From Strigamia acuminata (lineage: Eukaryota > Arthropoda > Chilopoda > Geophilomorpha > Linotaeniidae): 60,000 nt of DNA. A model generated the notes under the pieces. That model was given only the letters and a program-made list of their open reading frames with translations, was not told the DNA's origin and ran no database searches. The translations under genes were made by a program, and so were the position numbers. Below are positions 1 through 60,000 of this stretch, in pieces; position 1 is the first letter of the stretch; the number at the start of each line of letters is the position of its first letter. The stretch lies in assembly GCA_949358305.1 (NCBI GenBank), contig OX442317.1, forward strand, positions 12,530,186 to 12,590,185. The letters run 5' to 3'.

Positions 1-1718
1 AGCCTTCTACTAAGGTTTAAACACTATTTCAGAACATTCAGAGACATTGGTTTGTGGTGTTTGTGCTAAGTCAACTGTGATGTCAAATGAGATCAAAAAT
101 TTATTCTTTCAAATTATTGCTTGGATGTTGCTAACACTTACATTGAAGCCTTCTACTAAGGTTTAAACACTATTTCAGAACATTCAGAGACATTGGTCTT
201 GTGATGTTTGTGCTAAGTCAACTGTGATGTCAAATGAGATCAAAAGTTTATTCTTTCAAATCATTGCTTGGATGTTGCTAAAACTTACATTGAAGCCTTC
301 TACTAAGGTTTAAACACTATTTCAGAACATTCAGAGACATTGGTCTTGTGATGTTTGTGCTAAGTCAACTGTGATGAGATCAAAAGTCTATTCTCCCAAA
401 TCATTGCTTGGATGTTGCTAAAACTTACATTGAAGCCTTCTACTAAGGTTTAAACACTATTTCAGAACATTCAGAGACATTGGTCTTGTAGTGTTTGTGC
501 TAAGTCAACTGTGATGTCAAATGAGATCAAAAGTTTATTCTTTCAAATTATTGCTTGGATGTTGCTAAAACTAACATTGAAGCCTTCTACTAAGGTTTAA
601 ACACTATTTCAGAACATTCAGAGACATTGATCTTGTGGTGTTTGTGCTAAGTCAACTGTGATGAGATCAAAAGTCTATTCTCCCAAATCATTTCTTGGAT
701 GTTGCTAAAACTTACATTAAAGCTTTCTACTAAGGTTTAAACACTATTTCAGAACATTCAGAGACATTGGTCTTGTGATGTTTGTGCTAAGTCAACTGTG
801 ATGAGATCAAAAGTCTATTCTCCCAAATCATTGCTTGGATGTTGCTAAAACTTACATTGAAGCCTTCTACTAAGGTTTAAACACTATTTCAGAACATTCA
901 GAGACATTGGTTTGTGGTGTTTGTGCTAAGTCAACTGTGATGTCAAATGAGATCAAAAATTTATTCTTTCAAATTATTGCTTGGATGTTGCTAACACTTA
1001 CATTGAAGCCTTCTACTAAGGTTTAAACACTATTTCAGAACATTCAGAGACATTGGTCTTGTGATGTTTGTGCTAAGTCAACTGTGATGTCAAATGAGAT
1101 CAAAAGTTTATTCTTTCAAATCATTGCTTGGATGTTGCTAAAACTTACATTGAAGCCTTCTACTAAGGTTTAAACACTATTTCAGAACATTCAGAGACAT
1201 TGGTCTTGTGATGTTTGTGCTAAGTCAACTGTGATGAGATCAAAAGTCTATTCTCCCAAATCATTGCTTGGATGTTGCTAAAACTTACATTGAAGCCTTC
1301 TACTAAGGTTTAAACACTATTTCAGAACATTCAGAGACATTGGTCTTGTAGTGTTTGTGCTAAGTCAACTGTGATGTCAAATGAGATCAAAAGTTTATTC
1401 TTTCAAATTATTGCTTGGATGTTGCTAAAACTAACATTGAAGCCTTCTACTAAGGTTTAAACACTATTTCAGAACATTCAGAGACATTGATCTTGTGGTG
1501 TTTGTGCTAAGTCAACTGTGATGAGATCAAAAGTCTATTCTCCCAAATCATTTCTTGGATGTTGCTAAAACTTACATTAAAGCTTTCTACTAAGGTTTAA
1601 ACACTATTTCAGAACATTCAGAGACATTGGTCTTGTGATGTTTGTGCTAAGTCAACTGTGATGAGATCAAAAGTCTATTCTCCCAAATCATTGCTTGGAT
1701 GTTGCTAAAACTTACATT
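1..1718 (+). repeat. 860-bp higher-order repeat, two copies
   Basis: Positions 1-860 and 861-about 1718 are the same six-monomer block (lengths 146, 147, 140, 147, 140, 140). Private variants recur at a shift of 860, such as CTAACACTTAC in monomer 1, GTCTTGTAGTG in monomer 4 and ATCATTTCTTGG in monomer 5. Agreement breaks down near 1718. A further partial copy of monomers 1-3 begins at 1861. The pattern is what unequal crossing-over between satellite arrays produces. Confidence 0.9.
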
Positions 1719-2611
1719 AAAGCTTTCTACTAAGGTTTAAACACTATTTCAAAACATTCAGAGACATTGGTCTTGTGATGTTTGTGCTAAGTCAACTGTG
1801 ATGAGATCAAAAGTCTATTCTCCCAAATCATTGCTTGGATGTTGCTAAAACTTACATTGAAGCCTTCTACTAAGGTTTAAACACTATTTCAGAACATTCA
1901 GAGACATTGGTTTGTGGTGTTTGTGCTAAGTCAACTGTGATGTCAAATGAGATCAAAAATTTATTCTTTCAAATTATTGCTTGGATGTTGCTAACACTTA
2001 CATTGAAGCCTTCTACTAAGGTTTAAACACTATTTCAGAACATTCAGAGACATTGGTCTTGTGATGTTTGTGCTAAGTCAACTGTGATGTCAAATGAGAT
2101 CAAAAGTTTATTCTTTCAAATCATTGCTTGGATGTTGCTAAAACTTACATTGAAGCCTTCTACTAAGGTTTAAACACTATTTCAGAACATTCAGAGACAT
2201 TGGTCTTGTGATGTTTGTGCTAAGTCAACTGTGATGAGATCAAAAGTCTATTCTCCAAAATCATTGCTTGGATGTTGCTAAAACTTACATTAAAGCCTTC
2301 TACTAAGGTTTAAACACTATTTCAGAACATTCAGAAACATTGGTCTTGTGATGTTTGTGCTAAGTCAACTGTGATGTCAAATGGGATCAAAAGTTTATTC
2401 TTCCAAATCATTGCTTGGATGTTGCTAAAACTTACATTGAAGCCTTCTACTAAGGTTTAAACACTATTTCAGAACATTCAGAGACATTGGTCTTGTGGTG
2501 TTTGTGCTAAGTCAACTGTGATGAGATCAAAAGTCTATTCTCCCAAATCATTGCTTGGATGTTGCTAAAACTTACATTGAAGCCGTCTACTAAGGTTTAA
2601 ACACTATTTCA

Positions 2612-2615
2612 GAAC
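2612..2615 (+). repeat. Target-site duplication GAAC, left (copy A)
   Basis: GAAC abuts the left end of the insertion and is repeated at 4196-4199. The uninterrupted monomer reads TTTCAGAACATTCAG, so only one GAAC belongs to the target. The duplication is 4 bp if the element ends in CA, or 5 bp (AGAAC) if it ends one base earlier. Confidence 0.85.
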
Positions 2616-2893
2616 TGTAGCAAACAACCTTGGATCTCACAGGGGAGGACTGGCGAATTGGTCACCAAACTCTGGAAACCGCCCGAGACTGTATAGTGGT
2701 TGATGAAACAAGCTGAAATCCTTTCTCTGAGCCCAAGCCTAACTTGAAGAAGGATTAGGCCTGACTGCATGAAACTAGGCCTAACTGCATTTAGATGAAG
2801 TGATTGGCAAAACCTCTTTAGCTGCTGGGTAGAAATTCTGTGCTCCCAGGGAGGAGGAGAGCAGGCAAAGCTCTCTACTCACAAGTCATCCTG

Positions 2894-2899
2894 TTTATT
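2894..2899 (-). promoter_or_regulatory. AATAAA poly(A) signal in the solo LTR
   Basis: TTTATT on the plus strand reads AATAAA on the minus strand, the inferred sense strand of this LTR. It lies about 280 bp from the LTR's 3' end, next to the stretch that resembles the LTR at 55740. The placement fits the R region of an LTR. The same signal recurs in copy B at 9074-9079. Confidence 0.5.
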
Positions 2900-3831
2900 G
2901 AAGTAAAATAAACCCAGGAATAATTTATCCAAAGAAGGAGGAAAAACATCAACTGGCTTTAATACTTAACAACTGATAACAACTGAGTTGCTTCTTTAGC
3001 AACCTACTCTTAACAACTGGTCACCTGATTACAATAAATGTCAGTGACCAAACAATACAGATTTGAATAATAACAATAGTGCCAACAAGGTTTCCGTATA
3101 TAGACAACAGATGTCAAACTTAACATAAATAAAGGCAAAACTTAACCTAACACCTTGAAAACAGTATGACCTGTGCAAACAGCACTTCACTCAAACTTAA
3201 CAGATAATTCAAAGGCTAAAACTAACATTAACTGCACTCAAAACACAATGCTGAGCCCAAACCCCAATTGCCACCAAAAGAGGGCGCAAAGTGTCACAAA
3301 CCTTAACCCGTAACAACCATACAATAACAAAGGTAAAAGCTTAGATTAACAACCCTTAATATTGGTAATTTATACAAACAATAACTAGTAAATATTCCCT
3401 ATGTCCAGGTCTCCTCAAAACCCCAAAAGAAATAATAACAGGGCAACAGTGCAGCACCAAATCCAAGATGGCGACCATGCAACTGCTAAAATGACGTGAA
3501 TGGAGCCAAACAAGGTCGCGAGCGACTCACAGGCCTTCTCAACGATGGATCTGCGTCTTAGAACGGTCAGTACAGCTTTCCCAGTGCTTGGGCATTGAAA
3601 CCCGACCAATTCAACTCATTTGCAGGACCCACACGACCACGAGAGGCGTCGCAAGGCGTACGCTCACGCCCGACGCTCGCAAACGCTCACAAACGATGTC
3701 CAACGCCCATCCAGCGACCCAAGACACCTGTGGACTACCTTAAACACCAATACAAGTTAGTATAAATTAAATCACAAGCAAAATAAGCACCAAAAACTAC
3801 AATTGTGCTTATTTCAGGTTCTTCCCATCTC

Positions 3832-3897
3832 CCAGTTCACTTGCGCTATGGCGGCCATCTTGCCGATGCACGCCTATCTCCTTCGCAAGTGAACTGG
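3832..3897. repeat. 14-bp perfect inverted repeat in the solo LTR
   Basis: CCAGTTCACTTGCG (3832-3845) and its exact complement CGCAAGTGAACTGG (3884-3897) flank a 38-bp loop. The loop contains GGCGGCCATCTTG, a good match to the YY1 consensus. A second perfect 10-bp inverted pair, AAATAAGCAC/GTGCTTATTT, lies just upstream (3781-3790 and 3805-3814). Function is unknown; it may be a promoter or RNA structure of the LTR. Both are repeated 6180 bp downstream in copy B. Confidence 0.75.
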
Positions 3898-4195
3898 AAA
3901 CAGGAGAGAACTTACAAATACTAGAAATAACTCAGAAACGTGAAAAAGACACATAAATTAATTACAAAAGACTAAAAACACAACTTTCAAACATTCCAGG
4001 TGTGGCAGGCGAAGTGACAACCCTCTTGAACTACCAGGATCGTGACAACAAAGCGGCAAACCAACTGGGCATGTCAGATATGTGTTAAAAATCTATCTAA
4101 ACTTGACAACAAAATTAAAAAGCCTTTTCTTTCTTTCAGAAGATGAACAACGTGAAATCTCCAGATCCTTTTTTGTTGCGTTCTTGCTCGCAACA

Positions 4196-4199
4196 GAAC
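4196..4199 (+). repeat. Target-site duplication GAAC, right (copy A)
   Basis: Right-hand partner of the GAAC at 2612-2615. The satellite resumes here as GAACATTTAGAGACATTGG. Confidence 0.85.
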
Positions 4200-7100
4200 A
4201 TTTAGAGACATTGGTCTTGTGGTGTTTGTGCTAAGTCAACTGTGATGAGATCAAAAGTCTATTCTCCCAAATCATTGCTTGGATGTTGCTAAAACTTACA
4301 TTAAAGCTTTTTACTAAGGTTTAAACACTATTTCAAAACATTCAGAGACATTGGTCTTGTGATGTTTGTGCTAAGTCAACTGTGATGAGATCAAAAGTCT
4401 ATTCTCCTAAATCATTGCTTGGATGTTGCTAAAACTTACATTGAAGCCTTCTACTAAGGTTTAAACACTATTTCAGAACATTCAGAGACATTGGTTTGTG
4501 GTGTTTGTGCTAAGTCAACTGTGATGTCAAATGAGATCAAAAGTTTATTCTTTCAAATTATTGCTTGGATGTTGCTAACACTTACATTGAAGCCTTCTAC
4601 TAAGGTTTAAACACTATTTCTAAACATTCAGAGACATTGGTCTTGTGGTGTTTGTGCTAAGTCAACTGTGATGAGATCAAAAGTCTATTCTCCCAAATCA
4701 TTGCTTGGATGTTGCTAAAACTTACATTGAAGCCTTCTACTAAGGTTTAAACACTATTTCTAAACATTCAGAGACATTGGTCTTGTGGTGTTTGTGCTAA
4801 GTCAACTGTGACGTCAAATGAGATCAAAAGTTTATTCTTTCAAATTATTGCTTGGATGTTGCTAAAACTTACATTGAAGCTTTCTACTAAGGTTTAAACA
4901 CTATTTCAGAACATTCAGAGACATTGGTCTTGTGATGTTTGTGCTAAGTCAACTGTGATGTCAAATGAGATCAAAAGTTTATTCTTTCAAATCATTGCTT
5001 GGATGTTGCTAAAACTTACATTAAAGCTTTCTACTAAAGTTTAAACACTATTTCAGAACATTCAGAGACATTGGTCTTGTGGTGTTTGTGCTAAGTCAAC
5101 TGTGATGAGATCAAAAGTCTATTCTCCCAAATCATTGCTTGGATGTTGCTAAAACTTACATTGAAGCCGTCTACTAAGGTTTAAACACTATTTCAGAACA
5201 TTTAGAGACATTGGTCTTGTGGTGTTTGTGCTAAGTCAACTGTGATGAGATCAAAAGTCTATTTTCCCAAATCATTTCTTGGATGTTGCTAAAACTTACA
5301 TTAAAGCTTTCTACTAAGGTTTAAACACTATTTCAGAACATTCAGAGACATTGGTCTTGTGATGTTTGTGCTAAGTCAACTGTGATGAGATCAAAAGTCT
5401 ATTCTCCTAAATCATTGCTTGGATGTTGCTAAAACTTACATTAAAGCTTTCTACTAAGGTTTAAACACTATTTCAAAACATTCAGAGACATTGGTCTTGT
5501 GATGTTTGTGCTAAGTCAACTGTGATGAGATCAAAAGTCTATTCTCCCAAATTATTGCTTGGATGTTGCTAAAACTTACATTAAAGCTTTCTACTAAGGT
5601 TTAAACACTATTTCAAAACATTCAGAGACATTGGTCTTGTGATGTTTTTGCTAAGTCAACTGTGATGAGATCAAAAGTCTATTCTCCTAAATCATTGCTT
5701 GGATGTTGCTAAAACTTACATTGAAGCCTTCTACTAAGGTTTAAACACTATTTCAGAACATTCAGAGACATTGGTTTGTGGTGTTTGTGCTAAGTCAACT
5801 GTGATGTCAAATGAGATCAAAAGTTTATTCTTTCAAATTATTGCTTGGATGTTGCTAACACTTACATTGAAGCCTTCTACTAAGGTTTAAACACTATTTC
5901 TAAACATTCAGAGACATTGGTCTTGTGGTGTTTGTGCTAAGTCAACTGTGACGTCAAATAAGATCAAAAGTTTATTCTTTCAAATTATTGCTTGGATGTT
6001 GCTAAAACTTACATTAAAGCTTTCTACTAAGGTTTAAACACTATTTCAGAACATTCAGAGACATTGGTCTTGTGATGTTTGTGCTAAGTCAACTGTGATG
6101 AGATCAAAAGTCTATTCTCCAAAATCATTGCTTGGATGTTGCTAAAACTTACATTGAAGCCTTCTACTAAGGTTTAAACACTATTTCAGAACATTCAGAC
6201 ACATTGGTCTTGTGGTGTTTGTGCTAAGTCAACTGTGACGTCAAATGAGATCAAAAGTTTATTCTTTCAAATTATTGCTTGGATGTTGCTAAAACTTACA
6301 TTGAAGCTTTCTACTAAGATTTAAACACTATTTCAGAACATTCAGAAACATTGGTCTTGTGATGTTTGTGCTAAGTCAACTGTGATGTCAAATGGGATCA
6401 AAAGTTTATTCTTTAAAATTATTACTTGGATGTTGCTAAAACTTACATTGAAGCTTTCTACTAAGGTTTAAACACTATTTCAGAACATTCAGAGACATTG
6501 GTCTTGTGATGTTTGTGCTAAGTCAACTGTGATGAGATCAAAAGTCTATTCTCCAAAATCATTGCTTGGATGTTGCTAAAACTTACATTGAAGCCTTCTA
6601 CTAAGGTTTAAACACTATTTCAGAACATTCAGACACATTGGTCTTGTGGTGTTTGTGCTAAGTCAACTGTGACGTCAAATGAGATCAAAAGTTTATTCTT
6701 TCAAATTATTGCTTGGATGTTGCTAAAACTTACATTGAAGCTTTCTACTAAGGTTTAAACACTATTTCAGAACATTCAGAAACATTGGTCTTGTGATGTT
6801 TGTGCTAAGTCAACTGTGATGTCAAATGGGATCAAAAGTTTATTCTTCCAAATCATTGCTTGGATGTTGCTAAAACTTACATTGAAGCTTTCTACTAAGA
6901 TTTAAACACTATTTCAGAACATTCAGAAACATTGGTCTTGTGATGTTTGTGCTAAGTCAACTGTGATGTCAAATGGGATCAAAAGTTTATTCTTTCAAAT
7001 TATTGCTTGGATGTTGCTAAAACTTACATTGAAGCTTTCTACTAAGGTTTAAACACTATTTCAGAACATTCAGAGACATTGGTCTTGTGATGTTTGTGCT

Positions 7101-8795
7101 AAGTCAACTGTGATGAGATCAAAAGTCTATTCTCCAAAATCATTGCTTGGATGTTGCTAAAACTTACATTGAAGCCTTCTACTAAGGTTTAAACACTATT
7201 TCAGAACATTCAGACACATTGGTCTTGTGGTGTTTGTGCTAAGTCAACTGTGACGTCAAATGAGATCAAAAGTTTATTCTTTCAAATTATTGCTTGGATG
7301 TTGCTAAAACTTACATTGAAGCTTTCTACTAAGGTTTAAACACTATTTCAGAACATTCAGACACATTGGTCTTGTGATGTTTGTGCTAAGTCAACTGTGA
7401 CGTCAAATGAGATCAAAAGTCTATTCTCCAAAATCATTGCTTGGATGTTGCTAAAACTTACATTGAAGCTTTCTACTAAGGTTTAAACACTATTTCAGAA
7501 CATTCAGAAACATTGGTCTTGTGATGTTTGTGCTAAGTCAACTGTGATGTCAAATGGGATCAAAAGTTTATTCTTCCAAATCATTGCTTGGATGTTGCTA
7601 AAACTTACATTGAAGCCTTCTACTAAGGTTTAAACACTATTTCAGAACATTCAGAGACATTGGTCTTGTGATGTTTGTGCTAAGTCAACTGTGATGTCAA
7701 ATGAGATCAAAAGTTTATTCTTTCAAATCATTGCTTGGATGTTGCTAAAACTTACATTAAAGCTTTCTACTAAAGTTTAAACACTATTTCAGAACATTCA
7801 GAGACATTGGTCTTGTGGTGTTTGTGCTAAGTCAACTGTGATGAGATCAAAAGTCTATTCTCCCAAATCATTGCTTGGATGTTGCTAAAACTTACATTAA
7901 AGCTTTCTACTAAGGTTTAAACACTATTTCAAAACATTCAGAGACATTGGTCTTGTGATGTTTGTGCTAAGTCAACTGTGATGAGATCAAAAGTCTATTC
8001 TCCCAAATCATTGCTTGGATGTTGCTAAAACTTACATTGAAGCCTTCTACTAAGGTTTAAACACTATTTCAGAACATTCAGAGACATTGGTTTGTGGTGT
8101 TTGTGCTAAGTCAACTGTGATGTCAAATGAGATCAAAAATTTATTCTTTCAAATTATTGCTTGGATGTTGCTAACACTTACATTGAAGCCTTCTACTAAG
8201 GTTTAAACACTATTTCAGAACATTCAGAGACATTGGTCTTGTGATGTTTGTGCTAAGTCAACTGTGATGTCAAATGAGATCAAAAGTTTATTCTTTCAAA
8301 TCATTGCTTGGATGTTGCTAAAACTTACATTGAAGCCTTCTACTAAGGTTTAAACACTATTTCAGAACATTCAGAGACATTGGTCTTGTGATGTTTGTGC
8401 TAAGTCAACTGTGATGAGATCAAAAGTCTATTCTCCAAAATCATTGCTTGGATGTTGCTAAAACTTACATTAAAGCCTTCTACTAAGGTTTAAACACTAT
8501 TTCAGAACATTCAGAAACATTGGTCTTGTGATGTTTGTGCTAAGTCAACTGTGATGTCAAATGGGATCAAAAGTTTATTCTTCCAAATCATTGCTTGGAT
8601 GTTGCTAAAACTTACATTGAAGCCTTCTACTAAGGTTTAAACACTATTTCAGAACATTCAGAGACATTGGTCTTGTGGTGTTTGTGCTAAGTCAACTGTG
8701 ATGAGATCAAAAGTCTATTCTCCCAAATCATTGCTTGGATGTTGCTAAAACTTACATTGAAGCCGTCTACTAAGGTTTAAACACTATTTCAGAAC
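4196..8795 (+). repeat. Satellite array, block 2 (forward orientation)
   Basis: Same monomer family as block 1, running without interruption between the two LTR insertions. This block is rich in the full palindrome TGACGTCA in the long monomers (for example near 4808, 5948, 6237 and 7252) where others read TGATGTCA. Its last part, from about 7819, begins the second copy of the 6180-bp duplication. No gene is seen. Confidence 0.97.
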
Positions 8796-10375
8796 TGTAG
8801 CAAACAACCTTGGATCTCACAGGGGAGGACTGGCGAATTGGTCACCAAACTCTGGAAACCGCCCGAGACTGTATAGTGGTTGATGAAACAAGCTGAAATC
8901 CTTTCTCTGAGCCCAAGCCTAACTTGAAGAAGGATTAGGCCTGACTGCATGAAACTAGGCCTAACTGCATTTAGATGAAGTGATTGGCAAAACCTCTTTA
9001 GCTGCTGGGTAGAAATTCTGTGCTCCCAGGGAGGAGGAGAGCAGGCAAAGCTCTCTACTCACAAGTCATCCTGTTTATTGAAGTAAAATAAACCCAGGAA
9101 TAATTTATCCAAAGAAGGAGGAAAAACATCAACTGGCTTTAATACTTAACAACTGATAACAACTGAGTTGCTTCTTTAGCAACCTACTCTTAACAACTGG
9201 TCACCTGATTACAATAAATGTCAGTGACCAAACAATACAGATTTGAATAATAACAATAGTGCCAACAAGGTTTCCGTATATAGACAACAGATGTCAAACT
9301 TAACATAAATAAAGGCAAAACTTAACCTAACACCTTGAAAACAGTATGACCTGTGCAAACAGCACTTCACTCAAACTTAACAGATAATTCAAAGGCTAAA
9401 ACTAACATTAACTGCACTCAAAACACAATGCTGAGCCCAAACCCCAATTGCCACCAAAAGAGGGCGCAAAGTGTCACAAACCTTAACCCGTAACAACCAT
9501 ACAATAACAAAGGTAAAAGCTTAGATTAACAACCCTTAATATTGGTAATTTATACAAACAATAACTAGTAAATATTCCCTATGTCCAGGTCTCCTCAAAA
9601 CCCCAAAAGAAATAATAACAGGGCAACAGTGCAGCACCAAATCCAAGATGGCGACCATGCAACTGCTAAAATGACGTGAATGGAGCCAAACAAGGTCGCG
9701 AGCGACTCACAGGCCTTCTCAACGATGGATCTGCGTCTTAGAACGGTCAGTACAGCTTTCCCAGTGCTTGGGCATTGAAACCCGACCAATTCAACTCATT
9801 TGCAGGACCCACACGACCACGAGAGGCGTCGCAAGGCGTACGCTCACGCCCGACGCTCGCAAACGCTCACAAACGATGTCCAACGCCCATCCAGCGACCC
9901 AAGACACCTGTGGACTACCTTAAACACCAATACAAGTTAGTATAAATTAAATCACAAGCAAAATAAGCACCAAAAACTACAATTGTGCTTATTTCAGGTT
10001 CTTCCCATCTCCCAGTTCACTTGCGCTATGGCGGCCATCTTGCCGATGCACGCCTATCTCCTTCGCAAGTGAACTGGAAACAGGAGAGAACTTACAAATA
10101 CTAGAAATAACTCAGAAACGTGAAAAAGACACATAAATTAATTACAAAAGACTAAAAACACAACTTTCAAACATTCCAGGTGTGGCAGGCGAAGTGACAA
10201 CCCTCTTGAACTACCAGGATCGTGACAACAAAGCGGCAAACCAACTGGGCATGTCAGATATGTGTTAAAAATCTATCTAAACTTGACAACAAAATTAAAA
10301 AGCCTTTTCTTTCTTTCAGAAGATGAACAACGTGAAATCTCCAGATCCTTTTTTGTTGCGTTCTTGCTCGCAACA
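8796..10375 (-). mobile_element. Solo LTR-like insertion, copy B (minus orientation)
   Basis: Second copy of the 1580-bp insertion, exactly 6180 bp downstream of copy A, with the same flanking GAAC (8792-8795 and 10376-10379). I saw no base differences from copy A in the lines compared. It arose by duplication of the surrounding segment, not by a second transposition, because the satellite on both sides is duplicated with it. All internal features of copy A recur at +6180. Confidence 0.82.
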
Positions 10376-13300
10376 GAACATTTAGAGACATTGGTCTTGT
10401 GGTGTTTGTGCTAAGTCAACTGTGATGAGATCAAAAGTCTATTCTCCCAAATCATTGCTTGGATGTTGCTAAAACTTACATTAAAGCTTTTTACTAAGGT
10501 TTAAACACTATTTCAAAACATTCAGAGACATTGGTCTTGTGATGTTTGTGCTAAGTCAACTGTGATGAGATCAAAAGTCTATTCTCCTAAATCATTGCTT
10601 GGATGTTGCTAAAACTTACATTGAAGCCTTCTACTAAGGTTTAAACACTATTTCAGAACATTCAGAGACATTGGTTTGTGGTGTTTGTGCTAAGTCAACT
10701 GTGATGTCAAATGAGATCAAAAGTTTATTCTTTCAAATTATTGCTTGGATGTTGCTAACACTTACATTGAAGCCTTCTACTAAGGTTTAAACACTATTTC
10801 TAAACATTCAGAGACATTGGTCTTGTGGTGTTTGTGCTAAGTCAACTGTGATGAGATCAAAAGTCTATTCTCCCAAATCATTGCTTGGATGTTGCTAAAA
10901 CTTACATTGAAGCCTTCTACTAAGGTTTAAACACTATTTCTAAACATTCAGAGACATTGGTCTTGTGGTGTTTGTGCTAAGTCAACTGTGACGTCAAATG
11001 AGATCAAAAGTTTATTCTTTCAAATTATTGCTTGGATGTTGCTAAAACTTACATTGAAGCTTTCTACTAAGGTTTAAACACTATTTCAGAACATTCAGAG
11101 ACATTGGTCTTGTGATGTTTGTGCTAAGTCAACTGTGATGTCAAATGAGATCAAAAGTTTATTCTTTCAAATCATTGCTTGGATGTTGCTAAAACTTACA
11201 TTAAAGCTTTCTACTAAAGTTTAAACACTATTTCAGAACATTCAGAGACATTGGTCTTGTGGTGTTTGTGCTAAGTCAACTGTGATGAGATCAAAAGTCT
11301 ATTCTCCCAAATCATTGCTTGGATGTTGCTAAAACTTACATTGAAGCCGTCTACTAAGGTTTAAACACTATTTCAGAACATTTAGAGACATTGGTCTTGT
11401 GGTGTTTGTGCTAAGTCAACTGTGATGAGATCAAAAGTCTATTTTCCCAAATCATTTCTTGGATGTTGCTAAAACTTACATTAAAGCTTTCTACTAAGGT
11501 TTAAACACTATTTCAGAACATTCAGAGACATTGGTCTTGTGATGTTTGTGCTAAGTCAACTGTGATGAGATCAAAAGTCTATTCTCCTAAATCATTGCTT
11601 GGATGTTGCTAAAACTTACATTAAAGCTTTCTACTAAGGTTTAAACACTATTTCAAAACATTCAGAGACATTGGTCTTGTGATGTTTGTGCTAAGTCAAC
11701 TGTGATGAGATCAAAAGTCTATTCTCCCAAATTATTGCTTGGATGTTGCTAAAACTTACATTAAAGCTTTCTACTAAGGTTTAAACACTATTTCAAAACA
11801 TTCAGAGACATTGGTCTTGTGATGTTTTTGCTAAGTCAACTGTGATGAGATCAAAAGTCTATTCTCCTAAATCATTGCTTGGATGTTGCTAAAACTTACA
11901 TTGAAGCCTTCTACTAAGGTTTAAACACTATTTCAGAACATTCAGAGACATTGGTTTGTGGTGTTTGTGCTAAGTCAACTGTGATGTCAAATGAGATCAA
12001 AAGTTTATTCTTTCAAATTATTGCTTGGATGTTGCTAACACTTACATTGAAGCCTTCTACTAAGGTTTAAACACTATTTCTAAACATTCAGAGACATTGG
12101 TCTTGTGGTGTTTGTGCTAAGTCAACTGTGACGTCAAATAAGATCAAAAGTTTATTCTTTCAAATTATTGCTTGGATGTTGCTAAAACTTACATTAAAGC
12201 TTTCTACTAAGGTTTAAACACTATTTCAGAACATTCAGAGACATTGGTCTTGTGATGTTTGTGCTAAGTCAACTGTGATGAGATCAAAAGTCTATTCTCC
12301 AAAATCATTGCTTGGATGTTGCTAAAACTTACATTGAAGCCTTCTACTAAGGTTTAAACACTATTTCAGAACATTCAGACACATTGGTCTTGTGGTGTTT
12401 GTGCTAAGTCAACTGTGACGTCAAATGAGATCAAAAGTTTATTCTTTCAAATTATTGCTTGGATGTTGCTAAAACTTACATTGAAGCTTTCTACTAAGAT
12501 TTAAACACTATTTCAGAACATTCAGAAACATTGGTCTTGTGATGTTTGTGCTAAGTCAACTGTGATGTCAAATGGGATCAAAAGTTTATTCTTTAAAATT
12601 ATTACTTGGATGTTGCTAAAACTTACATTGAAGCTTTCTACTAAGGTTTAAACACTATTTCAGAACATTCAGAGACATTGGTCTTGTGATGTTTGTGCTA
12701 AGTCAACTGTGATGAGATCAAAAGTCTATTCTCCAAAATCATTGCTTGGATGTTGCTAAAACTTACATTGAAGCCTTCTACTAAGGTTTAAACACTATTT
12801 CAGAACATTCAGACACATTGGTCTTGTGGTGTTTGTGCTAAGTCAACTGTGACGTCAAATGAGATCAAAAGTTTATTCTTTCAAATTATTGCTTGGATGT
12901 TGCTAAAACTTACATTGAAGCTTTCTACTAAGGTTTAAACACTATTTCAGAACATTCAGAAACATTGGTCTTGTGATGTTTGTGCTAAGTCAACTGTGAT
13001 GTCAAATGGGATCAAAAGTTTATTCTTCCAAATCATTGCTTGGATGTTGCTAAAACTTACATTGAAGCTTTCTACTAAGATTTAAACACTATTTCAGAAC
13101 ATTCAGAAACATTGGTCTTGTGATGTTTGTGCTAAGTCAACTGTGATGTCAAATGGGATCAAAAGTTTATTCTTTCAAATTATTGCTTGGATGTTGCTAA
13201 AACTTACATTGAAGCTTTCTACTAAGGTTTAAACACTATTTCAGAACATTCAGAGACATTGGTCTTGTGATGTTTGTGCTAAGTCAACTGTGATGAGATC

Positions 13301-14434
13301 AAAAGTCTATTCTCCAAAATCATTGCTTGGATGTTGCTAAAACTTACATTGAAGCCTTCTACTAAGGTTTAAACACTATTTCAGAACATTCAGACACATT
13401 GGTCTTGTGGTGTTTGTGCTAAGTCAACTGTGACGTCAAATGAGATCAAAAGTTTATTCTTTCAAATTATTGCTTGGATGTTGCTAAAACTTACATTGAA
13501 GCTTTCTACTAAGGTTTAAACACTATTTCAGAACATTCAGACACATTGGTCTTGTGATGTTTGTGCTAAGTCAACTGTGACGTCAAATGAGATCAAAAGT
13601 CTATTCTCCAAAATCATTGCTTGGATGTTGCTAAAACTTACATTGAAGCTTTCTACTAAGGTTTAAACACTATTTCAGAACATTCAGAAACATTGGTCTT
13701 GTGATGTTTGTGCTAAGTCAACTGTGATGTCAAATGGGATCAAAAGTTTATTCTTCCAAATCATTGCTTGGATGTTGCTAAAACTTACATTGAAGCCTTC
13801 TACTAAGGTTTAAACACTATTTCAGAACATTCAGAGACATTGGTCTTGTGATGTTTGTGCTAAGTCAACTGTGATGTCAAATGAGATCAAAAGTTTATTC
13901 TTTCAAATCATTGCTTGGATGTTGCTAAAACTTACATTAAAGCTTTCTACTAAAGTTTAAACACTATTTCAGAACATTCAGAGACATTGGTCTTGTGGTG
14001 TTTGTGCTAAGTCAACTGTGATGAGATCAAAAGTCTATTCTCCCAAATCATTGCTTAGATGTTGCTAAAACTTACATTGAAGCCGTCTACTAAGGTTTAA
14101 ACACTATTTCAAAACATTCAGAGACATTGGTCTTGTGATGTTTGTGCTAAGTCAACTGTGATGAGATCAAAAGTCTATTCTCCCAAATTATTGCTTGGAT
14201 GTTGCTAAAACTTACATTAAAGCTTTCTACTAAGGTTTAAACACTATTTCTAAACATTCAGAGACATTGGTCTTGTGGTGTTTGTGCTAAGTCAACTGTG
14301 ATGAGATCAAAAGTCTATTCTCCCAAATCATTGCTTGGATGTTGCTAAAACTTACATTAAAGCTTTCTACTAAGGTTTAAACACTATTTCAGAACATTCA
14401 GAGACATTGGTTTGTGGTGTTTGTGCTAAGTCAA
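10376..14434 (+). repeat. Satellite array, block 3 (forward orientation)
   Basis: Continuation of the forward satellite. Up to about 14056 it is the second copy of the 6180-bp duplication. From there to 14434 are a few further monomers with different variant combinations. It ends at the orientation switch, inside a monomer after GTGCTAAGTCAACT. No gene is seen. Confidence 0.97.
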
Positions 14435-14445
14435 CTTGAGAGAAT
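14425..14445. other. Satellite orientation switch (fold-back junction)
   Basis: The forward monomer reads GTTTGTGCTAAGTCAACT up to about 14436 and then continues directly as TGAGAGAATAGACTTTTG, which is reverse-complement monomer sequence. No unique spacer separates the two orientations. The break falls at different monomer positions on the two sides, so it is an inversion or fold-back and not a perfect palindrome centre. Everything to 54980 stays in reverse orientation. Confidence 0.93.
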
Positions 14446-14544
14446 AGACTTTTGATCTCATCACAGTTGACTTAGCACAAACATCACAAGACCAATGTCT
14501 CTGAATGTTTTGAAGTAGTGTTTAAACCTTAGTAGAAAGCTTTA

Positions 14545-16910
14545 ATGTAAGTTTTAGCAACATCCAAGCAATGATTTGGGAGAATAGACTTTTGATCTCA
14601 TCACAGTTGACTTAGCAAAAACATCACAAGACCAATGTCTCTGAATGTTTTGAAATAGTGTTTAAACCTTAGTAGAAAGCTTTAATGTAAGTTTTAGCAA
14701 CATCCAAGCAATAATTTGGGAGAATAGACTTTTGATCTCATCACAGTTGACTTAGCACAAACATCACAAGACCAATGTCTCTGAATGTTTTGAAATAGTG
14801 TTTAAACCTTAGTAGAAAGCTTTAATGTAAGTTTTAGCAACATCCAAGCAATGATTTGGGAGAATAGACTTTTGATCTCATCACAGTTGACTTAGCACAA
14901 ACATCACAAGACCAATGTCTCTGAATGTTCTGAAATAGTGTTTAAACCTTAGTAGAAAGCTTTAATGTAAGTTTTAGCAACATCCAAGAAATGATTTGGG
15001 AAAATAGACTTTTGATCTCATCACAGTTGACTTAGCACAAACACCACAAGACCAATGTCTCTGAATGTTCTGAAATAGTGTTTAAACCTTAGTAGAAAGC
15101 TTTAATGTAAGTTTTAGCAACATCCAAGCAATGATTTGAAAGAATAAACTTTTGATCTCATTTGACATCACAGTTGATTTAGCACAAACATCACAAGACC
15201 AATGTCTCTGAATATTCTGAAATAGTGTTTAAACCTTAGTAGAAGGCTTCAATGTAAGTTTTAGCAACATCCAAGCAATGATTTGGAAGAATAAACTTTT
15301 GATCCCATTTGACATCACAGTTGACTTAGCACAAACATCACAAGACCAATGTTTCTGAATGTTCTGAAATAGTGTTTAAACCTTAGTAGAAAGCTTTAAT
15401 GTAAGTTTTAGCAACATCCAAGCAATAATTTGAAAGAATAAACTTTTGATCTTATTTGACGTCACAGTTGACTTAGCACAAACACCACAAGACCAATGTC
15501 TCTGAATGTTTAGAAATAGTGTTTAAACCTTAGTAGAAGGCTTCAATGTAAGTGTTAGCAACATCCAAGCAATAATTTGAAAGAATAAACTTTTGATCTC
15601 ATTTGACATCACAGTTGACTTAGCACAAACACCACAAACCAATGTCTCTGAATGTTCTGAAATAGTGTTTAAACCTTAGTAGAAGGCTTCAATGTAAGTT
15701 TTAGCAACATCCAAGCAATGATTTGGGAGAATAGACTTTTGATCTCATCACAGTTGACTTAGCAAAAACATCACAAGACCAATGTCTCTGAATGTTTTGA
15801 AATAGTGTTTAAACCTTAGTAGAAAGCTTTAATGTAAGTTTTAGCAACATCCAAGCAATAATTTGAGAGAATAGACTTTTGATCTCATCACAGTTGACTT
15901 AGCACAAACATCACAAGACCAATGTCTCTGAATGTTTTGAAATAGTGTTTAAACCTTAGTAGAAAGCTTTAATGTAAGTTTTAGCAACATCCAAGCAATG
16001 ATTTGGGAGAATAGACTTTTGATCTCATCACAGTTGACTTAGCACAAACATCACAAGACCAATGTCTTTGAATGTTCTGAAATAGTGTTTAAACCTTAGT
16101 AGAAAGCTTTAATGTAAGTTTTAGCAACATCCAAGAAATAATTTGGGAAAATAGACTTTTGATCTCATCACAGTTGACTTAGCACAAACACCACAAGACC
16201 AATGTCTCTGAATGTTCTGAAATAGTGTTTAAACTTTAGTAGAAAGCTTTAATGTAAGTTTTAGCAACATCCAAGCAATGATTTGAAAGAATAAACTTTT
16301 GATCTCATTTGACATCACAGTTGATTTAGCACAAACATCACAAGACCAATGTCTCTGAATATTCTGAAATAGTGTTTAAACCTTAGTAGAAGGCTTCAAT
16401 GTAAGTTTTAGCAACATCCAAGCAATGATTTGGAAGAATAAACTTTTGATCCCATTTGACATCACAGTTGACTTAGCACAAACATCACAAGACCAATGTT
16501 TCTGAATGTTCTGAAATAGTGTTTAAACCTTAGTAGAAAGCTTCAATGTAAGTTTTAGCAACATCCAAGCAATAATTTGAAAGAATAAACTTTTGATCTC
16601 ATTTGACGTCACAGTTGACTTAGCACAAACACCACAAGACCAATGTCTCTGAATGTTTAGAAATAGTGTTTAAACCTTAGTAGAAGGCTTCAATGTAAGT
16701 GTTAGCAACATCCAAGCAATAATTTGAAAGAATAAACTTTTGATCTCATTTGACATCACAGTTGACTTAGCACAAACACCACAAACCAATGTCTCTGAAT
16801 GTTCTGAAATAGTGTTTAAACCTTAGTAGAAGGCTTCAATGTAAGTTTTAGCAACATCCAAGCAATGATTTGGGAGAATAGACTTTTGATCTCATCACAG
16901 TTGACTTAGC
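14545..16910 (-). repeat. 1147-bp higher-order repeat, two copies
   Basis: Private variants recur at a shift of 1147: TTAGCAAAAAC (14614 and 15761), CAGTTGATTTAGC (15174 and 16321) and GAATATTCTG just after it. Similarity at this shift fails near 14545 and 16910, so there are about two copies of an eight-monomer unit. The same unit appears again at 47720-50380. Confidence 0.88.
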
Positions 16911-17761
16911 ACAAACATCACAAGACCAATGTCTCTGAATGTTTTGAAATAGTGTTTAAACCTTAGTAGAAAGCTTTAATGTAAGTTTTAGCAACATCCA
17001 AGCAATGATTTGGGAGAATAGACTTTTGATCTCATCACAGTTGACTTAGCACAAACATCACAAGACCAATGTCTCTGAATGTTCTGAAATAGTGTTTAAA
17101 CCTTAGTAGAAAGCTTTAATGTAAGTTTTAGCAACATCCAAGAAATGATTTGGGAGAATAGACTTTTGATCTCATCACAGTTGACTTAGCACAAACACCA
17201 CAAGAACAATGTCTCTGAATGTTCTGAAATAGTGTTTAAACCTTAGTAGAAGGCTTCAATGTTAGTTTTAGCAACATCCAAGCAATAATTTGAAAGAATA
17301 AACTTTTGATCTCATTTGACATCACAGTTGACTTAGCACAAACACCACAAACCAATGTCTCTGAATGTTCTGAAATAGTGTTTAAACCTTAGTAGAAGGC
17401 TTCAATGTAAGTTTTAGCAACATCCAAGCAATGATTTGGGAGAATAGACTTTTGATCTCATCACAGTTGACTTAGCACAAACATCACAAGACCAATGTCT
17501 CTGAATGTTCTGAAATAGTGTTTAAACCTTAGTAGAAAGCTTTAATGTAAGTTTTAGCAACATCCAAGCAATGATTTGAAAGAATAAACTTTTGATCTTA
17601 TTTGACGTCACAGTTGACTTAGCACAAACACCACAAGACCAATGTATCTGAATGTTCTGAAATAGTGTTTAAACCTTAGTAGAAGGCTTCAATGTAAGTT
17701 TTAGCAACATCCAAGCAATGATTTGGGAGAATAGACTTTTGATCTCATCACAGTTGACTTA

Positions 17762-17765
17762 GCAC
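17762..17765 (+). repeat. Target-site duplication GCAC, left
   Basis: GCAC precedes the 5' LTR and is repeated after the 3' LTR at 23725-23728. The uninterrupted paralogous site at 26578-26590 reads CTTAGCACAAACACC with a single GCAC, which confirms the duplication. It would be 5 bp (AGCAC) if the LTR ended one base earlier. Confidence 0.9.
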
Positions 17766-18526
17766 TGTTGCGAGCACGCGCAACATGGATTTTTTGCTAT
17801 TGCAATAGCGGATTTGCTTGAATTGATCAATTATTTAAGTTTGTGTTTAGTTAATAGTGCAGCTTAAGTTTTGGCTAAATGTTAAATGAATTTCGTGTAG
17901 TTTGTGACGTGGGAGTTATGTTTTACCTGATTTAAGCTGTCTTTCTTAAGGTAATCTTGTATTTTTCCTTTGATTCTTTGGAGTTTTACTGCTTGGATTC
18001 GTCCAAAGAGTCGCTGCTGTTAGTTCCTAAGTTAGTTCATTTATTTGAAACACTTTGGCTTAATGTATTACGGTTTTGTGCCTTTTGTAATGATTTTATA
18101 CTTGAAACTGTGTATTTTCTTGTATACGCTTTATCATTTTGTCACTAGAGGGACAATTCGCCTCTTGCGAGTGATTGTTGCCACTCGTTGCTCTAATTGT
18201 TGTAGGTTGCGCAGCAACTACACTGTGACTGTTATGTAGATTTCTAGGGTTAAGATATGTAATTTTCTCCTCTCTTTTCTGTGTACTTTTGATAGATATT
18301 AACTTTACATTAAATTCGGTTTGTTTATGTGTTATTTGGCATATTAGTGGTGAGTTCTTCCAGACACTTATTAGGCCACTTTGCAGGGATTTCAAGCAGG
18401 ATTTCTCCTGCAATGCATCATCTCTTTTGGAGCTCATCACAAGTTCTAGTAAGTAGGTTTATTTGTTATAAGCTTTTTCTGTTGTCTTCTAGAGTGCCAC
18501 ACGGCCACAAAGCATTGCTAGAAACA
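17766..18526 (+). repeat. 5' LTR of the non-autonomous element
   Basis: 761 bp, starting TGTTGCGAGCAC and ending GCTAGAAACA. The first 20 bases form a 7-bp stem (17766-17772 with 17779-17785). An ATTAAA at 18309-18314 is a possible poly(A) signal. I saw no difference from the 3' LTR, and the translations of its longer frames are identical between the copies. No coding function is assigned. Confidence 0.93.
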
Positions 18527-18530
18527 TTTT

Positions 18531-18548
18531 TGGTGCCGTTTTGCTTGA
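18531..18548 (+). promoter_or_regulatory. Primer binding site (tRNA-primed), candidate
   Basis: TGGTGCCGT starts four bases (TTTT) after the 5' LTR, as expected for minus-strand priming by a tRNA ending in CCA. The BEL/Pao element at 54981 has TGGTACCGT at the same four-base spacing. I cannot assign the tRNA. A 9-bp inverted pair, GAAAATGGC/GCCATTTTC (18586-18594 and 18605-18613), lies just downstream. Confidence 0.65.
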
Positions 18549-20654
18549 CCAGGATGCAAACCAGATGCGTAGTTGCCGTGAGTTCGAAAATGGCCGAAAC
18601 GGGCGCCATTTTCAAGATCAACGATTGCATCAAGAGTTGCGTGGACTGTGTTACGTCCACCACGTCGTGTGCCACAAGCGCAGCAAGTGTGGCTGCCACA
18701 CACATCGGGAATCGCCACAAAGAATGGCGATATTTGTTTCAGGAACATCCAGTAAGTCCAGTGCGAGTGCGTTGCATGGCGGAATGCAGATGCCTCAACG
18801 TTTTGAGCTGGGCAGTTCCGTGCGTCATCGGCGTCGTCAGCACAGCACGTGGTTTGGTGTCGTTAATAAAGCGGGACGCCATTGGTCTGATCGTCGATAG
18901 CAATCACATCGGGATCGTCGGTCAAGAGAGTTTTGCAAAGATTTTCCGAGTTTTCGTGTGCCCAGCTAGTTGTACAGAACGAGGCTGTGTCCACACAGAC
19001 GTGCGCCGTCTCACAAGCGACGCGGTCAAGATTCCAGTCGAGTTGTTTCGTCTTCAGCAGAGCCAGTTTTCTCAGGCAGAATGGACGATCCAGCAAAGAG
19101 ATTCGTGCCGTCAGCGCACACAGAATGGTCACCGAGTTTGGAAGAGTCACTCTTCAAGCGTCAGTCGACCGCCAGTTAAACACAACGCAATGTACTAGAG
19201 TCGGCAATGAAGAATTTGTTTTTTTTTGTCGATTATATTTTCTCGTTTTCATCAAATGTTAATTTTAAGGTTTTTGGGGGATATTCTGGTTGTTTTGGGA
19301 GTTTTGGGGCGTTAGTTCTGTTTCATGCTTCTGCATACGTCGTTGTGCAAGTGTAGCTAGTTTCCACGCCTATTTGCGCCTTGTTTGGAGTCCCCTTAAA
19401 CTCTAAACTTCTGTTTTTGTCCTCCTCGAATGCGTTTTCTAGTATTAATGTCATGAGTTTCTTGTTAAAGATACTAAAGAGTAGCTTATATGAATTTATT
19501 GGCTTTTTTGTCGGAAATTAATTAGGGAGTTCCTGTCTTTAATTGTCTACAGTTAGACCTGCGGTTTTTTAAGTAGCTTGCACACGTTTTATTGAGAATT
19601 TTCGGCCCAATCCGTGCATACGGTAGTTAGTTGTATTTGAATTTTCTTTAATCCACTCCCTTTTAATTTGAAATCGCCAACTTATTATACAATAAGCTCT
19701 TTGGTCTTGAGTTCTTGTAATTTCCCAGGGTTTTTCCCTTGTTACGTGTAAACTCTTTGAGAGTTTTTTTAGGCTTACTGACAGGAGCGTCGTCACATTT
19801 GCAGATTTTTAGTGGTGTTGGCCAGTTAGTCGTCAGCTTGGGGTCGATTAACTCCCGCTTTTAGCTTTCTGCCCTACGCTAAAGTTAAATTACTAGCTAT
19901 TGTGGGCCAACCAGTTCCCTCTTCTCGTCCTTCCCGCCTATCAGAGCGGCGGTCAGGGGGGTCCTTGAGTGATCTAGCTTCTTCTCGTCATGTGAGCCTG
20001 CTCTTGTGTTTGGAATGTGGACGACCTCTGGTCTTTACGTTTTGTGTCCAATGTCTTTCGTGTGTTGCACGAGTTTCCTCGTGAGATCTGGTGTCGGTCA
20101 CCTCTCCGCTTCGGGAGAGGGCACACCCGTTTGTATTCGTGTGTTTTTAGAACGTTTCTTGTTTTTAGAACGAGATTCGTTCTTTTGCTGCTCATGTCAA
20201 GCTGAGCGAGCGCTGGCCCGTGAGGTCAGTCGGTTCTTATCTGTCCGTCAAATTTCTGTTCGGTTAGATTGTGTTACGACTTGTTTGCAAGTGGGTTTGG
20301 ATTTAGAAAGGCGTGTGACTTCTGTCGGTGCTGGAAGTTTAGAGCAGCCGATCCGCACCGCCCACTGGGCAAGTCCAGTTTCTGTTGTTGACCGCTACAC
20401 CCAGTGTCTACCGCTGGTGATGTACGTTCTGCATTTTCGCTGTCTCTTCGTGGAAACGTCCGTAGCGTTTCATGAGTCTTCATTAGTGATTAGTCTCGCC
20501 TTTTATCGTTTAAAAAAAAAGGAAGTTTAGTTATTCTAATTCTTTGGGGCAACCTTAGAATTTGGACATTTTAGCTTATTCGTTTAGGAAATAGCTTGCT
20601 TGCTATTTTTGGGTTGTGGCTAGCTAGCGTGGCGTTAGGGTATAGGTACTTGTT

Positions 20655-20698
20655 TTGGATGGTCGTTCTTGCTGTGCACAGCAAGGACTGCCATTCGA
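20655..20698 (+). repeat. 44-nt near-palindrome with GTGCAC centre
   Basis: The two 22-base halves pair at 21 of 22 positions, counting four G-U pairs in RNA. The central 18 bases (20668-20685, CTTGCTGTG/CACAGCAAG) are a perfect palindrome centred on GTGCAC. In a single RNA it would fold as a long hairpin with a tiny loop; between two RNAs it could form an extended duplex. It is the most striking structure I found in the non-coding internal region. Confidence 0.8.
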
Positions 20699-22963
20699 TG
20701 TGTTTCAGAGGGCAGGTTTGCACTGCCATACTCTGTTAGATGTCGTGTCCGAGACAATGTCCCTGCGCCTCTTGGCGGCCCCTATTTCTACGTTGGCTTC
20801 CCGCGACTGAGTAGTTGTTGTTAGTCTTTCATCCCTAGCTCTGCAGTGAGGCAGACATGCACTAGGCAGGGAGCCCACTCTAGGATGGGTTGAAGGACGT
20901 GTGTGTGCGGCCTTTTTGGCGCCGGCACTCGGCAACACGTTTTAGCCATTGGACGACACGTGCTTTCAGTAGAGTGGCGATTTCCGGAAGTCGGCTTGCT
21001 GATTGAAGATGTCGTCAATGGGTGTGTGAGCGAGTCAATTGTCGACTTGCAGTTGCTTACCGGTTCCAGGAATGCGGTTGGCAACTGGCAAGTCCTTGTG
21101 CTCATGTCTATGTGTGACGCCCCTCGCAATCAGGGACGTCAAGCAACCCTCCCTCTTCTCTCGTTTCTCGGTTCAATCATATTGGTTCCGACTCGGGGTG
21201 GGCCAAGCGTTCATACGGTAGCCTCCTTATTGGAGCATGGGGTTTTAACTAGATCTAGTTTCTATTTCCCCCCTCGGTTAAAGAAGTTTCAGTCTTCGTG
21301 GTAGTCTGCTCACAACAGGCTACACGGTGGCCCGAGTGCGGACGCGATGTCCATCGGGTACCTCTTTGTTCAAGGCGCATTCGTAAAGCGCAGCTCGGTT
21401 GAAAGAAAGCCACCGGTTTTAATTTCTTTTCAACGACGTGATTAGTTTTCGTGAAGGAAGTGTAGCTTCGCTTCATTTGGTTGCAGTTGCACTGCTTCCA
21501 ACGTTTTTCAGTATCATATGACACCTGTTGATCTTCAAAAAGAAGCAGGTCCCTTTCCTTTCTTTTCTCGTGGGGAGGAAATGGATTGATTATTTGGGTA
21601 CGGACTTGTTCCCTCTTCGAAAAAAAAAAGCAGAAAGTTTAGTGTTTTGGAATTCTTGCTGGTTTTCACAGTTCCGGTTTGCTAGTTTCCTTTGTGAGGC
21701 CATACTTGGCCAATAGCTTTAGTGATAATATTGACGTTTTAGCCGGTATTTATTTGCACGGAACGTGCTCGTTCTGTTTAGATAATTGAACCGTTTTTCT
21801 CTTGTTAGTTAGATAAAGTTGTGGTTGATGGGTCAGCGTGCGCGTGTTTCCTTGTCGCTGTGGACAAGAGGTCGCAGATGGTTTACACAGTCACCTGACT
21901 AAGTCTTTCCTTTTTTCTTTATTCTCTGCTCTTAGCGGTTTCGTGGGTTCATGTCAAGTCAGGGTGCGGTCAACGCCTTTGCGTGGCAGTTGCTGCAAAT
22001 GGTTCGCATTGCCTGAGCTTCATGCCTTCTCGTTCTCTTTTTCCTCTTTCTGGCGTGATCATGTTAGCTAGTTGGTCATGGCTTTGGGTAAGTTGTTAGT
22101 TGGTCACTCTTTGCAAAAGAGTGGTGCCTAGGTCTTGACGGCATTTTCTAGTTCTTCGTACGAATGCTGGGTGGTTGGTCAGACGATAGGTCTGGGTCAA
22201 CGCATTCATTCCCTTATTTTGCATTTTTCTTGTTTTCTAGAAAAGGGTCGTCCTTAATAGTTTATTAAGTTTGAGTTCGCAGCTCGTGTTTTCGTGCGGA
22301 CGGAGGTTTCCGTGGCACGTTGCCACTTGAGCGCTGGCTCGAGGACAACGAGGCGGTGAAGTCTGCCGTGTCTCAAGTTTGTTCTTTTTTGCGTTTCAAG
22401 TTTCTTCTAGTCTTCATGTATGTCATGTTCCTTGCGAGGCCATGCTCGATCAAGAGTTTTTGTGACAGTTTTCCTTTTTTCGACGACGTTTAGTTTTCGG
22501 TTCTGAGACTTCTAACCTCGGTGTTTGGTTGGACGATTGTTTTGGACCAGCGCCTTTCCTCTCTGACAAGGATTTCTGTTCTCCCATTTTTAGTTTCCGT
22601 TTAGTTTAAGCGTCTGTCTACGGGTTGACAGACTGAGTTTTCGGACAAGCTCCCGCAATGTTCTCACGTCGTTTTGGTTAGAAAACCCGTTCAGTCGGAT
22701 TTTCTGAAGGTTCTTGCGTGTGCGCCACGTGTCTATTGGCGACGCCGTAGCCCCTTGGTGTCTGGACTAGGTCATCATGGCACGGCCCTTCTCTTTCTTC
22801 TCTCGTGTTCTAAGTTTCTTTTAGTGTCTATGGTTTTGCCTTCGCGACTTTCACAAAGTCAAGCTTGGCTTCGATACTTTTTCTTTCCGTGCTCTTGGTT
22901 TTGATGGGGAATTCCTTCAACAGTTTTCTGCCTTGCCTTCCCTTCTTCTTTGGCCGGCAACGC

Positions 22964-23724
22964 TGTTGCGAGCACGCGCAACATGGATTTTTTGCTATTG
23001 CAATAGCGGATTTGCTTGAATTGATCAATTATTTAAGTTTGTGTTTAGTTAATAGTGCAGCTTAAGTTTTGGCTAAATGTTAAATGAATTTCGTGTAGTT
23101 TGTGACGTGGGAGTTATGTTTTACCTGATTTAAGCTGTCTTTCTTAAGGTAATCTTGTATTTTTCCTTTGATTCTTTGGAGTTTTACTGCTTGGATTCGT
23201 CCAAAGAGTCGCTGCTGTTAGTTCCTAAGTTAGTTCATTTATTTGAAACACTTTGGCTTAATGTATTACGGTTTTGTGCCTTTTGTAATGATTTTATACT
23301 TGAAACTGTGTATTTTCTTGTATACGCTTTATCATTTTGTCACTAGAGGGACAATTCGCCTCTTGCGAGTGATTGTTGCCACTCGTTGCTCTAATTGTTG
23401 TAGGTTGCGCAGCAACTACACTGTGACTGTTATGTAGATTTCTAGGGTTAAGATATGTAATTTTCTCCTCTCTTTTCTGTGTACTTTTGATAGATATTAA
23501 CTTTACATTAAATTCGGTTTGTTTATGTGTTATTTGGCATATTAGTGGTGAGTTCTTCCAGACACTTATTAGGCCACTTTGCAGGGATTTCAAGCAGGAT
23601 TTCTCCTGCAATGCATCATCTCTTTTGGAGCTCATCACAAGTTCTAGTAAGTAGGTTTATTTGTTATAAGCTTTTTCTGTTGTCTTCTAGAGTGCCACAC
23701 GGCCACAAAGCATTGCTAGAAACA
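22964..23724 (+). repeat. 3' LTR of the non-autonomous element
   Basis: 761 bp, same length and apparently the same sequence as 17766-18526, with TG...CA ends. It is followed by GCACAAACACC, the duplicated target and the resumed satellite. Confidence 0.93.
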
Positions 23725-23728
23725 GCAC
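23725..23728 (+). repeat. Target-site duplication GCAC, right
   Basis: Partner of 17762-17765, immediately after the 3' LTR. Satellite resumes in the same reverse orientation and in register with the broken monomer on the left. Confidence 0.9.
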
Positions 23729-26700
23729 AAACACCACAAGACCAATGTCTCTGAATGTTTAGAAATAGTGTTTAAACCTTAGTAGAAGACTTCAATGTAA
23801 GTGTTAGCAACATCCAAGCAATAATTTGAAAGAATAAACTTTTGATCTCATTTGACATCACAGTTGACTTAGCACAAACACCACAAGACCAATGTGTCTG
23901 AATGTTCTGAAATAGTGTTTAAACCTTAGTAGAAGGCTTCAATGTAAGTTTTAGCAACATCCAAGCAATGATTTTGGAGAATAGACTTTTGATCTCATCA
24001 CAGTTGACTTAGCACAAACACCACAAGACCAATGTCTCCGAATGTTCTGAAATAGTGTTTAAACTTTAGTAGAAAGCTTTAATGTAAGTTTTAGCAACAT
24101 CCAAGCAATGATTTGAAAGAATAAACTTTTTATCTCATTTGACATCACAGTTGACTTAGCACAAACATCACAAGACCAATGTCTCTGAATGTTCTGAAAT
24201 AGTGTTTAAACCTTAGTAGAAGACTTCAATGTAAGTGTTAGCAACATCCAAGCAATAATTTGAAAGAATAAACTTTTGATCTCATTTGACATCACAGTTG
24301 ACTTAGCACAAACACCACAAACCAATGTCTCTGAATGTTCTGAAATAGTGTTTAAACCTTAGTAGAAGGCTTCAATGTAAGTTTTAGCAACATCCAAGCA
24401 ATGATTTAGGAGAATAGACTTTTGATCTCATCACAGTTGACTTAGCACAAACATCACAAGACCAATGTCTCTGAATGTTTTGAAATAGTGTTTAAACCTT
24501 AGTAAAAAGCTTTAATGTAAGTTTTAGCAACATCCAAGCAATGATTTGGGAGAATAGACTTTTGATCTCATCACAGTTGACTTAGCACAAACACCACAAG
24601 ACCAATGTCTCTAAATGTTCTGAAATAGTGTTTAAACCTTAGTAGACGGCTTCAATGTAAGTTTTAGCAACATCCAAGCAATGATTTGGGAGAATAGACT
24701 TTTGATCTCATCACAGTTGACTTAGCACAAACACCACAAACCAATGTCTCTGAATGTTCTGAAATAGTGTTTAAACCTTAGTAGAAAGCTTTAATGTAAG
24801 TTTTAGCAACATCCAAGCAATGATTTGAAAGAATAAACTTTTGATCTTATTTGACGTCACAGTTGACTTAGCACAAACACCACAAGACCAATGTATCTGA
24901 ATGTTCTGAAATAGTGTTTAAACCTTAGTAGAAGGCTTCAATGTAAGTTTTAGCAACATCCAAGCAATGATTTTGGAGAATAGACTTTTGATCTCATCAC
25001 AGTTGACTTAGCACAAACATCACAAGACCAATGTCTCTAAATGTTCTGAAATAGTGTTTAAACCTTAGTAGAAAGCTTTAATGTAAGTTTTAGCAACATC
25101 CAAGCAATGATTTGAAAGAATAAACTTTTGATCTCATTTGACATCACAGTTGACTTAGCACAAACACCACAAACCAATGTCTCTGAATGTTCTGAAATAG
25201 TGTTTAAACCTTAGTAGAAGGCTTCAATGTAAGTTTTAGCAACATCCAAGCGATGATTTGGGAGAATAGACTTTTGATCTCATCACAGTTGACTTAGCAC
25301 AAACACCACAAGACCAATGTCTCTGAATGTTTAGAAATAGTGTTTAAACCTTAGTAGAAGACTTCAATGTAAGTGTTAGCAACATCCAAGCAATAATTTG
25401 AAAGAATAAACTTTTGATCTCATTTGACATCACAGTTGACTTAGCACAAACACCACAAACCAATGTCTCTGAATGTTTAGAAATAGTGTTTAAACCTTAG
25501 TAGAAGGCTTCAATGTAAGTGTTAGCAACATCCAAGCAATAATTTGAAAGAATAAACTTTTGATCTCATTTGACATCACAGTTGACTTAGCACAAACACC
25601 ACAAACCAATGTCTCTGAATGTTCTGAAATAGTGTTTAAACCTTAGTAGAAGGCTTCAATGTAAGTTTTAGCAACATCCAAGCAATGATTTGGGAGAATA
25701 GACTTTTGATCTCATCACAGTTGACTTAGCACAAACATCACAAGACCAATGTCTCTGAATGTTTTGAAATAGTGTTTAAACCTTAGTAGAAAGCTTTAAT
25801 GTAAGTTTTAGCAACATCCAAGCAATGATTTGGGAGAATAGACTTTTGATCTCATCACAGTTGACTTAGCACAAACATCACAAGACCAATGTCTCTGAAT
25901 GTTCTGAAATAGTGTTTAAACCTTAGTAGAAAGCTTTAATGTAAGTTTTAGCAACATCCAAGAAATGATTTGGGAGAATAGACTTTTGATCTCATCACAG
26001 TTGACTTAGCACAAACACCACAAGAACAATGTCTCTGAATGTTCTGAAATAGTGTTTAAACCTTAGTAGAAGGCTTCAATGTTAGTTTTAGCAACATCCA
26101 AGCAATAATTTGAAAGAATAAACTTTTGATCTCATTTGACATCACAGTTGACTTAGCACAAACACCACAAACCAATGTCTCTGAATGTTCTGAAATAGTG
26201 TTTAAACCTTAGTAGAAGGCTTCAATGTAAGTTTTAGCAACATCCAAGCAATGATTTGGGAGAATAGACTTTTGATCTCATCACAGTTGACTTAGCACAA
26301 ACATCACAAGACCAATGTCTCTGAATGTTCTGAAATAGTGTTTAAACCTTAGTAGAAAGCTTTAATGTAAGTTTTAGCAACATCCAAGCAATGATTTGAA
26401 AGAATAAACTTTTGATCTTATTTGACGTCACAGTTGACTTAGCACAAACACCACAAGACCAATGTATCTGAATGTTCTGAAATAGTGTTTAAACCTTAGT
26501 AGAAGGCTTCAATGTAAGTTTTAGCAACATCCAAGCAATGATTTGGGAGAATAGACTTTTGATCTCATCACAGTTGACTTAGCACAAACACCACAAGACC
26601 AATGTCTCTGAATGTTTAGAAATAGTGTTTAAACCTTAGTAGAAGACTTCAATGTAAGTGTTAGCAACATCCAAGCAATAATTTGAAAGAATAAACTTTT

Positions 26701-29700
26701 GATCTCATTTGACATCACAGTTGACTTAGCACAAACACCACAAGACCAATGTGTCTGAATGTTCTGAAATAGTGTTTAAACCTTAGTAGAAGGCTTCAAT
26801 GTAAGTTTTAGCAACATCCAAGCAATGATTTTGGAGAATAGACTTTTGATCTCATCACAGTTGACTTAGCACAAACACCACAAGACCAATGTCTCCGAAT
26901 GTTCTGAAATAGTGTTTAAACTTTAGTAGAAAGCTTTAATGTAAGTTTTAGCAACATCCAAGCAATGATTTGAAAGAATAAACTTTTTATCTCATTTGAC
27001 ATCACAGTTGACTTAGCACAAACATCACAAGACCAATGTCTCTGAATGTTCTGAAATAGTGTTTAAACCTTAGTAGAAGACTTCAATGTAAGTGTTAGCA
27101 ACATCCAAGCAATAATTTGAAAGAATAAACTTTTGATCTCATTTGACATCACAGTTGACTTAGCACAAACACCACAAACCAATGTCTCTGAATGTTCTGA
27201 AATAGTGTTTAAACCTTAGTAGAAGGCTTCAATGTAAGTTTTAGCAACATCCAAGCAATGATTTAGGAGAATAGACTTTTGATCTCATCACAGTTGACTT
27301 AGCACAAACATCACAAGACCAATGTCTCTGAATGTTTTGAAATAGTGTTTAAACCTTAGTAAAAAGCTTTAATGTAAGTTTTAGCAACATCCAAGCAATG
27401 ATTTGGGAGAATAGACTTTTGATCTCATCACAGTTGACTTAGCACAAACACCACAAGACCAATGTCTCTAAATGTTCTGAAATAGTGTTTAAACCTTAGT
27501 AGACGGCTTCAATGTAAGTTTTAGCAACATCCAAGCAATGATTTGGGAGAATAGACTTTTGATCTCATCACAGTTGACTTAGCACAAACACCACAAACCA
27601 ATGTCTCTGAATGTTCTGAAATAGTGTTTAAACCTTAGTAGAAAGCTTTAATGTAAGTTTTAGCAACATCCAAGCAATGATTTGAAAGAATAAACTTTTG
27701 ATCTTATTTGACGTCACAGTTGACTTAGCACAAACACCACAAGACCAATGTATCTGAATGTTCTGAAATAGTGTTTAAACCTTAGTAGAAGGCTTCAATG
27801 TAAGTTTTAGCAACATCCAAGCAATGATTTTGGAGAATAGACTTTTGATCTCATCACAGTTGACTTAGCACAAACATCACAAGACCAATGTCTCTAAATG
27901 TTCTGAAATAGTGTTTAAACCTTAGTAGAAAGCTTTAATGTAAGTTTTAGCAACATCCAAGCAATGATTTGAAAGAATAAACTTTTGATCTCATTTGACA
28001 TCACAGTTGACTTAGCACAAACACCACAAACCAATGTCTCTGAATGTTCTGAAATAGTGTTTAAACCTTAGTAGAAGGCTTCAATGTAAGTTTTAGCAAC
28101 ATCCAAGCGATGATTTGGGAGAATAGACTTTTGATCTCATCACAGTTGACTTAGCACAAACACCACAAGACCAATGTCTCTGAATGTTTAGAAATAGTGT
28201 TTAAACCTTAGTAGAAGACTTCAATGTAAGTGTTAGCAACATCCAAGCAATAATTTGAAAGAATAAACTTTTGATCTCATTTGACATCACAGTTGACTTA
28301 GCACAAACACCACAAACCAATGTCTCTGAATGTTCTGAAATAGTGTTTAAACCTTAGTAGAAGGCTTCAATGTAAGTTTTAGCAACATCCAAGCAATGAT
28401 TTTGGAGAATAGACTTTTGATCTCATCACAGTTGACTTAGCACAAACATCACAAGACCAATGTCTCTAAATGTTCTGAAATAGTGTTTAAACCTTAGTAG
28501 AAAGCTTTAATGTAAGTTTTAGCAACATCCAAGCAATGATTTGAAAGAATAAACTTTTGATCTCATTTGACATCACAGTTGACTTAGCACAAACACCACA
28601 AACCAATGTCTCTGAATGTTCTGAAATAGTGTTTAAACTTTAGTAGAAGGCTTCAATGTAAGTTTTAGCAACATCCAAGCAATGATTTGGGAGAATAGAC
28701 TTTTGATCTCATCACAGTTGACTTAGCACAAACACCACAAGACCAATGTCTCTGAATGTTTAGAAATAGTGTTTAAACCTTAGTAGAAGACTTCAATGTA
28801 AGTGTTAGCAACATCCAAGCAATAATTTGAAAGAATAAACTTTTGATCTCATTTGACATCACAGTTGACTTAGCACAAACACCACAAACCAATGTCTCTG
28901 AATGTTCTGAAATAGTGTTTAAACCTTAGTAGAAGGCTTCAATGTAAGTTTTAGCAACATCCAAGCAATGATTTAGGAGAATAGACTTTTGATCTCATCA
29001 CAGTTGACTTAGCACAAACATCACAAGACCAATGTCTCTGAATGTTTTGAAATAGTGTTTAAACCTTAGTAAAAAGCTTTAATCTAAGTTTTAGCAACAT
29101 CCAAGCAATGATTTGGGAGAATAGACTTTTGATCTCATCACAGTTGACTTAGCACAAACACCACAAACCAATGTCTCTGAATGTTCTGAAATAGTGTTTA
29201 AACCTTAGTAGAAGGCTTCAATGTAAGTTTTAGCAACATCCAAGCAATAATTTGAAAGAATAAACTTTTGATCTCATTTGACGTCACAGTTGACTTAGCA
29301 CAAACACCACAAGACCAATGTGTCTGAATGTTCTGAAATAGTGTTTAAACCTTAGTAGAAGGCTTCAATGTAAGTTTTAGCAACATCCAAGCAATGATTT
29401 TGGAGAATAGACTTTTGATCTCATCACAGTTGACTTAGCACAAACATCACAAGACCAATGTCTCTGAATGTTCTGAAATAGTGTTTAAACCTTAGTAGAA
29501 GGCTTTAATATAAGTTTTAGCAACATCCAAGCAATGATTTGAAAGAATAAACTTTTGATCTCATTTGACATCACAGTTGACTTAGCACAAACATCACAAG
29601 ACCAATGTCTCTGAATGTTCTGAAATAGTGTTTAAACCTTAGTAGAAGGCTTCAATGTAAGTGTTAGCAACATCCAAGCAATAATTTGAAAGAATAAATT

Positions 29701-32700
29701 TTTGATCTCATTTGACATCACAGTTGACTTAGCACAAACATCACAAGACCAATGTCTCTGAATGTTCTGAAATAGTGTTTAAACCTTAGTAGAAGGCTTC
29801 AATGTAAGTTTTAGCAACATCCAAGCAATGATTTGGGAGAATAGACTTTTGATCTCATCACAGTTGACTTAGCACAAACATCACAAGACCAATGTCTCTG
29901 AATGTTTTGAAATAGTGTTTAAACCTTAGTAGAAAGCTTTAATGTAAGTTTTAGCAACATCCAAGCAATGATTTGGGAGAATAGACTTTTGATCTCATCA
30001 CAGTTGACTTAGCACAAACATCACAAGACTAATGTCTCTGAATGTTTTGAAATAGTGTTTAAACCTTAGTAGAAAGCTTTAATGTAAGTTTTAGCAACAT
30101 CCAAGAAATGATTTGGGAAAATAGACTTTTGATCTCATCACAGTTGACTTAGCACAAACACCACAAGACCAATGTCTCTAAATGTTCTGAAATAGTGTTT
30201 AAACCTTAGTAGACGGCTTCAATGTAAGTTTTAGCAACATCTAAGCAATGATTTGGGAGAATAGACTTTTGATCTCATCACAGTTGACTTAGCACAAACA
30301 TCACAAGACCAATGTCTCTGAATGTTTTGAAATAGTGTTTAAACCTTAGTAGAAAGCTTTAGTGTAAGTTTTAGCAACATCCAAGCAATGATTTGGGAGA
30401 ATAGACTTTTGATCTCATCACAGTTGACTTAGCACAAACATCACAAGACCAATGTCTCTAAATGTTCTGAAATAGTGTTTAAACCTTAGTAGAAAGCTTT
30501 AATGTAAGTTTTAGCAACATCCAAGCAATGATTTGAAAGAATAAACTTTTGATCTCATTTGACATCACAGTTGACTTAGCACAAACACCACAAACCAATG
30601 TCTCTGAATGTTCTGAAATAGTGTTTAAACCTTAGTAGAAGGCTTCAATGTAAGTTTTAGCAACATCCAAGCAATGATTTGGGAGAATAGACTTTTGATC
30701 TCATCACAGTTGACTTAGCACAAACACCACAAGACCAATGTCTCTGAATGTTTAGAAATAGTGTTTAAACCTTAGTAGAAGGCTTCAATGTAAGTGTTAG
30801 CAACATCCAAGCAATAATTTGAAAGAATAAACTTTTGATCTCATTTGACATCACAGTTGACTTAGCACAAACACCACAAACCAATGTCTCTGAATGTTCT
30901 GAAATAGTGTTTAAACCTTAGTAGAAGGCTTCAATGTAAGTTTTAGCAACATCCAAGCAATGATTTTGGAGAATAGACTTTTGATCTTATCACAGTTGAC
31001 TTAGCACAAACATCACAAGACCAATGTCTCTGAATGTTCTGAAATAGTGTTTAAACCTTAGTAGAAGGCTTTAATGTAAGTTTTAGCAACATCCAAGCAA
31101 TGATTTGAAAGAATAAACTTTTGATCTCATTTGACATCACAGTTGACTTAGCACAAACATCACAAGACCAATGTCTCTGAATGTTCTGAAATAGTGTTTA
31201 AACCTTAGTAGAAGGCTTCAATGTAAGTGTTAGCAACATCCAAGCAATAATTTGAAAGAATAAATTTTTGATCTCATTTGACATCACAGTTGACTTAGCA
31301 CGAACACCACAAACCAATGTCTCTGAATGTTCTGAAATAGTGTTTAAACCTTAGTAGAAGGCTTCAATGTAAGTTTTAGCAACATCCAAGCAATGATTTG
31401 GGAGAATAGACTTTTGATCTCATCACAGTTGACTTAGCACAAACATCACAAGACCAATGTCTCTGAATGTTTTGAAATAGTGTTTAAACCTTAGTAGAAA
31501 GCTTTAATGTAAGTTTTAGCAACATCCAAGCAATGATTTGGGAGAATAGACTTTTGATCTCATCACAGTTGACTTAGCACAAACACCACAAACCAATGTC
31601 TCTGAATGTTCTGAAATAGTGTTTAAACCTTAGTAGAAGGCTTCAATGTAAGTTTTAGCAACATCCAAGCAATGATTTGGGAGAATAGACTTTTGATCTC
31701 ATCACAGTTGACTTAGCACAAACATCACAAGACCAATGTCTCTGAATGTTCTGAAATAGTGTTTAAACCTTAGTAGAAAGCTTTAATGTAAGTTTTAGCA
31801 ACATCCAAGCAATGATTTGAAAGAATAAACTTTTGATCTTATTTGACGTCACAGTTGACTTAGCACACACACCACAAGACCAATGTATCTGAATGTTCTG
31901 AAATAGTGTTTAAACCTTAGTAGAAGGCTTCAATGTAAGTTTTAGCAACATCCAAGCAATGATTTTGGAGAATAGACTTTTGATCTCATCACAGTTGACT
32001 TAGCACAAACATCACAAGACCAATGTCTCTAAATGTTCTGAAATAGTGTTTAAACCTTAGTAGAAAGCTTTAATGTAAGTTTTAGCAACATCCAAGCAAT
32101 GATTTGAAAGAATAAACTTTTGATCTCATTTGACATCACAGTTGACTTAGCACAAACACCACAAACCAATGTCTCTGAATGTTCTAAAATAGTGTTTAAA
32201 CCTTAGTAGAAGGCTTCAATGTAAGTTTTAGCAACATCCAAGCAATGATTTGGGAGAATAGACTTTTGATCTCATCACAGTTGACTTAGCACAAACACCA
32301 CAAGACCAATGTCTCTGAATGTTTAGAAATAGTGTTTAAACCTTAGTAGAAGACTTCAATGTAAGTGTTAGCAACATCCAAGCAATAATTTGAAAGAATA
32401 AACTTTTGATCTCATTTGACATCACAGTTGACTTAGCACAAACACCACAAACCAATGTCTCTGAATGTTCTGAAATAGTGTTTAAACCTTAGTAGAAGGC
32501 TTCAATGTAAGTTTTAGCAACATCCAAGCAATGATTTAGGAGAATAGACTTTTGATCTCATCACAGTTGACTTAGCACAAACATCACAAGACCAATGTCT
32601 CTGAATGTTTTGAAATAGTGTTTAAACCTTAGTAAAAAGCTTTAATGTAAGTTTTAGCAACATCCAAGCAATGATTTGGGAGAATAGACTTTTGATCTCA

Positions 32701-33699
32701 TCACAGTTGACTTAGCACAAACACCACAAGACCAATGTCTCTAAATGTTCTGAAATAGTGTTTAAACCTTAGTAGACGGCTTCAATGTAAGTTTTAGCAA
32801 CATCCAAGCAATGATTTGGGAGAATAGACTTTTGATCTCATCACAGTTGACTTAGCACAAACACCACAAACCAATGTCTCTGAATGTTCTGAAATAGTGT
32901 TTAAACCTTAGTAGAAGGCTTCAATGTAAGTTTTAGCAACATCTAAGCAATGATTTTGGAGAATAGACTTTTGATCTCATCACAGTTGACTTAGCACAAA
33001 CACCACAAGACCAATGTCTCTGAATGTTTAGAAATAGTGTTTAAACCTTAGTAGAAAGCTTCAATGTAAGTTTTAGCAACATCCAAGCAATGATTTGAAA
33101 GAATAAACTTTTGATCTCATTTGACATCACAGTTGACTTAGCACAAACATCACAAGACCAATGTCTCTGAATGTTCTGAAATAGTGTTTAAACCTTAGTA
33201 GAAGGCTTCAATGTAAGTGTTAGCAACATCCAAGCAATAATTTGAAAGAATAAATTTTTGATCTCATTTGACATCACAGTTGACTTAGCACAAACATCAC
33301 AAGACCAATGTCTCTGAATGTTCTGAAATAGTGTTTAAACCTTAGTAGAAGGCTTCAATGTAAGTTTTAGCAACATCCAAGCAATGATTTGGGAGAATAG
33401 ACTTTTGATCTCATCACAGTTGACTTAGCACAAACACCACAAGACCAATGTCTCTGAATGTTCTGAAATAGTGTTTAAACCTTAGTAGAAGGCTTCAATG
33501 TAAGTTTTAGCAACATCCAAGCAATGATTTGAAAGAATAAACTTTTGATCTCATTTGACATCACAGTTGACTTAGCACAAACATCACAAGACCAATGTCT
33601 CTGAATGTTCTGAAATAGTGTTTAAACCTTAGTAGAAGGCTTCAATGTAAGTGTTAGCAACATCCAAGCAATAATTTGAAAGAATAAATTTTTGATCTC

Positions 33700-36600
33700 A
33701 TTTGACATCACAGTTGACTTAGCACAAACATCACAAGACCAATGTCTCTGAATGTTCTGAAATAGTGTTTAAACCTTAGTAGAAGGCTTCAATGTAAGTT
33801 TTAGCAACATCCAAGCAATGATTTGGGAGAATAGACTTTTGATCTCATCACAGTTGACTTAGCACAAACACCACAAGACCAATGTCTCTGAATGTTCTGA
33901 AATAGTGTTTAAACCTTAGTAGAAAGCTTCAATGTAAGTTTTAGCAACATCCAAGCAATGATTTGGAAGAATAAACTTTTGATCCCATTTGACATCACAG
34001 TTGACTTAGCACAAACATCACAAGACCAATGTTTCTGAATGTTCTGAAATAGTGTTTAAACCTTAGTAGAAGGCTTCAATGTAAGTTTTAGCAACATCCA
34101 AGCAATGATTTGGGAGAATAGACTTTTGATCTCATCACAGTTGACTTAGCACAAACATCACAAGACCAATGTCTCTGAATGTTTTGAAATAGTGTTTAAA
34201 CCTTAGTTGAAAGCTTTAATGTAAGTTTTAGCAACATCCAAGCAATGATTTGGGAGAATAGACTTTTGATCTCATCACAGTTGACTTAGCACAAACATCA
34301 CAAGACCAATGTCTCTGAATGTTTTGAAATAGTGTTTAAACCTTAGTAGAAAGCTTTAATGTAAGTTTTAGCAACATCCAAGCAATGATTTGGGAGAATA
34401 GACTTTTGATCTCATCACAGTTGACTTAGCACAAACATCACAAGACTAATGTCTCTGAATGTTTTGAAATAGTGTTTAAACCTTAGTAGAAAGCTTTAAT
34501 GTAAGTTTTAGCAACATCCAAGAAATGATTTGGAAAAATAGACTTTTGATCTCATCACAGTTGACTTAGCACAAACACCACAAGACCAATGTCTCTAAAT
34601 GTTCTGAAATAGTGTTTAAACCTTAGTAGACGGCTTCAATGTAAGTTTTAGCAACATCTAAGCAATGATTTGGGAGAATAGACTTTTGATCTCATCACAG
34701 TTGACTTAGCACAAACATCACAAGACCAATGTCTCTGAATGTTTTGAAATAGTGTTTAAACCTTAGTAGAAAGCTTTAATGTAAGTTTTAGCAACATCCA
34801 AGCAATGATTTGGGAGAATAGACTTTTGATCTCATCACAGTTGACTTAGCACAAACATCACAAGACCAATGTCTCTAAATGTTCTGAAATAGTGTTTAAA
34901 CCTTAGTAGAAAGCTTTAATGTAAGTTTTAGCAACATCCAAGCAATGATTTGAAAGAATAAACTTTTGATCTCATTTGACATCACAGTTGACTTAGCACA
35001 AACACCACAAACCAATGTCTCTGAATGTTCTGAAATAGTGTTTAAACCTTAGTAGAAGGCTTCAATGTAAGTTTTAGCAACATCCAAGCAATGATTTGGG
35101 AGAATAGACTTTTGATCTCATCACAGTTGACTTAGCACAAACACCACAAGACCAATGTCTCTGAATGTTTAGAAATAGTGTTTAAACCTTAGTAGAAGGC
35201 TTCAATGTAAGTGTTAGCAACATCCAAGCAATAATTTGAAAGAATAAACTTTTGATCTCATTTGACATCACCGTTGACTTAGCACAAACACCACAAACCA
35301 ATGTCTCTGAATGTTCTGAAATAGTGTTTAAACCTTAGTAGAAGGCTTCAATGTAAGTTTTAGCAACATCCAAGCAATGATTTAGGAGAATAGACTTTTG
35401 ATCTCATCACAGTTGACTTAGCACAAACATCACAAGACCAATGTCTCTGAATGTTTTGAAATAGTGTTTAAACCTTAGTAAAAAGCTTTAATGTAAGTTT
35501 TAGCAACATCCAAGCAATGATTTGGGAGAATAGACTTTTGATCTCATCATAGTTGACTTAGCACAAACATCACAAGACCAATGTCTCTGAATGTTTTGAA
35601 ATAGTGTTTAAACCTTAGTAAAAAGCTTTAATGTAAGTTTTAGCAACATCCAAGCAATGATTTGGGAGAATAGACTTTTGATCTCATCACAGTTGACTTA
35701 GCACAAACACCACAAGACCAATGTCTCTGAATGTTCTGAAATAGTGTTTAAACCTTAGTAGAAGGCTTCAATGTAAGTTTTAGCAACATCCAAGCAATGA
35801 TTTGGAAGAATAAACTTTTGATCCCATTTGACATCACAGTTGACTTAGCACAAACATCACAAGACCAATGTCTCTGAATGTTCTGAAATAGTGTTTAAAC
35901 CTTAGTAGAAGGCTTCAATGTAAGTTTTAGCAACATCCAAGCAATGATTTGGGAGAATAGACTTTTGATCTCATCACAGTTGACTTAGCACAAACACCAC
36001 AAGACCAATGTCTCTGAATGTTCTGAAATAGTGTTTAAACCTTAGTAGAAAGCTTCAATGTAAGTTTTAGCAACATCCAAGCAATGATTTGGAAGAATAA
36101 ACTTTTGATCCCATTTGACATCACAGTTGACTTAGCACAAACATCACAAGACCAATGTTTCTGAATGTTCTGAAATAGTGTTTAAACCTTAGTAGAAGGC
36201 TTCAATGTAAGTTTTAGCAACATCCAAGCAATGATTTGGGAGAATAGACTTTTGATCTCATCACAGTTGACTTAGCACAAACATCACAAGACCAATGTCT
36301 CTGAATGTTTTGAAATAGTGTTTAAACCTTAGTTGAAAGCTTTAATGTAAGTTTTAGCAACATCCAAGCAATGATTTGGGAGAATAGACTTTTGATCTCA
36401 TCACAGTTGACTTAGCACAAACATCACAAGACCAATGTCTCTGAATGTTTTGAAATAGTGTTTAAACCTTAGTAGAAAGCTTTAATGTAAGTTTTAGCAA
36501 CATCCAAGCAATGATTTGGGAGAATAGACTTTTGATCTCATCACAGTTGACTTAGCACAAACATCACAAGACTAATGTCTCTGAATGTTTTGAAATAGTG

Positions 36601-37996
36601 TTTAAACCTTAGTAGAAAGCTTTAATGTAAGTTTTAGCAACATCCAAGAAATGATTTGGAAAAATAGACTTTTGATCTCATCACAGTTGACTTAGCACAA
36701 ACACCACAAGACCAATGTCTCTAAATGTTCTGAAATAGTGTTTAAACCTTAGTAGACGGCTTCAATGTAAGTTTTAGCAACATCTAAGCAATGATTTGGG
36801 AGAATAGACTTTTGATCTCATCACAGTTGACTTAGCACAAACATCACAAGACCAATGTCTCTGAATGTTTTGAAATAGTGTTTAAACCTTAGTAGAAAGC
36901 TTTAATGTAAGTTTTAGCAACATCCAAGCAATGATTTGGGAGAATAGACTTTTGATCTCATCACAGTTGACTTAGCACAAACATCACAAGACCAATGTCT
37001 CTAAATGTTCTGAAATAGTGTTTAAACCTTAGTAGAAAGCTTTAATGTAAGTTTTAGCAACATCCAAGCAATGATTTGAAAGAATAAACTTTTGATCTCA
37101 TTTGACATCACAGTTGACTTAGCACAAACACCACAAACCAATGTCTCTGAATGTTCTGAAATAGTGTTTAAACCTTAGTAGAAGGCTTCAATGTAAGTTT
37201 TAGCAACATCCAAGCAATGATTTGGGAGAATAGACTTTTGATCTCATCACAGTTGACTTAGCACAAACACCACAAGACCAATGTCTCTGAATGTTTAGAA
37301 ATAGTGTTTAAACCTTAGTAGAAGGCTTCAATGTAAGTGTTAGCAACATCCAAGCAATAATTTGAAAGAATAAACTTTTGATCTCATTTGACATCACCGT
37401 TGACTTAGCACAAACACCACAAACCAATGTCTCTGAATGTTCTGAAATAGTGTTTAAACCTTAGTAGAAGGCTTCAATGTAAGTTTTAGCAACATCCAAG
37501 CAATGATTTAGGAGAATAGACTTTTGATCTCATCACAGTTGACTTAGCACAAACATCACAAGACCAATGTCTCTGAATGTTTTGAAATAGTGTTTAAACC
37601 TTAGTAAAAAGCTTTAATGTAAGTTTTAGCAACATCCAAGCAATGATTTGGGAGAATAGACTTTTGATCTCATCATAGTTGACTTAGCACAAACATCACA
37701 AGACCAATGTCTCTGAATGTTTTGAAATAGTGTTTAAACCTTAGTAAAAAGCTTTAATGTAAGTTTTAGCAACATCCAAGCAATGATTTGGGAGAATAGA
37801 CTTTTGATCTCATCACAGTTGACTTAGCACAAACACCACAAGACCAATGTCTCTGAATGTTCTGAAATAGTGTTTAAACCTTAGTAGAAGGCTTCAATGT
37901 AAGTTTTAGCAACATCCAAGCAATGATTTGGAAGAATAAACTTTTGATCCCATTTGACATCACAGTTGACTTAGCACAAACATCACAAGACCAATG
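33700..37996 (-). repeat. 2126-bp higher-order repeat, two copies
   Basis: Private variants recur at a shift of 2126: CTTAGTTGAAAGC (34205 and 36331), CATCACCGTTGAC (35271 and 37397) and CTCATCATAGTTGAC (35551 and 37677). The shift fails near 33700 and 37996, giving about two copies. Confidence 0.9.
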
Positions 37997-40900
37997 TTTC
38001 TGAATGTTCTGAAATAGTGTTTAAACCTTAGTAGAAAGCTTCAATGTAAGTTTTAGCAACATCCAAGCAATAATTTGAAAGAATAAACTTTTGATCTCAT
38101 TTGACGTCACAGTTGACTTAGCACAAACACCACAAGACCAATGTGTCTGAATGTTCTGAAATAGTGTTTAAACCTTAGTAGAAGGCTTCAATGTAAGTTT
38201 TAGCAACATCCAAGCAATGATTTTGGAGAATAGACTTTTGATCTCATCACAGTAGACTTAGCACAAACATCACAAGACTAATGTCTCTGAATGTTTTGAA
38301 ATAGTGTTTAAACCTTAGTAGAAAGCTTTAATGTAAGTTTTAGCAACATCCAAGAAATGATTTGGGAAAATAGACTTTTGATCTCATCACAGTTGACTTA
38401 GCACAAACACCACAAGACCAATGTCTCTAAATGTTCTGAAATAGTGTTTAAACCTTAGTAGACGGCTTCAATGTAAGTTTTAGCAACATCTAAGCAATGA
38501 TTTGGGAGAATAGACTTTTGATCTCATCACAGTTGACTTAGCACAAACATCACAAGACCAATGTCTCTGAATGTTTTGAAATAGTGTTTAAACCTTAGTA
38601 GAAAGCTTTAATGTAAGTTTTAGCAACATCCAAGCAATAATTTGAAAGAATAAACTTTTGATCTCATTTGACATCACAGTTGACTTAGCACAAACACCAC
38701 AAACCAATGTCTCTGAATGTTCTGAAATAGTGTTTAAACCTTAGTAGAAGGCTTCAATGTAAGTTTTAGCAACATCCAAGCAATGATTTGGGAGAATAGA
38801 CTTTTGATCTCATCACAGTTGACTTAGCACAAACACCACAAGACCAATGTCTCTGAATGTTTAGAAATAGTATTTAAACCTTAGTAGAAGGCTTCAATGT
38901 AAGTGTTAGCAACATCCAAGCAATAATTTGAAAGAATAAACTTTTGATCTCATTTGACATCACAGTTGACTTAGCACAAACACCACAAACCAATGTCTCT
39001 GAATGTTCTGAAATAGTGTTTAAACCTTAGTAGAAGGCTTCAATGTAAGTGTTAGCAACATCCAAGCAATAATTTGAAAGAATAAACTTTTGATCTCATT
39101 TGACATCACAGTTGACTTAGCACAAACATCACAAGACCAATGTCTCTGAATGTTCTGAAATAGTGTTTAAACCTTAGTAGAAGGCTTCAATGTAAGTTTT
39201 AGCAACATCCAAACAATGATTTGGAAGAATAAACTTTTGATCCCATTTGACATCACAGTTGACTTAGCACAAACACCACAAACCAATGTCTCTGAATGTT
39301 CTGAAATAGTGTTTAAACCTTAGTAGAAGGCTTCAATGTAAGTTTTAGCAACATCCAAGCAATGATTTGGGAGAATAGACTTTTGATCTCATCACAGTTG
39401 ACTTAGCACAAACATCACAAGACCAATGTCTCTGAATGTTTTGAAATAGTGTTTAAACCTTAGTAGAAAGCTTTAATGTAAGTTTTAGCAACATCCAAGC
39501 AATGATTTGGGAGAATAGACTTTTGATCTCATCACAGTTGACTTAGCACAAACATCACAAGACCAATGTCTCTGAATGTTTTGAAATAGTGTTTAAACCT
39601 TAGTAGAAAGCTTTAATGTAAGTTTTAGCAACATCCAAGAAATGATTTGGGAAAATAGACTTTTGATCTCATCACAGTTGACTTAGCACAAACACCACAA
39701 GACCAATGTCTCTAAATGTTCTGAAATAGTGTTTAAACCTTAGTAGACGGCTTCAATGTAAGTTTTAGCAACATCTAAGCAATGATTTGGGAGAATAGAC
39801 TTTTGATCTCATCACAGTTGACTTAGCACAAACACCACAAGACCAATGTCTCTGAATGTTCTGAAATAGTGTTTAAACTTTAGTAGAAAGCTTTAATGTA
39901 AGTTTTAGCAACATCCAAGCAATGATTTGAAAGAATAAACTTTTGATCTCATTTGACATCACAGTTGACTTAGCACAAACATCACAAGACCAATGTCTCT
40001 GAATGTTCTGAAATAGTGTTTAAACCTTAGTAGAAGGCTTCAATGTAAGTTTTAGCAACATCCAAGCAATGATTTGGAAGAATAAACTTTTGATCCCATT
40101 TGACATCACAGTTGACTTAGCACAAACATCACAAGACCAATGTTTCTGAATGTTCTGAAATAGTGTTTAAATCTTAGTAGAAAGCTTCAATGTAAGTTTT
40201 AGCAACATCCAAGCAATAATTTGAAAGAATAAACTTTTGATCTCATTTGACGTCACAGTTGACTTAGCACAAACATCACAAGACCAATGTCTCTGAATGT
40301 TCTGAAATAGTGTTTAAACCTTAGTAGAAGGCTTCAATGTAAGTTTTAGCAACATCCAAACAATGATTTGGAAGAATAAACTTTTGATCCCATTTGACAT
40401 CACAGTTGACTTAGCACAAACACCACAAACCAATGTCTCTGAATGTTCTGAAATAGTGTTTAAACCTTAGTAGAAGGCTTCAATGTAAGTTTTAGCAACA
40501 TCCAAGCAATGATTTGGGAGAATAGACTTTTGATCTCATCACAGTTGACTTAGCACAAACATCACAAGACCAATGTCTCTGAATGTTTTGAAATAGTGTT
40601 TAAACCTTAGTAGAAAGCTTTAATGTAAGTTTTAGCAACATCCAAGCAATGATTTGGGAGAATAGACTTTTGATCTCATCACAGTTGACTTAGCACAAAC
40701 ATCACAAGACCAATGTCTCTGAATGTTTTGAAATAGTGTTTAAACCTTAGTAGAAAGCTTTAATGTAAGTTTTAGCAACATCCAAGAAATGATTTGGGAA
40801 AATAGACTTTTGATCTCATCACAGTTGACTTAGCACAAACACCACAAGACCAATGTCTCTAAATGTTCTGAAATAGTGTTTAAACCTTAGTAGACGGCTT

Positions 40901-43900
40901 CAATGTAAGTTTTAGCAACATCTAAGCAATGATTTGGGAGAATAGACTTTTGATCTCATCACAGTTGACTTAGCACAAACACCACAAGACCAATGTCTCT
41001 GAATGTTCTGAAATAGTGTTTAAACTTTAGTAGAAAGCTTTAATGTAAGTTTTAGCAACATCCAAGCAATGATTTGAAAGAATAAACTTTTGATCTCATT
41101 TGACATCACAGTTGACTTAGCACAAACATCACAAGACCAATGTCTCTGAATGTTCTGAAATAGTGTTTAAACCTTAGTAGAAGGCTTCAATGTAAGTTTT
41201 AGCAACATCCAAGCAATGATTTGGAAGAATAAACTTTTGATCCCATTTGACATCACAGTTGACTTAGCACAAACATCACAAGACCAATGTTTCTGAATGT
41301 TCTGAAATAGTGTTTAAATCTTAGTAGAAAGCTTCAATGTAAGTTTTAGCAACATCCAAGCAATAATTTGAAAGAATAAACTTTTGATCTCATTTGACGT
41401 CACAGTTGACTTAGCACAAACACCACAAGACCAATGTGTCTGAATGTTCTGAAATAGTGTTTAAACCTTAGTAGAAGGCTTCAATGTAAGTTTTAGCAAC
41501 ATCCAAGCAATGATTTTGGAGAATAGACTTTTGATCTCATCACAGTTGACTTAGCACAAACATCACAAGACCAATGTCTCTGAATGTTCTGAAATAGTGT
41601 TTAAACCTTAGTAGAAAGCTTTAATGTAAGTTTTAGCAACATCCAAGCAATAATTTGAAAGAATAAACTTTTGATCTTATTTGACGTCACAGTTGACTTA
41701 GCACAAACACCACAAGACCAATGTCTCTGAATGTTTAGAAATAGTGTTTAAACCTTAGTAGAAGGCTTCAATGTAAGTGTTAGCAACATCCAAGCAATAA
41801 TTTGAAAGAATAAACTTTTGATCTCATTTGACATCACAGTTGACTTAGCACAAACACCACAAACCAATGTCTCTGAATGTTCTGAAATAGTGTTTAAACC
41901 TTAGTAGAAGGCTTCAATGTAAGTTTTAGCAACATCCAAGCAATGATTTAGGAGAATAGACTTTTGATCTCATCACAGTTGACTTAGCACAAACATCACA
42001 AGACCAATGTCTCTGAATGTTTTGAAATAGTGTTTAAACCTTAGTAAAAAGCTTTAATGTAAGTTTTAGCAACATCCAAGCAATGATTTGGGAGAATAGA
42101 CTTTTGATCTCATCACAGTTGACTTAGCACAAACACCACAAGACCAATGTCTCTAAATGTTCTGAAATAGTGTTTAAACCTTAGTAGACGGCTTCAATGT
42201 AAGTTTTAGCAACATCCAAGCAATGATTTGGGAGAATAGACTTTTGATCTCATCACAGTTGACTTAGCACAAACACCACAAACCAATGTCTCTGAATGTT
42301 CTGAAATAGTGTTTAAACCTTAGTAGAAGGCTTCAATGTAAGTTTTAGCAACATCTAAGCAATGATTTTGGAGAATAGACTTTTGATCTCATCACAGTTG
42401 ACTTAGCACAAACACCACAAGACCAATGTCTCTGAATGTTTAGAAATAGTGTTTAAACCTTAGTAGAAAGCTTCAATGTAAGTTTTAGCAACATCCAAGC
42501 AATGATTTGAAAGAATAAACTTTTGATCTCATTTGACATCACAGTTGACTTAGCACAAACATCACAAGACCAATGTCTCTGAATGTTCTGAAATAGTGTT
42601 TAAACCTTAGTAGAAGGCTTCAATGTAAGTGTTAGCAACATCCAAGCAATAATTTGAAAGAATAAATTTTTGATCTCATTTGACATCACAGTTGACTTAG
42701 CACAAACATCACAAGACCAATGTCTCTGAATGTTCTGAAATAGTGTTTAAACCTTAGTAGAAGGCTTCAATGTAAGTTTTAGCAACATCCAAGCAATGAT
42801 TTGGGAGAATAGACTTTTGATCTCATCACAGTTGACTTAGCACAAACACCACAAACCAATGTCTCTGAATGTTCTGAAATAGTGTTTAAACCTTAGTAGA
42901 AGGCTTCAATGTAAGTTTTAGCAACATCCAAGCAATGATTTGAAAGAATAAACTTTTGATCTCATTTGACATCACAGTTGACTTAGCACAAACACCACAA
43001 GACCAATGTGTCTGAATGTTCTGAAATAGTGTTTAAACCTTAGTAGAAGGCTTCAATGTAAGTTTTAGCAACATCCAAGCAATGATTTAGGAGAATAGAC
43101 TTTTGATCTCATCACAGTTGACTTAGCACAAACATCACAAGACCAATGTCTCTGAATGTTCTGAAATAGTGTTTAAACCTTAGTAGAAGGCTTCAATGTA
43201 AGTTTTAGCAACATCCAAGCAATGATTTGAAAGAATAAACTTTTGATCTCATCACAGTTGACTTAGCACAAACATCACAAGACCAATGTCTCTAAATGTT
43301 CTGAAATAGTGTTTAAACCTTAGTAGAAAGCTTTAATGTAAGTTTTAGCAACATCCAAGCAATGATTTGAAAGAATAAACTTTTGATCTCATTTGACATC
43401 ACAGTTGACTTAGCACAAACACCACAAACCAATGTCTCTGAATGTTCTGAAATAGTGTTTAAACCTTAGTAGAAGGCTTCAATGTAAGTTTTAGCAACAT
43501 CCAAGCAATGATTTGGGAGAATAGACTTTTGATCTCATCACAGTTGACTTAGCACAAACACCACAAGACCAATGTCTCTGAATGTTTAGAAATAGTGTTT
43601 AAACCTTAGTAGAAGGCTTCAATGTAAGTGTTAGCAACATCCAAGCAATAATTTGAAAGAATAAACTTTTGATCTCATTTGACATCACCGTTGACTTAGC
43701 ACAAACACCACAAACCAATGTCTCTGAATGTTCTGAAATAGTGTTTAAACCTTAGTAGAAGGCTTCAATGTAAGTTTTAGCAACATCCAAGCAATGATTT
43801 AGGAGAATAGACTTTTGATCTCATCACAGTTGACTTAGCACAAACATCACAAGACCAATGTCTCTGAATGTTTTGAAATAGTGTTTAAACCTTAGTAAAA

Positions 43901-46900
43901 AGCTTTAATGTAAGTTTTAGCAACATCCAAGCAATGATTTGGGAGAATAGACTTTTGATCTCATCACAGTTGACTTAGCACAAACATCACAAGACCAATG
44001 TCTCTGAATGTTTTGAAATAGTGTTTAAACCTTAGTAAAAAGCTTTAATGTAAGTTTTAGCAACATCCAAGCAATGATTTGGGAGAATAGACTTTTGATC
44101 TCATCACAGTTGACTTAGCACAAACACCACAAGACCAATGTCTCTGAATGTTCTGAAATAGTGTTTAAACCTTAGTAGAAGGCTTCAATGTAAGTTTTAG
44201 CAACATCCAAGCAATGATTTGGAAGAATAAACTTTTGATCCCATTTGACATCACAGTTGACTTAGCACAAACATCACAAGACCAATGTTTCTGAATGTTC
44301 TGAAATAGTGTTTAAACCTTAGTAGAAAGCTTCAATGTAAGTTTTAGCAACATCCAAGCAATAATTTGAAAGAATAAACTTTTGATCTCATTTGACGTCA
44401 CAGTTGACTTAGCACAAACACCACAAGACCAATGTGTCTGAATGTTCTGAAATAGTGTTTAAACCTTAGTAAAAAGCTTTAATGTAAGTTTTAGCAACAT
44501 CCAAGCAATGATTTAGGAGAATAGACTTTTGATCTCATCACAGTTGACTTAGCACAAACATCACAAGACCAATGTCTCTGAATGTTTTGAAATAGTGTTT
44601 AAACCTTAGTAAAAAGCTTTAATGTAAGTTTTAGCAACATCCAAGCAATGATTTGGGAGAATAGACTTTTGATCTCATCACAGTTGACTTAGCACAAACA
44701 TCACAAGACCAATGTCTCTGAATGTTTTGAAATAGTGTTTAAACCTTAGTAAAAAGCTTTAATGTAAGTTTTAGCAACATCCAAGCAATGATTTGGGAGA
44801 ATAGACTTTTGATCTCATCACAGTTGACTTAGCACAAACACCACAAGACCAATGTCTCTGAATGTTCTGAAATAGTGTTTAAACCTTAGTAGAAGGCTTC
44901 AATGTAAGTTTTAGCAACATCCAAGCAATGATTTGGAAGAATAAACTTTTGATCCCATTTGACATCACAGTTGACTTAGCACAAACATCACAAGACCAAT
45001 GTTTCTGAATGTTCTGAAATAGTGTTTAAACCTTAGTAGAAAGCTTCAATGTAAGTTTTAGCAACATCCAAGCAATAATTTGAAAGAATAAACTTTTGAT
45101 CTCATTTGACGTCACAGTTGACTTAGCACAAACACCACAAGACCAATGTGTCTGAATGTTCTGAAATAGTGTTTAAACCTTAGTAGAAGGCTTCAATGTA
45201 AGTTTTAGCAACATCCAAGCAATGATTTTGGAGAATAGACTTTTGATCTCATCACAGTAGACTTAGCACAAACATCACAAGACTAATGTCTCTGAATGTT
45301 TTGAAATAGTGTTTAAACCTTAGTAGAAAGCTTTAATGTAAGTTTTAGCAACATCCAAGAAATGATTTGGGAAAATAGACTTTTGATCTCATCACAGTTG
45401 ACTTAGCACAAACACCACAAGACCAATGTCTCTAAATGTTCTGAAATAGTGTTTAAACCTTAGTAGACGGCTTCAATGTAAGTTTTAGCAACATCTAAGC
45501 AATGATTTGGGAGAATAGACTTTTGATCTCATCACAGTTGACTTAGCACAAACATCACAAGACCAATGTCTCTGAATGTTTTGAAATAGTGTTTAAACCT
45601 TAGTAGAAAGCTTTAATGTAAGTTTTAGCAACATCCAAGCAATGATTTGGGAGAATAGACTTTTGATCTCATCACAGTTGACTTAGCACAAACATCACAA
45701 GACCAATGTCTCTGAATGTTCTGAAATAGTGTTTAAACCTTAGTAGAAAGCTTTAATGTAAGTTTTAGCAACATCCAAGAAATGATTTGGGAAAATAGAC
45801 TTTTGATCTCATCACAGTTGACTTAGCACAAACACCACAAGACCAATGTCTCTGAATGTTCTGAAATAGTGTTTAAACCTTAGTAGAAGGCTTCAATGTT
45901 AGTTTTAGCAACATCCAAGCAATAATTTGAAAGAATAAACTTTTGATCTCATTTGACATCACAGTTGACTTAGCACAAACACCACAAACCAATGTCTCTG
46001 AATGTTCTGAAATAGTGTTTAAACCTTAGTAGAAGGCTTCAATGTAAGTTTTAGCAACATCCAAGCAATGATTTGGGAGAATAGACTTTTGATCTCATCA
46101 CAGTTGACTTAGCACAAACACCACAAGACCAATGTCTCTGAATGTTTAGAAATAGTATTTAAACCTTAGTAGAAGGCTTCAATGTAAGTGTTAGCAACAT
46201 CCAAGCAATAATTTGAAAGAATAAACTTTTGATCTCATTTGACATCACAGTTGACTTAGCACAAACACCACAAACCAATGTCTCTGAATGTTCTGAAATA
46301 GTGTTTAAACCTTAGTAGAAGGCTTCAATGTAAGTGTTAGCAACATCCAAGCAATAATTTGAAAGAATAAACTTTTGATCTCATTTGACATCACAGTTGA
46401 CTTAGCACAAACATCACAAGACCAATGTCTCTGAATGTTCTGAAATAGTGTTTAAACCTTAGTAGAAGGCTTCAATGTAAGTTTTAGCAACATCCAAACA
46501 ATGATTTGGAAGAATAAACTTTTGATCCCATTTGACATCACAGTTGACTTAGCACAAACACCACAAACCAATGTCTCTGAATGTTCTGAAATAGTGTTTA
46601 AACCTTAGTAGAAGGCTTCAATGTAAGTTTTAGCAACATCCAAGCAATGATTTGGGAGAATAGACTTTTGATCTCATCACAGTTGACTTAGCACAAACAT
46701 CACAAGACCAATGTCTCTGAATGTTTTGAAATAGTGTTTAAACCTTAGTAGAAAGCTTTAATGTAAGTTTTAGCAACATCCAAGCAATGATTTGGGAGAA
46801 TAGACTTTTGATCTCATCACAGTTGACTTAGCACAAACATCACAAGACCAATGTCTCTGAATGTTTTGAAATAGTGTTTAAACCTTAGTAGAAAGCTTTA

Positions 46901-48083
46901 ATGTAAGTTTTAGCAACATCCAAGAAATGATTTGGGAAAATAGACTTTTGATCTCATCACAGTTGACTTAGCACAAACACCACAAGACCAATGTCTCTAA
47001 ATGTTCTGAAATAGTGTTTAAACCTTAGTAGACGGCTTCAATGTAAGTTTTAGCAACATCTAAGCAATGATTTGGGAGAATAGACTTTTGATCTCATCAC
47101 AGTTGACTTAGCACAAACACCACAAGACCAATGTCTCTGAATGTTCTGAAATAGTGTTTAAACTTTAGTAGAAAGCTTTAATGTAAGTTTTAGCAACATC
47201 CAAGCAATGATTTGAAAGAATAAACTTTTGATCTCATTTGACATCACAGTTGACTTAGCACAAACATCACAAGACCAATGTCTCTGAATGTTCTGAAATA
47301 GTGTTTAAACCTTAGTAGAAGGCTTCAATGTAAGTTTTAGCAATATCCAAGCAATGATTTGGAAGAATAAACTTTTGATCCCATTTGACATCACAGTTGA
47401 CTTAGCACAAACATCACAAGACCAATGTTTCTGAATGTTCTGAAATAGTGTTTAAATCTTAGTAGAAAGCTTCAATGTAAGTTTTAGCAACATCCAAGCA
47501 ATAATTTGAAAGAATAAACTTTTGATCTCATTTGACGTCACAGTTGACTTAGCACAAACACCACAAGACCAATGTGTCTGAATGTTCTGAAATAGTGTTT
47601 AAACCTTAGTAGAAGGCTTCAATGTAAGTTTTAGCAACATCCAAGCAATGATTTTGGAGAATAGACTTTTGATCTCATCACAGTTGACTTAGCACAAACA
47701 TCACAAGACCAATGTCTCTGAATGTTCTGAAATAGTGTTTAAACCTTAGTAGAAAGCTTTAATGTAAGTTTTAGCAACATCCAAGCAATAATTTGAAAGA
47801 ATAAACTTTTGATCTTATTTGACGTCACAGTTGACTTAGCACAAACACCACAAGACCAATGTCTCTGAATGTTTAGAAATAGTGTTTAAACCTTAGTAGA
47901 AGGCTTCAATGTAAGTGTTAGCAACATCCAAGCAATAATTTGAAAGAATAAACTTTTGATCTCATTTGACATCACAGTTGACTTAGCACAAACACCACAA
48001 ACCAATGTCTCTGAATGTTCTGAAATAGTGTTTAAACCTTAGTAGAAGGCTTCAATGTAAGTTTTAGCAACATCCAAGCAATG
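37480..48083 (-). repeat. Paralogous pair of satellite segments differing by whole units
   Basis: About 37480-41945 and 44485-48083 share rare variants: CACAGTAGACTTAG (38251/45256, shift 7005), AATAGTATTTAAACC (38871/46156, shift 7285) and TTTAAATCTTAG (40171 and 41318 against 47456). The shift changes by 280 bp, which is two short monomers. It later drops by 1147 bp, because the left segment has one extra 1147-bp unit (40260-41406). Gain and loss of whole units is visible directly. Confidence 0.8.
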
Positions 48084-50380
48084 ATTTGGAAGAATAGACT
48101 TTTGATCTCATCACAGTTGACTTAGCAAAAACATCACAAGACCAATGTCTCTGAATGTTTTGAAATAGTGTTTAAACCTTAGTAGAAAGCTTTAATGTAA
48201 GTTTTAGCAACATCCAAGCAATAATTTGGGAGAATAGACTTTTGATCTCATCACAGTTGACTTAGCACAAACATCACAAGACCAATGTCTCTGAATGTTT
48301 TGAAATAGTGTTTAAACCTTAGTAGAAAGCTTTAATGTAAGTTTTAGCAACATCCAAGCAATGATTTGGGAGAATAGACTTTTGATCTCATCACAGTTGA
48401 CTTAGCACAAACATCACAAGACCAATGTCTCTGAATGTTCTGAAATAGTGTTTAAACCTTAGTAGAAAGCTTTAATGTAAGTTTTAGCAACATCCAAGAA
48501 ATGATTTGGGAAAATAGACTTTTGATCTCATCACAGTTGACTTAGCACAAACACCACAAGACCAATGTCTCTGAATGTTCTGAAATAGTGTTTAAACTTT
48601 AGTAGAAAGCTTTAATGTAAGTTTTAGCAACATCCAAGCAATGATTTGAAAGAATAAACTTTTGATCTCATTTGACATCACAGTTGATTTAGCACAAACA
48701 TCACAAGACCAATGTCTCTGAATATTCTGAAATAGTGTTTAAACCTTAGTAGAAGGCTTCAATGTAAGTTTTAGCAACATCCAAGCAATGATTTGGAAGA
48801 ATAAACTTTTGATCCCATTTGACATCACAGTTGACTTAGCACAAACATCACAAGACCAATGTTTCTGAATGTTCTGAAATAGTGTTTAAACCTTAGTAGA
48901 AAGCTTTAATGTAAGTTTTAGCAACATCCAAGCAATAATTTGAAAGAATAAACTTTTGATCTTATTTGACGTCACAGTTGACTTAGCACAAACACCACAA
49001 GACCAATGTCTCTGAATGTTTAGAAATAGTGTTTAAACCTTAGTAGAAGGCTTCAATGTAAGTGTTAGCAACATCCAAGCAATAATTTGAAAGAATAAAC
49101 TTTTGATCTCATTTGACATCACAGTTGACTTAGCACAAACACCACAAACCAATGTCTCTGAATGTTCTGAAATAGTGTTTAAACCTTAGTAGAAGGCTTC
49201 AATGTAAGTTTTAGCAACATCCAAGCAATGATTTGGGAGAATAGACTTTTGATCTCATCACAGTTGACTTAGCAAAAACATCACAAGACCAATGTCTCTG
49301 AATGTTTTGAAATAGTGTTTAAACCTTAGTAGAAAGCTTTAATGTAAGTTTTAGCAACATCCAAGCAATAATTTGAGAGAATAGACTTTTGATCTCATCA
49401 CAGTTGACTTAGCACAAACATCACAAGACCAATGTCTCTGAATGTTTTGAAATAGTGTTTAAACCTTAGTAGAAAGCTTTAATGTAAGTTTTAGCAACAT
49501 CCAAGCAATGATTTGGGAGAATAGACTTTTGATCTCATCACAGTTGACTTAGCACAAACATCACAAGACCAATGTCTCTGAATGTTCTGAAATAGTGTTT
49601 AAACCTTAGTAGAAAGCTTTAATGTAAGTTTTAGCAACATCCAAGAAATGATTTGGGAAAATAGACTTTTGATCTCATCACAGTTGACTTAGCACAAACA
49701 CCACAAGACCAATGTCTCTGAATGTTCTGAAATAGTGTTTAAACTTTAGTAGAAAGCTTTAATGTAAGTTTTAGCAACATCCAAGCAATGATTTGAAAGA
49801 ATAAACTTTTGATCTCATTTGACATCACAGTTGATTTAGCACAAACATCACAAGACCAATGTCTCTGAATATTCTGAAATAGTGTTTAAACCTTAGTAGA
49901 AGGCTTCAATGTAAGTTTTAGCAACATCCAAGCAATGATTTGGAAGAATAAACTTTTGATCCCATTTGACATCACAGTTGACTTAGCACAAACATCACAA
50001 GACCAATGTTTCTGAATGTTCTGAAATAGTGTTTAAACCTTAGTAGAAAGCTTCAATGTAAGTTTTAGCAACATCCAAGCAATAATTTGAAAGAATAAAC
50101 TTTTGATCTCATTTGACGTCACAGTTGACTTAGCACAAACACCACAAGACCAATGTCTCTGAATGTTTAGAAATAGTGTTTAAACCTTAGTAGAAGGCTT
50201 CAATGTAAGTGTTAGCAACATCCAAGCAATAATTTGAAAGAATAAACTTTTGATCTCATTTGACATCACAGTTGACTTAGCACAAACACCACAAACCAAT
50301 GTCTCTGAATGTTCTGAAATAGTGTTTAAACCTTAGTAGAAGGCTTCAATGTAAGTTTTAGCAACATCCAAGCAATGATT
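47720..50380 (-). repeat. 1147-bp higher-order repeat, second site
   Basis: The same eight-monomer unit as at 14545-16910: TTAGCAAAAAC at 48124 and 49271, CAGTTGATTTAGC at 48684 and 49831, both at a shift of 1147. There are about 2.3 copies here. The two sites are some 31 kb apart with different higher-order units between them. Confidence 0.87.
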
Positions 50381-53300
50381 TTGGAGAATAGACTTTTGAT
50401 CTCATCACAGTTGACTTAGCACAAACACCACAAACCAATGTCTCTAAATGTTCTGAAATAGTGTTTAAAAATTAGTAGAAAGCTTTAATGTAAGTTTTAG
50501 CAACATCCAAGCAATGATTTGAAAGAATAGACTTTTGATCTCATCACAGTTGACTTAGCACAAACATCACAAGACCAATGTCTCTGAATGTTTTGAAATA
50601 GTGTTTAAACCTTAGTAAAAAGCTTTAATGTAAGTTTTAGCAACATCCAAGCAATGATTTGGGAGAATAGACTTTTGATCTCATCACAGTTGACTTAGCA
50701 CAAACACCACAAGACCAATGTCTCTGAATGTTTAGAAATAGTGTTTAAACCTTAGTAGAAGACTTCAATGTAAGTGTTAGCAACATCCAAGCAATAATTT
50801 GAAAGAATAAACTTTTGATCTCATTTGACATCACAGTTGACTTAGCACAAACACCACAAGACCAATGTCTCTGAATGTTTTGAAATAGTGTTTAAACCTT
50901 AGTAAAAAGCTTTAATGTAAGTTTTAGCAACATCCAAGCAATGATTTGGGAGAATAGACTTTTGATCTCATCACAGTTGACTTAGCACAAACACCACAAG
51001 ACCAATGTCTCTAAATGTTCTGAAATAGTGTTTAAACCTTAGTAGACGGCTTCAATGTAAGTTTTAGCAACATCCAAGCAATGATTTGGGAGAATAGACT
51101 TTTGATCTCATCACAGTTGACTTAGCACAAACACCACAAACCAATGTCTCTGAATGTTCTGAAATAGTGTTTAAACCTTAGTAGAAAGCTTTAATGTAAG
51201 TTTTAGCAACATCCAAGCAATGATTTGAAAGAATAAACTTTTGATCTTATTTGACGTCACAGTTGACTTAGCACAAACACCACAAGACCAATGTATCTGA
51301 ATGTTCTGAAATAGTGTTTAAACCTTAGTAGAAGGCTTCAATGTAAGTTTTAGCAACATCCAAGCAATGATTTTGGAGAATAGACTTTTGATCTCATCAC
51401 AGTTGACTTAGCACAAACATCACAAGACCAATGTCTCTAAATGTTCTGAAATAGTGTTTAAACCTTAGTAGAAAGCTTTAATGTAAGTTTTAGCAACATC
51501 CAAGCAATGATTTGAAAGAATAAACTTTTGATCTCATTTGACATCACAGTTGACTTAGCACAAACACCACAAACCAATGTCTCTGAATGTTCTGAAATAG
51601 TGTTTAAACCTTAGTAGAAGGCTTCAATGTAAGTTTTAGCAACATCCAAGCAATGATTTGGGAGAATAGACTTTTGATCTCATCACAGTTGACTTAGCAC
51701 AAACACCACAAGACCAATGTCTCTGAATGTTTAGAAATAGTGTTTAAACCTTAGTAGAAGACTTCAATGTAAGTGTTAGCAACATCCAAGCAATAATTTG
51801 AAAGAATAAACTTTTGATCTCATTTGACATCACAGTTGACTTAGCACAAACACCACAAACCAATGTCTCTGAATGTTCTGAAATAGTGTTTAAACCTTAG
51901 TAGAAGGCTTCAATGTAAGTTTTAGCAACATCCAAGCAATGATTTTGGAGAATAGACTTTTGATCTCATCACAGTTGACTTAGCACAAACACCACAAACC
52001 AATGTCTCTAAATGTTCTGAAATAGTGTTTAAAAATTAGTAGAAAGCTTTAATGTAAGTTTTAGCAACATCCAAGCAATGATTTGAAAGAATAAACTTTT
52101 GATCTCATTTGACATCACAGTTGACTTAGCACAAACACCACAAACCAATGTCTCTGAATGTTCTGAAATAGTGTTTAAACCTTAGTAGAAGGCTTCAATG
52201 TAAGTTTTAGCAACATCCAAGCAATGATTTGGGAGAATAGACTTTTGATCTCATCACAGTTGACTTAGCACAAACATCACAAGACCAATGTCTCTGAATG
52301 TTTTGAAATAGTGTTTAAACCTTAGTAAAAAGCTTTAATGTAAGTTTTAGCAACATCCAAGCAATGATTTGGGAGAATAGACTTTTGATCTCATCACAGT
52401 TGACTTAGCACAAACACCACAAGACCAATGTCTCTAAATGTTCTGAAATAGTGTTTAAACCTTAGTAGACGGCTTCAATGTAAGTTTTAGCAACATCCAA
52501 GCAATGATTTGGGAGAATAGACTTTTGATCTCATCACAGTTGACTTAGCACAAACACCACAAACCAATGTCTCTGAATGTTCTGAAATAGTGTTTAAACC
52601 TTAGTAGAAGGCTTCAATGTAAGTTTTAGCAACATCCAAGCAATAATTTGAAAGAATAAACTTTTGATCTCATTTGACGTCACAGTTGACTTAGCACAAA
52701 CACCACAAGACCAATGTGTCTGAATGTTCTGAAATAGTGTTTAAACCTTAGTAGAAGGCTTCAATGTAAGTTTTAGCAACATCCAAGCAATGATTTTGGA
52801 GAATAGACTTTTGATCTCATCACAGTTGACTTAGCACAAACATCACAAGACCAATGTCTCTGAATGTTCTGAAATAGTGTTTAAACCTTAGTAGAAGGCT
52901 TTAATATAAGTTTTAGCAACATCCAAGCAATGATTTGAAAGAATAAACTTTTGATCTCATTTGACATCACAGTTGACTTAGCACAAACATCACAAGACCA
53001 ATGTCTCTGAATGTTCTGAAATAGTGTTTAAACCTTAGTAGAAGGCTTCAATGTAAGTGTTAGCAACATCCAAGCAATAATTTGAAAGAATAAATTTTTG
53101 ATCTCATTTGACATCACAGTTGACTTAGCACAAAAATCACAAGACCAATGTCTCTGAATGTTCTGAAATAGTGTTTAAACCTTAGTAGAAGGCTTCAATG
53201 TAAGTTTTAGCAACATCCAAGCAATGATTTGGGAGAATAGACTTTTGATCTCATCACAGTTGACTTAGCACAAACATCACAAGACCAATGTCTCTGAATG

Positions 53301-54980
53301 TTTTGAAATAGTGTTTAAACCTTAGTAGAAAGCTTTAATGTAAGTTTTAGCAACATCCAAGCAATGATTTGGGAGAATAGACTTTTGATCTCATCACAGT
53401 TGACTTAGCACAAACACCACAAACCAATGTCTCTGAATGTTCTGAAATAGTGTTTAAACCTTAGTAGAAGGCTTCAATGTAAGTTTTAGCAACATCCAAG
53501 CAATGATTTGGGAGAATAGACTTTTGATCTCATCACAGTTGACTTAGCACAAACACCACAAGACCAATGTCTCTGAATGTTTAGAAATAGTGTTTAAACC
53601 TTAGTAGAAGACTTCAATGTAAGTTTTAGCAACATCCAAGCAATGATTTTGGAGAATAGACTTTTGATCTCATCACAGTTGACTTAGCACAAACACCACA
53701 AGACCAATGTCTCCGAATGTTCTGAAATAGTGTTTAAACTTTAGTAGAAAGCTTTAATGTAAGTTTTAGCAACATCCAAGCAATGATTTGAAAGAATAAA
53801 CTTTTTATCTCATTTGACATCACAGTTGACTTAGCACAAACATCACAAGACCAATGTCTCTGAATGTTTAGAAATAGTGTTTAAACCTTAGTAGAAGACT
53901 TCAATGTAAGTGTTAGCAACATCCAAGCAATAATTTGAAAGAATAAACTTTTGATCTCATTTGACATCACAGTTGACTTAGCACAAACACCACAAGACCA
54001 ATGTGTCTGAATGTTCTGAAATAGTGTTTAAACCTTAGTAGAAGGCTTCAATGTAAGTTTTAGCAACATCCAAGCAATGATTTTGGAGAATAGACTTTTG
54101 ATCTCATCACAGTTGACTTAGCACAAACACCACAAGACCAATGTCTCCGAATGTTCTGAAATAGTGTTTAAACTTTAGTAGAAAGCTTTAATGTAAGTTT
54201 TAGCAACATCCAAGCAATGATTTGAAAGAATAAACTTTTTATCTCATTTGACATCACAGTTGACTTAGCACAAACATCACAAGACCAATGTCTCTGAATG
54301 TTCTGAAATAGTGTTTAAACCTTAGTAGAAGACTTCAATGTAAGTGTTAGCAACATCCAAGCAATAATTTGAAAGAATAAACTTTTGATCTCATTTGACA
54401 TCACAGTTGACTTAGCACAAACACCACAAACCAATGTCTCTGAATGTTCTGAAATAGTGTTTAAACCTTAGTAGAAGGCTTCAATGTAAGTTTTAGCAAC
54501 ATCCAAGCAATGATTTAGGAGAATAGACTTTTGATCTCATCACAGTTGACTTAGCACAAACATCACAAGACCAATGTCTCTGAATGTTCTGAAATAGTGT
54601 TTAAACCTTAGTAGAAGGCTTCAATGTAAGTGTTAGCAACATCCAAGCAATAATTTGAAAGAATAAATTTTTGATCTCATTTGACATCACAGTTGACTTA
54701 GCACAAACATCACAAGACCAATGTCTCTGAATGTTCTGAAATAGTGTTTAAACCTTAGTAGAAGGCTTCAATGTAAGTTTTAGCAACATCCAAGCAATGA
54801 TTTGGGAGAATAGACTTTTGATCTCATCACAGTTGACTTAGCACAAACATCACAAGACCAATGTCTCTGAATGTTTTGAAATAGTGTTTAAACCTTAGTA
54901 GAAGACTTCAATGTAAGTGTTAGCAACATCCAAGCAATAATTTGAAAGAATAAACTTTTGATCTCATTTGACATCACAGT

Positions 54981-55936
54981 TGTTTCGAGCAACAGAAAGG
55001 AGGAAAGAGAGACCACAACTGCTCGTCAATTTGATAGTAGTTTGATTTTATGTGTTCGAAAATGTAAAGAAGAGTTACTAATTTCGGTCTTATAATTGTA
55101 TTATTTATTTAGCAAATATCTAATCTTTTTCTGTTGTAATAGGAATTTTACATGTCTTTTTTGTGTGCCAATTTTCAGTAAAGACAATGTTTGTTAGGTA
55201 TTTTATCTCTTAGAATGACAAGGTCAAGGTTTAGGAATTTTTAGTCTTGTTTTCCAATGTTTTCATGCTATGTTTACCTATTTCTAAGTCTTGTCCTGTT
55301 CCCAGTTCAGTTGTGAAGGCGGAATGACGGGTTTGAAGCATCTGAGTTGCTTTAAAGGTGCATTAGAAAAGAAGGAATTGTTAATTTTGTAATGGATTGC
55401 AATTAATGCATTTTTACAGTGTATTTGACTTGCTTTAGATGCGTTATTTGCATGTTTAGTTAAGTTTATTCCTATTCTATTTGTTATAATTCTTTCCAAT
55501 GATTTCTGTTAATTTTAGTTGATTTTATCTCTATTATGAGGCACAATGCAAGCTTTAACTTATGTTATTTATGAATTTAGTCACTAGGTGCCTCATGAAT
55601 TTGTTGTTGCTATAGAATTGTTGTTGTTATGAAGTTGTTACACTCTTGTTATGAAGAATTAGATGTAGTTAAGTTGAATTTGCCTCCATGTTAATGTTTT
55701 GAAATGATTAAAAGCATTATCTGGATTTTTCTACACAAAGGTTTATTTTATTCAACATCCAACATGTGTGAGTAGGGAGATTTAACCCCAAACTCCCTGG
55801 AGCAGCTCCCCACAAGATCCAGTGCAGAAACTCAAGTCAACTCATTTCTCCTCTCAGTATAGGCCTATGGGAAATTTGCCAAGAATTCCCCATCGCGTTA
55901 CAACTCGTCGCATCACGGCAGTGGCGAGTTGCAACA
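54981..55936 (+). repeat. 5' LTR of the BEL/Pao element
   Basis: 956 bp, beginning TGTTTCGAGCAACA where the satellite breaks off after CATCACAGT, and ending GAGTTGCAACA. The right boundary is set by the primer-like TGGTACCGT four bases later. ATTAAA at 55707-55712 followed by GGTTTATTTTATTCAAC and TGTGAGTAGGGAG resembles the poly(A) region of the minus-strand solo LTR. The 3' LTR is outside the window, so the boundaries are inferred from motifs only. Confidence 0.8.
55707..55712 (+). promoter_or_regulatory. ATTAAA poly(A) signal in the LTR, candidate
   Basis: ATTAAA lies about 225 bp before the LTR end and about 30 bp before the GGTTTATTTTA stretch shared with the solo LTR. It is a plausible R-region signal; no transcript evidence is available. 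Confidence 0.4.
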
Positions 55937-55940
55937 TTTT

Positions 55941-55958
55941 TGGTACCGTGACCCAAGG
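55941..55958 (+). promoter_or_regulatory. Primer binding site (tRNA-primed), candidate
   Basis: TGGTACCGTGACCCAAGG begins four bases (TTTT) after the LTR end GCAACA, matching the arrangement in the element at 17766. An 18-nt site starting TGG is what a tRNA 3' end would pair with. I cannot name the tRNA. Confidence 0.7.
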
Positions 55959-56035
55959 ATTTTGTTGTTGCCAACCAGGATTTTCGTCCAGTTCTTCCAG
56001 TGGATTTCAGTGCACGTCATTGCATTTTTAGCCAG

Positions 56036-56180
56036 GTGTGTGACGTCGATTTCACGGTGATTTGCGTGTGTGTTCCCGACTTCACAGTGAGGCAGTGTGT
56101 GGCATCTAGTTCGCAGTAAGCAGTGTGTGGTGCCGATTTTCGTGGTGTGAAGTGTGTGACAACACGTTTTTCGATTTTTC
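56036..56180 (+). repeat. Short tandem repeats, five units of about 29 bp
   Basis: Units start with GTGTGTG at 56036, 56066, 56095, 56123 and 56152 (spacing 30, 29, 28, 29). Several units continue with a C/T-rich core resembling CGATTTC or CGACTTC and then a GTG or GCAGT stretch. The copies are diverged, so the block is older than the satellite duplications. Confidence 0.7.
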
Positions 56181-56570
56181 TCTACTGGATTATTGTCGCC
56201 ATTTGCGACAGAAGTGTGTTTGTGCTGTGTCATCCTTCGCAGTCGTCAGGGAGTTGATTCGTCAGTGGATTTTATGTCAAGTGTAACGAGTTCGGAGTCC
56301 TTCTACTGTGGCGGTCAACATAAGGAGACAAGCAAGCGATTTCCTGGTCAACAATTTGAGAAACACAACGCAATGTCAATCTTCAAGTTCATCTGCAGCT
56401 GAAAAAAGAACAAGATTAATTTTAATTCAATTGCTGTTAGAATTTAAGAATTATATTTATTTAAATTAATTCTTTATCTGATTTTTCAAGGAAGTTTCTG
56501 CCAATTTCGAGCTGTGTTTGGGGAGTTTAAAAGGGGTTTTTTATGTCAATAATTTTAAATATCAAGTTAT

Positions 56571-56755
56571 TATCTCTTAAGTGCGGAGCTATTGTATATG
56601 ATAGCTAATTATCTCTTTTGTGCAGCGCTATTATAAACTATAGCTATTATCTCTTTGTGCGGGGTTATTGTAAAATATAACTATTTATCTCTTTTGTGCA
56701 GTGATATTGTAAAAGATAACTAATTTATCTCGGTTGTGCGGTTAGATATTAATTA
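56571..56755 (+). repeat. Hairpin-forming tandem repeats, about five units of 38-40 bp
   Basis: Units begin TATCTC at 56571, 56610, 56648, 56686 and 56726, followed by a TTTGTGCRG-like stretch. Each of the first three then has a perfect stem around an 8-nt loop: AGCTAT/ATAGCT (56587-56592, 56601-56606), GCTAT/ATAGC (56627-56631, 56640-56644) and GTTAT/ATAAC (56664-56668, 56677-56681). The C:G pair in units 1-2 is T:A in unit 3, a compensatory change. Unit 4 keeps four of five pairs; unit 5 is degenerate. Confidence 0.75.
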
Positions 56756-57067
56756 TTAATTTCGAACTAAGTGCATTTTGGGGGAATTATCAAGATATTT
56801 ATGCGGATAAGTTTATTTGTGCGGTCAATAATTCCGTCCCAGTGTATTACGTATAGTGTGTCAAGTCAGATTGTCTGTGGCATTTCGGAGTTGAGTTTAG
56901 CATTTTATTTCGAGGTCGTTTTTCATTTGCACACCGCATTTGAATTAACGTTAAGCAAGTATAAGTAAGAGTCTGTGAAGTTCGGAGAATATTCGTGGGG
57001 ATTTAATTAGCAGTGATTGAGTTGTTGAATAGAATTTTTATTCTCATTCTCTCTTTCTCGAGAATAA

Positions 57068-60000
57068 ATGGCAACTGCAGCTGGTTTGACCGCGGAAGCA
57101 GCGGAAGAGAAAGAAACACAATGGCAAGCCAAGGCCCAAGGAGCAGAGGATCTGCTCTCGACATCTGCAAACGTTCTCGACGGGGGTGAGCTTGAAGCTC
57201 TCCACGCAACAATAGATGCGCAGTTGAGTGACCTTATTGATGAGCTCGCTGTCTTTAAAGACAAGATAGAACGTTCAGATTACCTGCTTAGTTTGAGACG
57301 TCTCGAAGACATTAGGACTAAGGTCAATCTTCTTAAGCAAAGGACGAAATTTTCAAAACAGATGCAGGATAAGTTTGGGGCACATCCCGGCGGAAATACG
57401 CTAATGAATTCTGGATTTCTGAACAACTCCTCAATCATATCACGGAAGACTACAAAGCTTCCAAAGTTGACTCTGCAGAAATTCGACGGGAATCCGATGG
57501 AGTATAAGAGCTTCATGGATATGTTTTCAACCACAGTTGACGCCGATGCCGAGTTATCGAACGTCGAAAAACTTCAATATCTTAAATCAAGCTGTATCGG
57601 GGAAGCTGAAGTGGCGATTAAGTCGTACCCACTTACTAACGATTCGTATTTAATGGCACTTAGCAGTTTAGAAGGACTTTTTGGGTCAGAAGTAGCCCAA
57701 AAGAACGCTCTGGCGAGGAAAATTCGTGAAGCCGAAGCAGTTAAAGATTTGTACCCAATCCAGCCAGTAAAATCTCTATTGACGTCCCTCACCGGTGCTT
57801 TCCGAACATTAGAACAGTTGAAGTTCCCAGTTACGACTACTGGATTATTTCTAATCCCGGAATTATTGCGGAAGTTTCCACCGGAATTGGGAAGACGATT
57901 TCATAGGATTTACAAAGGAAACGTGGAAAACGTTAATTTATTTCTCGAATTTGTAGCAAGCGAAGTCAGAGTAGCAGAATTATCAGACGATAGCGTATTT
58001 ACCAGTCAGAAAGTCACCAAGAAGAGTGAGAAACCAGCAACTAGAGAGCAAAAAGAAGAATTACGAGGGACCATGTCATCTTGCGCGGTTGCGCAAAATA
58101 CGTCATTCGGGTCCAATACGAAAGAATCATTCAAACCAAAATCAGGTCCAGTCCGGAAATTGATCTGTGCCTTCTGTGAAGGAGATCATTTCAACAATAA
58201 TTGCGACGCAAATCTGGAAGTTTCGGAGAAATACGACATCGTTAAGCGAAAACGTCTATGCTTTAATTGCCTGAGACCAAGCCATACAGTGGGTAACTGC
58301 CCTGTAAAATTTTGTTGCCGATCATGCGGTGGTCGACACCATTCTTCAATTTGTAACAGAGGTCATGCGGAAAAGCCACCTGATACCAAAGAAGAGAACG
58401 TCTCCGCCAACGTCTCGTTGTCGGTCTCAAGTGACGTCCAGCTAATGGTTTTCACAGCATTGTTCGTCCGAAAGAGTGGCGAAACAATCCCAGTTCGTGG
58501 ATTACTCGATCCGGGTAGTCATCGTTCATATATTACGAAGCGGTTAGCAAAGAAATTACACCTAAACAAGATTGAGACGTATCACACCATGACCCAGTGT
58601 CTGCTGAACAAGGAACCAGTTCCTACAACTCATGACGTGTTTAGATTCGAGTTGCAGTCTCGTCACGACAAGCAGAAAGTGTCTGTATTTGCTCTTGATA
58701 CCGACACACTTCCCAATATAAAGGGAGTGATAGATCACCAAACGCTGCAACAAATCAAGTCGTTTAATCTTGAGATGGCAGAACCACATCCCTCCGTGTC
58801 AGATGAGGTAGATGTCTTGATCGGAAGCGGAGCATGGTGGAAAATAATTCAAGCGGGAACGAAGAGAATTAGTCCAGAATTAGGAATGATGAAAACAGTT
58901 TTTGGATGGATTTTAAACGGACAAATTAACTCAAAAGAGCCTTCCATCTACAAAGACGATATCTCACTGGGAGATGTATCGTGTATGGCGATCGATTCTG
59001 GAAAGAAGATGACTTTCAACACTTCAAAAAAGGACAAAGGCGGGTTTGGACAGGCGAATTCCACATCAATGCCCGACGAGAAAAGCGAAAAGGGTGGAGT
59101 ACGAGCAAAAGGCGTCATCGCTTCTCGTTTTGCCGCGAGCCGCTCTAGCGAGCTGGAGGTACGGCATCCTGACGTCCCCATCGAATTGGAAATGGATGGA
59201 AAGCGGACGTTTAAAGGGATAAGGTCGGGCAAGATGGCGATTTCTCAGAGTCCTGACACACTGGAGTCTACGGAAAAGAAAGGAGAATTTCCGAAAAATT
59301 TCAAAAAAGATGAAGAAAAGGGTTTAAGTAAATGGAGGAAGATATTGAAATGGAGTCGCAAGAAACTCACCAATTCGCACAGAAGATCAAATGCAGTCAC
59401 AAAGGCCACGGGAAATATACATTTAGTAATTGGCCCAATGTTTTCTGGAAAAACTACTGCTTTACTTAATGTAATCCGAAATGAAGAAGAAAATTCTTGC
59501 CTGCTTGTTAAGCATTTGACAGACGTTAGATATAGTAAAGATGAAATGGTTAGCCACACCGGACAACGACGTCCAGCGGTTCGGGTCGCGTCGTTACAGG
59601 AAATCAAGAAAATTGCGGAGTCGGTCAAGACGATAGGTATCGACGAAGGGCAATTTTTCGGAGACATCGATTCGTTTTCCGACAAAATGGCGAACGAAGG
59701 AAAGAATGTAATAATTGCCGCTTTAAATGGTGATTTTAAGAGACAGGAATTCAAGGCAGTATCTAATCTCATTCCACTAGCGGAAACTATTGTCAAACTT
59801 CATGCCAAATGCCACTTTTGTGGAAACCAAGCGTCGTTCACCAAACGAATATCGGGTGAAACGCAAGTTCAGGTTGTGGGAGGAGAAGAGAGATACAAGC
59901 CAACGTGTCGTACCTGTTTTCAGAAATCAATCAATTCTATAGAAGTCAAGAGAAAGCTAATTAATGGAGCGGCACATTTAAGTTTAGCGATTTTGAATCG
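57068..60000 (+). CDS. gag-pol: Gag-protease-thymidine kinase polyprotein, 3' end beyond window
   Basis: 977 complete codons with no stop, running off the window. The start is ATG 57068: an in-frame TAA sits directly before it and the context (A at -3, G at +4) is good. Order of parts: N-terminal charged, probably helical segment (1-125); DUF1759-type Gag (about 131-305); CCHC knuckles (367-429); BEL/Pao-type aspartic protease with D481 and the LIGSG...VFGWILNG segment (457-618); lysine-rich linker (619-780); TK1-type thymidine kinase (about 781 onward). Gag should form the particle, the protease should cut the chain, and the kinase would phosphorylate thymidine inside or near the particle. 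RT and integrase are expected downstream but not seen. The kinase has no start codon of its own next to it, so it must be made as part of the polyprotein. Confidence 0.95.
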   Translation, partial: MATAAGLTAEAAEEKETQWQAKAQGAEDLLSTSANVLDGGELEALHATIDAQLSDLIDELAVFKDKIERSDYLLSLRRLEDIRTKVNLLKQRTKFSKQMQDKFGAHPGGNTLMNSGFLNNSSIISRKTTKLPKLTLQKFDGNPMEYKSFMDMFSTTVDADAELSNVEKLQYLKSSCIGEAEVAIKSYPLTNDSYLMALSSLEGLFGSEVAQKNALARKIREAEAVKDLYPIQPVKSLLTSLTGAFRTLEQLKFPVTTTGLFLIPELLRKFPPELGRRFHRIYKGNVENVNLFLEFVASEVRVAELSDDSVFTSQKVTKKSEKPATREQKEELRGTMSSCAVAQNTSFGSNTKESFKPKSGPVRKLICAFCEGDHFNNNCDANLEVSEKYDIVKRKRLCFNCLRPSHTVGNCPVKFCCRSCGGRHHSSICNRGHAEKPPDTKEENVSANVSLSVSSDVQLMVFTALFVRKSGETIPVRGLLDPGSHRSYITKRLAKKLHLNKIETYHTMTQCLLNKEPVPTTHDVFRFELQSRHDKQKVSVFALDTDTLPNIKGVIDHQTLQQIKSFNLEMAEPHPSVSDEVDVLIGSGAWWKIIQAGTKRISPELGMMKTVFGWILNGQINSKEPSIYKDDISLGDVSCMAIDSGKKMTFNTSKKDKGGFGQANSTSMPDEKSEKGGVRAKGVIASRFAASRSSELEVRHPDVPIELEMDGKRTFKGIRSGKMAISQSPDTLESTEKKGEFPKNFKKDEEKGLSKWRKILKWSRKKLTNSHRRSNAVTKATGNIHLVIGPMFSGKTTALLNVIRNEEENSCLLVKHLTDVRYSKDEMVSHTGQRRPAVRVASLQEIKKIAESVKTIGIDEGQFFGDIDSFSDKMANEGKNVIIAALNGDFKRQEFKAVSNLIPLAETIVKLHAKCHFCGNQASFTKRISGETQVQVVGGEERYKPTCRTCFQKSINSIEVKRKLINGAAHLSLAILN
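57458..57982 (+). other. Gag domain, DUF1759 type (residues 131-305)
   Basis: Begins LPKLTLQKFDGNPMEYKSF and continues through LSNVEKLQYLKSS and a region with SYPLTNDSYLMALSSLEGLFG. This is the usual layout of the Gag domain of BEL/Pao elements (Pfam DUF1759), which builds the virus-like particle. No gap or stop is seen. Confidence 0.85.
58166..58354 (+). other. Three CCHC zinc knuckles (residues 367-429)
   Basis: C367-X2-C370-X3-H374-X4-C379; C398-X2-C401-X4-H406-X4-C411; C417-X2-C420-X3-H424-X4-C429. The second is a canonical retroviral-type nucleocapsid knuckle; the first and third have the shorter C-X2-C-X3-H spacing. Together they form the nucleic-acid-binding part of Gag that packages element RNA. 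Confidence 0.92.
58436..58921 (+). other. BEL/Pao aspartic protease region, DUF1758 type (residues 457-618)
   Basis: A hydrophobic strand leads into LLDPGSHRSYITKRLAKKL, with D481 as the predicted catalytic aspartate, followed by LIGSGAWWKII (584 on) and TVFGWILNG (610-618). The enzyme would act as a dimer to cut the polyprotein. The active-site triplet is D-P-G where many retropepsins have D-S-G or D-T-G; activity should not be assumed. Confidence 0.85.
58922..59407 (+). other. Lysine-rich linker between protease and thymidine kinase (residues 619-780)
   Basis: About 160 residues of low complexity, rich in K, E, S and G, with no domain I recognise. It ends in a strongly basic stretch (754-773, containing KWRKILKWSRKK). 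It could be a flexible, cleavable spacer; the basic patch could bind nucleic acid or act in nuclear import. Part may be the normal protease-RT connector enlarged when the kinase was acquired. Confidence 0.6.
59408..60000 (+). other. Thymidine kinase domain, TK1 type (residues 781-977+)
   Basis: Transfers phosphate from ATP to thymidine, giving dTMP in the salvage route to dTTP. Visible motifs: P-loop GPMFSGKTT (G789-T797, K795), lid D819-V-R-Y822, catalytic E860 in IGIDEGQFF, AALNGDF with L886 and F890, F895, T925 in FTKR, VVGG, Y943, and zinc cysteines C915/C918 and C947/C950. Spacings match human TK1: Glu to first zinc Cys 55, Glu to the Leu of AAL-x-G 26, first Cys to Thr 10 and to Tyr 28, Cys pair to Cys pair 29. 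No catalytic residue is missing. One change from the human pattern is N887 where TK1 has Asp in ALDG. A dCK-type or herpesvirus-type kinase is excluded by these motifs. It continues to the window edge with residues beyond the TK1 core. Confidence 0.95.

What the first reader, a model, noticed from the sequence alone, without database searches (positions are those of the whole stretch)
59408..60000. TK1-type thymidine kinase fused in frame into a BEL/Pao retrotransposon polyprotein
A single open frame links BEL-type Gag, zinc knuckles, BEL-type protease and a complete-looking TK1 domain. TK1 enzymes are known from cells, large DNA viruses and phages. I know of no described LTR retrotransposon that carries one, though I cannot search. 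Inference: the element supplies dTMP at its own site of reverse transcription, useful in resting or germ cells where host TK1 is low. The closest known parallel is the dUTPase carried by some retroviruses.
Basis: partly seen in the sequence, partly recalled or inferred. Interest (0 to 1): 0.97.

Follow-up and report, generated by a model that had tools for sequence, protein, structure and literature searches.

The report
Centipede retrotransposon carrying a thymidine kinase
A centipede genome holds dozens of young copies of a BEL-type jumping element that lacks its own copying enzymes but carries, fused to its coat protein and protease, a DNA-building-block enzyme (thymidine kinase) that evolution has kept intact.

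Summary
The host is the centipede Strigamia acuminata. Window 54981 to 61104 (past the window end) is a 6.1-kb LTR element. It has 956-bp LTRs, identical over the 936 bp compared, a 4-bp target duplication inside a 140-bp satellite, a primer site, and one 995-aa ORF: BEL Gag, zinc knuckles, protease, TK1-type thymidine kinase. The 3' LTR starts 93 bp after the stop codon, so there is no reverse transcriptase, RNase H or integrase.

It is no one-off. Of 150 scored TK matches in the genome, 92 are Gag-protease-TK copies by frame length; 84 have an open frame of 995 aa or more. The lineages differ down to 52% protein identity. TK is under purifying selection (dN/dS 0.11-0.17 in the two most diverged usable pairs), like gag and protease; the linker is relaxed (0.47-0.63). 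An autonomous BEL family sits in the same clusters (63 of 72 copies near a Gag-TK copy, against 2 of 145 top-scoring BEL matches) and shares primer-site and LTR-end sequence.

Best reading: a semi-autonomous satellite of BEL whose particles carry a TK; kinase activity and dTMP supply are inferred. Further TK copies lie in three other repeat families.

The parts
23724..54967 (.). 140-bp satellite array that the element is inserted into
54977..54980 (+). CAGT target-site duplication, 5' copy (the 3' copy lies past the window end, after L009:6104)
54981..55936 (+). 5' LTR, 956 bp, TGTTTC...GCAACA; identical to the 3' LTR over the 936 bp compared; the 3' LTR lies past the window end at window-equivalent 60149-61104
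55941..55959 (+). putative primer-binding site TGGTACCGTGACCCAAGGA
   Evidence: the matching tRNA was not identified
57068..60000 (+). Gag-protease-TK ORF, 995 aa; the last 52 coding bases and the TAA lie past the window end
57482..57913 (+). BEL Gag core, DUF1759 (residues 139-282)
58166..58354 (+). three CCHC-type zinc knuckles (residues 367-429)
   Evidence: read from the sequence
58490..58924 (+). BEL-type aspartic protease (residues 475-619; LLDPGS at 58502)
   Evidence: Pfam scores under cut-off; BLASTP to an autonomous BEL frame
58988..59407 (+). fast-evolving linker between protease and TK (residues 641-780)
   Evidence: dN/dS 0.47-0.73 in the pairs where it could be computed
59411..59920 (+). 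TK1-type thymidine kinase domain (residues 782-951): P-loop at 59432, DxR at 59522, DEGQFF at 59642, Cys pairs at 59810 and 59906

Best explanation
This is a semi-autonomous BEL/Pao-derived LTR retrotransposon in which a TK1-type thymidine kinase stands where reverse transcriptase, RNase H and integrase should follow. SHOWN: LTRs, one intact Gag-protease-TK frame, no pol, dozens of near-identical copies, diverged subfamilies, and purifying selection on TK comparable to that on gag and protease. SUPPORTED: mobilisation in trans by an autonomous BEL family that sits in the same clusters and shares primer-site and LTR-end sequence. INFERRED: the element makes its own Gag-protease-TK particles or mixed particles with the partner's Gag-Pol, so thymidine kinase is carried in the particle at Gag stoichiometry. 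The kinase then turns thymidine into dTMP at the place of reverse transcription and so favours copying where thymidylate is limiting.
For: Anatomy. No pol between TK and 3' LTR: in 40 of 40 scored copies (of 100 candidates) a 401-bp query spanning the ORF end and the 3' LTR start matches end to end at 99-100%; also seen directly in L009 (93 bp from stop to LTR) and L037. Copies: 92 Gag-TK by frame length among 150 scored TK matches (205 candidates); 85 have a frame of 995 aa or more, 84 of these without a stop in the match. Selection: TK dN/dS 0.113 for L009-L002, 0.171 for L019-L026, 0.160 for L019-L020; gag C-part and protease 0.07-0.17 in the first two pairs; linker 0.47, 0.63, 0.68. Old fusion: the Gag-TK domains form one clade, 95/91 and 99/97, although whole frames are as little as 52% identical. 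Helper: 88 matches at 87 places of a related BEL family, many with frames of 1768-1770 aa; on chromosome-scale contigs 63 of 72 lie within 250 kb of a Gag-TK copy, against 2 of 145 top-scoring A17 BEL matches. The primer site of the Gag-TK copy in L026 is identical over 20 nt to that of helper L039, and the LTRs of helper L035/L038 start TGTTGCGAGCA against TGTTTCGAGCA here and end TTGCAACA in both. Motifs: P-loop GxxxxGKT, DEGQFF and both Cys pairs are kept in all 16 Gag-TK loci checked (15 places; L027 has one stop).
Against: No enzyme, transcript or particle data. Two positions near the nucleoside pocket (by recalled human TK1 structure) depart from the family: an Asp kept in 29 of the 30 other rows is Asn in the window's row, and a Gly invariant in all 31 rows is Val in the L019 subfamily; L037 has GLMYAGKT for the usual GPM. 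So activity may be altered. A TK alone gives dTMP, not dTTP. Helper and Gag-TK LTRs are otherwise dissimilar, their gag-protease parts only 38% identical, three of 20 primer-site letters differ between helper L039 and the window element, and no one helper of the two examined matches the window element in both primer site and LTR ends. The L009-L002 estimate has dS above 1. In close pairs with few changes protease looks looser (0.466 in L009-L021, 0.329 in L019-L027).
Confidence: 0.6

Rival explanations
1. The TK domain is kept as a structural module, not as an enzyme: TK1 proteins form tetramers (recalled), and fused behind Gag the domain could help particle assembly, stability or mixing with helper particles, with catalysis incidental.
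For: Purifying selection alone does not say which function is kept. Two positions near the pocket are changed. The fusion is one frame with Gag.
Against: The P-loop Lys, the catalytic Glu and all four Cys are kept in all 16 Gag-TK loci checked; a purely structural role would not need the P-loop lysine or the catalytic Glu.
Confidence: 0.2
2. The Gag-TK element is a mere hitch-hiker: the TK was captured by chance during template switching, like oncogenes in defective retroviruses, and the copies seen are a recent burst with no selected TK function.
For: Many copies are nearly identical, and the LTR pairs compared, in five copies and mostly in part, are 100% identical, so the amplification is recent. 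Gag-onc fusions that replace pol are an established retroviral accident (recalled).
Against: Subfamilies 52% identical over the whole frame both keep TK intact, and a truncated third lineage (74%) does too. TK dN/dS is 0.11-0.17 with a relaxed linker beside it as an internal control, and the domains are one clade. A chance passenger would have decayed.
Confidence: 0.08
3. The TK was acquired as a defence or competition device rather than to feed the element: altering the thymidine pool could handicap rival elements or blunt a dNTP-depleting host restriction factor.
For: Non-primate lentiviral dUTPase is described as critical mainly in non-dividing cells (PMC4531489, passages). TK genes of the same clade also sit in three other multicopy repeat families, as expected of a generally useful selfish gene.
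Against: No host factor was looked for, and a rise in dTMP would help rivals and helper as well.
Confidence: 0.12

Closest known systems
RLG_Quinta / RLG_Cereba pair of Einkorn wheat (Ty3/Gypsy; PMC11302176, passages read)
   Same: A non-autonomous element that keeps Gag plus an extra domain, lacks RT and integrase, shares primer site and LTR ends with an autonomous partner, and lies with it in one kind of region.
   Different: Plant Gypsy, not animal BEL; Quinta's extra domain has no known function, here it is a recognisable TK1 domain; here the protease is kept too; primer site and LTR ends are identical there, only similar here; whether the clusters here are centromeres is not known.
dUTPase-encoding retroviruses (PMC4531489, passages read)
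   Same: A retroelement that encodes an enzyme of the thymidylate pool.
   Different: Another enzyme and fold; those viruses keep pol (recalled); here TK stands where pol should follow.
AlkB (2-ODD) domain in Phalaenopsis Ty3/Gypsy elements (PMC9289625, abstract and outline read)
   Same: A cellular-type enzyme domain acquired and fixed in an LTR retrotransposon lineage.
   Different: Additional ORF in a 25-kb element, RNA demethylase; here an in-frame fusion to Gag-protease in an element without pol.
Gag-onc fusions of defective transforming retroviruses (recalled)
   Same: Foreign gene fused behind gag in place of pol; needs a helper.
   Different: Those are recent accidents; this fusion predates a split to 52% protein identity and is under purifying selection.
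Human cytosolic thymidine kinase TK1 (1w4r, 1xbt)
   Same: Same family, 41-44% identity in the best structural matches, same catalytic and zinc motifs.
   Different: Element TKs form their own clade; joining them with three arthropod TK1s is rejected (AU p=0.0027; the group was chosen after a first tree had been seen).

Membership tests
BEL/Pao LTR retrotransposon (Belpaoviridae; definition from PMC8742986, whole text read) | LTRs of 0.2-1.2 kb, element 4.2-10 kb | tested here: met
   LTR 956 bp, element 6124 bp. L037 of the other subfamily has 1358-bp LTRs, over the stated range.
BEL/Pao LTR retrotransposon | Primer-binding site after the 5' LTR, complementary to tRNA-Arg or tRNA-Gly | tested here: inconclusive
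   TGGTACCGTGA (TGGTGCCGTGA in L020) follows the LTR end in the Gag-TK copies whose 5' LTR end is in hand; the matching tRNA was not identified.
BEL/Pao LTR retrotransposon | BEL-type Gag with nucleocapsid | tested here: met
   DUF1759 E=4.8e-15, three knuckles, 38% identity to an autonomous BEL frame.
BEL/Pao LTR retrotransposon | Protease | tested here: met
   Pfam matches under cut-off, but aligned with the autonomous BEL frame to residue 639.
BEL/Pao LTR retrotransposon | Reverse transcriptase, RNase H and integrase in pol | tested here: not met
   None in the frame and no room before the 3' LTR. So: BEL-derived and non-autonomous, not a complete member.
TK1 family thymidine kinase (PF00265) | Score over the family's curated cut-off, full-length domain | tested here: met
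   185 bits against 20.6, profile 1-176 of 176.
TK1 family thymidine kinase (PF00265) | P-loop, catalytic Glu, DxR, zinc cysteines, lasso Tyr | tested here: met
   the roles of these residues are recalled.
TK1 family thymidine kinase (PF00265) | Thymidine phosphorylation | not testable with these tools
   Needs expression and assay.
Non-autonomous partner of an autonomous element (criteria as in PMC11302176) | Same primer site and LTR ends as the partner | tested here: inconclusive
   Primer site 20 of 20 nt between the Gag-TK copy in L026 and helper L039, 17 of 20 with the window element; LTR start 10 of 11 and last 8 bases identical with helper L038/L035; but no single helper of the two examined matches the window element in both.
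Non-autonomous partner of an autonomous element (criteria as in PMC11302176) | Same insertion landscape as the partner | tested here: met
   63 of 72 helper copies within 250 kb of a Gag-TK copy, 2 of 145 for the top-scoring A17 matches.

The most novel reading that the evidence does not exclude
A selfish thymidine kinase gene circulates in this centipede's mobile DNA. It was captured once from outside the sampled arthropod TK1 lineage. It then spread both as a Gag-protease-TK fusion in a satellite-dwelling BEL parasite, which packages the kinase in particles and uses it to win reverse transcription inside its helper's machinery, and as a stand-alone TK gene in at least three other multicopy repeat families, all under purifying selection. 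It would be the first retroelement-encoded nucleoside kinase.
Probability: 0.4. Interest if true: 0.93.

Novelty: new variant of a known kind. Interest (0 to 1): 0.86.

Why it matters
It would add a nucleotide-salvage kinase to the short list of enzymes that retroelements have made their own. It suggests that thymidylate supply limits retrotransposition in this animal strongly enough to be selected for in a parasite of a parasite. It also gives an animal BEL counterpart of the plant pair Cereba and Quinta. The first question is directly testable: one recombinant domain and one enzyme assay.

Tried and rejected
Rejected: misassembly or single copy. Rejected: a pol hidden downstream. Rejected: strict site-specific insertion; the window copy and L037 sit at the same satellite bases, but other copies have varied flanks. 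The 1118-aa and 1999-aa frames overlap repeat DNA that is open in several frames in contig C130, so I do not read them as TK fusions.

Led nowhere: a host TK1 gene with introns. Two queries with tick TK1 returned only element TKs by place and frame, at most 57% identical, but each list is cut at 150 (of 205 and 194 candidates), so absence is not shown. The type of the three other TK-bearing repeat families stayed open; a 67-residue piggyBac-type match lies near one family C copy on the other strand. ARAGORN found no tRNA in the mitochondrial contig with the bacterial code. A viral contig scan gave 15 loci, 27-39% identical. The structure model is middling (pLDDT 76, lasso region low), but its best PDB matches are human TK1. 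Whether an autonomous BEL has a Gag closer to Gag-TK than 38% is unknown: that search did not complete.

Limits of the counts: the genome search scores only the best candidates, so copy numbers are lower bounds and lean towards intact copies. The 92, 40, 13 and 5 were sorted by hand by frame length, score and the loci read; only 16 of the 92 lie in loci that I fetched and read. The 145 comparison BELs are the top-scoring 150 of 1068 A17 candidates less 5 on small contigs, not a random sample; the 72 helper and 74 Gag-TK copies likewise leave out 15 and 18 on small contigs. L002 and L036 are one place and hold the only copy seen of the third lineage, truncated in gag. In one search ten pairs were computed; further TK values not given elsewhere are 0.111 (L009-L021), 0.039 (L009-L004), 0.112 (L019-L027, 53 codons) and 0.181 (L020-L026); in three pairs TK was saturated at silent sites and gave no ratio. 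Relatives of this species could not be searched.
Full report
HOST. The window is contig C5 12530186-12590185 of a 237.5-Mb genome. Contig C1 is 66,985,994 bases and the mitochondrial contig 15,068; both match the assembly qcStrAcum1.1 of the geophilomorph centipede Strigamia acuminata (PMC10556566, passages read: longest scaffold 66,985,994 bp, mitochondrion 15.07 kb, PacBio and Hi-C, QV 59.6). COX1 is closest to a centipede (87%), then horseshoe crabs and another centipede (86%).

WHAT IS THERE. Most of the window is a 140-bp satellite. At 54981 an LTR begins. The 5' LTR (54981-55936) and the 3' LTR (window-equivalent 60149-61104, outside the window) are identical over the 936 bp compared. 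CAGT flanks both sides. A putative primer site follows the 5' LTR. One ORF from 57068 codes for 995 aa: BEL Gag (DUF1759), three knuckles, a BEL-type protease, a variable linker, and a TK1 domain at residues 782-951. The stop is 93 bp before the 3' LTR. There is no reverse transcriptase, RNase H or integrase.

COPIES. A Pfam TK search of the whole genome scored 150 of 205 candidates. By frame length, score and the loci read I sort these by hand into 92 Gag-protease-TK copies, 40 copies of a TK-only repeat (B), 13 of another (C) and 5 of a third (D). Of the 92, 85 have a frame of 995 aa or more, one of them with a stop in the match, so 84 are open. The window's 593-bp TK stretch is matched at 98-100% in 40 of 40 scored copies (55 candidates). 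A 401-bp query spanning the ORF end and the start of the 3' LTR is matched end to end at 99-100% in 40 of 40 scored (100 candidates), so none of those has a pol gene between TK and LTR. L037, of the second subfamily, has a full LTR pair of 1358 bp with no mismatch; in L019, L020 and L021 the parts of the pairs that could be compared (451, 400 and 132 bp) are also identical. No LTR pair was found round L036. The copies examined are therefore young.

AGE AND SELECTION. The subfamilies are far older than their copies: the whole frames of L009 and L019 are 52% identical; L009 and L002, a truncated copy of a third lineage, 74% over 716 aa. With Nei-Gojobori counts TK shows dN/dS 0.113 for L009-L002 (dS 1.03), 0.171 for L019-L026 (dS 0.23) and 0.160 for L019-L020 (dS 0.12). 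Gag C-part and protease give 0.07-0.17 in the first two pairs, while the linker gives 0.47, 0.63 and 0.68 in the three. In close pairs with few changes single values scatter: protease 0.466 in L009-L021 and 0.329 in L019-L027, gag N-part 0.354 in L019-L020. The relaxed linker is an internal control: TK is held about as tightly as the particle genes. The deepest pairs are saturated at silent sites in TK and were not used.

THE ENZYME. The nearest solved relatives are human TK1 and the predicted fold agrees, though the model is of middling confidence. P-loop GxxxxGKT, DEGQFF and both Cys pairs are kept in all 16 Gag-TK loci checked (15 places, one with a stop); DxR and the lasso tyrosine are in the window copy. 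Against full activity: an Asp kept in 29 of the 30 other aligned proteins is Asn here, and a Gly kept in all 31 rows is Val in the L019 subfamily.

ORIGIN. In two trees (57 and 34 rows) all element TKs included form one clade (100/96 and 99/96), split into Gag-TK (95/91 and 99/97) and the B, C and D families (94/84 and 89/80). Grouping them with the three arthropod TK1s is rejected (AU p=0.0027), with two cautions: branches are long, and the group was chosen after the first tree. So one TK lineage appears to have entered mobile DNA here and now sits in at least four repeat families; its donor is not resolved. B against C shows dN/dS 0.125 in TK (dS 1.08). I could not tell what kind of repeats B, C and D are.

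THE HELPER. L020 holds a BEL gag-pol frame interrupted by a Gag-TK copy (at most 457 of the 493 query residues are shared with its relatives). Its pol part finds 88 matches at 87 places, 72-100% identical, many with open frames of 1768-1770 aa. On chromosome-scale contigs 63 of 72 lie within 250 kb of a Gag-TK copy, against 2 of 145 of the top-scoring A17 matches and 2 of 21 of family B. Of the 74 Gag-TK copies on those contigs 63 lie within 250 kb, and 72 within 500 kb, of another. Primer sites are similar or identical (Gag-TK copy in L026 against helper L039: 20 of 20 nt; window element against L039: 17 of 20), LTR starts are 10 of 11 bases alike between the window element and helper L038, and both end in TTGCAACA. 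Beyond that the LTRs differ, so this looks like an old partnership, not a recent deletion product.

HOW IT PROBABLY WORKS. Shown: the anatomy, the copies and the selection. Supported: mobilisation in trans by the BEL family of the same clusters. Inferred: because TK is fused to Gag, the kinase enters particles in bulk; it makes dTMP from thymidine next to reverse transcription; this favours the element in cells short of thymidylate. Selection on a protein of a non-autonomous element implies that the protein acts preferentially on its own RNA or particle. The wheat pair Cereba and Quinta (PMC11302176, passages read) is the closest working model; dUTPase retroviruses (PMC4531489, passages) are the closest biochemical one.

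NOVELTY. A search of a database of 5.8 billion proteins for the TK domain in proteins of 537-1710 aa scored 882 candidates and gave two hits, an alga protein and a cockroach protein with ankyrin repeats (it needs shared 5-residue words). Paper searches for thymidine kinase with retrotransposon, BEL, retroelement or additional domain, and for Belpaoviridae with captured gene, showed no report of a TK in an LTR retrotransposon (open-access library only; I saw listings of 20 of 55, 3 of 3, 0, 15 of 424 and 15 of 100 papers). The BEL profile and survey looked at do not mention one (PMC8742986, whole text; PMC3118150, term search with no 'kinase'). Teratorn, a transposon-herpesvirus fusion, is stated to lack TK (PMC5601938, passages). 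I file it as a new variant of a known kind: a BEL-derived, semi-autonomous LTR element with an enzyme that I found in no described retroelement.

Noticed in passing
L014 (C1:25865000-25874900) and 39 further places: Family B: an intact 190-aa TK ORF in a repeat of more than 9 kb; 40 scored of 82 candidates, all about 100% identical in TK, dispersed over chromosomes and unplaced contigs. Repeat type unknown.
   Followed up: partly
L012, L016, L017, L018, L010, L011, L023: Family C: TK frames (mostly 216-269 aa, longer where repeat DNA is open) in another long repeat, 79% identical in TK DNA to family B; a short piggyBac transposase match lies on the other strand in L018.
   Followed up: partly
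L013, L022, L041, L043: Family D: five places with a 221-239-aa TK ORF; in L013 it is the only long ORF in a duplicated stretch of about 6 kb.
   Followed up: partly
C13 7.5-10.3 Mb, C8 6.8-7.9 Mb, C1 64.2-66.5 Mb, C5 12.3-15.6 Mb, C9 0.06-1.4 Mb: An autonomous BEL family and the Gag-TK elements share the same clusters, several near contig ends; several of the copies read lie in the 140-bp satellite; possible centromeres.
   Followed up: partly
window 58502-58534 and L020 frame: The protease active-site motif reads D-P-G-S in both the Gag-TK element and an autonomous BEL, not the usual D-S/T-G (recalled).
   Followed up: no
L004 near 3194: A Gag-TK 3' LTR is followed directly by another primer site, as in a tandem LTR-internal-LTR-internal-LTR array.
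   Followed up: no
start of both LTR types (window 54981, L037): LTRs begin with a short palindrome-like stretch (TGTTTCGAGCAACA, TGTTGCTAGCAACA), and a purine-rich tract lies inside the LTR start rather than just before it.
   Followed up: no
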